This document shows, piece after piece, positions 1 to 52,333 of a stretch of 52,333 bases of DNA. This DNA is from Actinomycetota bacterium. Its GTDB lineage: Bacteria > Actinomycetota > Humimicrobiia > Humimicrobiales > Humimicrobiaceae. The position numbers and the translations under genes are program-made. The stretch covers positions 1-52,333 of the forward strand of contig JAMDEN010000083.1 of NCBI GenBank assembly GCA_023487035.1, given 5' to 3'. A model generated the notes under the pieces. It was given only the letters and a program-made list of their open reading frames with translations, did not search any database and was not told the origin of the DNA. How positions within the stretch are numbered: position 1 is the stretch's first letter; the number at the start of each line of letters is the position of its first letter.

Positions 1-331
1 GAAATATTAAATCAATCTTATATCTCATCCAGAATGTATGAATGCTGTTGCAATTTTCAATTACAAATCCCTGATTATTCTTTAAGTTTTTAAATATAAG
101 ACCAAAAAGCCTGCTGAAAAAATTATTCGCAAATAATAATTCACTGCAAATTAATTTATATTCATCATTATCATCATATTTATCATTTTTATTATTATAC
201 CCATAAATATTTTTGTTGGAATTATCACTAATATTGTTATTTTTAGCATCATTATTGCCGATATCATAATTCAAAGCATCATCACTATTATCGTTGTTAG
301 GATTAGTAATAATTTTTTTATAAAGCTTCAT
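1..331 (-). CDS. DUF192 family protein, N-terminal part (runs off the left edge)
   Basis: Reading leftward from the ATG at 331, the frame stays open for 110 codons to the window edge. The first 60 or so residues are a low-complexity Asn/Asp-rich stretch. They are followed by the DUF192 core: FSRLFGLIFKNLKNNQGF, then a hydrophilic turn, then SIHTFWMRYKIDLIF. This matches the family pattern in which a GLMF segment is followed by a His/Met-Trp-Met-(R/K) block and a hydrophobic strand. DUF192 proteins are small beta-rich proteins, often exported, of unknown biochemical function. No signal peptide is visible, and the N/D-rich N-terminus is longer than usual. The C-terminal third lies outside the window. 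The family call is fairly firm; the start codon is less certain because no strong ribosome site is seen. Confidence 0.7.
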   Translation of the reverse strand, partial: MKLYKKIITNPNNDNSDDALNYDIGNNDAKNNNISDNSNKNIYGYNNKNDKYDDNDEYKLICSELLFANNFFSRLFGLIFKNLKNNQGFVIENCNSIHTFWMRYKIDLIF

Positions 332-404
332 TTAATTTTTCCAATTTCTATAATAAACTTTATCTTAAATCCTTTATAAATATCAAGTTTATAATAAATC
401 TTTT

Positions 405-660
405 TTATTTAAAATTTGCAATATTCAACTTAGTCGCAATTTCTGAGCGAAGCTCGAACTTTTTCTGAACTACAACCTCTGTGCTCTGACAAGTATAAAC
501 CTGCTCCGTCGCTCTTGCTGAGCGAAACAGGAAGGCAAAATTCCTTCCCCCAATCCCATTCCTTTTTGTCTGCCTGCAGAAAATCCCGGAGCATTTTTTC
601 GGACAGTAGGATCTCAAATTGTGTGGTGGGTGAAGTCAGGAAAAATTTCTCAGGTATTCT
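405..660. other. GC-richer non-coding island between DUF192 and tRNA-Pro
   Basis: The 475 bases between the DUF192 gene and the tRNA hold no recognisable gene. Positions about 430-650 are clearly richer in G and C than all the surrounding DNA. They contain a hairpin, GGAAGG-N7-CCTTCC, near 531-549, and two copies of TGAGCGAA (about 441 and 519). On the minus strand two overlapping frames are open for 60-70 codons, but neither translation resembles a known protein. The stretch could be a fossil of a mobile element or a transferred fragment, or an unrecognised structured RNA. Confidence 0.3.
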
Positions 661-806
661 TTAATTCTTTCATGATCTTCGCTTTCTTTGTCGCCCTTAA
701 AATATAGTCAAGAGTAATGTAAATAAATTATACATCCCGCTTGCTTTCTATCGAAAACAGTTCGAGCAATCAAACCTATTATCCTGAAAATTCGCAATGT
801 TTTGTA

Positions 807-885
807 TGGTCGGGATGGAGAGATTTGAACTCTCGACCTCAGCGTCCCGAACGCTGCGCGCTAAACCAAGCTGCGCTACATCCCG
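807..885 (-). tRNA. tRNA-Pro (anticodon CGG)
   Basis: The minus strand folds as a complete cloverleaf. The acceptor stem is CGGGATG/CATCCCG, the D stem is GCGC/GCGC, and the anticodon stem CAGCG/CGCTG encloses the loop TTCGGGA, giving anticodon CGG. The T stem is GAGAG/CTCTC with loop TTCAAAT. The 3' ACCA is encoded in the DNA. The CGGG...TAGCGCAGC start is typical of bacterial proline tRNAs. It reads the CCG codon, rare in such an AT-rich genome. Confidence 0.95.
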
Positions 886-1125
886 ATAATCATCCGATAA
901 AAAATCAGATAATAAATAATATATTACAAATAATATATATCTGACTATTAAACTATTAAGATATTTATATAATAAAAACAATACTTATTAATATTAAGAT
1001 AAAATAATAATTTTAACTATATTTAAATTTCAATACAATTATTTTTTTATTTTAACCTGTAAGCACTTTAAATTATAAGCCAAATTTAAAATATTAAAAT
1101 TACTTTCGCTTTATGAACTTTAAAT

Positions 1126-2391
1126 TTATGAACATTTCAAGTTTTTTAAAATTTTTGCAGCATCTTCAAAAGTATTTATTTTAAAGAACTCATGCTTAAT
1201 ACTTGAAATATCCTTTTTGCCTTTAAAAGCCCATCCCAAAATTTTTCTGAATTCTTTTACAGCTTTTCCCTCGCCTTTAAAAAGAATTAAAAATTTAAGA
1301 TATAAAAGCATGTAATCTGCCTTTAAATTATTACTTATTAAAAACCTTAAATTTACTAAGCTATCATTAGCCTCACTGCCATTAGTAAAATCATTTGCCT
1401 CACCACTATTAGCAAATTTAAGTAAAGTATACTGATTTTTCTTTAAAATAATATTTTTTTTAACATTATAATTCTTAATATTTAAATTATTGTTTGAGAC
1501 CAATAGCCCTAAAAGTAACTGCAGAAAAATCCATGGGTTTCCTCTTGCTGCTCTTCCTATCATCAAGCCATCACACCCTGTATATTCCATAACCCATTTT
1601 GCTTTATTTAAATTATCAATATCTCCACTTGCTATAACAGGAATATTAACAATGCTTTTTACCTTTTTAATATATTCATAATCAGCTTTTCCCGAATAAC
1701 CCTGCTTTACCGTTCTGCCATGAACTGATATTGCGTCAACTCCCTCGCCTTCTGCAATTTTTGCAATTCCAAGTATATTAATTTTGTTTTCATCCCATCC
1801 AATTCTTAATTTAACTGTTACCGGTTTTTTTATCTTTCTCTTAACTTTTTTTATAATTTTACCAATAGTTTCGGGTTCATTTAATAAATACCCTCCACTT
1901 TTTGTTTTTAACACTTTTGGAACAGGGCATCCCATATTTATGTCGATTATATCCGCATTTTCTTCGATTAAACTTGCAGCTTCTGCAATTACATTCGCAT
2001 CATTTCCAAAAATCTGAATTGCACATGGTTTTTCATAATCAGTTAGTTTTGTAATTTCAAAAGATTTTGCATGGTTATATATTAATCCATAGCTAGTTAC
2101 CATTTCTGAAAATGTGAGTGAGCAACCAGGATATTTTGCAAAAATCCTGTAAGTATTATCACTAATACCAGCCATTGGAGCAGCTATAACAGGATTATTT
2201 ATATTAACTGAAGAAATTTTAAAAGAATTGAATTTTATTTTTGAAAAATCCCCATCAACATCATCAACAATATCTGAATTTTCATCTTTAAAATTTATAT
2301 CATAAAAATCTGATAATTCTAGAAATAAAAGCTTATTTATTTCTTTAAATTTAAATATAAGTTTTTCTAATTCTTTCTTTTCATAATCCAT
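1126..2391 (-). CDS. dus: tRNA-dihydrouridine synthase (DusB-like)
   Basis: FMN-dependent enzyme that reduces uridines in the tRNA D-loop to dihydrouridine. Visible motifs are the flavin-binding N-terminus NPVIAAPMAGISDNTYR (about residue 66), DINMGCPVPKVLKTKSGG with the catalytic Cys at about 155, KLRIGWD, VHGRTVKQGYSG, IASGDIDN and MIGRAARGNPWIF. At 421 residues it is longer than the usual 320-340. The extra length is an N-terminal extension of about 55 residues and a low-complexity insertion around residues 300-345 containing the near-repeat SGEANDFTNGSEAND. The gene ends a leftward pair with coaX, 28 bases upstream. Dus genes often lie near coaX and lysS in Actinobacteria and Firmicutes. 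The subgroup (DusB) is inferred from the motif style. Confidence 0.92.
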   Translation of the reverse strand: MDYEKKELEKLIFKFKEINKLLFLELSDFYDINFKDENSDIVDDVDGDFSKIKFNSFKISSVNINNPVIAAPMAGISDNTYRIFAKYPGCSLTFSEMVTSYGLIYNHAKSFEITKLTDYEKPCAIQIFGNDANVIAEAASLIEENADIIDINMGCPVPKVLKTKSGGYLLNEPETIGKIIKKVKRKIKKPVTVKLRIGWDENKINILGIAKIAEGEGVDAISVHGRTVKQGYSGKADYEYIKKVKSIVNIPVIASGDIDNLNKAKWVMEYTGCDGLMIGRAARGNPWIFLQLLLGLLVSNNNLNIKNYNVKKNIILKKNQYTLLKFANSGEANDFTNGSEANDSLVNLRFLISNNLKADYMLLYLKFLILFKGEGKAVKEFRKILGWAFKGKKDISSIKHEFFKINTFEDAAKILKNLKCS

Positions 2392-2419
2392 TATTCATAA
2401 TTTATATTAATTAAAATAA

Positions 2420-3226
2420 TCAGCATTTATCTTCTTTTTTAATCTTATTCATATCATTTAATATTTTTATTCCTTTAAGAGTTAAATCATCATCAAATAT
2501 TTTTATATATTTACTTTTATTTTTTAGCAAATAAGACAATCCACCTGTTCCAATAATTAATGGGTTAAAATCTTCTTTACCATTTTTTTCTTCTTCAATT
2601 ATTTTTTCAATTATATAATCAACCTGACCAAGAAAACCAAATAATATCCCGGAACGTAATCCATCATAAGTATTTTTACCAATTATTTTTTCGGGCCAGC
2701 TTAAATCAACTTTTGAAAGCTTTGCTGCATACTTAAAAAGAGCTTCAGATGATATTTCAATACCAGGTGTAATTACTCCTCCAATATAATTTCCCTCATC
2801 TGATACAATATCAAATGTTGTAGCTGTTCCAAAATCTGCTACTATGGCAGGAAACCCATAAAGTTTTTTTGCTGCAATAGAGTTTGCTATCCTGTCAGAA
2901 CCAACCTCCATCGGATAATCATATATTATTTTTAATCCTGTTTTAACAGAACTGTTAATTATAAACGGCTCACACTTAAAATATTTCATACTCATTTTCT
3001 TTATTTCTTCAAGCATTCTTGGTACAACACTTGAAATTGCTATCTCCTCCACGCTTAAAGCATCGTAGCCTGAATTATTAAGAAAATTTAATAGTATTGA
3101 TCCTATCTCATCTGCCGTTTCATACCTGTATTTTGGAGTCCCCAGCCTCCATGTTGCTAAAATATCATCATCTTCAAATAAGCCTATAACAGTATGAGTA
3201 TTACCAACATCAATTGCTAAAAGCAT
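2420..3226 (-). CDS. coaX: Type III pantothenate kinase
   Basis: Catalyses the ATP-dependent phosphorylation of pantothenate, the first step of coenzyme A synthesis. The 268-residue length is typical of CoaX. It has the ASKHA-fold signatures: LLAIDVGNTHTVIGLFE at the N-terminus (phosphate loop), a YRYETADEIG segment, VGSDRIAN, VADFGTATTFDIV (about residue 132), GGVITPGIEIS, and GTGGLSYLL near the C-terminus. The ATG is preceded by AGGAG at a good distance. The dus gene follows directly, so the two are probably co-transcribed. No promoter is obvious because a mobile-element-like insertion lies about 90 bases upstream. Confidence 0.95.
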   Translation of the reverse strand: MLLAIDVGNTHTVIGLFEDDDILATWRLGTPKYRYETADEIGSILLNFLNNSGYDALSVEEIAISSVVPRMLEEIKKMSMKYFKCEPFIINSSVKTGLKIIYDYPMEVGSDRIANSIAAKKLYGFPAIVADFGTATTFDIVSDEGNYIGGVITPGIEISSEALFKYAAKLSKVDLSWPEKIIGKNTYDGLRSGILFGFLGQVDYIIEKIIEEEKNGKEDFNPLIIGTGGLSYLLKNKSKYIKIFDDDLTLKGIKILNDMNKIKKEDKC

Positions 3227-3319
3227 TTTAGTCTCCTATTTTATAAAAAAATTAACAAAAATAATTAATAAAAACCGATAAACAATTAATTTGTCAAATT
3301 AAATAAATTAAAATAAATT

Positions 3320-3532
3320 GTACTATCTAAAAGAACTGTTTACAGTTTATATTTAATGGCTTTTAGATAATATAATAAAATTAAAAAATTTATTTAATAA
3401 ATGTTACAAATATAACTAAAATAAGATTAATATTAAGGTTTATGTAACATATAAAAAAATTATATTTTTTAAAATATTTGTTATCTCTTTACTTTTATTA
3501 TAAAAACTGTAAACACCAAGCTTAGATAGTAC
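3320..3532. mobile_element. MITE-like element, 213 bp, with terminal inverted repeats and 9-bp target duplication
   Basis: The ends are inverted copies: GTACTATCTAA at the left and TTAGATAGTAC at the right. The similarity continues inward to TGTTTACAGTTT at the left and its complement AAACTGTAAACA at the right, so the imperfect inverted repeats are about 30 bases. The direct repeat AAATAAATT abuts both ends (3311-3319 and 3533-3541), as expected for a target-site duplication. The interior is AT-rich without any open frame, so the element would need a transposase in trans. A 9-bp duplication is compatible with several DDE families, but the parent family cannot be named from one copy. Confidence 0.7.
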
Positions 3533-3708
3533 AAATAAATTAATACTAATAAAAGTAGTTTCTGATGAATAAATCAACATTTTGGAAAAATCATTAAAAT
3601 TTTAGCTTAAATTCTTTAAATATTTTTAATTTTTTCCAATTATTCAGCATTAAATAAGTAATTATGAGTTATTATAAATTAATCTAAAAAAATAAAAAGA
3701 GACAGCTT

Positions 3709-4551
3709 TTAAACATTAACATAACTTCTAAAAGAAAGAGGAAGATCAAGTCCATTTTCAAGAAGAAATTCTTTATTTTTTAAAATTTCTTTTGTTATTC
3801 CATCATAAACAATTTCACCATTATTTAATATTATACATCTTTCTGAAAATTCATAAGCCAAATCCATATCATGAGTTGAAATAATCATTGTTTTGTTTAA
3901 TGACTTTATTAAATTAATAAAATTCTCTCTGTTTTTCGGATCAAGATTACTGGACGGTTCATCCAAAATTAATATTTTTGGATTATAAGATAAAGCGGTA
4001 GCAAGAGCAGCTAATTTTTTTTCACCGAAGCTTAAAAAATGAGGAATCTCGTCTTCTTTATTTTTTAAATTTACTTTGTTTAATGTTTCAATAACAGTAT
4101 CTTTAATATATTGCATATTACTTGCTCTTAAATCATTATTTTTTTTAAGAAAATTAACAAGACCGAATGCAACATCTTCAAATACCGAAGTTGAAAAAAG
4201 CTGATCATCAGGATTTTGAAAAACAAATCCTATATTTTCTCTAATATCATAAATATTTTTTAAATTCATTTGCTTACCAAAAATATAAATATTACCACCA
4301 CCGGAATTGTTTTTGTTTTCTTTCAAGTATTCTTCCATAAGCCCGGCAATATTTAATAATAAGGTTGATTTACCAGCTCCATTTGGTCCGATAATAGATA
4401 TTTTTTCACCAACATTAACAGTAAAATTTATATTTTTTAAAACTTCTTTATAAGACAGGATATGATAATTCTGTCTTTTTGCCTGCATATATCTAAAGCT
4501 GAAATTTTCAACTTTAATAGCTTCAGTAATAAAATTAAAATTTTCTTCCAA
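3709..4551 (-). CDS. ECF nickel/cobalt transporter ATPase (CbiO/NikO type)
   Basis: ATP-binding subunit that powers the energy-coupling-factor metal importer, acting on the cytoplasmic side of the membrane. The Walker A motif GPNGAGKST is at residues 55-63, the Q-loop FQNPDDQ at about 110, the ABC signature LSFGEKK at 173, Walker B LILDEPS at 194 followed by SNLDP, and the H-loop STHD at about 225. The FQNPDDQLFS sequence is characteristic of ECF ATPases. It is the last gene of the leftward M-N-Q-O operon, 68 bases after cbiQ. Length (280) is normal. Cobalt versus nickel cannot be told from the ATPase; the operator upstream of the first gene favours nickel. Confidence 0.9.
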   Translation of the reverse strand: MEENFNFITEAIKVENFSFRYMQAKRQNYHILSYKEVLKNINFTVNVGEKISIIGPNGAGKSTLLLNIAGLMEEYLKENKNNSGGGNIYIFGKQMNLKNIYDIRENIGFVFQNPDDQLFSTSVFEDVAFGLVNFLKKNNDLRASNMQYIKDTVIETLNKVNLKNKEDEIPHFLSFGEKKLAALATALSYNPKILILDEPSSNLDPKNRENFINLIKSLNKTMIISTHDMDLAYEFSERCIILNNGEIVYDGITKEILKNKEFLLENGLDLPLSFRSYVNV

Positions 4552-4619
4552 TTGTAATCCTTGATTTAGTAATGAATTATTATTTATTAAAAATTAAAAT
4601 AATTTTTTAATAAATAAGA

Positions 4620-5387
4620 TTATAACAATAGAAAATGTTTTATAAAAGGGAAATTAATAAAGCTAATAATTCTTATCAGAATATCGAAAAATAATAAAGA
4701 TACGATTACTGCAATTCCAGCCAAGCTGATTTTTTGATTTTCAGCTAAAGAATAAAAACTTCCATCAAAACCTCTTGATTGCATAGCCATAAAAATATTT
4801 TCTGCTCTTGTAAAAGTTCTAATAAACAAATTACCAATAAGATAAGCTGTTTTTTTGTCTGCAATAAAACCTGATTTCTTAAACATTCTGGAATTAATTG
4901 CTCTTTTACCTATTTCAAATTCGTCTTTAAACAAAAAAAGATATCTATACATCAGAAATATTATTGAGACAACTATCTTAGGAACATAAAGTTTTCTTAA
5001 ACCCCAGAAAATTTCTCTTTCATCAGTTGAAGTAATTAGTGCACAAAGAAGAAATAAAGACAAAAAAGATTTAATTAACACTGAATAAAAAGTTATCAAC
5101 CCATTATCTGTTATATGAATTTTAATAAAATTTAAATTAATTTCATATAATATAATACCCTTGCTGGCAAAAGGTATAAAAATTGAAAGAAAAAAAGGAA
5201 TTAAAAACAACTTAAAAAGTCTTTTTACAAATTTTAAAAAATCAGGTTTAAATAAAATAGAAATAATAATAGCTAAAACAAAATAAAAACAAAAAATATT
5301 ATAGCTGGCTTTACCAACACTTACTATAAAAAAAATAGTAACTATTGTAATAATTAATTTTACTCTTATATCTATTATATCTTTCAT
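4620..5387 (-). CDS. ECF nickel/cobalt transporter transmembrane protein (CbiQ/NikQ type)
   Basis: The T-component of the importer, joining the substrate-binding subunit to the ATPase. It is a 255-residue hydrophobic protein with four to five membrane segments. The cytoplasmic coupling region includes RYLFLFKDEFEIGKRAINSR (about residues 148-167) and LFIRTFTRAENIFMAMQSRGFDG. The A-R-G-like box MAMQSRGFDG is the conserved CbiQ coupling-helix motif. It lies between the PDGLE-protein gene and the ATPase gene in the same orientation. The family is secure; metal specificity is not visible in this subunit. Confidence 0.9.
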   Translation of the reverse strand: MKDIIDIRVKLIITIVTIFFIVSVGKASYNIFCFYFVLAIIISILFKPDFLKFVKRLFKLFLIPFFLSIFIPFASKGIILYEINLNFIKIHITDNGLITFYSVLIKSFLSLFLLCALITSTDEREIFWGLRKLYVPKIVVSIIFLMYRYLFLFKDEFEIGKRAINSRMFKKSGFIADKKTAYLIGNLFIRTFTRAENIFMAMQSRGFDGSFYSLAENQKISLAGIAVIVSLLFFDILIRIISFINFPFIKHFLLL

Positions 5388-5552
5388 AAAAATATTATGT
5401 TTTTAATAAAAATTCATAAAAAAACTTGTTTTTAAATTTTTAATTTTTTAATCTTATAAAACAAAATAAATCATTAAAATGAAATTAATCAGCATGTGAA
5501 ATGTTTAATAAAGTATTTTCGTATTTTTATTTTCGTATCTTTTTTAATTTAT

Positions 5553-5876
5553 TTAATGCTTATTTTTTAAATTTTTATTTTTATTTATCAAAAAAGTTAT
5601 TACATAAATTAAAGCAAAAACTACAAAAATAATTAAAACTCCAAAAAATCCAGCAAGAGAAGTTTGCCAGAAAGTGCTTTTTATACCAGGAAATGAATAA
5701 TCCGGTATTATAAATTTAATATTTACAAGATTTGCTGCTTTATCTGCAAAACCTAGTTTATCTGCTACTTTTTCAAGCCCATCAGGATACTTTGATGCTA
5801 AAGGGGATAAAAACAAACCAACAAAAATCGCTGCTATTGCAATAATTATAATAAATATTTTATCTTTCATTTTCAT
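5553..5876 (-). CDS. PDGLE-domain auxiliary subunit of the metal ECF transporter (NikN-like)
   Basis: A 107-residue protein with an N-terminal membrane segment (about residues 6-24), an extracytoplasmic loop, and a C-terminal membrane segment (about 73-96). The loop begins with ASKYPDGLEKVADKLGF, which is the PDGLE signature. In family knowledge, PDGLE proteins replace or complement CbiN in nickel and cobalt ECF importers and often occur as a C-terminal part of NikMN fusions. Here it is a separate gene between the M and Q genes. The position and motif together make the role as the small accessory subunit clear. Confidence 0.85.
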   Translation of the reverse strand: MKMKDKIFIIIIAIAAIFVGLFLSPLASKYPDGLEKVADKLGFADKAANLVNIKFIIPDYSFPGIKSTFWQTSLAGFFGVLIIFVVFALIYVITFLINKNKNLKNKH

Positions 5877-6055
5877 AGTAACTCTCTTTACTTTAATTAT
5901 TTTTTTACTTTGTTTTAGTTTTAATTAATTTATTAAAATATATTTATAATGATCTTTTATTTTTTAATATAAATGCTGTTGTGATTCTATTAATAAATTT
6001 ATTAATTATCTTTTATATTTTTTATTTATTATTTGACTATAATATTTATCTTATT

Positions 6056-6730
6056 TTACTTATTATTTTCTTTAGCTTCTATTAAAGCAGGTTTATCCCA
6101 ATTTCTTGTAAGTATAATATCCGGCTTAACTTTATCAATAAATGCAATTACCAGAGTGGTTATAATTGCTTCACCAACTCCGATTAACATATGGATGGGA
6201 ACCATGGATCCCAGAGTAATACCAAGAGAATAAGTACCTGAAATTGCAAGTTCAAAGCTGCAAAAAGTTGCAGCAACTACTACAGAAAACCATGAAGAAA
6301 AAGCTACAGCAGTATAAAAAACAGCACGTGACTTCGAAAACCTTGTAATAAGTTTATATATCATATAAGCACTTATAACGCCTACTATTGCCATATTAAA
6401 AACATTTGCTCCAAGTGCAGTAATACCGCCATCTCCAAATGCAAAAGCCTGCACTATTAAAACAATTGTTATGATAATTCCACCAGCATAAGGTCCTAAA
6501 ATAATAGAAACTAATGCTGCACCTAATAAATGTCCGGAAGTTCCTCCAATTATTGTAAAATTAATCATTTGTGCTGCAAAAACTAAAGCTGCAAAAACAC
6601 CCATAACTACAACTACTCTTGCCCTGAAAAATTGCTTCACCTTAATTATTGCTACAATAAATCCTGATAAAGAAAATATTCCTGTACCTGCAGCAGTTTT
6701 CAAATCAATAAAGCCATCTGGAATATGCAT
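6056..6730 (-). CDS. Nickel/cobalt ECF transporter substrate-binding membrane protein (CbiM/NikM)
   Basis: The S-component that binds Ni2+ or Co2+. It begins with MHIPDGFID, the hallmark N-terminus of CbiM/NikM in which the free amino group, His2 and further residues form the metal site. About six membrane segments follow. GGTSGHLLGAALVSIILGP (about residue 62) carries the conserved His of the second metal-ligand loop, and FGDGGITALGANVFNMA is the second family signature. First gene of the operon; AAAGG lies upstream of the ATG. A NikR-like palindrome 34-60 bases upstream suggests repression by nickel, so the cargo is more likely nickel than cobalt. Confidence 0.92.
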   Translation of the reverse strand: MHIPDGFIDLKTAAGTGIFSLSGFIVAIIKVKQFFRARVVVVMGVFAALVFAAQMINFTIIGGTSGHLLGAALVSIILGPYAGGIIITIVLIVQAFAFGDGGITALGANVFNMAIVGVISAYMIYKLITRFSKSRAVFYTAVAFSSWFSVVVAATFCSFELAISGTYSLGITLGSMVPIHMLIGVGEAIITTLVIAFIDKVKPDIILTRNWDKPALIEAKENNK

Positions 6731-6763
6731 TCACAATCCTTTCTTAAGTTATTTTAGCTAAAA

Positions 6764-6790
6764 GTGTTACTTTTTTAAAAAAAATAACAC
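6764..6790 (-). promoter_or_regulatory. NikR-like operator upstream of the metal-uptake operon
   Basis: On the plus strand the sequence is GTGTTAC, 13 bases of A/T, then ATAACAC. From published comparative work on nickel regulons (recalled), NikR sites in Desulfovibrio-type bacteria follow GTGTTAC-N13/14-GTAACAC; this site differs in one base. It lies 34-60 bases in front of the ATG of the M gene, a position suited to repression. No nikR gene is in the window. Confidence 0.6.
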
Positions 6791-6887
6791 TTATTTATAT
6801 TAGCACTTAACAATTATGATAGCAACAAAAATAATAGAAATTTTTAAAAAAATTTTTTATAAAAAAATATTAAAGTGGAAATAAGAG

Positions 6888-6978
6888 GTAGCTAATAAAT
6901 TACATCTATAACATGTCGTAACACAGCTTCTTCTGGCAGAGGTTTTAAAAGTAGCTAATAAATTACATTTAGAGCATG
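6888..6978. repeat. Short direct repeat overlapping the 3' end of folBK
   Basis: GTAGCTAATAAATTACAT occurs at 6888-6905 and again at 6951-6968. The similarity continues for 10 more bases with three mismatches (28 bases, 25 identical). The second copy runs into the stop codon of folBK, so the first copy looks like a duplicated fragment of the gene's 3' end and trailer. Confidence 0.5.
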
Positions 6979-7859
6979 TGGTTTATTTTTATTACCTTAT
7001 CAGAAAAGTTTTTTATTTTTATATATTCATTAATATCCATATCATTTATCTTAAAATCTGGAGCTATTTCTGATAAAGGAATTAAAACAAAATTTCTTTC
7101 AGATAATTTCGGGTGAGGAATTTTTAAAATATCTGAATCTATATTTAATCCCTCAATAAATAAAATATCAATATCGATTATTCTTGGACCGTTTTTTATA
7201 ATCTGATTTTCTCTTCCCATTTCAAATTCAATATTCTTAATATTTCCAAGAATCACAAAAGGATTAATTGAATTTTTAATTGCAGTTTTTATAACAATAT
7301 TATAAAAATTTTCCTGTTCTTTATAGTACATGGGTTCAGTTTCATATATAGATGAAACTTTTAAAATTTCAAAAACAGCGGATTCATTTATCATTTTTAA
7401 TGCTTTTTTAATATTTTCTAGCTTATTTCCTTTATTTGTGCCAATTGAAAGATATATGATTCTGTAATTTTCAGATTTTTGAGACTTTTGATTAAATTTA
7501 TTTAATGTTAAGTTAAAAGAGACACCAACACTATCAAGCTTTTCATCTATAGGCGGATTTATTTTTTCTACTTTAACTTTTACCTTGCTAATTAAAGAGG
7601 ATAACTCAAAAATTTTATAACAAATTTTCTCTGCTAAGGTTTCAAGCAAATTAAATTTGTTACTGGAATTAATTTCTTTTATTATTTTTATAACTTCAGA
7701 ATAATTTACCGTTTCAGATAAATTATCAATCCCGTTAAAGCTACCTTTATTTATTATTATTCCAACATTAAAAACAAAATACTGTCCTTCTTCTTTTTCT
7801 TCAGGTTTTACTCCATGATAACCATATAAGCTTAAATTTTTAATAAATATTTTAAACAT
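6969..7859 (-). CDS. folBK: Bifunctional dihydroneopterin aldolase / 6-hydroxymethyldihydropterin pyrophosphokinase
   Basis: A FolB-FolK fusion carrying out two consecutive steps of dihydrofolate synthesis. Residues 1 to about 118 are FolB: IKNLSLYGYHGVKPEEKEEGQ, then LSETVNYSEVIK, LLETLAEKI, and KVKVEKINPPI. Residues about 128-296 are FolK: IIYLSIGTNKGNKLENI, VSSIYETEPMYYKEQENFYN, the GPRIIDIDILFI metal/ATP site and HPKLSERNFVLIPLSEIAP. The gene overlaps the end of folP by 8 bases, so the two are translationally coupled. FolBK fusions are known in several bacterial groups. Both halves keep their signatures and look functional. Confidence 0.93.
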   Translation of the reverse strand: MFKIFIKNLSLYGYHGVKPEEKEEGQYFVFNVGIIINKGSFNGIDNLSETVNYSEVIKIIKEINSSNKFNLLETLAEKICYKIFELSSLISKVKVKVEKINPPIDEKLDSVGVSFNLTLNKFNQKSQKSENYRIIYLSIGTNKGNKLENIKKALKMINESAVFEILKVSSIYETEPMYYKEQENFYNIVIKTAIKNSINPFVILGNIKNIEFEMGRENQIIKNGPRIIDIDILFIEGLNIDSDILKIPHPKLSERNFVLIPLSEIAPDFKINDMDINEYIKIKNFSDKVIKINHML

Positions 7860-9060
7860 TTTGAATTGCCTTCACAAGACTAATAGCTTTTATTGTTTCT
7901 TTCACGTCATGCACTCTTAAAATACTTGCACCATTTAAAACACAAATAGTTGCTGCTGCAAGACTGCTCTCTAACCTTTCATTTGGGGGCAAATTTAATA
8001 ATGCTCCTGTAAAAGATTTTCTTGAAGCCCCAATTAAAATAGGATAGCCAAGAGATTTAAAATCAGCTAATTTTTTTATGATTATAAAGTTATGCTCAAG
8101 AGTTTTTCCAAAACCTAATCCCGGATCAATGATTATATTTTCTGATTTTATCCCGGCTTCTAAAGCAAGAAGAATCTGATTATTAAAAAAATTATAAATT
8201 TCACCAGTTACATCTTTATATGAAGGGTTTTCCTGCATATTTTGCGGGTTACCCTGCATGTGCATCAAAACTAAATAAGAACCGGAATCTGCTATAATCT
8301 TTTTTAAATCTTTATCAAAATTAAGTCCGCTTATATCATTTACAATTTCAGCACCTGCTTGTATTGCTTCACTGGCTACCTGGCTTCTGTAAGTATCAAT
8401 CGAAACTGATATATCGTAATTTTTTTTAATATAGCGCACTACAGGAATTGTTCTTTCAAGCTCATCTTCAAGGCTTACCGGTTTTGAACCAGGTCTTGTC
8501 GACATACCACCAACATCAATAATATCAGCACCTTCCCCAACAATTTTATCAACTCTTTTATATGCATCTTCAAGCTTAAAATATTCTCCTCCGTCAAAAA
8601 AAGAATCAGGAGTTACATTTACAATTCCCATTATTACTGTTTGTTTTTTAATATTAAATTCTTTTTTAGCAATTCTTAAAATATTATTTGCTTCATCTTT
8701 TTCAAGTTTATTTAAAAATTCTTCAAGTTCTAAAGATAAATTTTTTAATCCAAATGGCTGCAGCTTTATTTTTTCAACCATACTTCTGATATTTTTTTTC
8801 GTCCCGAAAATAATTACATCTGACTTACTTCCTGAAGAGTATAGTGCTTCCCTCGAAGTTACAACATCCCCATTCCTTACCAGCATTTCCTGCTTTAAAA
8901 TGTTTGCTGCTCTATTATCAATATCATCCACTTTAATAGCAATATTTATGATTTTTTCTGACATTATTTCTGCACCAGGAGGTGTTGCACCTATTTTTAT
9001 AAATTCATTAAATGCATCCGATTTATTATTTATAAATATCTGTCTTATCTTATAATTCAT
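7852..9060 (-). CDS. folP: Dihydropteroate synthase with N-terminal extension
   Basis: Condenses dihydropterin pyrophosphate with p-aminobenzoate. The catalytic TIM barrel begins near residue 140: IMGIVNVTPDSFFDGGEYF, then GADIIDVGGMSTRPGSKPV, SIDTYRSQVASEAIQAGAEIVNDISG, MHMQGNPQNMQENPSY, DPGLGFGKTLEHN, and a C-terminal RVHDVKET. At 402 residues it has about 135 extra N-terminal residues compared with E. coli FolP. A comparable extension is known in DHPS of some thermophilic and anaerobic lineages and is of unclear function. It lies between folE (upstream, after a 286-base gap) and the overlapping folBK, consistent with one folate operon. Confidence 0.93.
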   Translation of the reverse strand: MNYKIRQIFINNKSDAFNEFIKIGATPPGAEIMSEKIINIAIKVDDIDNRAANILKQEMLVRNGDVVTSREALYSSGSKSDVIIFGTKKNIRSMVEKIKLQPFGLKNLSLELEEFLNKLEKDEANNILRIAKKEFNIKKQTVIMGIVNVTPDSFFDGGEYFKLEDAYKRVDKIVGEGADIIDVGGMSTRPGSKPVSLEDELERTIPVVRYIKKNYDISVSIDTYRSQVASEAIQAGAEIVNDISGLNFDKDLKKIIADSGSYLVLMHMQGNPQNMQENPSYKDVTGEIYNFFNNQILLALEAGIKSENIIIDPGLGFGKTLEHNFIIIKKLADFKSLGYPILIGASRKSFTGALLNLPPNERLESSLAAATICVLNGASILRVHDVKETIKAISLVKAIQNV

Positions 9061-9346
9061 TTTTTTTATAATCTTTTAAAAAATTATTAGCTAAATCAGT
9101 TAATATAATTAGTATTTAAAAAATTTAAAAATTATTTTAATTAAGGCAGCTATAACTTAATGTAACTTATTTTAACTTCAGAATTATTGGAATAATTTAT
9201 AATTTATTACAATTAATTTATTATTAATTTATTACTCATTTCTTATTATCAATAATTAACCACATTATTACTGGTACCAGGTTTGATGTCTGCTTCTCTT
9301 TAATTTATGCTTGTCTTTTATTTCTTATTTTCTAATTATTAACTAC

Positions 9347-9913
9347 TTATCTATTATCTTTTATTAACGCAAATGCTTCAGCTCTTGAAGCAGCATTTCT
9401 TCTAAATAGTCCTCTTAAAGCAGATGTTATAGTAATAGTTCTTGGCTTTTTTACACCTCTCATGCTCATACAAAGATGTTCTGCTTCCACAATTACCAGA
9501 ACTGCTCTTGCCTGTAGCTTGGATTCAAGCATATCAGCTACTATAGTAGTCAACCTTTCCTGAACTTGAGGTCTTTTTGCAACAACATCAACAAGTCTTG
9601 TTATTTTTGATAAACCAGCTATCTCACCCTTAATATTAGGGATGTATGCAACATGAGCTTTACCTATAAAAGGAAGCAGATGATGTTCGCAAACAGAATA
9701 AAAAGGTATATCTTTAATTACAATAATCTCATCATGATTTTCATCAAACATTGAACTTATTACTTCAGAGGGGTTCTGATTTATGCCGGAAAATATTTCC
9801 TCATACATATCAGCAACCCTTCTTGGAGTATCTATAAGACCTTCCCTATTAAGGTCTTCACCAATTCCCTTTAAAATTAACCTTACACCTTCTTCAATTA
9901 ATTTCTTATCCAA
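9347..9913 (-). CDS. folE: GTP cyclohydrolase I
   Basis: Converts GTP to dihydroneopterin triphosphate, the entry step to folate. The 188-residue length is normal. Motifs: TPRRVADMYEEIFSG, FYSVCEHHLLPFIGKAHVAYIP with the first zinc Cys and the active-site His residues, GLSKITRLVDVVAKRPQVQERLT, and LCMSMRGVKKPRTITITSA with the second zinc Cys. All metal and catalytic residues expected for the type IA enzyme are present. Its start lies 21 bases after the ftsH stop codon and the folP ATG follows 286 bases downstream, so it is probably read with ftsH. Confidence 0.96.
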   Translation of the reverse strand: MDKKLIEEGVRLILKGIGEDLNREGLIDTPRRVADMYEEIFSGINQNPSEVISSMFDENHDEIIVIKDIPFYSVCEHHLLPFIGKAHVAYIPNIKGEIAGLSKITRLVDVVAKRPQVQERLTTIVADMLESKLQARAVLVIVEAEHLCMSMRGVKKPRTITITSALRGLFRRNAASRAEAFALIKDNR

Positions 9914-9934
9914 TTAAACCTTATTTCTACAAAA

Positions 9935-11878
<1,944 letters not shown>

Positions 11879-12036
11879 ATTAAATCAACTCCTGTTTATT
11901 AAAATTCAATTTCCCCCTAAAAAACTAAGTTAACAATATATAAAAATTCTTCAAAATATTCAAAATATAAAATAGCATTTCTAAAAACATCAAAAAAAAT
12001 TATCAGAACTAAAGCTAAACGACTATAATATAATAA

Positions 12037-12600
12037 TTAAATTATATTTTCAATATATCCTATATATGGAAGATTTCTGTAATTTTCGGCATAATCCAGC
12101 CCATAACCTACAACAAATTTATTCGGGATATCAAAACCTTTATATTTAATCTTATTTTTAAATTTACCCGGCACATCTTTATCAAGTAAAGCACATATTT
12201 CAACACTTTTCGGATTTCTTGACTTTATATTTTTAATAAGATAATTAAGGGTTCGTCCTGAATCAATTATATCCTCTATTATTAATACATCTCTATTCTC
12301 AATACTGTAATCCAAATCCTTTGTAATCCTTACTACACCTGAACTTACCATGGAATCACCATAACTTGATACAGCCATGAAATCAAAAATTACAGGAATG
12401 GTTAATTTTCTGCAAAGATCAGCAATAAAAATAAAAGAACCCTTTAAAACAGCAATCAGTATCGGATTTTTATCAGAATAATCTTTAGAAATAATAGCTG
12501 CCAGCTCCTTAACTTTTTCTTGAATGACTTGTTCAGATAATAATACTTTTATACTTTCCTTCCAGTTTTTTAATTCATTTTTTGAATTAAGTTGTTCCAT
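12037..12600 (-). CDS. hpt: Hypoxanthine phosphoribosyltransferase
   Basis: Salvages hypoxanthine or guanine with PRPP to IMP or GMP. The PRPP-binding loop is DVLIIEDIIDSGRTLNYL (about residues 103-120), the active-site segment VLKGSFIFIADL is upstream, and the purine-binding end is DIPNKFVVGYGLDYAENYRNLPYIG. The 187-residue length is typical. It sits between tilS and ftsH, the arrangement common in Actinobacteria and Firmicutes. The ATG is preceded by GAGGTGAT, a good ribosome site. Confidence 0.95.
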   Translation of the reverse strand: MEQLNSKNELKNWKESIKVLLSEQVIQEKVKELAAIISKDYSDKNPILIAVLKGSFIFIADLCRKLTIPVIFDFMAVSSYGDSMVSSGVVRITKDLDYSIENRDVLIIEDIIDSGRTLNYLIKNIKSRNPKSVEICALLDKDVPGKFKNKIKYKGFDIPNKFVVGYGLDYAENYRNLPYIGYIENII

Positions 12601-12821
12601 ATCACCTCAATTATTAAAAATTAATTTTAACAAATAAAACAGGTAAATAATTATCCTTAATTAATTATATTACAAAATAAATAAATTACTCCTGAATAAT
12701 TAAAAATAATATTAAAAAATTAATGGGTTAATTTCTGTTTATTTTTTACTAACCTTAATCAAATTCAGTTTCATTTTAAATTCTTTAAATTCAATCTTGT
12801 CTAATTTCACGTTAGCCTTTT

Positions 12822-14663
12822 TTACGTTAGCCTTAAATATAATATGGTTTTTGTTTTTTCACTAACTTTTACTCTATCATCAATTCTTAAATTTCCAACC
12901 CATATTATTTTTTCCAAATCACAAAAAACAAAAATCTTTTTCCTTAAATGAAAAGTAATACCTGAGTCTATAAAAAAATCCTGTAACTTTTTTTCCCCAT
13001 TCAACCCAAGCGGAATAAAGCTATCACCTGCATGCCAGTTTCTTACAACTACAGGAAATTTTATGCTATTTATATCCATATATGCTTCATTTTTTTCTGC
13101 CTGTGTAAAAAACTTTTTATCATAATTAATTATATTTAAAACTTTAATATTAATCTTAGCATCTAATTCGTTAATGGTTTTATTAATTTCGCTGATAAGT
13201 ATCGGTTTTAAGTTATTTTCTGATTTTATACTATTCTTTGGTTTTATATCATTATCTGGTTTTATATTATTATTTAAAATTGTTAAATCTGTTCTTAAAT
13301 CTGGCTCATTATTGTCTTCTTTATATTTTTCCTTGTTTTCCTCTTTGTTCTTTTCTTTATATCCCCTTTTGGTTTCTTTATTATTTTTTTCTTTATTTTC
13401 TATTTCATCTTTATTTTTACTGCTCAGGTTTCCTTTAAAAATTTTCTCTCCAGCTAATAAAGACCTGGCATCATCTTCACTGATTACAATAATTCCATCA
13501 TCAAATATATTTTTATTTTCTTTGGAAAAATCATCATCACCAAAATTTTTACCAGATATAAATAAACTATTCAAATTTACCTTTTTGCCATCATAAAAAT
13601 AAATAAAATCTCCCTCTTTTACAAAAAATATACCATCAGATAAATTTATTTTCTTATTTTCCCCTTTCTGGTAGCAAAATTTAAGGATATCAGTAATATT
13701 TTCTAAAGTAATATCTTTTAAGCTGCCTTTAACAAGTTCAATTAACTTGAATATTAATGCGGTTTTTAAAAAATCATCTGAATTTATAATATTAAGGATA
13801 GGGAATTTTATAAAACCTTTATTATATATAACCTCTGCAATATCCTGTACACTTATATTCTGCTTTTTAAAAATCTCAATTATTTCTTTATCAACATAAT
13901 CATTTGCGAGTTTTAAATTTTCTATAGCTTTTACAATATTGTTTTTAAAACCTTCTCCAAACTCACTTTCCATGAAAGGAATTAATCTATTTCTAATCTT
14001 GTTTCTAAAATATTTACTTTCCAGATTTGTCCTGTCAACGCAAAAACTTATATTATTTGAAATTAAAAAATCAGTTATATCTTTTTTAAAAATATATAAA
14101 AGCGGTCTTATTATTTTTCCACTCACGGGCTTTATTGCACTTAATCCTCTCAGGCCTGCCCCCCTGATTAAATTCATAAAAAATGTTTCAAGATTATCAT
14201 CAGCATTATGCGCAATTGCTATTTTATTTATCGCATTCTCATTACTGTATTTTTCAAGAAGGCTTTTCCTTAAAAGTCTTGCCCCTTCCTGAAAATTAAT
14301 TTTTTTCTCAGTGCACCATCTTTTTACATCAATCTTTTCACTAAAAAGAGTTATTGAGTATTTTTTGCATAAATCGCTTACAAAGGCAGCATCTTTTGTT
14401 GATTGGCCATTTCTTGTTAAGTGATCAAGATGAAAAGCATAAAGCTTTAAGTTATATTTATTCTTAATAAGATTAAAAACATGGGTAAGAAATACCGAGT
14501 CAGGTCCGCCTGAAATAGAAATAAGAACACAGTCTCCTGAACTTAGCATATCATATTTTTCAATAGTTTTTATTAAGTCATATATTATGTCAACTTTATT
14601 AAAACTATTTATAATATTTAAATCTTTAAAAAAATTAAATTTTTTATTTTCTTTAAATTTCAT
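12822..14663 (-). CDS. tilS: tRNA(Ile)-lysidine synthase with a charged low-complexity insertion
   Basis: Modifies the wobble C of tRNA-Ile(CAU) to lysidine so that it reads AUA; essential in nearly all bacteria. The N-terminal PP-loop SGGPDSVF is at residues 51-58, followed by FHLDHLTR, the NFQEGARLLR region, IAHNADDNLETFFMNLIRGAGLRGL and RPLL. The C-terminal substrate domain PVVVRNWHAGDSFIPLGLNGEKKLQDFF ... VGNLRIDDRVKV starts near residue 537. At 613 residues it exceeds the usual 430-480. The excess is largely a Lys/Glu/Asn-rich stretch at about 415-490, with repeated KE(K/N)NKE and IKP(D/K)N units between the middle and C-terminal domains. The insertion keeps the frame and both flanking domains intact, so the enzyme is probably active. 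Confidence 0.93.
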   Translation of the reverse strand: MKFKENKKFNFFKDLNIINSFNKVDIIYDLIKTIEKYDMLSSGDCVLISISGGPDSVFLTHVFNLIKNKYNLKLYAFHLDHLTRNGQSTKDAAFVSDLCKKYSITLFSEKIDVKRWCTEKKINFQEGARLLRKSLLEKYSNENAINKIAIAHNADDNLETFFMNLIRGAGLRGLSAIKPVSGKIIRPLLYIFKKDITDFLISNNISFCVDRTNLESKYFRNKIRNRLIPFMESEFGEGFKNNIVKAIENLKLANDYVDKEIIEIFKKQNISVQDIAEVIYNKGFIKFPILNIINSDDFLKTALIFKLIELVKGSLKDITLENITDILKFCYQKGENKKINLSDGIFFVKEGDFIYFYDGKKVNLNSLFISGKNFGDDDFSKENKNIFDDGIIVISEDDARSLLAGEKIFKGNLSSKNKDEIENKEKNNKETKRGYKEKNKEENKEKYKEDNNEPDLRTDLTILNNNIKPDNDIKPKNSIKSENNLKPILISEINKTINELDAKINIKVLNIINYDKKFFTQAEKNEAYMDINSIKFPVVVRNWHAGDSFIPLGLNGEKKLQDFFIDSGITFHLRKKIFVFCDLEKIIWVGNLRIDDRVKVSEKTKTILYLRLT

Positions 14664-14836
14664 TAAAAAATAATAATAATTTTTTTATTGCACTTATTGC
14701 ACTTTAGATTAAAAAACTCCTGATAAATATTAATAAATTTTTAGTTTTAAAACTTATAATAAAAATTTCATATTTAATATTTACAATATATGTTATATGT
14801 GATTTTTATATAAATTTTAATCAAAATCTGTGATTT

Positions 14837-15628
14837 TTAATCAAAAATTTTTTTGCTTATTCTTTTAATTGAATTTGATTTCCCTGTTTTTTCATCAATA
14901 TCTATAACAACCCCGTTTATCCAGTTATCTGAATCTGCTACACTAAATCTTTGAGGAAGCATATTAATAAATCTGTCTACTATTATTTCCTTTTTTACCC
15001 CAATAACAGAATTTCGGGGACCGCACATCCCTACATCTGTTATATAAGCAGTGCCTTTATTAAGAATTCTTTCATCTGCAGTTTGAATATGAGTATGAGT
15101 TCCAAGTACTGCACTAACTCTTCCGTCAAGATACCAGCCCATTGCAACTTTTTCACTTGTAACTTCAGCATGAAAATCAAGTATAATAATTTGTGTTCTT
15201 TTGCTAATAAAACTTAAGATTTTATCAGCTGTTCTGAAAGGACAATCAAAATTATCAATAAAAACTCTGCCGCATAAATTAAAAACAGCTACTTCACAGC
15301 CATTTGTTTTTTTATTTGAAAAAATATAAACTCCATTACCGGGAGTATCAGGCGGATAATTTGCAGGTTTTAAAAGTCTTGGTTCTTTTTCAATATAATC
15401 AAAAATTTCCTTCTTTTTATAAATATGATTGCCTGTAGTAATAACATCAATTCCAAACCCTAAAAGTAAATCACTTATTTCAGGAGTAATCCCTATACCA
15501 CCTGCGGCATTTTCACCATTAGCAATTACCACATCAGCTTTTTCTTCATTAATTAAAATACTGAGATCTTTTTCAAGACATTTTCTGCCAGGATTACCAA
15601 TAACATCACCTAAAAACAATACAATCAA
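14837..15628 (-). CDS. ymdB: YmdB-like metallophosphoesterase (TIGR00282 family)
   Basis: A calcineurin-like phosphodiesterase of about 260 residues. In Bacillus the homologue has cyclic-nucleotide phosphodiesterase activity and affects RNA turnover and developmental fate. The metal-site motifs are all present: FLGDVIGNPGRK (N-terminal Asp), ANGENAAGGIGI (Asn-Glu), TTGNHIYKKKEI (GNH), LDFHAEVTSEKVAMGWYLDGRVSAVLGTHTHIQTAD (two His blocks) and DVGMCGP. In Firmicutes it usually follows rny; here it follows a lipoprotein gene and precedes tilS. The family identification is firm; the cellular role in this organism is inference. Confidence 0.9.
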   Translation of the reverse strand: MIVLFLGDVIGNPGRKCLEKDLSILINEEKADVVIANGENAAGGIGITPEISDLLLGFGIDVITTGNHIYKKKEIFDYIEKEPRLLKPANYPPDTPGNGVYIFSNKKTNGCEVAVFNLCGRVFIDNFDCPFRTADKILSFISKRTQIIILDFHAEVTSEKVAMGWYLDGRVSAVLGTHTHIQTADERILNKGTAYITDVGMCGPRNSVIGVKKEIIVDRFINMLPQRFSVADSDNWINGVVIDIDEKTGKSNSIKRISKKIFD

Positions 15629-15923
15629 TTTTACCTCAATTCCTATTTGCTATTTATGATTAATTTCTTATTTTTTTAACTTTTAAATTTTAGTAAATTT
15701 CAAATCAATAAAATTTTTTATTAAAAACATCACAACATAATTAATGATATAATTTTGATAAAAATAAACCTTACATTTTCGCTTTAGTATAGTTATTTAT
15801 TATAGTTAAGTAAATCAATCAAATACTGAGACCGAATTCCGCTTACTTCATCACTTACTATCCAATATATTTGTAACCACTATAATCACTAGTATTAATA
15901 CATTAATATATATTATATTTCTA

Positions 15924-16418
15924 CTAATCCCAAAAATTAATTTTCCAGCTCCCATCTTCCTCTTTTACCAGTGACACAACAAGATCCTTGTAAACTTTTT
16001 CTTCATTATCATAACTGTCTGTTAAATCTATTCCGACATTTGCAATATTATTTTTTACTTCTACCCAGTTTATTTTAACCTCAACAATTTTAGTAACATT
16101 TCTAAATTCTTTTTTAAAATCATCAAAATTATGATTTGATTTATCCTTAGAAGATATTAAATTAAATGCTTCATTAAGACTATCTGACTGCAAATATTTA
16201 AAAAAATTATCAACCACATCAACAGCAGCATTCATTTCATCTTCTCCTGACAATTTGCTCTTTAAAAGAGTTTTAATGTCTACTTTTTTACTGCAGCCTG
16301 CTGCGCTTATGATAAAAACTATTATAATGAAAAAAATAGAGGTATAAATAAGAAATGATTTCAAGAATATTTTTAATGCCGAATTTAAATTTTTTAATTT
16401 AAAATTTATCTTCATCAT
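15924..16418 (-). CDS. Small lipoprotein, NTF2-like (DUF4878-type) fold likely
   Basis: A 164-residue protein with a basic N-terminus, a hydrophobic signal segment (about residues 19-40) and the lipobox ISAAGC, predicting a lipid-anchored protein with the mature Cys at about 42. The mature part begins with a helix VVDNFFKYLQSDSLNEAFNLIS and continues into beta strands ending KEEDGSWKINFWD. This layout (a helix of accumulating function in a small cone, and a final GSWKI strand) is that of NTF2-like lipoproteins such as DUF4878. These are found at the surface of many anaerobes; the function is unknown. It stands alone, with about 300 bases of AT-rich DNA on each side. Confidence 0.75.
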   Translation of the reverse strand: MMKINFKLKNLNSALKIFLKSFLIYTSIFFIIIVFIISAAGCSKKVDIKTLLKSKLSGEDEMNAAVDVVDNFFKYLQSDSLNEAFNLISSKDKSNHNFDDFKKEFRNVTKIVEVKINWVEVKNNIANVGIDLTDSYDNEEKVYKDLVVSLVKEEDGSWKINFWD

Positions 16419-16768
16419 AATATCCTAAATTATAATTTAAAAATAAATATTTAAGAATATTTGATAAAAATAAATTAATAATCTTTTAGAATCCTTTCGA
16501 CATGAACATGGAAGCTTAATAAAAAATTGTTAAAATCATATTGATATCATTACCATTGTCAGAATTATATTATATGCCCTTGACTATTTAGCACATATCA
16601 GTAGATCAAATTTATAGATTTTTTATATATATCCTGCACATGATTTATTACAGTTCTTTATATATCAAACCTATTAAATCTCGAAGTAAGATAAACATTA
16701 TGATATTCAGTACTGAAGTTTCTCAAATACTCAAAGACTATTTTCTGCTGGTATTTTAAGTTTTATTT
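16419..16768. other. Intergenic stretch without a recognisable gene
   Basis: 350 bases of AT-rich sequence between the lipoprotein gene and the catabolic cluster. No open frame of note, no RNA fold, no repeat and no clear terminator were seen. It separates the housekeeping block from the accessory catabolic regulon. Confidence 0.5.
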
Positions 16769-17443
16769 TTATTCTACAATTATTACCCTGCAGGGTAAAC
16801 CTGTAGTATTAAGGATTTTTAAAGGACAGACATATAACTTTACCTTGTATTTAGTAATTTGTTCAATATTTATTAAGGGAGCAACAATTAAAATATTATT
16901 ATTAAATATTAAATCCCATATTCCCTGTTTGCCTTCAACATTATCAAAAGAAGGAGTGTCAGCAGCAAATATAAAGGGGGTTTTACTTACCAGATACTCC
17001 ACTGCATCTTTTTTAAAAAACCAACTATTTGTTAAAAAATCAGGCTTATCCCAATGCTGTCCCCAACCAGTAGCAAAAATAATAGCAGACCCATTGAGAA
17101 TTTCATCTTTTTCAGCAGCTTTAACATCTGCTTTAGTAATGCAAGGTCTGTTGCCTATTTTAACTATTTTTTCCAAATTAAATTTCAACACATATGCATC
17201 TATCCCAAAAAGTTTTTCAATCGGAACATCGTTTATGGCATAAGATTTTTCTAATCCTAACGCGTGTGATGGACCATCAATATAAGTTCCTGTTGCTGAT
17301 GATAAGCCTTTAAACTCCTGTGAATATGCAGTAAAATCAACCCATTCAGGGTTTTTAAGATCAACCAGTTCAAAGTCTGGAAATGGTGGACCATAAGACC
17401 ACATTCCATTATAAATTGGTCCTGAAGCATCAATTATTTTCAT
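16769..17443 (-). CDS. Cyclase-family protein (kynurenine formamidase-like fold) with altered metal motif
   Basis: A 224-residue member of the PF04199 cyclase/amidohydrolase fold, which includes kynurenine formamidase and isatin hydrolase. The start MKIIDASGPIYNGMWSYGPP resembles the family N-terminus (D-L-S-x-P-I-x-x-G-M), and SAIIFATGWGQHWDKPDFLT is the second conserved block. The metal motif, normally HxGTHxDxPxH, is here SATGTYIDGPSH (about residues 48-59): both His in the first half are replaced (by Ala and Tyr), while the Asp and final His remain. Metal binding is therefore probably changed or lost. It is the last gene of the leftward catabolic cluster, 72 bases after a MocA-type dehydrogenase gene, and may act on an amide, lactone or related ring. 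Confidence 0.7.
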   Translation of the reverse strand: MKIIDASGPIYNGMWSYGPPFPDFELVDLKNPEWVDFTAYSQEFKGLSSATGTYIDGPSHALGLEKSYAINDVPIEKLFGIDAYVLKFNLEKIVKIGNRPCITKADVKAAEKDEILNGSAIIFATGWGQHWDKPDFLTNSWFFKKDAVEYLVSKTPFIFAADTPSFDNVEGKQGIWDLIFNNNILIVAPLINIEQITKYKVKLYVCPLKILNTTGLPCRVIIVE

Positions 17444-17515
17444 AAAAATTCCTTTTAAATAATAAATTTATAAATAAAAATATTATTAAAAAATCTAATT
17501 GTACTATTAAAATAA

Positions 17516-18535
17516 TTATTTCAGATAAACAGTATTTTTATTTTTTGCAGACTCTATTGCTGCTAAAGTTAATTTTAATGATTCTCTTCCATCAGCAATT
17601 GTTGCTTTTTCTATAGGTCTATTAAAATCAAGGCAGTTAATAAAATATTCGCATTCGGTTAAAAATGGGTCTTTTTGTTCTACATTAGGTACATACACCG
17701 ACCCGTCAGACCTGTAAACTATAAGATCATTTTTCTGGTTTCTTTCCTCAATATTTTTCCCAGCTCTAAATACCCATTCTATAGTACCATTTTCGCAAAT
17801 AATTCTTAACACCATCGTAAAAGGAAAGTTTCCAGTAAAACTCCATCCGCCTTCAGCAAAGCCAGAAAAACCATTTTTAAATTCAATATTTGTTGTTATA
17901 TGTACAAGCCCACCCAATTTGGGATTATAAACACCTTGCGACTTTACAATAACTGGTTTACCCAGGAGCCATATCAGGTAATCAAGGTCATGTATATGAA
18001 GGTCTAAAGCTGCACCTCCACTATGCTTTTCATCAAAACCCCACTTGTTTACATGCCAATCGGGTGTTACAGTAAGTCTCTCACTAAATGCAAATAAAGG
18101 TTTGCCAATATCACCACTATCCACTATTTCTTTTGCCTTAATATATTCTGGCCAAAACCTTAGAACATGTCCAACCATTGCTTGGACTTTATTTCTTTTA
18201 ACAGCCTCAATAATCTTGTCAGCCTCTTCTAAACTTAAGGAAAGTGGTTTTTCGATTAAAAAATCCTTACCTGCATTAGCTGTTTTTATTGCCATTTCTG
18301 AATGTAGAAATGTTGGAGAACAAATATCAATACAATCAATATCCGCTATATTTTTATCATTTAAAAGTTCATCTATATTTGAAAAATAATTTGCATCAAA
18401 TTGATCTGCTAATTTCTTACCTTTTTCTTCAATGCTATCAACTATTGCAAATATCCTTGCATTGTTGATCTGTTTATATGTGTTGGCATGAACCTGCCCA
18501 ATATAACCAGCACCAATAATTGCTACATTTATCAT
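17516..18535 (-). CDS. Gfo/Idh/MocA family oxidoreductase
   Basis: NAD(P)-dependent sugar or polyol dehydrogenase family. The Rossmann motif is NVAIIGAGYIGQVHANTY at the N-terminus, followed by DCIDICSPTFLHSEMAIKTANAGKDFLIEKPLSLSLEEADKI with the conserved E-K-P. The catalytic block GGAALDLHIHDLDYLIWLLG (about residues 173-192) holds the Asp-x-x-x-His pair typical of the family. I chose the ATG at 18535, since AGGAG lies seven bases before it; a TTG two codons earlier is too close to the ribosome site. It lies between the epimerase and cyclase genes. Similar proteins act on myo-inositol, scyllo-inositol or glucosides; the substrate here is unknown. Confidence 0.85.
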   Translation of the reverse strand: MINVAIIGAGYIGQVHANTYKQINNARIFAIVDSIEEKGKKLADQFDANYFSNIDELLNDKNIADIDCIDICSPTFLHSEMAIKTANAGKDFLIEKPLSLSLEEADKIIEAVKRNKVQAMVGHVLRFWPEYIKAKEIVDSGDIGKPLFAFSERLTVTPDWHVNKWGFDEKHSGGAALDLHIHDLDYLIWLLGKPVIVKSQGVYNPKLGGLVHITTNIEFKNGFSGFAEGGWSFTGNFPFTMVLRIICENGTIEWVFRAGKNIEERNQKNDLIVYRSDGSVYVPNVEQKDPFLTECEYFINCLDFNRPIEKATIADGRESLKLTLAAIESAKNKNTVYLK

Positions 18536-18579
18536 TAACAATCTCCTAATTTAAAATATAACTAAAATTTAATTTTATA

Positions 18580-19383
18580 TTATTGGACATACCCAAAACT
18601 CTTTAAAAAATCATAGGATTTCTTAACATCTGCATTTATTTCTTTTAGAGAATGATCTTTGCCTTCATACTCTATCTCTACACTCATTGGACCAGAATAA
18701 TCTTTTAATAATGAAAATATTTTCTTAAAATTTGTTTTACCACTACCAAGAGCGGGGAAGTTCCATTCAAATAATTTGCCACCACTATCTTTTAAATGTA
18801 TAAATGCTATATAAGGAAGTGCATATTGTATATCTTCTTCAGGCTTTACTCCCCCATATAACATTACATTTCCTGTATCGTAATTAAGCCTCAGGTTGTT
18901 TTTATTAACTTTTTTTATGATTTCTGCTCCTTTTTTTGCATTATTGCAGTAATTTCCATGCGTTTCCAGACAAATCGTAATGCCATTTGCACCAGCATAT
19001 TCAGCAATTTCATTTATATCTTTAAAGAATTTTTTTTCATCCTCATCTGACTTAATTTCACCAGCGTCAGTCGTAATAAATTTAACATCACATAATTTAG
19101 CAAAATCAATTAGCTTTTTAAAATTTTTAACAGTATCTTCCTTCATCATTCTTGTATGACCAGCAATTGCATAAAGTTCCAGTTCATATTTTTCACATAA
19201 GCGTAAAAGATTTTTTGCATCAGCCTCGGTACTTAATTCTGGCCTTGGCAAAATATGCTCAAAATAACTTGGTGCAGATGCCATTTCAACATATTTAAAT
19301 CCTGCTTTTGAAATTCCATCTAATGCTTCTAAAACATTATTTTTTGGATATGTAGATGTGACTACGCTAACAATGTTCTTCAT
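18580..19383 (-). CDS. Sugar phosphate isomerase/epimerase (xylose isomerase-like TIM barrel)
   Basis: A 267-residue AP-endonuclease-2-fold TIM barrel, the family of IolE, IolH, IolI and hydroxypyruvate isomerases. Visible metal-site segments are GFKYVEMASAPSYF, LYAIAGHTRM, FITTDAGEI, GITICLETHGNYC (metal Glu), RLNYDTGNVMLYGG (metal Asp), YIAFIHLKDSGGK (metal His) and MSVEIEYEGKDH (metal Glu). All expected metal ligands are present, so an active enzyme is likely. It lies 45 bases upstream of the dehydrogenase gene, suggesting that the two act in sequence on one sugar or inositol derivative. The exact reaction is not determinable. Confidence 0.83.
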   Translation of the reverse strand: MKNIVSVVTSTYPKNNVLEALDGISKAGFKYVEMASAPSYFEHILPRPELSTEADAKNLLRLCEKYELELYAIAGHTRMMKEDTVKNFKKLIDFAKLCDVKFITTDAGEIKSDEDEKKFFKDINEIAEYAGANGITICLETHGNYCNNAKKGAEIIKKVNKNNLRLNYDTGNVMLYGGVKPEEDIQYALPYIAFIHLKDSGGKLFEWNFPALGSGKTNFKKIFSLLKDYSGPMSVEIEYEGKDHSLKEINADVKKSYDFLKSFGYVQ

Positions 19384-19580
19384 ATTAACACCACTCTTAT
19401 AAAATTTTTTATATTAAAATTAAAGTTTAAATTTTGTTAACTTCTTCAAAATTATTTAATATTTTTGCTTTCAAAAAATACTTATATGGAAACTAAAAAA
19501 TATCACAAACATTAATTATATTTATAAGTACATTTTTGTTTATTATTCTTAAATATGCTTCTAATGTATGATTAGCAATA

Positions 19581-20444
19581 TTACTCTGACCAGTTTGTTG
19601 TCTTATTACCTACAATTGTCATTATTATCCATATGGAAATCCCAATAAGTGCAACTAATAAAATTATTGCAAAGAAATTAGACATTCTTGCTAATGACGC
19701 GTAATATGATATTCTATTTCCAAGTCCGATCTTGCCACCAACCATATCAGATCCTACAGCAGTTATTAATCCAAAAATTCCTCCTACTAATAAACCTACA
19801 TTAATCATAGGCAATGCCAATGGAAATCTGATTTTATAAAAAATTTGAAAAGTAGATGCACCATATGATTTTGCCAGAGCTATTTTTGCTAAATCAGTTC
19901 TTCTAAAACCTGTTGTTGCATTAATCATTACCATAGGACCTGTTGCAAGAGCTACAGCAAAAATACGTGGTCCTATCCCAAACCCCCAATATAGCATTAA
20001 TAAAGGCACTAAAGCAATTGTTGGTGTTGTCACTAATATCAAAATATATGGGGTAATTATTTTTTCTATAAATGGCATTTGGGTAAGTACTGCAGCCATT
20101 ATAAGTCCTACCGCCGCTCCAATTAAATACCCAGATACAAGTTCTGCTAATGTAAAAAGTAAATGCTGATAAATATTTGGGAAAGAAGTAACGAGTGCAA
20201 CAATGATTTTGCTAGGAGGTGGTAGAATAAAATCTGGCACATTAAGAACCCTTACAAGTAGTTCCCACAAACCAATTACAAAAATAGCTACAGCAATAAT
20301 TCCAACTGTTTGTTTCCAGCCGCGAATTTGCGTTGAATAAGCAGCACTAGAAATATTCAAATTAGAAATTTCCTTAGAATGGGTATCCTGTTTTTCTTCA
20401 AAATCAGGAACTTTTTGTTCTAATTCTTTATCATAACTATCCAT
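19581..20444 (-). CDS. ABC transporter permease (NitT/TauT type)
   Basis: Membrane subunit of an importer of the SsuC/TauC/ThiX type. An N-terminal cytoplasmic tail of about 42 residues precedes six predicted membrane segments (about residues 45-280). The conserved interaction loop is FRRTDLAKIALAKSYGASTFQIFYKIRFPLALPMI (about residues 174-208), containing the EAA-like pattern A..YGAS..Q.F..I..P.ALP. It follows the ATPase gene by 95 bases. The family carries sulfonates, nitrate, thiamine precursors and many other small compounds; the substrate cannot be named. Confidence 0.88.
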   Translation of the reverse strand: MDSYDKELEQKVPDFEEKQDTHSKEISNLNISSAAYSTQIRGWKQTVGIIAVAIFVIGLWELLVRVLNVPDFILPPPSKIIVALVTSFPNIYQHLLFTLAELVSGYLIGAAVGLIMAAVLTQMPFIEKIITPYILILVTTPTIALVPLLMLYWGFGIGPRIFAVALATGPMVMINATTGFRRTDLAKIALAKSYGASTFQIFYKIRFPLALPMINVGLLVGGIFGLITAVGSDMVGGKIGLGNRISYYASLARMSNFFAIILLVALIGISIWIIMTIVGNKTTNWSE

Positions 20445-20539
20445 AAAAACTCCTTACAAAATATAGCTACTGATTAATATTTATTTAATAAAAAAAATAA
20501 ACCAATCTATTTATTAATATTCATATTTTTATTCATAAA

Positions 20540-21355
20540 TTAGGTGATAGTACTATAAGCTTGACTTTTATACTTACCTTCTTTTTTTTGCTTTTCAACA
20601 TCTTCAACAATTTTTCTTTTTATCTCAGCAACAATATTAAAATATCTCATTTCCATTGTAATTCCTTCAGGCCTTGGTCTAGGTAAATCTATATTAAAAA
20701 TTGCTGAATTTGTACCAGGTCTTGCTGTCATTACATATACTTTATTTGCAAGATATACTGCTTCTTCTATCCTATGCGTTACAAAAACTATAGTTTTTTG
20801 GGTTTTCTCCCATAATTCCAATATTAAAGTATCCATCTCATCTCTTGTATATGCATCTAGAGCACCAAAAGGTTCATCCATAAGCAATATTTGCGGATCA
20901 AACGAAAGTGCTCTTATAATTGAAGCTCTTTGTTGCATTCCTCCTGATAACTCTCTCGGATGATGATTTTCAAATCCATCAAGCCCAACACTTTTTATTA
21001 AATCTTGTATTTTACTCTTATATTCCTTAATATTCTTACCCATTATTTCAAGTGGAAAATATATATTTTGAATTAAATTTCTCCAAGGAAGAAGATTTGC
21101 TTGTTGAAAAACAATTCCTACACTTTGTCTAGGTTTGTCAACAATTTTATCAAGTATTATTGCTTTACCTGAAGTAAAAGGATGTAGTCCGGTTAAACCC
21201 CAAAGTAATGTCGTTTTACCGCAACCACTAGGACCAACAATTGCTACAAAATCTCCTTTTTCTACTTCCATTGAAAAGTTTTTTACAGCTTCTACTGGTC
21301 CTCTATCACTATCATAAGTCTTACTAACATTTTCAACTATTATATCTTTAACCAT
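20540..21355 (-). CDS. ABC transporter ATP-binding protein (NitT/TauT type)
   Basis: Cytoplasmic ATPase of the importer. Walker A GPSGCGKTT at residues 41-49, Q-loop FQQANLLPW at about 83, signature LSGGMQQR at 136-143, Walker B LLMDEPFGALD at about 157-167, switch His in FVTHRIEEA. The NLLPW and MDEPFGALDA motifs are typical of the SsuB/TauB/NrtD group. At 271 residues it is of normal length. The ATG has GGAG upstream. A stable hairpin separates it from the binding-protein gene, so it is probably expressed at a lower level than that gene. Confidence 0.92.
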   Translation of the reverse strand: MVKDIIVENVSKTYDSDRGPVEAVKNFSMEVEKGDFVAIVGPSGCGKTTLLWGLTGLHPFTSGKAIILDKIVDKPRQSVGIVFQQANLLPWRNLIQNIYFPLEIMGKNIKEYKSKIQDLIKSVGLDGFENHHPRELSGGMQQRASIIRALSFDPQILLMDEPFGALDAYTRDEMDTLILELWEKTQKTIVFVTHRIEEAVYLANKVYVMTARPGTNSAIFNIDLPRPRPEGITMEMRYFNIVAEIKRKIVEDVEKQKKEGKYKSQAYSTIT

Positions 21356-21372
21356 TTAAGCTCCTTGACTTT

Positions 21373-21418
21373 AAAACAGCTGCTAATCTTCTGCTTGGCA
21401 GAGACCAGCAGCTGTTTT
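21373..21418 (-). terminator. Stem-loop between binding-protein and ATPase genes
   Basis: AAAACAGCTGCT at 21373-21384 and AGCAGCTGTTTT at 21407-21418 form a perfect 12-bp stem, with an inner TCTGC-TTG-GCAGA hairpin in the loop. In the direction of transcription the stem ends in a run of T. It could act as an attenuating terminator or an RNA-stabilising end that favours the binding-protein transcript over the membrane subunits, a common layout in ABC importer operons. Confidence 0.65.
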
Positions 21419-21469
21419 ATTTATAAAACTATTATCTTTAAAATCATTTCAAAATAATAATCTACAATT

Positions 21470-22675
21470 TTACCAGTTTCCTGTAACTTCCACATTTTTC
21501 CATGTATCATCTAGTTTGAAGTTTTCAGCATCACTTTTTACTTTTGCTTTATCAAAACTATTAATATCCTTTATTAGATCATTTGTAATTACCTGATCTA
21601 CTGTTAAATGATTTTTAGTTTGTCCTAATTGATAAATAGTATCTAGATAATTTTTCCATGAATCTACTGGAGACATACCATAACCACCAAGTTTTCTTTC
21701 ACTTTCTGTATACGCCCAGTGCAGTTGATTCATTGAATCCAAAGCAAGCTTTGGCGTCATTTGCTCTCTCACAGCAGCAAATTTATTATAAGTTATTTGT
21801 GCAGCTGCTCGCGGATTTATTCTTGCAAATTCAATTCCCATTGCTGCTGCTTTAAAGAATTTTACATATAAATCTTTCTTTGCAGAATCACTTAAATCTG
21901 ATTTTCTTACACAATAACCATTTGCTGGGTGCTTTGAAAATGTCTCACCAATTAAATATCTTAAATTAAGACCTTGAGCATCCCACTGTGCTCTTAAACC
22001 TCTCCAACATAAAGCAGCATCTGCTTGACCTTGTGCTACAGCCTGGCCCCAAGATTCTCCAACAGTTACATATTTTACAGATTTTGGATCTATGCCAGCT
22101 TCAACAAGTATAGGATCAACGATTACAGTCCAGCCTGACATACCTATTGAAATTGTTTTCCCTTTAAGATCTTGTACAGTTTTAATTGGGCTATCTTGTT
22201 TAACAGCAAAGTCAAAAACCTGGCTTGCCATCATTTCAAAGACTTGTATTACATCCATACCTGTATCAACACTTGCTGTAAGAACACCTGGAGAAGGATA
22301 CCCAACATCTGCTTTTTTCTGATCAACAAATTTTGTTGTTGCTAAAGCATCATTAGGTCCCGGTTCCATATCAACATCAATCCCAAAATCTTTAAAATAA
22401 CCCATTTCAATTGCAACCCATAAGTTATAATCATCCATAACTTCAAGAGTCCCTCTCGGACTTATAAATGTCATCTTTGTTAAATTCCCAGGCGCAGCAG
22501 TAGTTGTTGTCTCTTCGGCAGCCGCAGCAGTAGTTGTTGTCTCTTCGGCAGCCGCAGCAGTAGTTGTTGTCTCCCCCGTAGTTGGAGCATTTGATTTACA
22601 TCCAACAAAAGAAAAACTTACAACTAATAAAATTATTAAAACTGTTACAAAAAATAATAGCGTTATTTTTTTCAT
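21470..22675 (-). CDS. Lipid-anchored NMT1/THI5-like substrate-binding protein
   Basis: Extracytoplasmic binding protein of the importer. The signal segment (about residues 4-25) ends in a lipobox FSFVGC, so Cys26 is the lipid anchor. A linker of about 40 residues follows with near-perfect repeats of TTTTAAAAEE. The binding domain starts near residue 66: KMTFISPRGTLEVMDDYNLWVAIEMGYF, then DQKKADVGYPSPGVL, VQDLKGKTISIG, GESWGQAVAQGQADAALCWRG. These are typical of the NMT1-like group that binds pyrimidines, taurine or other small compounds. It precedes the ATPase and permease genes in the same direction. The gene has a strong GGAGG-type ribosome site. Confidence 0.88.
   Translation of the reverse strand: MKKITLLFFVTVLIILLVVSFSFVGCKSNAPTTGETTTTAAAAEETTTTAAAAEETTTTAAPGNLTKMTFISPRGTLEVMDDYNLWVAIEMGYFKDFGIDVDMEPGPNDALATTKFVDQKKADVGYPSPGVLTASVDTGMDVIQVFEMMASQVFDFAVKQDSPIKTVQDLKGKTISIGMSGWTVIVDPILVEAGIDPKSVKYVTVGESWGQAVAQGQADAALCWRGLRAQWDAQGLNLRYLIGETFSKHPANGYCVRKSDLSDSAKKDLYVKFFKAAAMGIEFARINPRAAAQITYNKFAAVREQMTPKLALDSMNQLHWAYTESERKLGGYGMSPVDSWKNYLDTIYQLGQTKNHLTVDQVITNDLIKDINSFDKAKVKSDAENFKLDDTWKNVEVTGNW
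22493..22572 (-). repeat. 30-bp tandem repeat encoding the lipoprotein linker
   Basis: Two perfect 30-bp units (22501-22530 and 22531-22560) are followed by a 12-base partial unit and preceded by 8 matching bases. Read as protein they give TTTTAAAAEE repeated. The unit length is a multiple of three, so gain or loss of units would keep the frame and only change linker length. The segment is far richer in G and C than its surroundings. Confidence 0.85.
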
Positions 22676-22869
22676 TTTGTGTCTCCTCCTTACACTAATG
22701 AAATTTATAAATACCTTTAAAACTTAAAAAAGATATGATAATTATTCTATAATCTACCTCCTTCTAAAAATTTAAAAATATCTAATAATTTCTAAAATAA
22801 AAATAATGTTTTAGAAAATATAAATTCCTCCTTCCTTATAAAAATAATTCCTGTTATTAAAAAATTATT

Positions 22870-23799
22870 TTAATGCATCTCAGCTTCACAAGTTCCTAAT
22901 GCTGGTTTATAAAAATTAAATTGAACATTAGAATGATCGGCCAATAACGACATTGGTACAGATGAATCTTGAATCTTTTTAGAAATCATATATGTTGTAA
23001 GCCTCATTCCAAATGGGTTATCATGCATTCCTGCATGCCATATTGAAACTTTATCAGATTTCCAAGTTTCAACAGGACCTACTGTTATCGCTTCTGAAGG
23101 AATATTTGAAACAACTCCACCTGCTGAAGTCCTTGCATTTTGTATGAGGGTTATTGGATGTAGCTTTACTACTCTTGCATTTAACTTTCGAAATTCTTCA
23201 GGCAATGGAGGACTATCTTTGTATCTTCCTTCTCTTCTTACAGGATCATTAAAAGCCCAATGTTTTGTCTCTCCCTGACCACCTTGCATAATAAGGCATT
23301 TAATGCTGTCGTAAGATTTAGAATATTCTTCAATATTATCAGCTCTTAAAAAATGAATATTTTCATCAGGCATTCTTAAGTCTTTCCTAATTTTATTAAA
23401 ACATAAATCCATATCAGCTTTTGCAAAACTTAAAGGATTAGTAATAGGAGCTTCTTTTCCATTAATAAACCATTCATCCATAGCCCAAAAATGTCCATCT
23501 TTAACATTTATTTCAAGATCATTTACAATTTCTGCTACAAGAGGCAGTTGCTCTGTTGGACCAATAGGACCACATATTCCTACAGGGTTAGTACTTGTAG
23601 ATTTTTGCCAGCAATATATATATTCAAGAGCTTCAGCCACATAAAAAGATTCAAGGGTATCATAAAACTTTACAGTAAAGCCCGGTCTTGAAAGATTTAG
23701 CATATCGTCTGCAGTAAGTTTTGCAGCTTCTTTTAGTATTTCTTCATCTAAAGTAGTATAATCCCACCACTCTGGAGCAATCTTACTTAAATTCCTCAT
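22870..23799 (-). CDS. Glucosamine-6-phosphate deaminase/isomerase-like protein (NagB superfamily)
   Basis: A divergent NagB/6-phosphogluconolactonase-fold protein of 309 residues. Family features: a Gly-rich phosphate loop region [18 protein letters not shown] (about residues 73-90), [12 protein letters not shown] corresponding to the NagB MDEY catalytic block, and [21 protein letters not shown] corresponding to GxDGHIAFNEP with its His. Later come [19 protein letters not shown] and the C-terminal [13 protein letters not shown]. Classical NagB is about 240-260 residues; this one is longer. I start at the ATG at 23799, which has AAAGGGGG before it. It stands between the M20 and binding-protein genes. 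It may isomerise or deaminate a phosphorylated amino sugar, but the divergence leaves the reaction open. Confidence 0.7.
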
Positions 23800-23905
23800 T
23801 TTTCCCCCTTTCAAAAAATTTTCAGTAAATCAGTTTAATATATTCAAATTAATTTAAGTTAATTTCTTTAAAATAATTATAAAATCTAAAAAACCAATTA
23901 AATTA

Positions 23906-25198
23906 TTAACCACACCACTCATTTATAAATATTATAAATATGGTAATAAGTGAATATATATCCTCCAACAATACCCATTCATCTGAACCATGAATATTAT
24001 CACCACTTGGACCTAAAATTATTACCGGCATTTTACCCTGATCTCCGTAAATAGCCATATCACATGACAAAGATGCACCACTGACAACCTGGCTAATCTT
24101 TGTATAATTCTCATAAACTTCAATCAGTTTCTGAATTCCACTATCATTTAAATCAGATTCCCAAGGTCTTACATAATGAAATGTGGGTATTATTTCAAAT
24201 TCAAATAATTTTAAAATTGGATCAGTTTTGAAACTCTTTTCCCAGAACTTTTTAAATTCATTATAAAAATATTTTTCACTCATACCTGGGTAAGACCATA
24301 CAATCCATGAAATTTTTGTCATAAGGGGATTTCCCATTTGTGTAAACTCTCCTGGTATTTTTGAGTCTATATCCCATAAAAGTATATTTAACTCTTTCCC
24401 CGGTTCATTAAATAAATCGTGTTTATTTACAGATCTCCAGTATTTTTCCCATTCCTTAAATAGTTCAATAACTCTTGCAGCGCCATTTATCGGATTGGGA
24501 ATTGAATAACCCATAAAAGGCATACCACCTGCTTTACCTTTTAAAACTAAATCTCCTAAAAATGCACCCAGGCATGCCACACAAATCTGCATCCTTGTAG
24601 GTTCTGTAAGAATTGCCAGATCAGCATTATATCCTTTAAGTCTAGATGCCAATGTCCCATTACCGCCTGCAAATTCTTCATCAACAACACTTTCAAAAAT
24701 TATGTCCCCTTGCGGTTTAAAACCTATTTCTTTTAATATCCTGATAGCCCAGTATGCTGAAGCCAAACCACCTTTCATATCAACAGTACCTCTTCCATAA
24801 AGCTTTCCGTCTTTTTCAACGGGCTCGTATGGTCTGCATACTTTCCAGTTATCAGGTTCAAAAGGTGCAACATCTACATGCCCGCTAAATAATAAGGATT
24901 TACCTTTTTTTATTCCTTCCCATTTTGCAACAACATTTTTCCTGTTGTTTGAATAATATCTTCCATTAAGCCAGAAAGGATTATCTTTTATCCCTGGAAT
25001 ATCTTCAGGTGAAAACATATCTGTTTTAAGTCCGATAATTGAACACTCTTTTTCAATAAATTTTTGAGCTTCTCCCTCATTTCCATTCGGAAAACGGTTT
25101 TCACTTGGAAAACGCACCAGAGACTTTAGCCATTCAATAATTTCACCTTTTCTTTTTGAAACTTCTTTCTGAACTATTTCCGGAGTTATTTTTATCAT
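23906..25198 (-). CDS. M20 family metallopeptidase/deacylase (ArgE/DapE type)
   Basis: A 430-residue di-zinc hydrolase of the ArgE/DapE/ACY1 family, removing acyl or aminoacyl groups from small amides. Metal ligands are visible: LLFSGHVDVAPFEPDNW (His, about residue 106), GRGTVDMKGGLASAY (bridging Asp), VVDEEFAGGNGT (catalytic Glu and metal Glu), AILTEPTRMQ (metal Glu), and HGSDEW near the C-terminus (last His). The dimerisation/lid domain lies at about 210-330. Its ATG overlaps the stop codon of the M24 gene by 4 bases (ATGA), so the two are translationally coupled and probably act on the same substrate. Confidence 0.88.
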   Translation of the reverse strand: MIKITPEIVQKEVSKRKGEIIEWLKSLVRFPSENRFPNGNEGEAQKFIEKECSIIGLKTDMFSPEDIPGIKDNPFWLNGRYYSNNRKNVVAKWEGIKKGKSLLFSGHVDVAPFEPDNWKVCRPYEPVEKDGKLYGRGTVDMKGGLASAYWAIRILKEIGFKPQGDIIFESVVDEEFAGGNGTLASRLKGYNADLAILTEPTRMQICVACLGAFLGDLVLKGKAGGMPFMGYSIPNPINGAARVIELFKEWEKYWRSVNKHDLFNEPGKELNILLWDIDSKIPGEFTQMGNPLMTKISWIVWSYPGMSEKYFYNEFKKFWEKSFKTDPILKLFEFEIIPTFHYVRPWESDLNDSGIQKLIEVYENYTKISQVVSGASLSCDMAIYGDQGKMPVIILGPSGDNIHGSDEWVLLEDIYSLITIFIIFINEWCG

Positions 25199-26361
25199 AA
25201 TTCTATTATTTCCCTTTTATAACTTGTAAGTTCTTTTATACCTTTATCAGTAATTAAAATTCCATCCTCATAACGTAAACCGTTAATTCCATCTGAAAGC
25301 CATATATCAATATTAAAAAGCATTCCGGGTTCTATAATAAAATCTGCATTCTCTGCAAGCCAAAAACCTTCAACCTCTGAATGTCCAGTTCCGTGTGCAG
25401 GTCCATATAAAGTAAAATTTTCATAACCATAATTAGACAGAATCTTATAATAACCATCAAATATACTTGACGCAATTATTCCAGGTTTAATATTATCAAG
25501 TGCATACTGAAATGCTTCCAATGCAACTTCCATCAATGCTTTGGCTGATTTGGGAACTTTACCTATTGAAAAAGGTCGGCACATATTACCGCAATAACCC
25601 ATATATTTTGCTCCAAAAGTAAACTGTATTAATTCATTTTTTTCTATAGGCTTATCTGTCGAGCGGCATAAGCTCAATCTTGTATGATCACCTGAACATA
25701 CCCATGACGGATAAGGCATCCCTTCTGCACCCATGGATAACATTTTTGTACGTGCAATAGCTTCCACCTCCCACTCTTTCATACCAGGTTTTACAGCATT
25801 AAGAGCAGTTTTCATTGCTTCTTCTGATATATGGTATGCTTCAATAATATATGGTATTTCATCTTTTGATTTTATTTTTTGAACATTTAATAATAGATTA
25901 TCTGCTCTAGAAAATTGTGCATCTGGAACAGCCTTATTTAATTCTTTAAATAATACATAAGGGAAAATATTCCAGTTACCTATACCAATTTTTTTTGGAT
26001 TCTTTTTGCAGACTTTTGAAATTATTTCACTAAAATTCATTTCATCCACTTTTGGTACCCACTCGGGTGCACAAGTTTCAACAAGCAATGGATTTATAAA
26101 TATTAAAGGTACTGATGAAAATTCTTTTGCAAATTCATATGATTCAGGTCCACCTGTTAAAAGTGCAGCTTTACCTTCTGCAGGAACAATTACAACAGCA
26201 AAATCAAAAAAAGGCCAGAAACCTGTTAAATAACGTGAAGAAGCAGATTCACATTCACTACTGTAACTTATAAACAAATCAATTCCATTTTTATTTAATT
26301 CTTTTTGTAATCGAGCTACCCTATCGTCATATTCCGAAGAAGGGAGTGGATTTAATCTCAT
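25195..26361 (-). CDS. M24 (creatinase/aminopeptidase P fold) protein lacking metal ligands
   Basis: A 388-residue protein with a creatinase N-terminal domain (about residues 10-150) and a pita-bread catalytic domain (about 165-380). In metal-dependent M24 peptidases the ligands sit in D-x-G ... S-D-x-x-R, H, E and E. Here the first pair reads FTFGAKYMGYCGNMCRPF, with Thr and Asn at the two Asp positions. The next motif keeps GTGHSEV, the fourth reads FNIDIWL (Asp for Glu), and the last RYEDGILIT keeps Glu. This resembles the metal-free non-peptidase branch of the family (creatinase, ectoine hydrolase DoeA) rather than a dipeptidase. Coupled with an M20 gene, it recalls the DoeA/DoeB pairing, though the substrate here need not be ectoine. 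Confidence 0.8.
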   Translation of the reverse strand: MRLNPLPSSEYDDRVARLQKELNKNGIDLFISYSSECESASSRYLTGFWPFFDFAVVIVPAEGKAALLTGGPESYEFAKEFSSVPLIFINPLLVETCAPEWVPKVDEMNFSEIISKVCKKNPKKIGIGNWNIFPYVLFKELNKAVPDAQFSRADNLLLNVQKIKSKDEIPYIIEAYHISEEAMKTALNAVKPGMKEWEVEAIARTKMLSMGAEGMPYPSWVCSGDHTRLSLCRSTDKPIEKNELIQFTFGAKYMGYCGNMCRPFSIGKVPKSAKALMEVALEAFQYALDNIKPGIIASSIFDGYYKILSNYGYENFTLYGPAHGTGHSEVEGFWLAENADFIIEPGMLFNIDIWLSDGINGLRYEDGILITDKGIKELTSYKREIIEL

Positions 26362-26433
26362 TACCTTGCCTCCTGATATCAGCTATCTATAAATATAAAA
26401 TTTTCGACTAATAAAATATCGCATTAATTATTT

Positions 26434-26790
26434 CTATTTTTTGCCTTTATCGAACCATTGATTTTTATTTCCTAAATACTGCATAAGTTCAACGACAGTG
26501 CCATCTTTGTATTCATAAAAACCAACTTTTAAAAAACCTCCAACTTCAAATGGTTCTAAAAGTACTTTAAGCCCTTTTGATGCCTCTTCTAAATTATCTA
26601 CGTTATAAGCTATATGACTTCTCTCTCTTACCGGGCCTTTTACAGGTGTGTCATTTTCATAACGTAACCATTCAACATGAAAAGGGTGATCTTTTGGATT
26701 AGTAACCCAGACTCTTGTTGATTCCACCCAATTTTCATCATCCTTTTTTTTATCTGTTATTAATCCAACATGATCAAACTCCATTTTCAT
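26434..26790 (-). CDS. VOC (glyoxalase/bleomycin resistance) domain protein
   Basis: A 118-residue protein of the vicinal-oxygen-chelate fold. It begins KMEFDHVGLITDKK, with the family-typical F-x-H-V-G-L strand and His ligand. The second half has SHIAYNVDNLEEASKGL, resembling the second ligand block, and ends with VGFYEYKDGTVVELMQYLG with the E ligand. These are the positions that hold a divalent metal in VOC enzymes. Members can be isomerases, epimerases, lyases or dioxygenases. A good ribosome site (GGGAGG) precedes the ATG. It lies between the M24 and dehydrogenase genes and probably handles an intermediate of the same pathway. Confidence 0.78.
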   Translation of the reverse strand: MKMEFDHVGLITDKKKDDENWVESTRVWVTNPKDHPFHVEWLRYENDTPVKGPVRERSHIAYNVDNLEEASKGLKVLLEPFEVGGFLKVGFYEYKDGTVVELMQYLGNKNQWFDKGKK

Positions 26791-26868
26791 TTAATTGCCT
26801 CCCTTATATATTCATAAAATTATTACTGGTTTATGTTTCTGTCTTATAAATAATTAATAATTTAAAAG

Positions 26869-27870
26869 CTAAAATTCAATTACCCTATTTTCTTTTGCTG
26901 ATTTTTCTGCCATCCTCATAGCATAAACTACATCCCTTGATTCCTGAGGTGTTATTATTGTTGGCTTTTTCCCTTCTGAAATACACTTAAGGAAATAATC
27001 GAATTCTTCTTTTAGATACCCTCTTCTCATCCCATGGACTTTCGGCCAATATGTAGATTGAGGATAACTTATACCTTTTTTTGTAAGAACAGAATAATAA
27101 TCGCCTGAATTATTAATATTAATGATTCCGTCTGTGCCTATTATTTCCATTTTTGCATCAATAGCAAAGGGGGCATTATCAGGTAAACTCCAAACATTCT
27201 CGATAACTGCAAAAGTTCCATCATCCAGTCTAAAAAAGGCCCATGCTACGTCATCATACTTAAATTCAGGTCGAGTACTGGTAGTCTGTGCATAAACTGT
27301 TTTAGGTTTTGCACCTGTATACCATAACATTAAGTCAAAATCATGTATCCCGTCACCAAATAATGCACTTATTTTATTTAGTGAACTTTCTGTTATCCAT
27401 TTGGCAAGATTTCTTTTTGCATGAATGGATATTATCTTACCAATACTGCCTGCATCAATTTCTTCTTTTGCAAGAGCATAAGCCGTATCAAATCTGCAAA
27501 CATGTCCTACCATAAAAAATTTATCAGTATTTTTTAAAGCTTCCAATATTTTGTCACATTCCTCAGCATTATTTGCCATAGGTTTTTCAAGAAATACATG
27601 CTTCCCTGCATTTATTGCATCTATTGCCGGCTGCATATGGTCGTAAACATGTGTAACTATTGAAACCATGTCAATATCCTTATCAGCAAGAAGTTCATGA
27701 TAATTAGTATATGTCTTCTTAATATTATATTTGTTAGCAATTTCTTTAAGGCGTTCCTCACGTCTAGTACAAACAGCAGTTACATCCGCAAGAGGAAGTG
27801 CTTGCAGAGTATCGATATGATGCTCACCAAACCATCCTAAACCAATAACTCCGACTTTAATTCTTTCCAT
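26869..27870 (-). CDS. Gfo/Idh/MocA family oxidoreductase (first enzyme gene of the regulon)
   Basis: NAD(P)-dependent dehydrogenase of about 333 residues. The Rossmann motif is KVGVIGLGWFGEHHIDTL, followed by DMVSIVTHVYDHMQPAIDAINAGKHVFLEKPMANNAEECDKI with E-K-P, and the active-site block FGDGIHDFDLMLWYTGAKP (Asp-Gly-x-His-Asp). The open frame extends 13 codons upstream to 27909, but the ATG at 27870 is preceded by AAAGGAGGT 11 bases away, so I take that as the start. A strong promoter with operator-like repeats lies about 200 bases upstream, placing this gene at the head of the catabolic transcript. Substrate unknown; inositol- or glucoside-type compounds are common for the family. Confidence 0.86.
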   Translation of the reverse strand: MERIKVGVIGLGWFGEHHIDTLQALPLADVTAVCTRREERLKEIANKYNIKKTYTNYHELLADKDIDMVSIVTHVYDHMQPAIDAINAGKHVFLEKPMANNAEECDKILEALKNTDKFFMVGHVCRFDTAYALAKEEIDAGSIGKIISIHAKRNLAKWITESSLNKISALFGDGIHDFDLMLWYTGAKPKTVYAQTTSTRPEFKYDDVAWAFFRLDDGTFAVIENVWSLPDNAPFAIDAKMEIIGTDGIININNSGDYYSVLTKKGISYPQSTYWPKVHGMRRGYLKEEFDYFLKCISEGKKPTIITPQESRDVVYAMRMAEKSAKENRVIEF

Positions 27871-28063
27871 ATTTATTATTACCTCCTTTAAAAAAATAAT
27901 TTGCTTCACAAATACATTATTAATTTTAAGCTCACGATATTAATTTATTATGGATTTATTATGGCCTTATTGCATATATTCTTTTTGTTTTATAACTAAA
28001 ATTTAGATCTTAAAAATATTAAAAAATTTTTTTAATACTCCCTTAATTATTCTTAAGCCTTAC
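27871..28063 (-). other. Long untranslated leader of the catabolic operon
   Basis: About 200 bases separate the predicted transcription start from the first start codon. The stretch is AT-rich, with no open frame and no riboswitch fold that I recognise. The remaining part of the gap, 28108-28287, towards the lacI stop codon, holds only A/T tracts. Confidence 0.4.
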
Positions 28064-28107
28064 ATTAACGTTAATATTACTTTATCGTTAATGTTAAATT
28101 TTGTCAA
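28064..28107 (-). promoter_or_regulatory. Promoter with two operator-like repeats in front of the catabolic operon
   Basis: On the minus strand TTGACA (28102-28107) is separated by 17 bases from TAAAGT (28079-28084), a good sigma-70-type promoter. The perfect palindrome ATTAACGTTAAT (28064-28075), centred on CG as in LacI-family operators, lies at the expected transcription start. A second copy, TTATCGTTAAT (28082-28092), overlaps the spacer and -10 box. The matching 11-mers TTA(A/T)CGTTAAT are exactly 17 bases apart. Repression by the neighbouring LacI-type regulator is the simplest reading. Confidence 0.72.
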
Positions 28108-28287
28108 GTTTTATTTATTATTTATTATTAAAAAAAAGAAAAAAATTCTTATTTTTTATAAATTTCAAGATAATTTATCTTTTTTCTTCTTACTATTTTT
28201 TGAAAATATTTTTAAAAATGGAAAATAAGAATATAAGGATTTAAAATTTTAAAAAGAGGTTTTAATGATTTTTTATTTCATTTACAA

Positions 28288-29307
28288 TTATCTTACTATG
28301 AGATTGGTTTCAAATATATATTGTTTGAAATTGTCATGAAATTTTTCTTCAATATTACTTAACAATATATCAACAGCTTTATATGCAATTTTCTTTTTTG
28401 AATAGTTTACTGTTGTCAATGGGTAAGGATAAAAAAATCTTGATTGAATATTATCAAAACCAATAACGGGAATATTTTTAAATCTATTTTTATCTATATT
28501 TTGCAATGCATATATTATCTCCCAAGCTACTATATCACTAAACGCAAATACTGCACTAAATTCCAATCCCTCTTGAATAATCTTATTTATAGCTTTAATA
28601 CTATATCCAGAGGTATTTCCAACTTCTTTTATGAGATTTTCATCTAATTTAACGTTGTTTTCAACAAATGCTTTTTTATACCCTTCCAATCTTTCTTTAG
28701 CAGATGAAATATACCCTGGACCATTCATAAATAGAATCTTTTTATGACCTTTTTTTATAAGATAATCTATAGCTAAAAAACTTCCATGAACATCATCTGA
28801 TATTACATAATCCGTTTCCAAGTCATAAAATCTTCTTCCAAGAAGCACAAAAGGGACACCATTATTTATTAAAAATTTAATATCTTTATTATCTTTTTGA
28901 GTAGGGCATAAAATAATTCCATCAACATTTTTACTTAAAGCAAAAAATATTGCATCTTCTTCTATTTCATACTCTTCTTCAGTATTTATAATAAATGTGT
29001 TATAATTATTTAATCTCAGTCTTGTTTCTATGTCTTTTACCCATATAGCAATTAATGGGTCTGAAATATCAGGAACAATAGTAGCAATTGTTCTTGTCTT
29101 GCCTGAACGCAATGAACCAGCAATACTATTTGGGATATACCCCATCTCTTTAGAAACTTTGTAGATATATTCCCTAGTTGCTTTAGAAATATCTTCTTTA
29201 TTTTTTAAAGCTCTCGATATAGTATTTGCAGAAAAACCTGTTTTTTTTGCTATATCTTTTAAAGTTATTTTCTTTTTTCTGCCTTTATTTTCTGATAAAT
29301 CTTTCAT
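28288..29307 (-). CDS. LacI family transcriptional regulator
   Basis: DNA-binding repressor of 339 residues. The N-terminal helix-turn-helix is ITLKDIAKKTGFSANTISRALKN (residues 14-36) followed by the hinge GYIPNSIAGSLRSGKT. The periplasmic-binding-protein-like sensor domain covers the rest (about 62-339), with ATIVPDISDP, VDGIILCP, GVPFVLLGR, YVISDDVHGSFLAIDYLIKKGHKKILF and NIPVIGFDN. It is the upstream-most gene of the cluster, oriented like it, and is separated from the first enzyme gene by the promoter-operator region. It probably senses a sugar or polyol from the pathway. Confidence 0.93.
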   Translation of the reverse strand: MKDLSENKGRKKKITLKDIAKKTGFSANTISRALKNKEDISKATREYIYKVSKEMGYIPNSIAGSLRSGKTRTIATIVPDISDPLIAIWVKDIETRLRLNNYNTFIINTEEEYEIEEDAIFFALSKNVDGIILCPTQKDNKDIKFLINNGVPFVLLGRRFYDLETDYVISDDVHGSFLAIDYLIKKGHKKILFMNGPGYISSAKERLEGYKKAFVENNVKLDENLIKEVGNTSGYSIKAINKIIQEGLEFSAVFAFSDIVAWEIIYALQNIDKNRFKNIPVIGFDNIQSRFFYPYPLTTVNYSKKKIAYKAVDILLSNIEEKFHDNFKQYIFETNLIVR

Positions 29308-29533
29308 TCAGATAAAAAATAATTTTAAGTTTGTTTTTATATTTTTATTTTACTATTTTATTTTATATTATAATGGTAACACAATTTTAATCATAATAAT
29401 TAAAAATCATATTAAATATCTGTATTACTTTAATTTACCAGCCTATTTTTAGGATTGAAGTTTATTAATTCTTATTTTTAATACCTAATATTATAATGAT
29501 TAAATTAGAAAAATTCATAAGTTTAGTCAAATT

Positions 29534-29806
29534 TCAATAAATTTCTGAATGATTTCCAACGTCTATTAATATTATTTTGTCTTCGTCAATAATAAAGACA
29601 ATAAATATCCTATATGAAATACTAATTGATACAGAATAAAGATCTGATAGCTTCCCCTCTAATTTATGTAATCTTAGTGAAGGATGAAAAGGATTTAATT
29701 CTAAAAGTTTAAGTGTTTTTTCATATTGTAGGAGAATATCAGGATGTCTTTTAGAGAATTTTTTTGCCCTTTTAATATAACTTTCTGTATATATTATTTT
29801 AGCCAC
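29534..29806 (-). CDS. RelE/ParE-type toxin
   Basis: A 90-residue toxin-fold protein: IIYTESYIKRAKKFSKRHPDILLQYEKTLKLLELNPFHPSLRLHKLEGKLSDLYSVSISISYRIFIVF. The HKL-x-G-x-LxxxYSVxIxxxYRI(x)F pattern is that of the YafQ/YoeB/RelE group of ribosome-associated mRNA endonucleases. It overlaps the end of the antitoxin gene by 8 bases. It is the rightward end of the leftward-read catabolic region and the first of seven toxin-antitoxin pairs in the next 8 kb. Confidence 0.85.
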   Translation of the reverse strand: MAKIIYTESYIKRAKKFSKRHPDILLQYEKTLKLLELNPFHPSLRLHKLEGKLSDLYSVSISISYRIFIVFIIDEDKIILIDVGNHSEIY

Positions 29807-30056
29807 TTGTTATTCTTTTAATATGGTCTTCGACAGATTCTTCAATAAAGTTACCTGTTTCAATATCCATTTTTGACTGTCCTAACGCAGATTCAAGTTC
29901 GCACTCTCTTAAATAGTTATACGTCTCTATAGGAAGAACAATATACTTTGTTTTACCCCTTACAGTTATAGCAGTTTCAATTTCATCTGATGCAACTTTA
30001 TTTAATGCAGATACACCTTTAGTTTTAAGTTCATTTGCTGTAATTATGTTTACCAT
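29799..30056 (-). CDS. Phd/YefM-type antitoxin
   Basis: An 85-residue antitoxin. NIITANELKTKGVSALNKV is the DNA-binding N-terminus of the Phd/YefM family, followed by ITVRGKTKYIVLPIETYNYLRECELESAL, and a C-terminal toxin-neutralising helix. The open frame extends upstream to 30110, but the ATG at 30056 has AAAGGAG at the right distance, so this start is preferred. A near-consensus promoter with an AT-rich palindrome lies directly upstream, as expected for self-repression. Confidence 0.85.
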   Translation of the reverse strand: MVNIITANELKTKGVSALNKVASDEIETAITVRGKTKYIVLPIETYNYLRECELESALGQSKMDIETGNFIEESVEDHIKRITSG

Positions 30057-30081
30057 TATAACACTCCTTTTAGTATTATTA

Positions 30082-30110
30082 ATAATATTAATATTAGTAC
30101 TGCTTGTCAA
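30082..30110 (-). promoter_or_regulatory. Promoter of the Phd/RelE module
   Basis: On the minus strand TTGACA (30105-30110), a 17-base spacer and TATTAT (30082-30087). The spacer and -10 contain the palindromic AATATTAATATT, a candidate antitoxin operator. The insertion element starts only 15 bases upstream of this promoter. Confidence 0.65.
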
Positions 30111-30125
30111 ATTTTTATATTTTTA
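30111..30125. repeat. Target-site duplication, left copy
   Basis: ATTTTTATATTTTTA abuts the left end of the IS481-like element; an identical 15-mer abuts the right end at 31517-31531. Confidence 0.8.
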
Positions 30126-31516
30126 TGTCATTTAAAAGTTAAAAGTGAACTGTTTTTATTAAATTTAAAAGTTAAAAGTGAACACCTGCTTTAGCTATAA
30201 TTTAGATCTAAAAAGAAAGGATCTTAACTATGGCAAAGCAGCTTCATAAAAAATTTTCTGATATTCAGATTAAGGAACTTATCAGCCGGTATTAGAGGGT
30301 AAAATAAAAAGAGAACATATCCAAAAAGTACTGGGCATTGGTAAAACAAGATTTTTTACACTACTTAAAAAATACAGACAGGAACCTAATTTTACAATTG
30401 AATATGTAAGAAAAAATGCAACAAATAAAATAGCTCCTGAGGTGGAAGAAAATATAATGAATGAGCTTGCTATTGAGAAAAAATTAATAACTGATCCAAA
30501 TATTCCGCTCCGCTTATACAACTACAGCTATATAAAGGACAGGCTTGAGGAAGTATATAAACAAAAAGTATCTCTGCCAAGTATTATTTCAAGAGCAAAG
30601 GCAGCTGGCTTTTACATCAAAAAGAAAGATCCAAAAGCTCATGACAGAGAGGTCTTAACCAATTATCCTGGAGAGCTTATCCAGCATGACAGTTCCCATC
30701 ATAAGTGGAGTCCTTATGCTGACTCTAAGTGGTATCTTATCACCTCGCTTGACGACTATTCAAGATTTATCCTTTATACAGCTCTTGTGGAAAAAGAGAC
30801 AAGCTGGGCTCATATACAGGCTCTGGAGTATGTTATACTTAAGTACGGAATTCCAGCATCCTATTATGTGGACAGCCATTCAATATTTAGATTTGTTCAG
30901 GGCAGAGACTCCTTTTGGAGAAAACATTACAGTTTAACAGATGAAGTAGATCCTCAATGGAAACAGGTACTTTCTGAACTGGGAGTTGAAATTACATATG
31001 CACTTTCCCCTCAGGCAAAATGTAAAATTGAGCGTCCTTATGAATGGATTCAGGATAGACTTATTTAGGACTTGTGCAAGAGAAGGAATAAGCCAAATTC
31101 AAGATGCACAAAAGGTGCTTGGCCATGAAATAAATGCCTAAAACCATAAAAGGGTTCATTCCACCACCGGTGAAGTTCCTTATTTTAGATTTCAAAGAGC
31201 AATTAAAAACAATATTTCACTTTTCAGACAGTTTAGTCTTATCTACCCATATAAATCCACAAAGGATATATTTGCCTTAAGACTACAAAGAATAATTGAT
31301 GCCTATAGAAAAATATCCATAAGCAACCTACAGATAAAACTAAACTCTAAACCCAGAGAAACTAGATATCCGTATATATCCTCTAAATTCCCAGATTTCT
31401 GAGGTTAGATTCTGGGTTAGAGATGAGCTAATCGATATTCAAAAATTAAAGAACAGTGATTTAAAAATGGTTCACTTTTAAATTTTAAAGTGTTCACTTT
31501 TAAATTTTAGGTAACA
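30126..31516 (+). mobile_element. Decayed IS481-like insertion sequence
   Basis: A 1391-bp element with about 25-bp terminal inverted repeats. The left end is TGTCATTTAAAAG ... AAAGTGAAC and the right end is the complement of TGTTACCTAAAAT ... AAAGTGAAC. The terminal AAAAGTGAAC motif is repeated a second time inside each end (about 30167-30183 and 31470-31487). The perfect 15-bp direct repeat ATTTTTATATTTTTA abuts both ends. TG...CA ends and a long (4-15 bp) duplication are typical of the IS481 family. The transposase inside is broken. It sits between two toxin-antitoxin modules. Confidence 0.8.
30230..31481 (+). pseudogene. Broken DDE transposase of the IS481-like element
   Basis: The translation is continuous only when three frameshifts and one nonsense codon are bridged. 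MAKQLHKKFSDIQIKEL runs into a stop at 30293 after an apparent one-base loss. The next frame gives KREHIQKVLGIGKTRFFTLLKKYR and the catalytic core: GELIQHDSSHHKW (first Asp), LITSLDDYSRFILY, YYVDSHSIFRF (second Asp), KCKIERPYEWIQDRL (Glu), ending at 31068. A third frame carries on with an in-frame TAA at 31139. A last shift near 31360 leads to a final stop at 31481. The core keeps the D-D-E residues, so decay is recent. The family is assigned from the core and the element ends. Confidence 0.85.
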
Positions 31517-31531
31517 ATTTTTATATTTTTA
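31517..31531. repeat. Target-site duplication, right copy
   Basis: ATTTTTATATTTTTA directly after the right end of the IS481-like element, identical to 30111-30125. Confidence 0.8.
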
Positions 31532-31615
31532 AAATAAGTTGATCTGTATTTGTGGTAGAGCAGTCGTTAATATTTTTTTGTGCAGAGTAAGTTTTTTAGT
31601 GTAGATTTAATTTAA

Positions 31616-31635
31616 AAAATTAAGGCTTTAATTTT
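31616..31635 (-). terminator. Possible terminator of the initiator tRNA transcript
   Basis: On the minus strand AAAATTAA-AGCC-TTAATTTT followed by T forms an 8-bp A/T stem about 80 bases after the tRNA. A GC-richer TGGCC...GGCCA pair lies just before it. Weak by energy, but the only hairpin with a T-run here. Confidence 0.35.
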
Positions 31636-31717
31636 ATAAAATTGGTTGGCCCATTTTTTGGCAAAGGCCACATATTTAAACATTCATTAAAAGTTTTTCT
31701 TTTGATTTTATAGTTTC

Positions 31718-31794
<77 letters not shown>

Positions 31795-31960
31795 ATGATA
31801 ATTTAGAGTAATTGAATTATTTTATGAACTCTTATTTCTCTTTATTACAGAAAAGTAATTATAATTATTTTTTTTAATTATGTAAATACAAATTATAAAT
31901 CTTCACGGAAGAAAATGTTTGTTGTTTTTTAGAAAGGTAAATATGACTGAAATTAAAGAT

Positions 31961-32248
31961 TTAGTTTTTTCTGTTCTTAATAACCTTATAAATATCTTTG
32001 CTGTGTCTAATTCCTAAAATTAAAATTTCTCTTTCCCTTACTTTATATATAATTCTATAATCACCTATCTTCAACTTCATATAGCCTTTTAAGTTTTCCT
32101 TTAATGGTTCACCGTATTTTGCTGGTTCATTTATTAATTTTGTTTCAATAGCTCTTTTAATCCTTGATTTTGATATACTATCCAAGCTATTTAAATCTTC
32201 TTTTACAGCCTTGTGGTATTTTATCAGGTAAGCCAAATTTACCCCCAA
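31961..32248 (-). CDS. RelE-type toxin
   Basis: A 95-residue toxin: LIKYHKAVKEDLNSLDSISKSRIKRAIETKL, then KYGEPLKENLKGYMKLKIGDYRIIYKVREREILILGIRHSKDIYK. The G-(Y)-x-K-L-x-x-G-D-Y-R-I-I-Y-x-V block and the IxHRxxxYK-like end are diagnostic of the RelE/ParE fold, normally cutting mRNA on the ribosome. It overlaps the antitoxin gene by 10 bases. It is the second RelE-type module in 3 kb. Confidence 0.88.
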   Translation of the reverse strand: MGVNLAYLIKYHKAVKEDLNSLDSISKSRIKRAIETKLINEPAKYGEPLKENLKGYMKLKIGDYRIIYKVREREILILGIRHSKDIYKVIKNRKN

Positions 32249-32469
32249 ACCTCATCATGGGTTAAGGACTCTTTCTCAGAAAATGTCTTTTCTCTCTCTT
32301 CTGCAAATTCAGTTAGTGCAATATCCTCCTCAAGTTCTTCTTTCTCCATCATACTTCTAAGATATTCCTCCACTACTTCAGATATTGTAACATCTCTTTC
32401 GGCTGCCTTAATTTTAATCATTTTTCGTATCTCCGGGTCTAATACAACAGTTAGTCTTTCTTTTTTCAT
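32239..32469 (-). CDS. Ribbon-helix-helix (RelB-like) antitoxin
   Basis: A 76-residue protein whose N-terminus KKERLTVVLDPEIRKMIKIKAAERDVTISEVVEEYL is a ribbon-helix-helix DNA-binding domain (beta strand and two helices). The acidic C-terminus ends in ESLTHDEVW, the common end of antitoxins that partner RelE toxins. Three contiguous 16-bp repeats lie directly upstream and are candidate binding sites. Confidence 0.85.
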   Translation of the reverse strand: MKKERLTVVLDPEIRKMIKIKAAERDVTISEVVEEYLRSMMEKEELEEDIALTEFAEEREKTFSEKESLTHDEVWG

Positions 32470-32486
32470 AGTTTATCATCCCGTAA

Positions 32487-32534
32487 CATATTATAAAAGT
32501 AGTATATTATAAAGTTGGTATATCATAAAAGTAG
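32487..32534. promoter_or_regulatory. Three contiguous 16-bp repeats upstream of the RHH antitoxin
   Basis: CATATTATAAAAGTAG, TATATTATAAAGTTGG and TATATCATAAAAGTAG follow each other without a gap. On the minus strand the first one holds a TATAAT -10 box. Tandem sites for a ribbon-helix-helix dimer cluster are the likely function. Confidence 0.6.
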
Positions 32535-32805
32535 AAAATTATGAATAAGCTTTCCGGACAATAAAATAAGTTTTCTTTAAAAGATAAGCACAAATTAGCT
32601 TGATTTCATTTAGCCATAAAACGATATAAAAATTATAAAATTTATTTTTCAACCTTATAAATTTTAATTATAATGAAAATCATAAATACTAAAGCAAAAA
32701 AGACAGGACATGCGCTCCTTCTTTTAGAGGATCTGAAATACCTATATCACACTAACTAATTCATTAAATTGTAGATGCTGGTTCGAGAGCTCCTATGCCA
32801 TTAAA
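32535..32805. other. Intergenic DNA between RelE and HicA modules
   Basis: About 270 bases of AT-rich sequence with no gene recognised. Near 32774-32800 a GGTTCGAGAGCTCC...GCCA stretch faintly recalls the 3' end of a tRNA but has no matching T stem. Confidence 0.35.
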
Positions 32806-32988
32806 CTATTTAAAAATACCCAAATATTTTTTAATATGATTTGCCAGTGAATTATCAATCTCAGAATGTCTTGGAACTGGCTGTTTTTGTCCAGTTTTAG
32901 GATTTAAATAAATATCATGCTTTGATCCAGGTCTTGACAATATGCAACCTTCTTTTTTTAACTGTTTTATCAATTCGCTGCGTTTCAT
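32806..32988 (-). CDS. hicA: HicA toxin
   Basis: A 60-residue double-stranded-RNA-binding-fold toxin. The sequence KRSELIKQLKKEGCILSRPGSKHDIYLNPKTGQKQPVPRHSEIDNSLANHIKKYLGI shows the family pattern: LIKxLKxxGxxxxRxxGSHxxY (catalytic His in GSKHDIY) and PVPRHxEI. HicA cleaves mRNA and tmRNA independently of translation. Its ATG overlaps the hicB stop codon by 4 bases. In this pair the toxin gene follows the antitoxin gene, the less common order for HicAB. Confidence 0.92.
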   Translation of the reverse strand: MKRSELIKQLKKEGCILSRPGSKHDIYLNPKTGQKQPVPRHSEIDNSLANHIKKYLGIFK

Positions 32989-33176
32989 ACAGATATTTCT
33001 TTTAATTTATAATCAGAGGGGACATCATCCATTAGCATTAATTTATAAGCATCTTTGAGGTTTTCTTCAAGTTCTTCAATGGTTTCACCCTGGCTCATGA
33101 TTTCAGGATGCTCAAGAATTTTACCTAACCAAAATCTTTCACCCTTCCAGTAAACTATATTTAATTTTGTGTTCAT
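32985..33176 (-). CDS. hicB: HicB antitoxin
   Basis: A 63-residue antitoxin of the short HicB type: LNIVYWKGERFWLGKILEHPEIMSQGETIEELEENLKDAYKLMLMDD. The E-H-P-E-(x)-x-S-Q-G-E-T-(I)-E-E-L-x-x-N-L-x-D-A block is the family core (RNase H-like partial fold). The open frame has three possible ATG codons; I chose the third, at 33176, since GGAG lies six bases before it. It lacks the C-terminal DNA-binding domain of long HicB proteins, so regulation may need another factor. Confidence 0.88.
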   Translation of the reverse strand: MNTKLNIVYWKGERFWLGKILEHPEIMSQGETIEELEENLKDAYKLMLMDDVPSDYKLKEISV

Positions 33177-33593
33177 TATCATCTCCATTAAATTAATATT
33201 TTAACATTATAAATTTTTTATCATAAAAAAGATTGTAAACCGTAATAGTTTAAACTCTTGTGATATTATAGCATAATTAATCACTGCTCTAAATTTTTTT
33301 CTATTATAATTTTCTATTATAATTATTTTACTTCAAGATTAATTTATTGATAATATTAAAATTAAAAATATTAATAATAGTGATGGTAATAATAGTGGTA
33401 ATGGCGCTAAACTAAATCAAAATTTATTAGCGCCATTTTTAAAAAATTATATCAATTAACTACCATAACTCCTGCAAATATATAAAGCCAAAAAAATTTA
33501 TTTATTTTTATTTAAAAAAATAATATCAGAATAATATTAAATTAATATTTAAAATTACCCTGGTTTTTTTTGCTTGCATTTTTCTTATTGCAT
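33177..33593. other. Intergenic region between divergent TA modules
   Basis: About 415 bases between the leftward HicBA and the rightward AbrB/PIN module. Apart from a terminator-like hairpin (33400-33440) it holds only A/T-rich sequence, with a degenerate AATAATAG-like run near 33370-33400. No gene seen. Confidence 0.4.
33400..33440 (+). terminator. Orphan intrinsic-terminator-like hairpin
   Basis: AATGGCGCTAA (33400-33410) and TTAGCGCCATT (33427-33437) form a perfect 11-bp stem, with a 16-base loop and a T-run to 33440 on the plus strand. No plus-strand gene lies upstream, so it may end an unseen small RNA or be a relic. Confidence 0.55.
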
Positions 33594-33613
33594 GTTATAC
33601 TATGTTGTATAAC
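33594..33613 (+). promoter_or_regulatory. Operator/promoter of the rightward AbrB/PIN module
   Basis: The perfect inverted repeat GTTATAC-N6-GTATAAC overlaps the -10 box TATACT (33596-33601). A -35-like TTGCAT lies 16 bases before the -10. Bound antitoxin or complex would cover the start of transcription. Confidence 0.6.
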
Positions 33614-33625
33614 AGAGGTGAAGGA

Positions 33626-33892
33626 ATGTTAGCAAAAGTTTTTAACAAAGGACAAATTGTAATACCTGCTACACTAAGAAAAAAATTCAGTATCGAAATA
33701 GGCGAGAGAGTGAACATTATTGTTGAGAAAGATGGTATTAAGATTATACCCGCAAAGAAGAGGGTGGACGCAAAAGAACTTCTGGGTGTATTTTACAAGT
33801 ATGCAAAAAACAAACCATTCCCGAAAGAAATAGAGATAGAGAAAGCAACAGAGGAAGAATTTGTTAAAGGATTCACAGATGAGAAACATTGA
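33626..33892 (+). CDS. AbrB/MazE-type antitoxin
   Basis: An 88-residue antitoxin. LAKVFNKGQIVIPATLRKKFSIEIGERVNIIVEKDGIKIIPA is the swapped-hairpin AbrB DNA-binding domain (G-Q-(I)-x-I-P-x-x-(L)-R-x-K). The C-terminal part, with EIEIEKATEEEF, binds the toxin. The frame starts earlier at 33602, but the ATG at 33626 has AGAGGTGA upstream and is preferred. It overlaps the PIN toxin gene by 14 bases. This is the only TA module in the island on the plus strand. Confidence 0.87.
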   Translation: MLAKVFNKGQIVIPATLRKKFSIEIGERVNIIVEKDGIKIIPAKKRVDAKELLGVFYKYAKNKPFPKEIEIEKATEEEFVKGFTDEKH

Positions 33893-34277
33893 TACAAATG
33901 TCTTTTTGCGTTTCCTTGTTACCGATAGAGAAAACCCGCCAAAGGGACTTCTAAGTTTTTTCTCAAAACTGCAGAAAAGTGAGGCCGAGGTATTTTGCCT
34001 TGACATTGTATTCTTTCAGGTAATATTCGTGCTAAAAAGCTTTTACCAAGTGGAAAAAGAAGAAATCATTAATAGGATGCTTGATTTGGTTTCATTTGAT
34101 GGTTTATATATGAAGGACAAAAGAGTAATTGAAAGAACTCTGGAAATATGGAAAGATTATTCAGGAGATGTTATTGACTGCTATATAGTGGCTAATATGG
34201 AAAAATCGGGTGAGAAAGAGATCGTAAGCTACGATAAGAGGGTTGAAAAGTTGGGCATCAAAAGGATGGAACCGTGA
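33879..34277 (+). CDS. PIN-domain toxin (VapC-like)
   Basis: A 132-residue PIN-fold ribonuclease. Acidic active-site positions are visible: MRNIDTNVFLRFL (Asp5), the Glu-poor second helix, DYSGDVIDCYIVANMEKSG (third acidic patch) and SYDKRVEKLG (last Asp). VapC toxins cleave tRNA or rRNA. I chose the ATG at 33879, with AAAGG in front; the open frame begins six codons earlier. It overlaps the antitoxin gene, so the pair is coupled. Confidence 0.85.
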   Translation: MRNIDTNVFLRFLVTDRENPPKGLLSFFSKLQKSEAEVFCLDIVFFQVIFVLKSFYQVEKEEIINRMLDLVSFDGLYMKDKRVIERTLEIWKDYSGDVIDCYIVANMEKSGEKEIVSYDKRVEKLGIKRMEP

Positions 34278-34429
34278 AGAACAATAACTGTTTCCTACTT
34301 GGTCCTCAAAGTCAAGCAAAATTCCAGAGTAAAAAGGCATGAAAATTCAAACCTTAAGTAAAAAATTATTCAATTTCATATCGTACAATAAATTAATAAG
34401 TTTTTAATATTAATATCATATTATATAAT

Positions 34430-34870
34430 TTATATAATTATGGTCTTTATTCCATATTCCTCTGCTAAATCCGTGAGCTTTTTATCTGAACATACAAATA
34501 CAATGTTTTGCAATTCAGAATTTAGTTGTAATGCAGTTGCAAGCTGAATAGAATCTAAAGGGGTTATATATTTCTTATCTATAAGGGTTACTGCTTTAAT
34601 AATATTTTCTGGTAAAACGTCTACTGTATTAATATTTTCAAGTGCTATATCATTAAAAAATTCTTTTTTAATTTTGGAATATATTTCGCTATTTAATTCT
34701 CTGGTTATCTCATTTTTTCTTTTTAAATTCGACATTATCTCAATTATGGTTACATCAGAAATATAAAAAGTACTATCAGTTTGGTTAAAAATATCATCAA
34801 TCTGTTCGGTTCCTTGTTCAGGAAAATACCTTTTAAATAAAGCACTTGTATCAATAAAATAATTATTCAT
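34430..34870 (-). CDS. PIN-domain toxin (VapC-like)
   Basis: A 146-residue PIN protein. MNNYFIDTSALFKRYFPEQG carries the first Asp, SDVTIIEIMSNLKRK the Glu, ITPLDSIQLATALQLNSE the central D-S-I-Q-L-A motif, and FVCSDKKLTDLAEEYGI the last Asp. This is the canonical type II VapC pattern with all four acidic positions. The ATG at 34870 overlaps the end of the AbrB-type antitoxin gene. The longer frame starts with TTG and has no better ribosome site. Confidence 0.88.
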   Translation of the reverse strand: MNNYFIDTSALFKRYFPEQGTEQIDDIFNQTDSTFYISDVTIIEIMSNLKRKNEITRELNSEIYSKIKKEFFNDIALENINTVDVLPENIIKAVTLIDKKYITPLDSIQLATALQLNSELQNIVFVCSDKKLTDLAEEYGIKTIII

Positions 34871-35159
34871 CAATTACAGCTTCCTTCTCCCTGATTTCTC
34901 TTACCTGTTCTGACATATCTGAATTAAAATCTTTAGCCATTTCCCTGACTTTAGATATGCCAATGCTTCCAAGGCTTTCTTTATATGCATAATTTAAAAG
35001 CTTAATTTTATTGCTATCTTGAGGTAAAGGCTTAAGAATCAGATTTCCATCTTGAATATAAGCGCTCATATACATTCCTTCTTTTACATTTATTTTTTCT
35101 CTTAAAGCTTTTGGAATGGTTATTTGTCCTTTAGATGTTATTTTTATTTTGCTAATCAT
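34863..35159 (-). CDS. AbrB/MazE-type antitoxin
   Basis: A 98-residue antitoxin. SKIKITSKGQITIPKALREKINVKEGMYMSAYIQDGNLILKPL is the AbrB-like fold with the K-G-Q-(I)-T-I-P-x-x-(L)-R-x-K signature. The C-terminal 50 residues are helical and charged and should bind the PIN toxin encoded next to it. The genes overlap by 8 bases. Confidence 0.88.
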   Translation of the reverse strand: MISKIKITSKGQITIPKALREKINVKEGMYMSAYIQDGNLILKPLPQDSNKIKLLNYAYKESLGSIGISKVREMAKDFNSDMSEQVREIREKEAVIDE

Positions 35160-35202
35160 TATAATTAATCCTTACTTCTTACTCCTTACTTTATTTTATT
35201 GT

Positions 35203-35231
35203 ATTGTATTATTTTTTTTAAAAAGTAGCAA
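35203..35231 (-). promoter_or_regulatory. Possible promoter of the 34430-35159 AbrB/PIN module
   Basis: Minus-strand TTGCTA (35226-35231), 17-base spacer, TACAAT (35203-35208), the latter in a short TACAATACAAT tandem. It lies 44 bases before the antitoxin ATG. Confidence 0.4.
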
Positions 35232-35541
35232 TATATTTGTTTATGTGAATTTAAAACTATTCCATTATTTCAGATGAAAATTCCCTCTGCTATTAAAGGA
35301 ACCTGTTTAGTTTGCGAAACAAAAGTTTTTAAAATTAAATCGAACAAAAATCATTTAGGAGATTAAGAAAAATTTGAATAAATTTTTAAATTGCAATGGG
35401 TTTTATGTTTAATTCTAAATGAAGATTATTTTTTTTCTCCATAAAGTAGCATGCTTTTTGATTGAAATTTGTTACATTTTTCGATTGAAAAAACAGATGT
35501 TGAAAACGGTATGAAATCATTTAAGGGATTTTTATAATTTT
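35232..35541. other. Intergenic stretch between AbrB/PIN modules
   Basis: About 310 bases without an open frame, RNA fold or repeat that I can recognise. It is less A/T-extreme than other gaps and might be eroded gene sequence. Confidence 0.35.
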
Positions 35542-35988
35542 TTATGTTTGTTTTTTTACCAATTCTAAAAATTCTTTAGGAGTTAGTATTGTTATTGGTA
35601 GATTTGCCTGCCTTATAGCTTCTGTCTGAAAGTGCTTACGGTCTAAGGTAATAAGAAAATCGGATTTGCTTTCCAGGGCACTAACAAGCACATGGCGGTC
35701 CTTTAAAGCAATAACATCATCATACTGGCTTAGTTTTTCTTTAGTTGGTGGTTTAATAATGTCTGGATTAAGATTACCTATTTCCTTATAGAAACATAGG
35801 AGAGCTTCAGAGGATAACTTCTTGCGAACATTTCTCTGAGCTTCTAAGAGAATTTTCCGGGTTGTAACAGCAGAAAAGCAGAGTCCTCTACAAACCTCCA
35901 AAATTAAAGAAGAACCGCCACTGGCAGACCCTGCAGCAGCAACAAAAATAGAGGCATCCAGAAAAACTTTCTTCTTTTTCACAACCAT
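35542..35988 (-). CDS. PIN-domain toxin
   Basis: A 148-residue PIN-like protein of the type sometimes annotated as putative toxin/PIN_3. KKKVFLDASIFVAAAGSASGG gives the first Asp, AVTTRKILLEAQRNVRKK the Glu, ALKDRHVLVSALESKSDFLITLDRKHF the Asp-x(2)-H-x(4)-A motif and TLD. The end ITILTPKEFLELVK is also usual for this group. It follows its antitoxin gene with no overlap (one base apart). Lengthy Gly/Ser N-terminal loop (SGGSS) is a small oddity. Confidence 0.83.
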   Translation of the reverse strand: MVVKKKKVFLDASIFVAAAGSASGGSSLILEVCRGLCFSAVTTRKILLEAQRNVRKKLSSEALLCFYKEIGNLNPDIIKPPTKEKLSQYDDVIALKDRHVLVSALESKSDFLITLDRKHFQTEAIRQANLPITILTPKEFLELVKKQT

Positions 35989-35989
35989 A

Positions 35990-36280
35990 TTAAAGTTTCC
36001 CCTCAGTAAGAAGCCTTTTTACAGTTCTGACTGTTTCCTGATCTATCTTATCATCCTGTAGAAACTGGGAAATTTCTTTGTCAGTGTATTCCCTCAGTTC
36101 TTCCTCATCAACTTCCCGGACTATGGCAGGGACAATCTCTATTTTGTTCCCTTTTAAAGCAAGGCTTAAAATAGTATTGGAGTCTATTCCAAGTTTTTTA
36201 CGAAACTCTATCGGGATAGTGATTTGTCCTCTAGATAATGGTCTAACAAGTTTAGTCATAAGCTTTTCCCGCTCAGCCAA
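35990..36280 (-). CDS. AbrB-type antitoxin (probable TTG start)
   Basis: About 96 residues. TKLVRPLSRGQITIPIEFRKKLGIDSNTILSLALKGNKIEIVPA is the AbrB domain. The C-terminal half (EEELREYTDKEISQFLQDD...) is acidic and helical. The frame is open from 36310, but GAGGAGGT lies eight bases upstream of a TTG at 36280, which I take as the start; an ATG at 36259 is a second option. A promoter and a perfect inverted repeat lie directly upstream. Confidence 0.83.
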   Translation of the reverse strand: MAEREKLMTKLVRPLSRGQITIPIEFRKKLGIDSNTILSLALKGNKIEIVPAIVREVDEEELREYTDKEISQFLQDDKIDQETVRTVKRLLTEGKL

Positions 36281-36315
36281 TCTGAACACCTCCTCTTTTC
36301 GGATTATCAATAATA

Positions 36316-36350
36316 CGTATTTATTGTAATACGGAAATACTATTTGTCAA
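36316..36350 (-). promoter_or_regulatory. Promoter and operator of the 35542-36280 module
   Basis: Minus-strand TTGACA (36345-36350), 16-base spacer, TACAAT (36323-36328). The perfect inverted repeat CGTATT-N6-AATACG (36316-36333) covers the -10 box, a typical site for antitoxin self-repression. Confidence 0.65.
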
Positions 36351-36360
36351 TAATCAAAAT

Positions 36361-36765
36361 TTTAATTATATTCTCCCAGAGGCGCATACCAGATGAAAAT
36401 AAGCCAAAACATTAAAAAATAACTATAAGCATTAATATAACCAATATAACCAGATAATGAGTAAAGAAGCAAAGAAAAACAAAAACAGCCAGAGAAAGGC
36501 ACTTCTTTCTCTTATCTATCAGCCGGAACTATTTGATTTTATAAACACCAGTTCCTGAAATTAAAAGTTTTAACCTTTATAACGATTTTCATAAACACAG
36601 GCAGTAAAACTTACTCTTAGCATCTCTAAGGCATTTAAATAATACTCCTATGAAGATTTTAATGACCTTATACTCTGTAATTTTGCTTGATTTTGAAGAT
36701 TATTTACAAGTAGCAATATTTTTTAATTAAAATATAGTAAGTATGGTTTTAAGTCAATATAATGG
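36361..36765. other. Intergenic stretch with a possible 33-codon ORF
   Basis: About 400 bases without an identified gene. One short plus-strand frame, 36457-36558, would encode a 33-residue basic peptide beginning MSKEAKKNKNSQRKALLSL. It has no clear ribosome site and I do not recognise it; it may be a gene remnant. Confidence 0.25.
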
Positions 36766-37137
36766 CTATTTTTTAAAATATTTTACACTTTCTAAATCTT
36801 TAAAATGAGAGTCTTGGGTCCAGACTATTGCATCATACATCCTGGCAGTTGCATATATTATACTGTCAGCCATTGGCATTTTAAATTTTATGCTTAGCCT
36901 GGCTGCAAGAATTGATATTGAATTTGTTACATCTATAACTTTTGCCTGCTGCATTAACGCTGCAGCCTGGATAGCTTCATTTTCATCTTTTTCTGATAAT
37001 ACCTTTTTATATACTTCATATAAATTAATGACTGATATAATAACTTCAGTAGTATTTTCAATTACTGGAGCAAAGAATTCAGCATTATTGCCATCTGTAA
37101 AATATTCTAACCAAGCTGATGAATCAATTAAATTCAT
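36766..37137 (-). CDS. PIN-domain toxin (VapC)
   Basis: A 123-residue VapC: MNLIDSSAWLEYFTDG (first Asp), SVINLYEVYKKVL (Glu), KFKMPMADSIIYATARMYDAIVWTQDSHFKDL with the M-A-D-S-(I)-I-Y-A-T-A core and T-Q-D-x-x-F. All acidic positions are present. Its ATG overlaps the antitoxin stop codon by 4 bases. It is the most canonical VapBC pair of the island. Confidence 0.92.
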   Translation of the reverse strand: MNLIDSSAWLEYFTDGNNAEFFAPVIENTTEVIISVINLYEVYKKVLSEKDENEAIQAAALMQQAKVIDVTNSISILAARLSIKFKMPMADSIIYATARMYDAIVWTQDSHFKDLESVKYFKK

Positions 37138-37340
37138 ATCCTGTCTTCTTCCCTAAAAATATCAGAATTCATACCTTTTAGAAAACCTCGAGCATCTTTA
37201 ATATCTTTTAAAATAATATATTCTATTCGATCTTCTTCCTGAATTACCTGTAACTTTTGACCTGGTTTTAATTTTAATTTTTCACGTATTTCTTTAGGAA
37301 TCACTACCTGATATTTCGGTGAAACTGTTATTGTCTTCAT
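37134..37340 (-). CDS. VapB antitoxin (AbrB type)
   Basis: A 68-residue antitoxin. MKTITVSPKYQVVIPKEIREKLKLKPGQKLQVIQ is the AbrB fold with the V-S-x-K-(Y)-Q-(V)-V-I-P-K-x-(I)-R signature. The C-terminus ARGFLKGMNSDIFREEDR is the toxin-binding part. The ATG at 37340 is preferred over one at 37352, since GGAG lies six bases before it. A strong promoter with a palindrome is directly upstream. Confidence 0.9.
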   Translation of the reverse strand: MKTITVSPKYQVVIPKEIREKLKLKPGQKLQVIQEEDRIEYIILKDIKDARGFLKGMNSDIFREEDRI

Positions 37341-37362
37341 TTTAATCTCCATTAAAATTTCT

Positions 37363-37407
37363 ATTACTTTTACATAGTAATATATCGATAGTTATTTAGT
37401 ATGTCAA
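37363..37407 (-). promoter_or_regulatory. Promoter and operator of the VapBC module
   Basis: Minus-strand TTGACA (37402-37407), 17-base spacer, TATATT (37379-37384). The inverted repeat ATTACT-N7-AGTAAT (37363-37381) starts at the -10 box and extends over the transcription start. A weaker copy of TTATTTAGTA(T/A)(G/A)TCAAT also occurs near 37392 and 37450. Confidence 0.7.
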
Positions 37408-37580
37408 TATTTTAACGATATTTTAGTGAGATAAATTTTAAATTGACAATATTATTTAGTAAATCAATTTAAATTTAATCATATTTTAAATATATGTTAA
37501 ATCTAATTATTTTAATAATATTTATTTAATTAAGTGGTTATATCAAATAATACATCCCAGTGGCACTGCGGCATGTCAGA

Positions 37581-37598
37581 TTATACGTCCCTGTGACA
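37581..37598. repeat. 18-bp dispersed repeat (REP-like), copy 1
   Basis: TTATACGTCCCTGTGACA is identical to 51687-51704. Here it is followed by TTCCCGTGACAATT and preceded by ATGTCAGA, so it is part of a small inverted structure ATGTCA ... TGACAT. Such GTCACAGGGACG blocks resemble REP-type sequences linked to Y1 transposases in other bacteria. Confidence 0.55.
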
Positions 37599-37644
37599 TT
37601 CCCGTGACAATTATTTATTTACTAAGCCAATTATTTTTTTAATA

Positions 37645-39015
37645 TTAGTGCGCAGGCCAGTACTTTATATTTAAAGTTATTCCAGTTTGATCATATTCCC
37701 AGCCATCCCATACACCATCACCATCATTATTTGGAGATGTAAAACCAACAAGTAATTGAAAACGCTGTTTTCCTGAATTTATTGCATTTTGTATTTGAGT
37801 TTTAAGAGCATCTCCATAATAGGAAAAACTTGGAGCAGCTGCACTATAAATTGGTATCCCGCTTATAGAAAATAATGACTGTGAAATAGGAGTTGGACCA
37901 TAATTAACAACTTCTACTACCATTAAAGAACCTGCATGTTCAGTTGGATTACCATAGGTTTTCTTTAAAAGAAAAGTAACTGAAGCCCAGTCAATAGTAG
38001 CTCCTGCAAGAGATGAGATATCATAACTCATAAATCCATAACAATAATTATTTGCTCCAGAATCTCCAGCATAAACGCAACCACCTGCATTAGTTATCCC
38101 GCCATGTTCAATATAACCTCCTTCTGAATAAACAGCAGGAACTTTTAAGGTAATTAAAGAAAGTAAAACTACATTTACATTTTTAGTTTTTACAGTAATG
38201 CCACCATGCCCATCATTTACGGTTAATGTTAAAGTATAATTTCCTGCTGCTGCAGGTGCTTTCCACTGAGCAGGATTAATATTGGGATTAATCCATGTTC
38301 CGCCTGTAGAAGACCAGGCATAAGTTAATGCATCACCATCAGAATCTGATGCTGCTGCTGAAGCTACATAAACGGAATCAGTATATAAAGTACCGGATGA
38401 AACATTAATATCTGCAACATCAGGTGGATGATTTACAGGTATTGACGAGGAGCTTGAGCTTGAACTTGAGCTTGCTGATCCCGGAGCAGTCAAATTAATA
38501 TTTGCTGATGCTGTTCCAACAGAATTTTTAGCTGTTGCTATTAAATTATAAACCTCACCAGGATGAAGATTTACCTGTGCTTTTTTATTTCCCCATGCTC
38601 CATTACTATCATCTTTACTCCAGGTAACAGTTGGATTTGGATTACCTGTAACATGAGCTTCTACTCTGAAATAATAAATATTATCTGCTGCAGAATAAGT
38701 TGGACCTTCATATATATTTAAATCTATAGTCGGACTTCCAGATGCCGATGAAGAAGTTGAAGTTGTTACAGCAGAACTGCTTTGCGTGGTAGATGACTCT
38801 CCTGATATCTGTGTAGTGGAACTTCCCTGATCATTCGAACTTGTTGTAGATTAATTTCCTGTTCCACCTGAAGTATTACTTTGACTTACACTCGTAGAAC
38901 CTTCAGAACTTGAAGTTACTGCCTGGCTAAAACAATTATTGCATATTGCAGCTGTGCTGAAAATTAATACAGTAATTAGTGCCAATAAAATGAGATAAAT
39001 TTTTTTTGTACTCAT
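37645..39015 (-). pseudogene. Secreted PKD-domain protein broken by one nonsense codon
   Basis: The full frame starts at 39015 with GGAGG six bases upstream. It begins MSTKKIYLILLALITVLIF, a signal peptide ending near ICNNCFSQA. A Ser/Thr-rich linker follows and contains a single in-frame TAA at codon 55 (38853-38851). The frame then stays open for the remaining 400 codons: an Ig/CARDB-like domain (EGPTYSAADNIYYFRVEAHVTG), a poly-Ser linker, a PKD domain (DSDGDALTYAWSSTGGTW ... YTLTLTVNDGHGG) and a C-terminal DNRLRE-like beta domain. No second lesion is visible. A recent mutation, a read-through codon or a sequencing error would each fit. A start inside the Ser stretch could still give a leaderless cytoplasmic fragment. 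Confidence 0.8.
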
Positions 39016-39431
39016 ATTTGGCCTCCATTTTGATTTTTAATACACTCTTTTTGTTTTTTATTATTAATTTAATATTTTTATTAAATATATTTAAACAATT
39101 ATTATTAATATTTTTATTTTATAACAATATTTTAATAAAAAATATATAAAAAATATTATTTTATTCAGAAATTTCAAAATTATAAAAAATTACTTAAAAA
39201 AGGGAAAAAATAAAGAAAATTGTCAAATAATTTCTAAATTTCTAAATTAAGATTACCTGATTCTTTATAAAAGCTCAAATAGAGCCTCAATGGATAAAAA
39301 GAAGTTAACATAAAAGTTTAAACCTTTGAAGTTTTTAATATTTTTTGTGATAAAATAACTTCTTATAATAATGGTTAAAGAATTTTTAAATTTGATAATT
39401 AAAATATTTAAAATCAGATAACGGGAGTAAT
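39016..39431. other. AT-rich intergenic region
   Basis: About 415 bases with long A and T tracts upstream of two divergent genes. No gene, RNA or repeat recognised. It must contain both the PKD-protein and DUF1638 promoters, but no box is clear enough to call. Confidence 0.4.
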
Positions 39432-40202
39432 ATGAAAAATATAGCAATTGTTTGTGATGTAATGAAGGGCGAGTTAGAAAGATTAAAAAGCCTTAAAAAA
39501 TTAAATAATTTAGATATTGTATTTCTTGAGCAACACTTGCATGACACTCCAGATAAAATGAGAGAAAAACTACAGGAAGAAATAAATAAGGTAGATGATA
39601 GATATGATAAGATAATACTGGGATATGGTCTGTGCAGCAACGGTGTTGTGGGGCTTAAATCAGATAAACATGAAATAATAATCCCTAAAGTAGATGATTG
39701 CATTAGCCTTTTTTTAGGTTCAAAAGAAAAATATATAGAGGAGTTTAAAAAGGATCCGGCAACATATTATCTATGTAAAGGATGGATTGAATACGGAAGT
39801 GACCCTTACAGGGGCTATCTGGTAAATACTGATCAGGAATATAAGATCCCGCAAGGATGGATAAGAAATAGAGAAAGATACGGAAGAAAAGGGATGGATG
39901 AGGAAACTTCCAAATTCCTTATAGCGCAGATGATGAGAAACTATAACAGGGTGCTTCTTATTGATAATAACGATCTTGAGGAAATCCATAGAAAATATGC
40001 CCAGGATATGGTCGATTTCCTTAGCAACCTCTTAGATAAAAAAATTGAGCTCGTTGAAATAAAGGCTTCACCCGAACTTTTAGAAAAACTATGTTGTAAT
40101 AAATGGAATGGAAATATTAATTACAAGGATAATGATTATATTAAAAATAACTTTGTCATTATCCCCAAAGGTAAGAAGGTATCCCAGGAAGAGTTTATGT
40201 AA
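39432..40202 (+). CDS. DUF1638 family protein
   Basis: A 256-residue protein of the DUF1638 family. Characteristic segments are IVCDVMKGELERL near the N-terminus, LEQHLHDTPDKMREKLQEEI (about residues 32-51), ILGYGLCSNGVVGL (about 62-75), IIIPKVDDCISLFLGSKEKY (about 81-100) and, later, YYLCKGWIEYGSDPYRGY. The GYGLCxNG and DDCI(x)LFLGS motifs are invariant in the family. Members occur mostly in methanogens, acetogens and other anaerobes, often near corrinoid-dependent methyltransferases, and are of unknown function. Here it stands alone, converging on an ATPase gene with an 8-base overlap of the 3' ends. GGGAG precedes the ATG. Confidence 0.85.
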   Translation: MKNIAIVCDVMKGELERLKSLKKLNNLDIVFLEQHLHDTPDKMREKLQEEINKVDDRYDKIILGYGLCSNGVVGLKSDKHEIIIPKVDDCISLFLGSKEKYIEEFKKDPATYYLCKGWIEYGSDPYRGYLVNTDQEYKIPQGWIRNRERYGRKGMDEETSKFLIAQMMRNYNRVLLIDNNDLEEIHRKYAQDMVDFLSNLLDKKIELVEIKASPELLEKLCCNKWNGNINYKDNDYIKNNFVIIPKGKKVSQEEFM

Positions 40203-41397
40203 TTTTTATATATGGTATTGACTTTAAAAATTCTTCCAAATCATAAATATTTTTAATCTCAACTTTCTTTTTACTGGTAATACTATTAAAAACATGTCTC
40301 TGTTTTTCATTCATTTCAGAATTATATTTGACTTCAATCAAAGTTTTATCATAAGTTAAGAAATCAATCTCAAACCCATCTTTATAAATATAACAGGGAT
40401 TGAAATTTTTGATTTTTAAATAAACATAATTTTCAAATAAACTACCAAGATCTTTAAATCCAGTAAAAAGAGATTTAATTCCAAGATCTGAAGCATAAAC
40501 TTTTTTTGGTGACAATATTTTTTCATTAGTTTTACCACATCTTGTAACAGTATATATTAAGTAAGATTCAATAAACATATCAAAATATCTTTTTGATGAA
40601 TCAGGAGAAATGTCTAAAATTTTCGCAATTTTATTTAAGCTCACCTGCTTGCCTACTCTTTCCATAAGAAGAATAAAAAAATCTTTGAGGATGCCTACAT
40701 TTTTGACTTTATATAAATTTGCAATATCTTTATTTATCACATCATCAACAAGTTCCTTTAAGTATTCAATATCTCCATTTAAAACATATTCTGGAATGCC
40801 CCCAGTTTTCATATAATCTTTAAAATATTCCTGAACCAAATTTAAATCCATCTTAGAAATTTTTATTTTCCTGAAATCAAGAAATTCCTCAAAATCAAGA
40901 GGCAATAATTCAATTAAAATATATCTTCCAACAAGATAAGGTTTTCTGCTTCTAAGAACTGAAGAACTTGAAGAACTTGCAAAAATTTTTACATTACTCA
41001 TGTCATAAAGATTTTTTAGTTGAATCTCATAATCATTTTTATAAGTTATTTCATCAAGAAAAACAAAAATTTTATCAGAAAAAGAAATCTTATGAATTTT
41101 TCTGTATTCTTCTATTATTTCAATTATGTTATTTTTTAATAACAAGTAATCATCAAGACTGATATAAAATATTTTATTGCGACTGATATTTTTATCTTCA
41201 AGTAATTTTTTGATCACTAATTTAAATATGGTAGTTTTTCCAACACGTCTTAAACCTGTAAGAAATATAATTTCTTTTGAAGATAATTTTTCAACAAGTA
41301 ACTTGGTAATATTTTTCCTGTCATATATATCTCTTAAAGTATAGTCCCCTTCCCACCAGGGATTATATCTGTAAAAGAGTTCCTCAAGATCTTCCAT
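40195..41397 (-). CDS. AAA ATPase with DUF4143 C-terminal domain
   Basis: A 400-residue ATPase of the AAA_14/DUF4143 type. Walker A GLRRVGKTT at residues 48-56, Walker B FVFLDEIT at 111-118, a sensor region FASSSSSSVL at about 139, a winged-helix segment at about 250-290, and a C-terminal nuclease-like motif FEIDFLTYDKTLIEVKYN (about 342-359), matching PD-(D/E)XK. Such proteins are common in archaea and anaerobes as single genes, often with a toxin-like or defence-like distribution; no established role. A strong promoter overlapped by an inverted repeat suggests self-regulation. AGGTGG lies before the ATG. Confidence 0.85.
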   Translation of the reverse strand: MEDLEELFYRYNPWWEGDYTLRDIYDRKNITKLLVEKLSSKEIIFLTGLRRVGKTTIFKLVIKKLLEDKNISRNKIFYISLDDYLLLKNNIIEIIEEYRKIHKISFSDKIFVFLDEITYKNDYEIQLKNLYDMSNVKIFASSSSSSVLRSRKPYLVGRYILIELLPLDFEEFLDFRKIKISKMDLNLVQEYFKDYMKTGGIPEYVLNGDIEYLKELVDDVINKDIANLYKVKNVGILKDFFILLMERVGKQVSLNKIAKILDISPDSSKRYFDMFIESYLIYTVTRCGKTNEKILSPKKVYASDLGIKSLFTGFKDLGSLFENYVYLKIKNFNPCYIYKDGFEIDFLTYDKTLIEVKYNSEMNEKQRHVFNSITSKKKVEIKNIYDLEEFLKSIPYIKIT

Positions 41398-41441
41398 CTT
41401 TCCACCTATTATTATTTTGGAATAATAAATTAGTTTTAATA

Positions 41442-41482
41442 ATTATACGTCTATATCGTATAAAATGTCAAATTATTATACG
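41442..41482 (-). promoter_or_regulatory. Promoter overlapped by a perfect palindrome, upstream of the AAA/DUF4143 gene
   Basis: Minus-strand TTGACA (41466-41471), 18-base spacer, TATAAT (41442-41447). TTATACG-N7-CGTATAA (41443-41463) is a perfect inverted repeat covering the -10, and a third half-site TTATACG lies at 41476-41482 upstream of the -35. Confidence 0.7.
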
Positions 41483-41523
41483 ATTTCAGTTTAAAATAGC
41501 AGAATTTAATTTATTATAATTGA

Positions 41524-42930
41524 TTAAAATATATAAGGTTCATCTTTATTTATTAAAAAAATGTTTTTTTCGTTTTTGGCTATTTTTATAAGGTCTTTTG
41601 TAAATCCTGAGCGCGAAAATAATATATAATATTCTTTTCTTTTTTCTTCTTCCCGCTTAACAAATGAGCTTTTCTTTTTTAATTCATACAATATATTTAT
41701 CCCTACCTTTTTATTTGACCATTTTGCTTCACCAAAAAGAATATTATTATTATCATTATTAATAGCAACAATATCAATTTCGATAGATTCCTTACCTATT
41801 GTATCCCACCAGCTTCCTATTTTTTGAAATTTAAGAACATCTTTTAATTTTACTTGAATAATTTCCTTGCAAACATCTTGATATATTAAAGATGTTGTAA
41901 AGTTAAATTGTTTATCAAAAAACTTAAAAATTTCATCCAAATCTCCAAATTCAATCTCACTTTTAAAAGGAAGTAGGTATTTAAACCAAAAATTTAAAAA
42001 TGGATCAATTATTTTGTATAAACCTTTGCGTGATTTCTCTGGTTTTTCTTCAGTTATCGGAACTCCCTTTCTAATTAACTGAAACTCTTCAAGAACATAT
42101 AAATATTTATGAATGGATGTTTTACTTAATCCGGTGTAATTTAATATTTCTCCAAATTTAGTTTTTCCAAGTGATAAAGCTTTAAGTATGGCAAAATAAA
42201 TTCTTAGCTCTGACAACTGCTCACTTAAAATAATATTTCCCTCATCATATAAAACTGAATTTTTATTAAAAATATTTTCTTTTAAGTTATCACGAAAAGA
42301 TATTTTAGGATTAAACTGTTTTAGATAAAGTGGGATACCTCCACATATTGAATATATATTTAGAAAATTATCAAAACTTAATTCAGGGAAAAACCCCCAT
42401 GCATCATAAAAATTTAAAGGTTTTAAAAATATTTGACCTGTTCTTCTTCCGTATAATGGTGCATTGTGTGCAATTGTTTCCTTAAGCATCATTGATATAC
42501 TTGAACCGCACAAAATTAAAAAAACAGGCAAATACTTTAATATTTCATCCCAACCCTTCTGAAAAACAGAGGATATTGCTTTATTGGATGAAAAAAGATA
42601 TGGAAATTCATCAATGGCTATAACTATTCTTTCTTTAACTGTATCTTTCAAAAAATTAAAAAACTGATACCAATCATTGAAACCATTTTCGATAACAATG
42701 GAACTTCCAAACTTGTTACCCACTATTCTGCCAAGGTTTCTTAGATTTTCTTTCTCTGTTGCTCTATCACATAAATAATAAATAGAATTTTTATTTTTTA
42801 AAAATTCCTTTATAAGCTCAGTTTTTCCAATTCTTCGCTTCCCATATATTATAATAAATTGAGACTCTTTCTTAACCCATATTTTATTTAGAAATTCCAG
42901 TTCTAATTTTCTGTCTATAAATTTATACAT
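41524..42930 (-). CDS. Archaeal-type ATPase with DUF234 C-terminal domain
   Basis: A 468-residue P-loop ATPase. Walker A GKRRIGKT is at residues 30-37, Walker B VIAIDEFPYL at about 103-112, and the sensor LILCGSSISMM at about 138-148. A winged helix (FGEILNYTGLSKTSIHKYLYVLEEFQLI) follows at about 259-286. The C-terminal DUF234 region carries EIDIVAINNDNNNILFGEAKWS (Asp386, Glu401, Lys403), a PD-(D/E)XK-like metal site. The family is widespread in archaea and anaerobic bacteria and of unknown role. It is the second of two ATPase-plus-nuclease-motif genes in a row, though the two are not close homologues. Confidence 0.85.
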   Translation of the reverse strand: MYKFIDRKLELEFLNKIWVKKESQFIIIYGKRRIGKTELIKEFLKNKNSIYYLCDRATEKENLRNLGRIVGNKFGSSIVIENGFNDWYQFFNFLKDTVKERIVIAIDEFPYLFSSNKAISSVFQKGWDEILKYLPVFLILCGSSISMMLKETIAHNAPLYGRRTGQIFLKPLNFYDAWGFFPELSFDNFLNIYSICGGIPLYLKQFNPKISFRDNLKENIFNKNSVLYDEGNIILSEQLSELRIYFAILKALSLGKTKFGEILNYTGLSKTSIHKYLYVLEEFQLIRKGVPITEEKPEKSRKGLYKIIDPFLNFWFKYLLPFKSEIEFGDLDEIFKFFDKQFNFTTSLIYQDVCKEIIQVKLKDVLKFQKIGSWWDTIGKESIEIDIVAINNDNNNILFGEAKWSNKKVGINILYELKKKSSFVKREEEKRKEYYILFSRSGFTKDLIKIAKNEKNIFLINKDEPYIF

Positions 42931-42992
42931 AATATTATAACAATGTTGTAATATAACCTGTATAATTTTAATAATTAACCCTTATTAAAATA

Positions 42993-43029
42993 TAGTCTAC
43001 TTTAAAGTAGTCTAATACAAAGTAGACTA
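42993..43029. promoter_or_regulatory. Cluster of 11-bp inverted repeats upstream of the DUF234 ATPase gene
   Basis: TAGTCTACTTT (42993-43003), AAAGTAGTCTA (43004-43014, one mismatch) and AAAGTAGACTA (43019-43029) form a nested palindrome, with CTACTTTAAAGTAG perfect at the centre. It lies 63-99 bases before the ATG of the ATPase gene. A dimeric repressor site is a reasonable guess. Confidence 0.5.
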
Positions 43030-43107
43030 AAATTCAAGTTTTATTGTATATCAGTTATGGCTCAGATATTACTCCTGCAAAGGAGCTTGAAAGACTGCTA
43101 AGGCAAA

Positions 43108-43671
43108 TTACTTATTTTTTTCTTTTAATAAATATTGTTTACCTAAATCAGTAATTTTCCAAATCCCTCTTTGAGAATCTGACGATAGCAATCCCTCATT
43201 CACCATAGTATTGCGACACCATTGTGCAGAATTTTCCCATCTTACCTGGTTGGGATTTGATAATAATGGTTCTTTATCATAATCATTTAAGCGATCCTTC
43301 ATCTTAATATAAACTTTTTGTAAAGCTTCTTTCATTTTTGCTTCACCATTTAATTCTACTAAAGTTTCTAAAATTGGAATCCTAAATTCTTTTTCATTTG
43401 TTTTTAGCCCTTTTTGTAATTTCTTCGATTTCTTTCTTCTTTTAATCTTTACAGGCAATTTTTCGATGAAAATGCTTTTCCATTCTTTTTGCAGTTCTTT
43501 TACTTTGTCTCTAAAAGCAATTAATTTTGTTGCATTTTCACTTAGAATTTTTGCTTTTTCATAATTTTGACTTTTAAATGATTTTTCGCCTTCATTATTT
43601 AATGAATCTAAGACATTTTCAATTTCACCTAATAATATTTCAAAAGCACTATTAACTTCATTCCTCTCCAT
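43108..43671 (-). CDS. Coiled-coil / Mrr_N-like winged-helix protein of the defence module
   Basis: A 187-residue protein. Residues 1 to about 70 are helical and probably coiled-coil (EILLGEIENVLDSLNNEGEKS ... VKELQKEW). A very basic linker follows (IKRRKKSKKLQKGLK, about 75-90). The C-terminal half, IPILETLVELNGEAKMKEALQKVYIKMKDRL ... RWENSAQWCRNTMVNEGLLSSDSQRGIWKITDLGKQYL, resembles the winged-helix domain found at the N-terminus of Mrr-type restriction proteins (PF14338): G-A/E-A-K-x-x-E-x-x-x-V, W-x-(x)-x-x-W-x-R-x-x-(x)-x-x-x-G-L-L, G-(I/V)-W-x-(I/L)-T-x-x-G. It starts 39 bases after the helicase stop codon and is probably the last gene of the same transcript. A DNA-binding or regulatory role is inferred. 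Confidence 0.65.
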   Translation of the reverse strand: MERNEVNSAFEILLGEIENVLDSLNNEGEKSFKSQNYEKAKILSENATKLIAFRDKVKELQKEWKSIFIEKLPVKIKRRKKSKKLQKGLKTNEKEFRIPILETLVELNGEAKMKEALQKVYIKMKDRLNDYDKEPLLSNPNQVRWENSAQWCRNTMVNEGLLSSDSQRGIWKITDLGKQYLLKEKNK

Positions 43672-43710
43672 AAAAGCCTCCTAAGAAAAATAAATAACTT
43701 AAAAAAAATA

Positions 43711-46700
43711 TTATTTTTTTACTAATATTTCCCCGCAAATAACTTTAGGTATCTCTTGCTTTTCCAGGTCTATGGTTTTTCTTTCTTTAAGTAAGTCAAA
43801 TTCATTTACTATTCTTATCAGTTCACTTATAAGTTCATTATCTGACAATCTCTTCCTATAAAATATTCTAAGCTTTTTATTTATACCAGTTGGTATAACT
43901 GATGAGAATATCTTAATTAAATTTGAAATAGTTAATTTTCTTTGCTCGTATTCTTCACTAAATTCGTTTAAATTGTTTAATAACATTTCCAATTCTTTTA
44001 ATACATAATCCTGCTCTCTTGTTCTGCTTTTAAATTTTCTATCTTTATCTAATTGACTTTCTTTCATCTTTTTCCTGAAAACGTCAAATGTTTTAGAAAT
44101 AATACTATTTGCCTTGCTTGGCAATTCTTTTAATCCAATCTCATTAGGGTCAGCTTTAACCAGCCTTATAGCTTCATCTTCATTCTGGCTAATAATTTCG
44201 CCATTTTCATCAGTTATATAGAAAGAATAATGTTTCCCCAATCTGCATAAAATAACATACTTGTTTTCATCAGTTTTCCTGATACACCTTACACCATCCT
44301 GCATATTTTTTATCTTTTCAAATAATTCAGGATTATTGTCCTGAAGCTGTCTAATCACGCCTTCAGCTTCACTGATTATGAATTCTTTCTCATCAAAAAT
44401 TTTCTCATCCCTTATATCATAAATTGCATACATATCATTCGGATTTAAAATTTCATTGTCATCAAGATACTTACCGTCCTCACCAAATATATTGTGAATT
44501 TCCTGAATTCTTTTTGAAACCCTTTCTCTAATACCCAATTTTTCTTCAAGTTTTGCTTCAGGCAAGAAATTATAAACAAATATTTCATCCTGCTCCGAGC
44601 CAATTCTGTCAACTCTTCCAACTCTTTGAATTAACCTGACAGGATTCCAATGAATATCATAATTTATAATTACATTACAATCTTGAAGATTTTGTCCTTC
44701 GCTTAACACATCCGTTGAAATAAGAATGTTTATCTGATTATTAAAATCATTTTCAGTTCCATCATTTGCCTTAGGCGAGAACCTTCGTACAATTGAAACA
44801 AGATTAACTGTCTCACTGCTAACTTTCTCAATCTCACCATTAAAATCATTTCCCAGGTTTTCATAAATATATTTTGTAGTATCCGTAAACTGAGAAAATA
44901 TTAGTATTTTTTTATTTTTCTGTTTTATTTCTTTAATTTTTACTTTTAACTGATTAAGTTTATCATCATTTTGAGCCGTAATATTAGCAATGATATTTTT
45001 TATTTCTCTAAATATATTTAAATCATTTAAAAGATCACTTTTTAACTTTTCTATTTCAAAGGCATATATTTCATATTTTTCACCATGTGCTTCAATGATT
45101 TTTTCCAGCTCTCCAGTAAAATCAATCTCATTATCAAGATATTCATCAGTACCATAAATAAAAGATTGAGCTTTATCGCCTATAGGTAAAAGCTTAAGAT
45201 TATCTATTGCTTCTAAATATACTTCATGAATCCTTATCATTGTATTAATTGTTTTTCTGAATGCTTCAATACTGCTTTCAATTCTTTTAAGTAATAATAC
45301 TTTTACAAATCCTCTTAAATTTTTACCGGCATTTTTTAACTCTCTATAAGGACTTTTTCCGTTAAATTCTTTTTTAACATAAGAAAACAAGTTATATCTT
45401 GCATATTTTAATGAACTTAAATAATTTAAAATTTCAGAATACATATTGCTGTAAACATTTTCTATGCTGTAATTTATTGGCTCAGGGATATTTCTTTTTG
45501 GGAAGACTATTGGTTTTCCATTTATTTTTTCATCAGGATAATATTTTTTTATGTGAGCCCTTGTTCTTCTTATTAGAAGATGCTCAAGAAGAGACTGTAA
45601 ATTTACTTTTTTTTCTATTGCTAAATTAATAAATTCCTTAATATTTGCAGGCGTAATCGGAATATCTGTTTCATCTTCATGATGAAATAACTTTATCTGG
45701 TTATATATATCCATTGGAGAATTATTTTGAGGGGTGGCACTCATTAAAATTAATTTCTTATCATAAGGTAAAAGAAATTCAGATAAATTTTTATATCTAT
45801 TATTTTCATTATTTCTAAAATTATGTGATTCATCTATTAATATTATTTCTTTATCTATATATCTTTTTAATCTTGAAAGTCCATCACTTAGGCTTAACTC
45901 CCCTATGGAAATAATTTCAGCACCTAAATCATAAATATTATTGTAGCTTTGCCACATCTGCAAAAGTCTTGGTGGACAAATGATAAGAGCTCTTTTTCCT
46001 TTTTTATGATAATAATCGATAAGAGCAGATCCAATATAGCTTTTACCTAAACCAACTACATCAGATATGAAAACCCCATTATGTTTTTCAAGCATATTAA
46101 TTGCAAGAGCAACAGCTCTTTTCTGAAACTTTGCAAGATCAATAAAAATATCACTATCACCTAATATGAGTTCATCGCTATCTTCCAGCCTGTCTTTGAC
46201 AAGATTGTATAAAATCTTCAGATATATTTCATAAGGAGTTGGATAATTAATAGCCCAGGAATTATTGATTTCAGTAAGCATTTGTTCACTAAAATCTTCA
46301 CTATCATCCCATAGTTTTTCAAACCATTTTGTTAAATATTCATGTTCTCCTTTGCCTTCAATCAGAACATTTAGTTCAGTATTATGGGTTAACCCGGCAA
46401 GGGTAAAGTTTGAAGAACCAACAATAGCAACTCCATCTTCCACAATATTTACCGGATTTCCATCATTATCAAATAATTGTTTTTTATAATCAAAAATATA
46501 TGCTTTTGAATGAAGCTTGTTTTTTAGATAAACTTTAAACCTTATTTTTTTTTCTTTTATAAAATCAGCAAGTCTTTTTAAAGTTAATTCATTTTCATTG
46601 GTGACTTCTGAAGTTTCTATCGATAACCTTACATCGCTTTTTGCATTCTCAATTAAAGGCTCCTTGGCTCTTTTGGTTAATTTTTTATCATTGTTTTCAA

Positions 46701-46950
46701 TTTCCTTAGCAGCATCATCTAAATATCTATAACCTAATGCTATCTCTTCTATGGTTTCTTTATTTGAACTATTGCCAATTATAATATCTATATTTTCAAG
46801 TTTATCTAATTTATTTATCAGGTGGTTAAATCCTTTAATAAAAAAATATCCTGTGGCTATTTTCAAAGATTTGGACATAAGTATGTAGGATTCAATCCTA
46901 TTTAACAAGGAATTTTCTCCTGTAGAATTATCTATTATTCTATGCTGCAC
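43711..46950 (-). CDS. PLD nuclease-SNF2/SF2 helicase fusion
   Basis: A 1079-residue protein with an N-terminal phospholipase-D-like nuclease domain (about 1-230): LHSKAYIFDY (HxK(x)4D, residues 146-155) and VGSSNFTLAG (about 178-187). The helicase part has DVVGLGKSYIG (Walker A, about 297-307), LIDESHNF (DExH box, 371-378), LMSATPQNN (motif III, 402-410), the Snf2-like C-lobe ILIFSQFTDTTKYIYENLG, ILISTDVLSEGQNLQ, and QRVGRVDRIGS (motif VI, 775-785). A long helical region lies between the lobes. The ATG follows the methyltransferase stop codon after 2 bases, so the two are coupled. The fusion could translocate on DNA and cut it. The same architecture occurs next to adenine methyltransferases in defence islands. 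Only one HKD motif is seen, so the enzyme may dimerise. Confidence 0.88.
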   Translation of the reverse strand: MQHRIIDNSTGENSLLNRIESYILMSKSLKIATGYFFIKGFNHLINKLDKLENIDIIIGNSSNKETIEEIALGYRYLDDAAKEIENNDKKLTKRAKEPLIENAKSDVRLSIETSEVTNENELTLKRLADFIKEKKIRFKVYLKNKLHSKAYIFDYKKQLFDNDGNPVNIVEDGVAIVGSSNFTLAGLTHNTELNVLIEGKGEHEYLTKWFEKLWDDSEDFSEQMLTEINNSWAINYPTPYEIYLKILYNLVKDRLEDSDELILGDSDIFIDLAKFQKRAVALAINMLEKHNGVFISDVVGLGKSYIGSALIDYYHKKGKRALIICPPRLLQMWQSYNNIYDLGAEIISIGELSLSDGLSRLKRYIDKEIILIDESHNFRNNENNRYKNLSEFLLPYDKKLILMSATPQNNSPMDIYNQIKLFHHEDETDIPITPANIKEFINLAIEKKVNLQSLLEHLLIRRTRAHIKKYYPDEKINGKPIVFPKRNIPEPINYSIENVYSNMYSEILNYLSSLKYARYNLFSYVKKEFNGKSPYRELKNAGKNLRGFVKVLLLKRIESSIEAFRKTINTMIRIHEVYLEAIDNLKLLPIGDKAQSFIYGTDEYLDNEIDFTGELEKIIEAHGEKYEIYAFEIEKLKSDLLNDLNIFREIKNIIANITAQNDDKLNQLKVKIKEIKQKNKKILIFSQFTDTTKYIYENLGNDFNGEIEKVSSETVNLVSIVRRFSPKANDGTENDFNNQINILISTDVLSEGQNLQDCNVIINYDIHWNPVRLIQRVGRVDRIGSEQDEIFVYNFLPEAKLEEKLGIRERVSKRIQEIHNIFGEDGKYLDDNEILNPNDMYAIYDIRDEKIFDEKEFIISEAEGVIRQLQDNNPELFEKIKNMQDGVRCIRKTDENKYVILCRLGKHYSFYITDENGEIISQNEDEAIRLVKADPNEIGLKELPSKANSIISKTFDVFRKKMKESQLDKDRKFKSRTREQDYVLKELEMLLNNLNEFSEEYEQRKLTISNLIKIFSSVIPTGINKKLRIFYRKRLSDNELISELIRIVNEFDLLKERKTIDLEKQEIPKVICGEILVKK

Positions 46951-46952
46951 GA

Positions 46953-49900
46953 TTAAACACTTCCTGCTTTATTTAATCTATTTTGAACTAATTCACAAAC
47001 TGCCCAATATACTTCTTTTCTCTCTTCTTCAGTTAAGCCTAAAATATCGAAAATAATATCATCTAATGCTTTACGATCTGGAAGAGGATTTGGTTCTTGG
47101 GAACGAATTGGAATTTTTGGGTTAAAACCACATTCCTCAAAAATAGATAATATTTTTCGTGATAAAAATCCTTTATTAATTTTTTCTAATATTTTATTAT
47201 TTAAAAATTCTGGATTTAATACAAAAATTCTCTCTGCTTCATAAACTTTAAAATCAAGTGCTCCTTCTCCTAGATTTGTTCTTGCTCCTAATTCAATGAA
47301 AATTGGAGTAATTGAAGAATTCAATATGACTGTTAAAATATCATAATCTTTTTGATTATATAAATAAATATCATATAGCCTAGCATCTACTAAATTATTT
47401 TTGTTTTGCCAAAATATGTGTCTATCATTAAAACTCATCATACAAAAAAAATCGCTATTTTCAGATACTTTTAAACTACTCCAATTATGTCTATTTGAAC
47501 ATGTTGGTCTCTTATGAAAATTTTGTCTTTCCCCCCATTCAATGTATTTTAAAGTATAGGTATCTTTGAGCTCCTGTTTGGATTTATTGCATAGAAAAAC
47601 TTTGTACTTTAAATCTTTGGGATTAATTATAATTGACTTACATTCTCTTGGAGATTTAATAACAGGTTTTAAAAATTCTTCTTCAATAAAGCCCTCCCAT
47701 CCAGCACCATTTCTAACATGTAAAAGCCCTTTAGGGGCTGGTTTTCCAGTAGGCTCAACGTAGAAGAATTCATTTGCACCAGTTTTAATTCCAAATCTTA
47801 CTTCTGCAACTTCTTTCAATGGAATTAATTTACCTTTTCCTTTTTCCAGTATCTTATAATAAATATCTGGGGCTCTTAAATATTTTCCTCCCCATTTTGA
47901 ACCTGTATATTTGCCAATATTATCCTTATAATCAATTTCATTTTCATCATTTTCAATACCTTCTTCTAAAAGATCTTTCTGGCTTTTAACAATCATTCTA
48001 TAGTATTCGTTATTTATTAGATCATTTTTTAAATAAATTTCTAAAATATTTTTTAGTGTTATAGAGTTCTCAAATGCAGTTTTGTGATTTATAAATTTAA
48101 CCTTATTTAACAAGACATCATAATTTTTCTCAGGTTTTCCAATTGAAATAATTATTGTGTTTATATCAGCACTTTTAAAAGACCTTTTAGCTGAGTTATC
48201 ATGAATGTCTATAATCCTGAAATTTTTTAAAAGAAATTCCTGAAGGAAAACTCCATATCCTACATCAAGCCATGAAGTAGAATTTATAAAAGTAAAAATA
48301 CCTTTTTCTTTTAGCAATGAAAGAGAGATAAAATAAAAATAAACATAGTAATCTGACTTTTTATCAAATTTACTAATTTTTTCTTTCCCATAAATATTAA
48401 TAACATTATTTATTAATTTTTCTTTATAATGGCTTTTAATCTCAACGCTAATCTTATCTTTTTCAATTAAAGGTGGGGCTATCTCTTCCTGTCTAATATA
48501 AGGTGGGTTCCCGATTACTATATCAAAACCCCCTTTTTGCACTTCAAAGAAAACATCAGCAAAATCAAGATCCCATATAAAGAAGCCTTTACCTTTTAGT
48601 TCAGAGATTTTATTAATAATATTATCAATTCTTTCAATCTCCAAATTTAGATTTTTCTCATTTAGTTCTCTTTCTAATCTAAATTTATATAGATCAGCCT
48701 TTTCCTTTGTACTGCTTTCAAAAAGCTGTGATGGATCTGCAACTTTTTCAGCATTATAAAGTAACTCAAATTCTCTAATTAAATCCCGTTTTTTAAGAAT
48801 AAGGATGGATTTTATTATTTCCCTCTCTTTTTCTTCAATATCTTGTTTAGTGATATTAGAATCGTCATGATAATAATATCTTAACTTTAAATCCTTTAGC
48901 TCTTTTATATCTTTTAGTATTTTAGGATTAGTTTTATTAGCAGAATTAGTATCCCTTAATATAATTTGGTAACCCTCTATTTCAGATAGCAGACTGTCAC
49001 CATGTCTAATTTTAAAATCAAGAGATGGTAGTATTGGATTATAACCAAAATTGGTAATACTTCCTTCATAATCTCCAATAAGATAAAGCCAAAGCCGCAG
49101 TTCTGCAATCTGAACAGCCCAAGGTTTTATATCAACTCCATGGATTACTTTCTCTATTAAATCCTTTTTTAATTTAAAAATTTGTTCAAAAAAATGAATC
49201 TCAGATTCAAAAATGTTGATGTTTTCCAGTTTAATAAAAATATTTATTATATTTTGAAGTATACCTATAAGAAAAGCACCGGAGCCGCATGCCGGATCAA
49301 CAACTTTCATATTGTTTAATGCTCTTGATATAAGTTCTTTTTCTGAAAGAGTGAGGGTTTCAGAGTAATTCTCAGATTCTTCTTCTAAATAATGTTCAGA
49401 AAATATTAAATTAATAAGTTTTTTAAGGTCGACTTTTGTCTCTGAACTTAGAAAATGCAATAGTGATTTTTTGCACATAAAATCAACTTCAATTCGAGGA
49501 GTATAGAATATGCCTGAACCTGATCTTTCATCTGAATTTACTATTCCCTCATAAATAAGGCCCAGCATTTCCGGATCTATTGCAATTTCTCTATCAAATG
49601 GAGTATCTTCAGTTATTGTAAAATTATATCTATTTATTATTTCAGAAAATATTTCATTTATAAATTCATCACTAATTGCAGCTTCATTAATATCAAGTTC
49701 GCTTTTCTCAAATAAGCCTCCATTTAAATATGGAAGTTTTTCAAATTCAATAATAAGCTTCGGGGAAAGATTTTTTGGCATATATTCTTTATGCTTTGAA
49801 AAAGCATAAAAAAATAAAGGCTGAAATATATCAATATAAATTGAAGAATTCAGGTTAGGGTTTTCTGAAATATAAGATTTATACCTTTTTAATAATTCCT

Positions 49901-50594
49901 CTAAAAAATTGGGATTATTATTTAACCATTTTTTCTTTTCAATATATTTTAAAAATAAAATACGGTTAAAAAACTGGAGAGCAAATGCTTTTGATTGCTG
50001 CAAATCATTAAAATATTTATAGAAATTTTCAGACAGCTTATCCACATATTTTTTTATTATTGCAAAAAACTCTTCTGTTACTGGTTCTATGTCAAATATT
50101 TTATTACTACTTATGTGTTTTATAATATCAGCCTTTGAATAGTTATTGCCTATCTCAAGCTTTGCAATCTGCTCTGAAGCCGTCCTTAGTTTTTCACTTT
50201 TTGCAATTGTGTAACTCGATAGTTTGATGTTATCCTCAGATTTAACAGATACATAAGTAATTTTAAATATATTTTCAGAATTATTTGAAAAAACTATGAT
50301 ACAATCAGTTTTCTTTGAAATTTTTCTGGAAATCTCTCTTTGAATAATGCGGCCTTTATTTAAATCTGGTAATTTTAATTTACAGAAAAATATAAAAAAA
50401 TTATCAACCTCATTAATTAAATTTATAGAGTCAATATTATCTTTTAATTTGGAGCTGATAAAGTCTTGTACTAAATTAATTTCGGATTGCAATGAGGTAG
50501 TTGGTTCAAAATTTAATTCAGTAAATAGATTCTGGACATCCTGCTTTGAATTAAGGTTGTGAAAAATTGTAAATACTTCTTTCGGATCCATCAT
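46953..50594 (-). CDS. Eco57I-type adenine-specific DNA methyltransferase
   Basis: A 1213-residue N6-adenine methyltransferase of the Eco57I/TaqI-like type. The N-terminal 340 residues are helical, with no clear PD-(D/E)XK motif. EMLGLIYEGIVNSDERSGSGIFYTPRIEVDFM precedes motif I, VVDPACGSGAFLIGIL (about 431-446). HGVDIKPWAVQIAELRLWL is motif II-III. The catalytic NPPY motif is at 696-699, after FDIVIG. Residues about 905-1130 (VRFGIKTGANEFFYV) form a TaqI-like target-recognition domain. About 150 residues of extra helical sequence (approximately 545-680) lie before the NPPY motif. It methylates one strand of a target and probably provides both modification and specificity for the helicase gene that follows 2 bases after. 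Confidence 0.92.
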   Translation of the reverse strand: MMDPKEVFTIFHNLNSKQDVQNLFTELNFEPTTSLQSEINLVQDFISSKLKDNIDSINLINEVDNFFIFFCKLKLPDLNKGRIIQREISRKISKKTDCIIVFSNNSENIFKITYVSVKSEDNIKLSSYTIAKSEKLRTASEQIAKLEIGNNYSKADIIKHISSNKIFDIEPVTEEFFAIIKKYVDKLSENFYKYFNDLQQSKAFALQFFNRILFLKYIEKKKWLNNNPNFLEELLKRYKSYISENPNLNSSIYIDIFQPLFFYAFSKHKEYMPKNLSPKLIIEFEKLPYLNGGLFEKSELDINEAAISDEFINEIFSEIINRYNFTITEDTPFDREIAIDPEMLGLIYEGIVNSDERSGSGIFYTPRIEVDFMCKKSLLHFLSSETKVDLKKLINLIFSEHYLEEESENYSETLTLSEKELISRALNNMKVVDPACGSGAFLIGILQNIINIFIKLENINIFESEIHFFEQIFKLKKDLIEKVIHGVDIKPWAVQIAELRLWLYLIGDYEGSITNFGYNPILPSLDFKIRHGDSLLSEIEGYQIILRDTNSANKTNPKILKDIKELKDLKLRYYYHDDSNITKQDIEEKEREIIKSILILKKRDLIREFELLYNAEKVADPSQLFESSTKEKADLYKFRLERELNEKNLNLEIERIDNIINKISELKGKGFFIWDLDFADVFFEVQKGGFDIVIGNPPYIRQEEIAPPLIEKDKISVEIKSHYKEKLINNVINIYGKEKISKFDKKSDYYVYFYFISLSLLKEKGIFTFINSTSWLDVGYGVFLQEFLLKNFRIIDIHDNSAKRSFKSADINTIIISIGKPEKNYDVLLNKVKFINHKTAFENSITLKNILEIYLKNDLINNEYYRMIVKSQKDLLEEGIENDENEIDYKDNIGKYTGSKWGGKYLRAPDIYYKILEKGKGKLIPLKEVAEVRFGIKTGANEFFYVEPTGKPAPKGLLHVRNGAGWEGFIEEEFLKPVIKSPRECKSIIINPKDLKYKVFLCNKSKQELKDTYTLKYIEWGERQNFHKRPTCSNRHNWSSLKVSENSDFFCMMSFNDRHIFWQNKNNLVDARLYDIYLYNQKDYDILTVILNSSITPIFIELGARTNLGEGALDFKVYEAERIFVLNPEFLNNKILEKINKGFLSRKILSIFEECGFNPKIPIRSQEPNPLPDRKALDDIIFDILGLTEEERKEVYWAVCELVQNRLNKAGSV

Positions 50595-50726
50595 TATTTA
50601 AAAATATTAATTTAAATAATTATATGTACTATTAACAAGTTAGGTTAACAGTTAGCTCTTTGAAAAAATCAAAGGCCATGTAAACACTTTTGGTATAAAA
50701 CTAGATTTTTATAATACCCATTCTAT

Positions 50727-51503
50727 CTATCTCGATAATGTTAATTTCTTTTTTATTAATGTCCCATTTTTAATATGATAATTAATTTCATGATCAAGAC
50801 AAAAATTAATAATTTGATCGCTTAGTTTATTATAATAATTAATTCTATCCATATATTTCGTAACCATGGCATTATAATTTAATTTTCCAAAAATAATCTT
50901 ATTCACAAAAGATATTGATTCTAATATTTTTTTGAAATCCTGGACTAAAATGTTTGGTGTAGGATAAGGTTCAATACTAACCCAGGTTTTAAAACCTTTT
51001 CTATGCAGATGATAAAGACTCTCAATTCTTTTAAGATAAGGTGCAGAAAAAGGTTCATATTTTAGCCTGAAGATTTCATTTAAGGAGATTAATGTAATAC
51101 CATATTCATTTTCTTCTGATAGCTCAGAAAGTGCTTCCGGTAAAATTCCTTTAGTAAGAACAGTGCATTTTATATTATTTTTATTTAATTTTTCTACTAC
51201 CTGAAAACTTAAATCCATGACTTTTTTTTGATTATACATGAAGGGATCAGTTGAAAAACAAAGGTGGACAAACTTTATTTTGTTTTTAAATTTTGGAATT
51301 TCCTCATCTAATAATTCTAATGTATTAGAGACTATTTCTGGCCGAATCCATTCTTCATAATTTTTCACCTTGCCAAACCTTTTTGCCATTAAAAATGCAT
51401 AACAAGGATATTTACAGCCATGAGAACATCCTTGAATATGGTTAATGGTATAATCACCATATTCAACACCTGTCTTATATAATAAAGTTTTTCTGGTAAT
51501 CAT
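50727..51503 (-). CDS. Radical SAM protein (SplB/COG1533-like)
   Basis: A 258-residue protein with GCSHGCKYPCYAFLMAKRFG near the N-terminus (Cys26, Cys30, Cys34), which would bind a 4Fe-4S cluster. The spacing is Cx3Cx3C, one residue longer than the usual Cx3Cx2C of the family. FVHLCFSTDPFMYNQKK, CTVLTKGI and KTWVSIEPYPTPN are the later barrel strands; they resemble spore-photoproduct-lyase-like and COG1533 proteins. It lies 132 bases upstream of the methyltransferase gene, in the same direction. Family members occur in mobile and defence-linked clusters, sometimes with a TcmP-like partner; none is seen here. Substrate unknown. Confidence 0.85.
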   Translation of the reverse strand: MITRKTLLYKTGVEYGDYTINHIQGCSHGCKYPCYAFLMAKRFGKVKNYEEWIRPEIVSNTLELLDEEIPKFKNKIKFVHLCFSTDPFMYNQKKVMDLSFQVVEKLNKNNIKCTVLTKGILPEALSELSEENEYGITLISLNEIFRLKYEPFSAPYLKRIESLYHLHRKGFKTWVSIEPYPTPNILVQDFKKILESISFVNKIIFGKLNYNAMVTKYMDRINYYNKLSDQIINFCLDHEINYHIKNGTLIKKKLTLSR

Positions 51504-51686
51504 TCGCTATGAATTAATTATTTTTTAGAATAAAACAATTTTATACTTGAACCTTGCCAACTGTTTGTCAGTTTAAAAAATATTTTATTCTCTTTATAAA
51601 ATAAAAACAATTAATATAACATATAAATATTAAAGAGAATTAAAAAGATTAAAGTTTTATTTTTTATTAAATAAAAAATTTTTAAC

Positions 51687-51704
51687 TTATACGTCCCTGT
51701 GACA
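51687..51704. repeat. 18-bp dispersed repeat (REP-like), copy 2, in the 3' end of the GNAT gene
   Basis: TTATACGTCCCTGTGACA is identical to 37581-37598. Read on the minus strand it supplies the last five codons and the TAA stop of the GNAT frame. Confidence 0.6.
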
Positions 51705-52333
51705 ATTTTTTGTAATAGGTGAACGTGTAGTAAGCTCTCTTTTTGAAAATAATCTTTCAAATAAAGATTGCTCTTTCTCTGTAACTTTTTCTATTGTAGT
51801 TAAATCAAGCCTTACAAGCGGGAAATATTCATCATTTTTTCTAATTAAAAAACCATTTTTTATAAGAAATTTTAAAGGAATTAAATGAACATTTCCAAAT
51901 TCTTCTTCATCAATATCTTCATTTTGTCTTTTTGCAATTGCTTCTATTGATTTTCTTCCCTGCTCTAATGTATCCTTTTCAATTGAAAGAAGCAATCTCT
52001 CACCAACGCCAAAGTCTTCATATTCGGGTTCAATAAACATACATGCAACAAATATACTTTCACCATCAGGGGGATAAATAAAAAATTCTTTTAATCTGGG
52101 AAATAAATAATAATCTCCGTAAATTACCGCACCTATTATGTTGTTTTTATTTACGTATGCAATTTTTATTTTACCGCCGTTTTTAATAAAAAACTCTACC
52201 TTATTGCTGTTGTGGCTATTATTATTTTTTATTTCAAATAGTTTTGACTTAAAAAAATTTAAAAACTTTTGTGATTTTTGCAGTTCCTCTATAATACCTA
52301 ACTTACTTAATCTGTTAATTTCAAACCAGTAAT
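51687..52333 (-). CDS. GNAT family N-acetyltransferase, partial (N-terminus outside the window)
   Basis: The frame is open from the window edge at 52333 to the stop codon at 51687, giving at least 215 residues; an internal Met at 52040 is not the real start. IAYVNKNNIIGAVIYGDYYLFPRL, then ESIFVACMFIEPEYEDFGVGERLLLSIEKDTLEQGRKSIEAIAKRQ, is a GNAT fold: the strand pair, then the acetyl-CoA loop (x-x-G-(V)-G-x-x-L-L) and the following helix. Comparable proteins with an FPR...PPDGE...VACMFI pattern are common in Actinobacteria. The last residues (CHRDV) come from a dispersed 18-bp repeat that also supplies the stop codon, so the C-terminus may be altered. Confidence 0.75.
   Translation of the reverse strand, partial: YWFEINRLSKLGIIEELQKSQKFLNFFKSKLFEIKNNNSHNSNKVEFFIKNGGKIKIAYVNKNNIIGAVIYGDYYLFPRLKEFFIYPPDGESIFVACMFIEPEYEDFGVGERLLLSIEKDTLEQGRKSIEAIAKRQNEDIDEEEFGNVHLIPLKFLIKNGFLIRKNDEYFPLVRLDLTTIEKVTEKEQSLFERLFSKRELTTRSPITKNCHRDV

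Follow-up and report, generated by a model that had tools for sequence, protein, structure and literature searches.

A predicted LacI regulon joins a NitT/TauT-type importer to amino-sugar-type catabolic genes in an Actinomycetota bacterium

Which compound is taken up and degraded by a gene run in which sugar-type dehydrogenases, M20 and M24 hydrolases and an importer of the NitT/TauT type lie together with a LacI-family regulator, and does that importer belong to these enzymes at all? This question is raised by a contig of a 2.2-Mb, 174-contig Actinomycetota assembly (GCA_023487035.1, contig JAMDEN010000083.1), here referred to as the window, that is, the whole stretch of 52,333 nucleotides that was analysed. 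Twelve genes, all on the minus strand, occupy positions 16769-29307 (Table 1), which confirms the clustering with a LacI regulator that had originally been predicted. From position 29307 downwards they encode the LacI regulator, a Gfo/Idh/MocA dehydrogenase (GfoA), a VOC-like protein, the M24 and M20 proteins, a NagB-fold protein, the NMT1 binding protein, ATPase and permease of the importer, a TIM-barrel isomerase, a second dehydrogenase (GfoB) and a cyclase-family protein. Most of these are placed by Pfam (LacI, GFO_IDH_MocA twice, M24 with Creatinase_N, M20, NMT1 PF09084, ABC_tran, BPD_transp_1, the AP_endonuc_2 TIM barrel and Cyclase PF04199), while the NagB-like and VOC labels stood on weaker evidence, the former being then backed by a family profile and an AlphaFold model and the latter by weak profile similarity. 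The start of GfoA is an ATG after GGAGGT, the open reading frame itself opening at 27909, and the start of the M20 gene overlaps the end of the M24 gene by 4 bp. Ordinary housekeeping genes (YmdB, TilS, FtsH and folate genes) lie downstream of the run, and toxin-antitoxin genes and an integrase-core fragment upstream.

Table 1. Features of the gene run in the window, in descending order of position.
Feature	Coordinates	Strand	Basis or remarks
LacI-family repressor	28288..29307	-	PF00356 and Peripla_BP; orthologues 54-67% identical
Putative promoter	28079..28107	-	-35 TTGACA 28102-28107, 17 bp, -10 TAAAGT 28079-28084
LacI-type operator copy 2	28079..28094	.	ACTTTATCGTTAATGT, 2 mismatches
LacI-type operator copy 1	28062..28077	.	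ACATTAACGTTAATAT, 1 mismatch
GfoA, Gfo/Idh/MocA dehydrogenase	26869..27867	-	PF01408; orthologues 63-80% identical
VOC-like small protein	26434..26790	-	Weak glyoxalase profile similarity
M24 pita-bread protein	25195..26361	-	PF00557, prolidase alignment, family alignment, fold search
M20 ArgE/DapE-type deacylase (putative)	23906..25198	-	Metal ligand residues kept
NagB-fold protein	22870..23814	-	Family profile and AlphaFold model
NMT1/THI5-type solute-binding protein of ABC importer	21470..22675	-	PF09084, family alignment
Hairpin in binding-protein/ATPase gene gap	21372..21419	-	-32 kcal/mol, z -6.4
ABC importer ATPase, NitT/TauT type	20540..21355	-	
ABC importer permease, NitT/TauT (SsuC/TauC) type	19581..20444	-	
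TIM-barrel isomerase/lyase (probable), AP_endonuc_2	18580..19383	-	Invariant E140, D169, H196, E236/E238
GfoB, second Gfo/Idh/MocA dehydrogenase	17516..18541	-	
Cyclase-family protein	16769..17443	-	PF04199; both HxGTHxD zinc-signature histidines replaced

The second part of the question is answered by the promoters of the cluster. In a total of five genomes a LacI-type operator, ACATTAACGTTAATGT, stands at a fixed distance behind TTGACA: four have it before the enzyme genes and two before the importer. TTGACA is followed at equal spacing by CATTAACGTTA before GfoA in the window and in loci L136, L138 and L181, and before the binding-protein gene in L138 and L134; in the alignment of the six promoters it precedes CATTAACG at a constant distance, so that the -10 region and part of the spacer lie under the operator. 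Both operator copies of the window lie before GfoA. Copy 2 overlaps the -10 region of the promoter, an arrangement shared with five further promoters from four other genomes, and the core of copy 1, ATTAACGTTAAT, is a perfect palindrome. Palindromes with a central CG are typical of LacI-family operators, and one is present at the cluster in all five genomes for which the relevant gap was available, at the promoter and conserved together with the regulator, whose orthologues have these same neighbours in L134, L136, L138 and L181. A search of eight genomes gave six sites with no more than one mismatch, five of them at this cluster and the sixth, in G004, ahead of a different set of ABC importer genes; at two mismatches the genome-wide scan returned sites at control level and no further regulon members are claimed. 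No operator copy was seen before the importer genes of the window, which are probably co-transcribed or under a promoter of their own, and in L138 one site precedes GfoA and another the binding-protein gene. Because the operator thus stands before both the enzymes and the importer, these are predicted to form one regulon, in line with the original prediction, and the LacI regulon joining a NitT/TauT-type importer to amino-sugar-type catabolism appears to be genuine, as a comparatively well-supported prediction from sequence. A strong hairpin lies between the binding-protein and ATPase genes, where elements that process or attenuate a transcript are often located.

Conservation of the cluster was followed in relatives of the NagB-like protein (80 loci) and of the M24 and binding proteins (genomes of three phyla). 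An M24 orthologue of at least 61% identity is present in 13 genomes. The M20 gene comes directly after the M24 gene in 11 of them (a contig end cuts off one other), GfoA adjoins M24 in ten, and in seven the importer is no more than 10 kb from M24 (the window, L101, L121, L134, L138, L159 and L160). The M24-M20-GfoA block is found in Actinomycetota and Spirochaetota, and the importer also stands beside Gfo/Idh genes in L060 and L161-L164. Gene order is LacI-GfoA-M24-M20-NagB-like-cyclase, without importer, in L136 and in genome G116 (L137, the LacI end being from L181), binding protein-ATPase-permease-GfoA-VOC-M24-M20 in L134, ROK-binding protein-ATPase-permease-GfoA-M24-M20-NagB paralogue in L159, and binding protein-ATPase-permease-VOC-GfoC-ROK-NagB-like-GfoA-mutarotase-M24-M20 in L101; all the modules of these relatives are united in the window. 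Since the same genes occur together in genomes of three phyla and have a common promoter-operator arrangement, their clustering is better than chance, and the closeness of importer and M24 in relatives supports a genuine partnership between importer and enzymes. On the cohesion of the predicted cluster as a whole, the relatives give a divided answer: the M24-M20-GfoA block is intact, whereas the NagB-like and cyclase genes, and the isomerase and GfoB genes, are separable modules. In plasmids, the M24 protein found only distant matches (identity at most 28%), the NagB-like protein almost none, and the binding protein one Sagittula stellata relative (34%) beside a DhaK gene in a different cluster.

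The importer has the NMT1-type binding protein (PF09084, 106.9 bits), cognate permease and ATPase of a NitT/TauT ABC system, a type best known for the uptake of sulfonates and small nitrogen compounds, and the nearest solved relatives of its binding protein include the pyrimidine-binding 3ix1. This relationship points to another possible substrate, a nucleoside or other N-glycoside, of which the sugar would be oxidised and the base eliminated by the Gfo/Idh and TIM-barrel proteins, while the M24, M20 and cyclase proteins would open and trim the N-heterocycle. In other bacteria, NMT1/THI5-like and tauA-type genes are under a xanthine/uric acid riboswitch (PMC7373994), the oxidation followed by beta-elimination by a Gfo/Idh protein and a sugar-phosphate isomerase is established for levoglucosan (PMC7676230), and the L121 operon contains an Amidohydro_2 protein. 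However, an Rfam scan of positions 14000-31000 found no known RNA and no riboswitch, no nucleobase enzyme was recognised in the window operon, and the links to NagA, NagB and PIG-L described below would be left unexplained. We therefore regard an N-glycoside substrate as quite unlikely.

These links come from the NagB-like protein and its neighbors. The protein had no Pfam match and no significant solved relative by single-sequence search, and it reaches 20.6 bits with the curated NagB family TIGR00502, for which the cut-off is 236.9. Its family profile finds NagB (glucosamine-6-phosphate deaminases), and the top PDB matches of its AlphaFold model (pLDDT 87.6) are NagB proteins (3hn6, E 1.9e-15). 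The catalytic residues of NagB are D72, D141, H143 and E148 (E. coli numbers). The NagB-like protein keeps the MDE motif and, as D113 and H185, the first and third of these residues, while E148 is D190 and D141 is T183 (V in the family consensus). The NagB phosphate loop TGGTP has become an invariant CGPIGPTxQ, R172 is possibly R228, and K208 was not placed in the alignment. With the D141 equivalent lost and the phosphate loop changed, deamination by this protein is not assured. A PIG-L family protein lies at most 300 bp from the NagB-like gene in 43 of the 80 loci, in 40 of them on the same strand, and in L135 a kinase-like gene, NagA (386 bits with TIGR00221, cut-off 225.65), a NagB paralogue, GfoA, M24 and M20 form a single same-strand run. 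L159 and L122 have NagB paralogues and, near them, a PfkB-type kinase (that of L122 being judged by eye), and the spirochaete L101 has a NagC-like ROK regulator (147 bits against a NagC cut-off of 650). NagA, PIG-L and the ROK regulator are absent from the window's own operon. PIG-L genes are present elsewhere in all nine genomes tested, so that for PIG-L this absence says little; a mutual exclusion of PIG-L and M24/M20 that had been considered was dropped on the same finding. The predicted amino-sugar connection is thus strengthened by a NagA above its cut-off in the same gene run in L135, by PIG-L beside the NagB-like gene and by the NagB fold.

In the M24 protein, the prolidase metal ligands D, D, H, E and E correspond to T248, N259, H323, D352 and E365 (12-sequence alignment): T248 and N259 replace the metal-binding aspartates, D352 replaces a glutamate, and H323 and E365 remain, the latter counted as nearly invariant, one sequence being cut short. 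C232, C257, C261 and H323 are invariant in the family alignment. The M20 protein has its ligands H107, D140, E174-E175, E199 and H403 invariant in eight sequences. The cyclase-family protein scores 68.2 bits against 23.1 with PF04199, and in all eight cyclase sequences the HxGTHxD zinc signature has other residues in place of its two histidines. Having lost the two metal-binding aspartates and both zinc-signature histidines, respectively, the M24 and cyclase-family proteins probably have an altered chemistry. The VOC-like protein (118 aa; H7, H59 and E101 invariant) had no Pfam or NCBIfam match and shows weak profile similarity to glyoxalases (E 0.004).

Members of the M24 family that are free of the metal centre include creatinase and EutD, which raises a pathway for an ectoine-like or creatine-like solute built around an M24-M20 pair of the EutD-EutE type. 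EutD acts with the deacylase EutE, as ectoine hydrolase and N-acetyl-diaminobutyrate deacetylase (PMC5924519), a pair that M24 followed by M20 recalls, and creatinase and EutD are among the Foldseek matches of the M24 protein, at ranks 14 and 34. However, prolidases come first in that ranking and are also the best sequence matches, the score with the curated EutD family is 76.1 bits against a cut-off of 613, neither an ectoine-route aminotransferase nor a semialdehyde dehydrogenase was seen in the operon, and sugar-type enzymes dominate it, so that such a solute is highly improbable. What the EutD-EutE pairing offers is an analogy, from which C-N hydrolysis followed by deacylation is proposed for the M24 and M20 proteins.

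The sugar-type enzymes themselves also recall inositol. IolG is the best NCBIfam match of both Gfo/Idh proteins and a TIM-barrel protein is present, as catabolism of an inositol derivative would have it. The scores of the Gfo/Idh pair, 155 and 171 bits, are under half the curated IolG cut-off of 355, that of the isomerase is 33.7 bits against 290 for IolE, and neither the cluster nor the relatives examined showed any further recognisable iol gene; we give this substrate hardly any credence. The unusual substrate of the original prediction therefore stands as a general idea and on its N-acyl amino-sugar side, through the NagA, PIG-L and NagB-fold context, but not in its inositol example. As E140, D169, H196 and E236/E238 are kept, the TIM-barrel protein is probably a metal-dependent isomerase or lyase.

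The make-up of the window's copy raises the question of whether a single compound is involved. The NagB-like and cyclase genes, adjacent in L136 and L137/L032 (with a gap of about 30 bp in L136 and L137), are parted in the window by the genes for the binding protein, ATPase, permease, isomerase and GfoB, and a small lipoprotein-like gene and YmdB follow the cluster in both L137 and the window. In a tree of the concatenated importer proteins the window groups with the spirochaete L121 (support 0.915), whereas in the M24-M20 tree it groups with its own family (L135, support 0.977). The copy may thus be mosaic, as these trees, built from few taxa, would indicate, and the importer with the isomerase and GfoB looks like a later insertion that could serve another substrate. 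The operon would then hold two pathways, an older amino-sugar core (GfoA, M24, M20, NagB-like and cyclase proteins) and a newly inserted importer, isomerase and GfoB for a different compound, as is also suggested by the Chloroflexota L060 and L164, in which the importer goes with VOC, isomerase and GfoB and without M24 or M20. Against this, L101, L121, L134, L138, L159 and L160 have the importer close to M24 (and to M20 wherever the contig extends far enough) but no isomerase-GfoB pair with it, and one operator type serves both importer and enzymes in L138. Two pathways in one operon are accordingly a serious but unlikely alternative.

Gene content, conserved association, the common promoter-operator arrangement, fold assignments and loss of metal ligands can be read from the sequences, and they lead us to favor, tentatively and with a chance somewhat short of even, a catabolic operon under LacI repression whose substrate is a small extracellular compound with an N-acylated or otherwise C-N-linked amino-sugar unit. 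We infer the class of the substrate, the order of the steps and the direction of each reaction. The compound would enter through the NMT1/THI5-type ABC importer, and binding of an inducer would free LacI from the operator over the -10 region of the promoter. Inside the cell, the metal-poor M24 protein might attack the C-N bond and the M20 enzyme then take off the acyl group, by analogy with EutD-EutE. Oxidation of the sugar, and its subsequent isomerisation or eliminative cleavage, could fall to GfoA and the pair of GfoB and the TIM-barrel protein, by analogy with LgdA-LgdB1, and the NagB-fold protein might release ammonia from the freed amino sugar or isomerise it, with further steps left to the VOC-like and cyclase-family proteins. 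It is possible, if on the doubtful side, that this is an undescribed pathway that degrades a hitherto unrecognised amino-sugar conjugate from anoxic habitats, with metal-free, cysteine-bearing M24, zinc-less cyclase-family and remodelled NagB-fold enzymes and a NitT/TauT-type importer of a kind not known to carry sugars; the literature search found nothing relevant on this gene combination.

Through this locus, an importer family for which few ligands are known is linked with a defined enzyme set in three phyla of mostly uncultured bacteria, and a single ligand screen would help to assign functions to several unnamed protein families together. A direct handle is offered by the operator, since this LacI is probably induced by the substrate or by an early intermediate.

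Four known systems resemble parts of this operon. The LgdA-LgdB1 levoglucosan pathway also places a Gfo/Idh dehydrogenase beside a TIM-barrel isomerase-like protein (PMC7676230), but GfoB of the window scores 87 bits against 650 for levoglucosan dehydrogenase. In EutD-EutE (DoeA-DoeB), too, an M24 hydrolase that lacks the usual metal centre is paired with an M20 deacylase, within a catabolic cluster that includes an importer; the window M24 protein is far under the EutD cut-off and nearer to prolidases by sequence and fold, and its partners are sugar-type. With the nag operon (NagA, NagB, NagC) the cluster shares the NagB fold, the NagA in the same gene run in L135 and the NagC-like ROK regulator of L101. 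Unlike that operon, the window has LacI instead of NagC and a NagB-like protein far under the NagB cut-off (20.6 against 236.9 bits) with changed active-site residues, and no PTS was recognised in the loci examined. Finally, the importer shares an NMT1 binding protein, a TauC/SsuC-type permease and a TauB-type ATPase with the NitT/TauT importers TauABC, SsuABC and ThiXYZ, but it falls below every curated equivalog cut-off shown and, in contrast to these systems, importers of its type accompany sugar-type enzymes in three phyla.

In four relative loci (L013, L034, L035 and L140), a second NagB-like gene immediately precedes the main one, to which it is 24-26% identical. In a paralogous cluster found in L147, L023, L025 and L029, the cyclase-family protein (55-59% identical) is paired with a distant NagB-like gene; in L029 and L147, this cluster also includes an M20 hydrolase gene.

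In genome G004, a copy of the LacI-type operator with one mismatch, ACATTATCGTTAATGT, lies upstream of a different ABC importer gene set and close to a TTGACA (L182, ~4432-4447). Microcompartment-type shell and RnfC-like proteins, labels assigned by eye on translations, are encoded in two different genomes near the cluster or near its operator-like site (L159 and L182; see table).

In the window, the region immediately upstream of the operon (29534-38500) contains an integrase-core fragment and toxin-antitoxin genes, the latter encoding a YafQ/ParE-like toxin with a Phd-type antitoxin and several PIN-domain proteins. The window's TilS (12822-14663) carries a long low-complexity insertion, rich in Lys, Asn and Glu, N-terminal to its C-terminal domain.

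Neighboring features in the window and in relatives
Feature	Location	Basis or top match
Microcompartment-type shell/RnfC-like proteins	L159 17623-19804; L182 4554-6926	Translations, judged by eye
Mrr_N-domain protein	Within window 43108-50594	
PLD+SNF2-helicase protein	Within window 43108-50594	PADLOC HKD+Snf2, 239 bits
Eco57I-type methylase	Within window 43108-50594	PADLOC type IIG restriction-methyltransferase

The last three genes of the table stand in a row and probably constitute a restriction or other defence module.

What the first reader, a model, noticed from the sequence alone, without database searches (positions are those of the whole stretch)
43108..51503. Four-gene defence-like module: radical SAM, Eco57I methyltransferase, PLD-SNF2 helicase, Mrr_N-like winged helix
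All four genes are read leftward; the last three are separated by only 2 and 39 bases. The methyltransferase keeps motif I and NPPY, the helicase has an N-terminal HKD nuclease motif and complete SF2 motifs, and the small gene has a winged helix like that of Mrr restriction proteins. This is not classical type I, II or III, nor BREX (no PglZ or BrxC in the window), and it lacks the DrmA and DrmB of DISARM although it shares methyltransferase, SNF2 and PLD parts. A radical SAM enzyme directly upstream could supply an extra nucleic-acid modification. Inference: a compact methylation-guided restriction system whose nuclease is fused to its motor.
Basis: partly seen in the sequence, partly recalled or inferred. 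Interest (0 to 1): 0.75.

Follow-up and report, generated by a model that had tools for sequence, protein, structure and literature searches.

The report
Two-gene restriction system with optional partner
The two large genes are a widespread but barely studied bacterial and archaeal anti-virus pair, in which one protein marks the cell's own DNA and the other is a DNA motor fused to a cutter; a small DNA-binding gene is an occasional third part shared with another defence system, and the fourth gene (radical SAM) is probably just a neighbour.

Summary
All four genes exist as described, but only two form the core. The HKD(PLD)-SNF2 motor-nuclease and the Eco57I-type m6A methyltransferase (MTase) are a linked pair: in 80 related loci from many phyla, 74 have the MTase beside the motor on the same strand; the other 6 have cut flanks. 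Active-site motifs are intact and nearly invariant, and the MTase N-terminus has no conserved nuclease residues. The genome carries a second such pair. The pair is not new: it was described in 2018 on a Lactococcus plasmid as a putative type II system, and PADLOC has an 'HKD+Snf2' profile. The Mrr_N-like protein is a real but optional accessory: absent from all 80 loci, yet its orthologues sit beside HKD-SNF2+MTase in three Chloroflexota loci (three gene orders) and downstream of ARMADA type I-like clusters in Actinomycetota. I found that link in none of the papers read. The radical SAM gene does not belong: its relatives mostly pair with a TcmP-like gene, never with HKD-SNF2. Best reading: ATP-dependent restriction-modification in which the MTase supplies specificity and self-marking and the motor carries the nuclease. 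Known kind, with one unrecognised accessory.

The parts
46953..50594 (-). Eco57I-type (gamma-class) N6-adenine MTase with C-terminal specificity region, 1213 aa; modification and specificity subunit (core)
   Evidence: Pfam Eco57I 4e-28; model pLDDT 79, closest PDB folds CamA, PglX/BrxX, M.BseCI, BpuSI, MmeI
49275..49298 (-). MTase motif I, residues 433-440 DPACGSGA (SAM binding)
   Evidence: D433 and G437 conserved in 70/70, S438 and G439 in 69/70 MTases
48498..48509 (-). MTase motif IV, residues 696-699 NPPY (catalysis)
   Evidence: N and first P 70/70, second P 69/70; Y/W/F at the last position
43711..46950 (-). HKD(PLD)-SNF2 motor-nuclease, 1079 aa (core)
   Evidence: Pfam PLDc_2, SNF2, Helicase_C; PADLOC C3a139 HKD+Snf2 2.2e-71
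46408..46512 (-). HKD nuclease motif, residues 147-181 (HSK...GSSN)
   Evidence: H, G, S, S, N conserved in all 90 rows that cover them; K in 90 of 91 (one R); the D of HKD is not conserved
46039..46062 (-). Walker A (motif I), residues 297-304 DVVGLGKS
   Evidence: G300, G302, K303 invariant 91/91
45823..45834 (-). Walker B / DExH box, residues 373-376 DESH
   Evidence: D, E, H invariant 91/91
44605..44628 (-). SF2 motif VI, residues 775-782 QRVGRVDR
   Evidence: Q, R, G, R (775, 776, 778, 779) invariant 91/91
43108..43671 (-). Mrr_N winged-helix protein, 187 aa (optional accessory)
   Evidence: Pfam Mrr_N 1e-17; full-length orthologues beside HKD-SNF2/MTase or ARMADA-like loci
43459..43665 (-). 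N-terminal helical hairpin of the Mrr_N protein, residues 3-71
   Evidence: single-sequence AlphaFold model, block pLDDT 59-82 in this part only; conserved in alignment A2
43129..43389 (-). Mrr_N winged-helix domain, residues 95-181
   Evidence: Pfam
50619..50648 (-). sigma70-like promoter match upstream of the MTase (TTAACC-18-TATAAT)
   Evidence: consensus match only; the scan finds almost as many in shuffles
50727..51503 (-). radical SAM protein, 258 aa; neighbour, judged not part of the system
   Evidence: relatives mostly pair with TcmP-like genes, none with HKD-SNF2

Best explanation
The core is a two-subunit, ATP-dependent restriction-modification system. The Eco57I-type MTase carries the specificity region and methylates one adenine in an asymmetric site, marking host DNA. 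On unmethylated DNA the same MTase, bound to its site, would recruit or license the SNF2 protein, which translocates on duplex DNA and cuts with its HKD domain (probably as a dimer, since each chain has one HKD half-site). The motor takes its specificity from the MTase. The small Mrr_N protein (helical hairpin plus winged helix) is an optional DNA-binding accessory, either an adaptor or an operon regulator. The radical SAM gene is an independent neighbour. Shown here: linkage, invariant motifs, fold class of the MTase, and accessory status of the Mrr_N gene. Inferred: complex formation, translocation, cleavage and self/non-self logic.
For: 74/80 HKD-SNF2 loci have the MTase on the same strand, mostly 0-50 bp away; the 6 without one lie on short or cut contigs. 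The second copy in the same genome keeps the pair in reversed order. HKD and SF2 motifs 90-91/91, MTase motifs 69-70/70, no conserved catalytic residues in the MTase N-terminus. MTase fold matches CamA, PglX/BrxX, M.BseCI, BpuSI, MmeI. On pSYSX of Synechocystis the pair's MTase is one of only two DNA MTase loci annotated in 1-100.5 kb, so by elimination it is M.Ssp6803IV, reported to make GAm6AGGC (PMC6604393, PMC7296061). On a Lactococcus plasmid the MTase's specificity end has a divergent inverted copy next to a serine invertase; switching it would be self-destructive unless the nuclease follows the MTase's specificity.
Against: No restriction or anti-phage test of this pair was found. The D of HKD is not conserved, and the nuclease activity is inferred. 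A motor-MTase pair could also block phage without cutting, as proposed for BREX. The link from the pSYSX MTase to GAAGGC rests on elimination, and the inverted Lactococcus copy was seen in one orientation only.
Confidence: 0.74

Rival explanations
1. BREX/DISARM-like mechanism: the MTase marks self and the SNF2 motor blocks replication or entry of unmarked phage DNA; HKD cleavage is secondary or absent.
For: The MTase model resembles PglX/BrxX; the motor's relatives in PADLOC/NCBIfam include DrmD, BrxHI/HII and DpdE; ARMADA, which shares SNF2 and PglX-like parts, protects by a direct, non-abortive mechanism (PMC12458937).
Against: The HKD residues are invariant in 90/90 sequences, as expected for a working nuclease; no PglZ, BrxC, DrmA or DrmB gene among the other proteins scanned.
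Confidence: 0.17
2. The MTase is a self-sufficient type IIG restriction enzyme and the SNF2 protein is a separate gene carried along.
For: PADLOC and REBASE-style annotation file the MTases as type IIG (PMC6098607). The MTase N-terminus has an alpha/beta layout in the model.
Against: No acidic or lysine position is conserved in the N-terminal domain. The near-obligate linkage, with gaps of a few bases or overlaps in several gene orders, argues for joint function.
Confidence: 0.05
3. The four genes form one system in which the radical SAM enzyme adds a nucleic-acid modification.
For: Same strand and adjacent in the window; in a congeneric genome a 49% relative is the last gene of an MTase-Piwi-SIR2 operon.
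Against: Only one marginal radical SAM match among 80 HKD-SNF2 neighbourhoods; 8 of 13 close relatives examined sit beside a TcmP-like gene and none beside HKD-SNF2; 132-bp gap with a promoter-like site.
Confidence: 0.04
4. On the accessory only: the Mrr_N protein is a transcriptional controller of the operon (like a C protein), not a subunit acting on phage DNA. Compatible with the main explanation.
For: Small winged-helix DNA-binding protein, often a standalone gene (10 of 13 Chloroflexota full-length loci have no HKD-SNF2 nearby), present in several unrelated operons.
Against: Its place in the operon varies (last, middle, after the MTase), unlike most C proteins; Mrr_N in Mrr enzymes addresses target DNA (general knowledge).
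Confidence: 0.45

Closest known systems
Putative type II RM operon of Lactococcus plasmid pLd8 (orf33 PLD-SNF2, orf34 type IIG-like MTase with TaqI_C; PMC6098607)
   Same: The same two domain architectures side by side; those authors also proposed that the PLD domain of the SNF2 protein does the cutting.
   Different: No Mrr_N gene is mentioned; I did not compare the pLd8 proteins directly, only a related Lactococcus plasmid (L232).
PADLOC profile C3a139 'HKD+Snf2' (PDLC01075)
   Same: Window motor matches over aa 13-997 of 1079 at 2.2e-71.
   Different: A protein model only; the window's second copy, the pSYSX motor and the Lactococcus motor give no PADLOC hit at 1e-60.
DISARM class 1 (DrmD, DrmMI, DrmA, DrmB, DrmC)
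   Same: SNF2 motor, Eco57I/PglX-like MTase and a PLD nuclease.
   Different: No DrmA/DrmB gene found; PLD fused to the motor; NCBIfam DrmD score 132.6 against a cut-off of 610.
ARMADA type I (PMC12458937)
   Same: SNF2 motor plus PglX-like MTase; ARMADA-like loci in the same phylum carry the same Mrr_N protein.
   Different: ARMADA needs a YprA helicase with a C-terminal nuclease; none is seen in the window, and no PLD domain was called in the ARMADA-like SNF2.
BREX-related type 2 system (DUF499, DUF3780, N6-MTase, HKD-SNF2; PMC12839542); NCBIfam phospholipD_antiphage appears to be a related motor
   Same: HKD-SNF2 motor with an N6-MTase, proposed to act as RM.
   Different: No DUF499 or DUF3780; MTase is Eco57I-type, not DUF1156-type; helicase scores 149.7 against a cut-off of 1100.
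Type ISP / type I / type III ATP-dependent RM
   Same: Proposed logic: MTase-directed specificity, motor, cleavage.
   Different: Nuclease is HKD rather than PD-(D/E)XK, and the motor is SNF2; two separate chains.

Membership tests
HKD-SNF2 + Eco57I MTase pair (pLd8-type, PMC6098607) | SNF2 helicase with N-terminal PLD/HKD nuclease | tested here: met
HKD-SNF2 + Eco57I MTase pair (pLd8-type, PMC6098607) | Adjacent m6A-type MTase with no nuclease domain of its own | tested here: met
HKD-SNF2 + Eco57I MTase pair (pLd8-type, PMC6098607) | C-terminal target-recognition domain (TaqI_C) | tested here: inconclusive
   TaqI_C is called in relatives L215 and L216 but not in the window MTase at 1e-3; the fold match to CamA/BseCI is long enough to cover MTase plus recognition region
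DISARM | drmA and drmB | tested here: not met
   no such gene among proteins 40195-52331; contig ends at 52333
BREX | pglZ and brxC | tested here: not met
   no such hit among proteins 40195-52331; contig end caveat
ARMADA | YprA-family helicase with MZB/DUF1998 | tested here: not met
   none beside the pair in the window; present in L141/L148, L144/L150
BREX-related type 2 | DUF499 ATPase and DUF3780 | tested here: not met
   no match
Type IIG RM | active nuclease in the MTase chain | tested here: not met
   no conserved catalytic positions in the N-terminus; activity itself not tested
Any restriction system | methylation-sensitive cleavage and phage restriction | not testable with these tools
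   needs experiments
Radical SAM / TcmP pair | adjacent TcmP-like (GMT-wHTH) gene | tested here: not met
   window neighbour 51687-52331 has no Pfam match and does not look TcmP-like; most close relatives have the TcmP-like gene

The most novel reading that the evidence does not exclude
The Mrr_N hairpin/winged-helix protein is a portable subunit that plugs into two different MTase+SNF2 defence machines (HKD-SNF2 pairs and ARMADA type I), reads DNA or its modification state and gates the motor. If so, it is an interchangeable sensor linking restriction-modification to the DISARM/ARMADA family.
Probability: 0.25. Interest if true: 0.62.

Novelty: new variant of a known kind. Interest (0 to 1): 0.42.

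Why it matters
The HKD-SNF2 + MTase pair occurs in many bacterial phyla and in archaea. HKD-SNF2-like motors were found in 100 of 400 sampled Chloroflexota genomes, and the MTase was adjacent in 74 of 80 loci elsewhere. Yet it appears in annotation as 'helicase-related protein' or 'type IIG', and I found no functional test of it. Showing that it is a unit with a swappable specificity end, and that a small Mrr_N protein recurs in both it and ARMADA-like loci, gives concrete and cheap experiments and a candidate shared subunit between two defence families.

Tried and rejected
The first genome-contig scan with the single motor sequence found nothing; the alignment query worked. A viral-contig scan and the phage collection gave no Mrr_N relatives. 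A first pass with non-overlapping ORFs missed Mrr_N genes overlapping other ORFs, so the count was redone on all ORFs. Four-gene module: rejected. DISARM, BREX, BREX-related type 2 and ARMADA membership: rejected on missing parts. The single-sequence structure of the Mrr_N protein was poor beyond the hairpin and its PDB matches were not significant. A claim that the MTase N-terminus is a dead PD-(D/E)XK domain was considered but left as unproven.
Full report
What is there. Four ORFs on the minus strand: Mrr_N protein 43108-43671, HKD-SNF2 43711-46950, Eco57I MTase 46953-50594, radical SAM 50727-51503, with gaps of 39, 2 and 132 bp. The contig ends at 52333, 830 bases beyond the radical SAM gene, so anything further upstream is unknown. 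The genome is a 2.2-Mb draft (79.7% complete). It holds a second copy of the pair on contig 145: motor 1067 aa, MTase 1155 aa, order reversed, 2-bp gap, about 32% identical, with neither Mrr_N nor radical SAM.

The pair is a unit. With a profile built from the MTases, 74 of 80 loci have an MTase on the same strand; the gap is usually a few bases, in either order, and up to about 4 kb where other genes are inserted. The six loci without one (L044, L088, L089, L096, L107, L111) lie on contigs of 3.3-12.3 kb where at least one flank is cut, so they do not speak against linkage. Plasmid records show the same pair in Halorussus, Thermococcus, Pelobacter, Synechocystis, Lactococcus and Thermus. In the Thermococcus and Synechocystis cases other genes lie between.

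Active sites. Across 91 motors the HKD residues H147, G178, S179, S180 and N181 are conserved in all 90 rows that cover them, and K149 in 90 of 91; the aspartate is not conserved. Walker A, the DExH box, motif VI and the arginines at 461/462 are 91/91. Across 70 MTases D433 and G437 of motif I and NP of NPPY are 70/70. In the MTase N-terminus only five positions reach 60% identity and none is acidic or lysine. So the conserved nuclease of the system is in the motor. The MTase model (pLDDT 79, 24-sequence alignment) is closest to CamA, PglX/BrxX, M.BseCI, BpuSI and MmeI, which act on or contain DNA adenine MTases.

What the MTase does. Two pieces of outside evidence. First, on pSYSX of Synechocystis PCC 6803 the pair's MTase (SGL_RS01600) is one of only two DNA MTase loci annotated between 1 and 100.5 kb; the other is the type I system at 88-98 kb. 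The literature places M.Ssp6803IV and V on pSYSX (PMC6604393), gives V to the type I genes and GAm6AGGC to IV (PMC7296061). By elimination the pair's MTase makes an asymmetric m6A mark. This is an inference; the original paper was not available. Second, on a Lactococcus plasmid (L232, CP016750) the MTase is followed by an inverted 263-aa specificity copy and a serine recombinase annotated as an Mpi-type invertase; the shared segment is 75% identical over 270 bp and the rest diverges. A switchable MTase specificity is tolerable only if restriction follows the same specificity. Only one orientation was seen.

The Mrr_N protein. With three profiles it is absent from all 80 loci. Full-length orthologues exist in 6 of 397 sampled Actinomycetota genomes (phylum assigned from the neighbours' biology; own genome included) and in 13 of 400 Chloroflexota genomes. 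Of these 19, one (G153) sits at a contig end and cannot be judged. Eight of the other 18 lie within 10 kb of an Eco57I-type MTase, seven of them with an SNF2 motor also seen: the window; L209 (MTase-Mrr_N overlapping by 4 bp, HKD-SNF2 3.4 kb on); L215 (MTase, Mrr_N, HKD-SNF2 in direct succession); L216 (HKD-SNF2, MTase, Mrr_N); and four loci in the window's phylum with ARMADA type I-like genes (L141, L142, L144; L145 shows the MTase only because the contig ends). In Chloroflexota 3 of 13 full-length loci are within 10 kb of a motor, where about 0.03 is expected; binomial P about 3e-6, assuming about 3.5 Mb per genome and independent loci. The converse is weak: about 4 of 129 motor loci in that phylum have it, one of them a fragment. 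So it is an optional accessory. In the motor tree four of five Mrr_N-bearing rows fall in one 18-row clade with the window; the label needs four changes on the tree and is only weakly clustered (36 of 500 shuffles as low). Other Mrr_N relatives sit beside a ResIII/TnsA-like protein (L207), an SbcC-like ATPase (L214) and, as a weaker match, a type III-like pair (L147), or stand alone.

The radical SAM gene. Thirteen loci with close relatives (mostly 49-59% identical) were examined: twelve fetched plus L037 from the window's own class. In eight the neighbour is a TcmP-like protein (L169-L172, L174, L175, L178, L037), a three-Cys-motif-partner-like protein by my reading, with a GMT-wHTH domain above Pfam's cut-off in L171; none has HKD-SNF2. 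One congeneric genome has MTase-Piwi-SIR2-radical SAM. Together with the 132-bp gap this makes it a mobile neighbour of defence islands rather than part of this system.

An accessory slot. Genes between or directly beside the pair differ from locus to locus. By annotation, Pfam or my reading of their sequences they include an AbiEii-like gene, a YhcG nuclease (Pfam), VapC (annotated), DarT/DarG-like, Bro/RhuM-like, OLD-like plus RloB-like, SIR2-like and Schlafen-like genes. The Mrr_N protein is one of several such additions.

What is known. The two-gene arrangement was described in 2018 on Lactococcus plasmid pLd8 as a putative type II system with cutting assigned to the PLD-SNF2 protein and a resemblance to DISARM class 1 noted (PMC6098607). 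PADLOC has an HKD+Snf2 profile that the window motor matches at 2e-71. Related HKD-SNF2 or HKD-SF2 effectors occur in DndE/CxC-ABC (PbeABCD) systems (PMC10853773) and BREX-related type 2 systems (PMC12839542), with other partners. None of the papers read describes the Mrr_N accessory; the ARMADA paper's main text has no mention of Mrr. Searches covered open-licence papers only.

Verdict. A real and widespread kind of system, already on record though uncharacterised; the window adds a three-gene variant whose small protein is shared with ARMADA-like loci. The radical SAM gene should be dropped from the module.

Noticed in passing
G000 contig 145, L003:4072-10745: Second HKD-SNF2 + MTase pair in the same genome, reversed order; a TIR-like gene (L003:2631-3872, by reading the sequence) lies next to it on the other strand.
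   Followed up: partly
L035:297-7748 (G024, same genus): Apparent operon of Eco57I-type MTase, Piwi-domain protein (687 aa), SIR2-like protein and radical SAM: an argonaute-like gene with a DNA methyltransferase.
   Followed up: partly
L232:5425-10230 (Lactococcus plasmid, CP016750): Inverted alternative specificity end for the MTase next to an Mpi-type serine recombinase: a likely specificity switch in an HKD-SNF2 system.
   Followed up: partly
L169-L172, L174, L175, L178, L037: Recurrent two-gene unit of TcmP-like protein and DUF5131-like radical SAM; the window copy and near relatives carry a Cx3Cx3C cysteine motif.
   Followed up: partly
window 40195-42930: Two adjacent AAA ATPases (AAA_14/DUF4143 and ATPase_2/DUF234) matching PADLOC candidate families PDC-S01 and PDC-S27.
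   Followed up: no
window 29799-37137: Cluster of toxin-antitoxin-like genes (antitoxin-like, PIN-like and AbrB-like ORFs, by reading) and a transposase/integrase-core-like ORF (30442-31068), suggesting a mobile or defence island that runs towards the locus.
   Followed up: no
L047:2031-3700; L071:8166-9913; L123:16626-17807: DarT/DarG-like, OLD/RloB-like and SIR2-like genes (by reading) inserted in or beside the pair: a variable accessory slot.
   Followed up: partly
L207:9178-12644; L214:9199-14097: Mrr_N family members directly beside a ResIII helicase with a TnsA-like end, and beside an SbcC-like ATPase.
   Followed up: no
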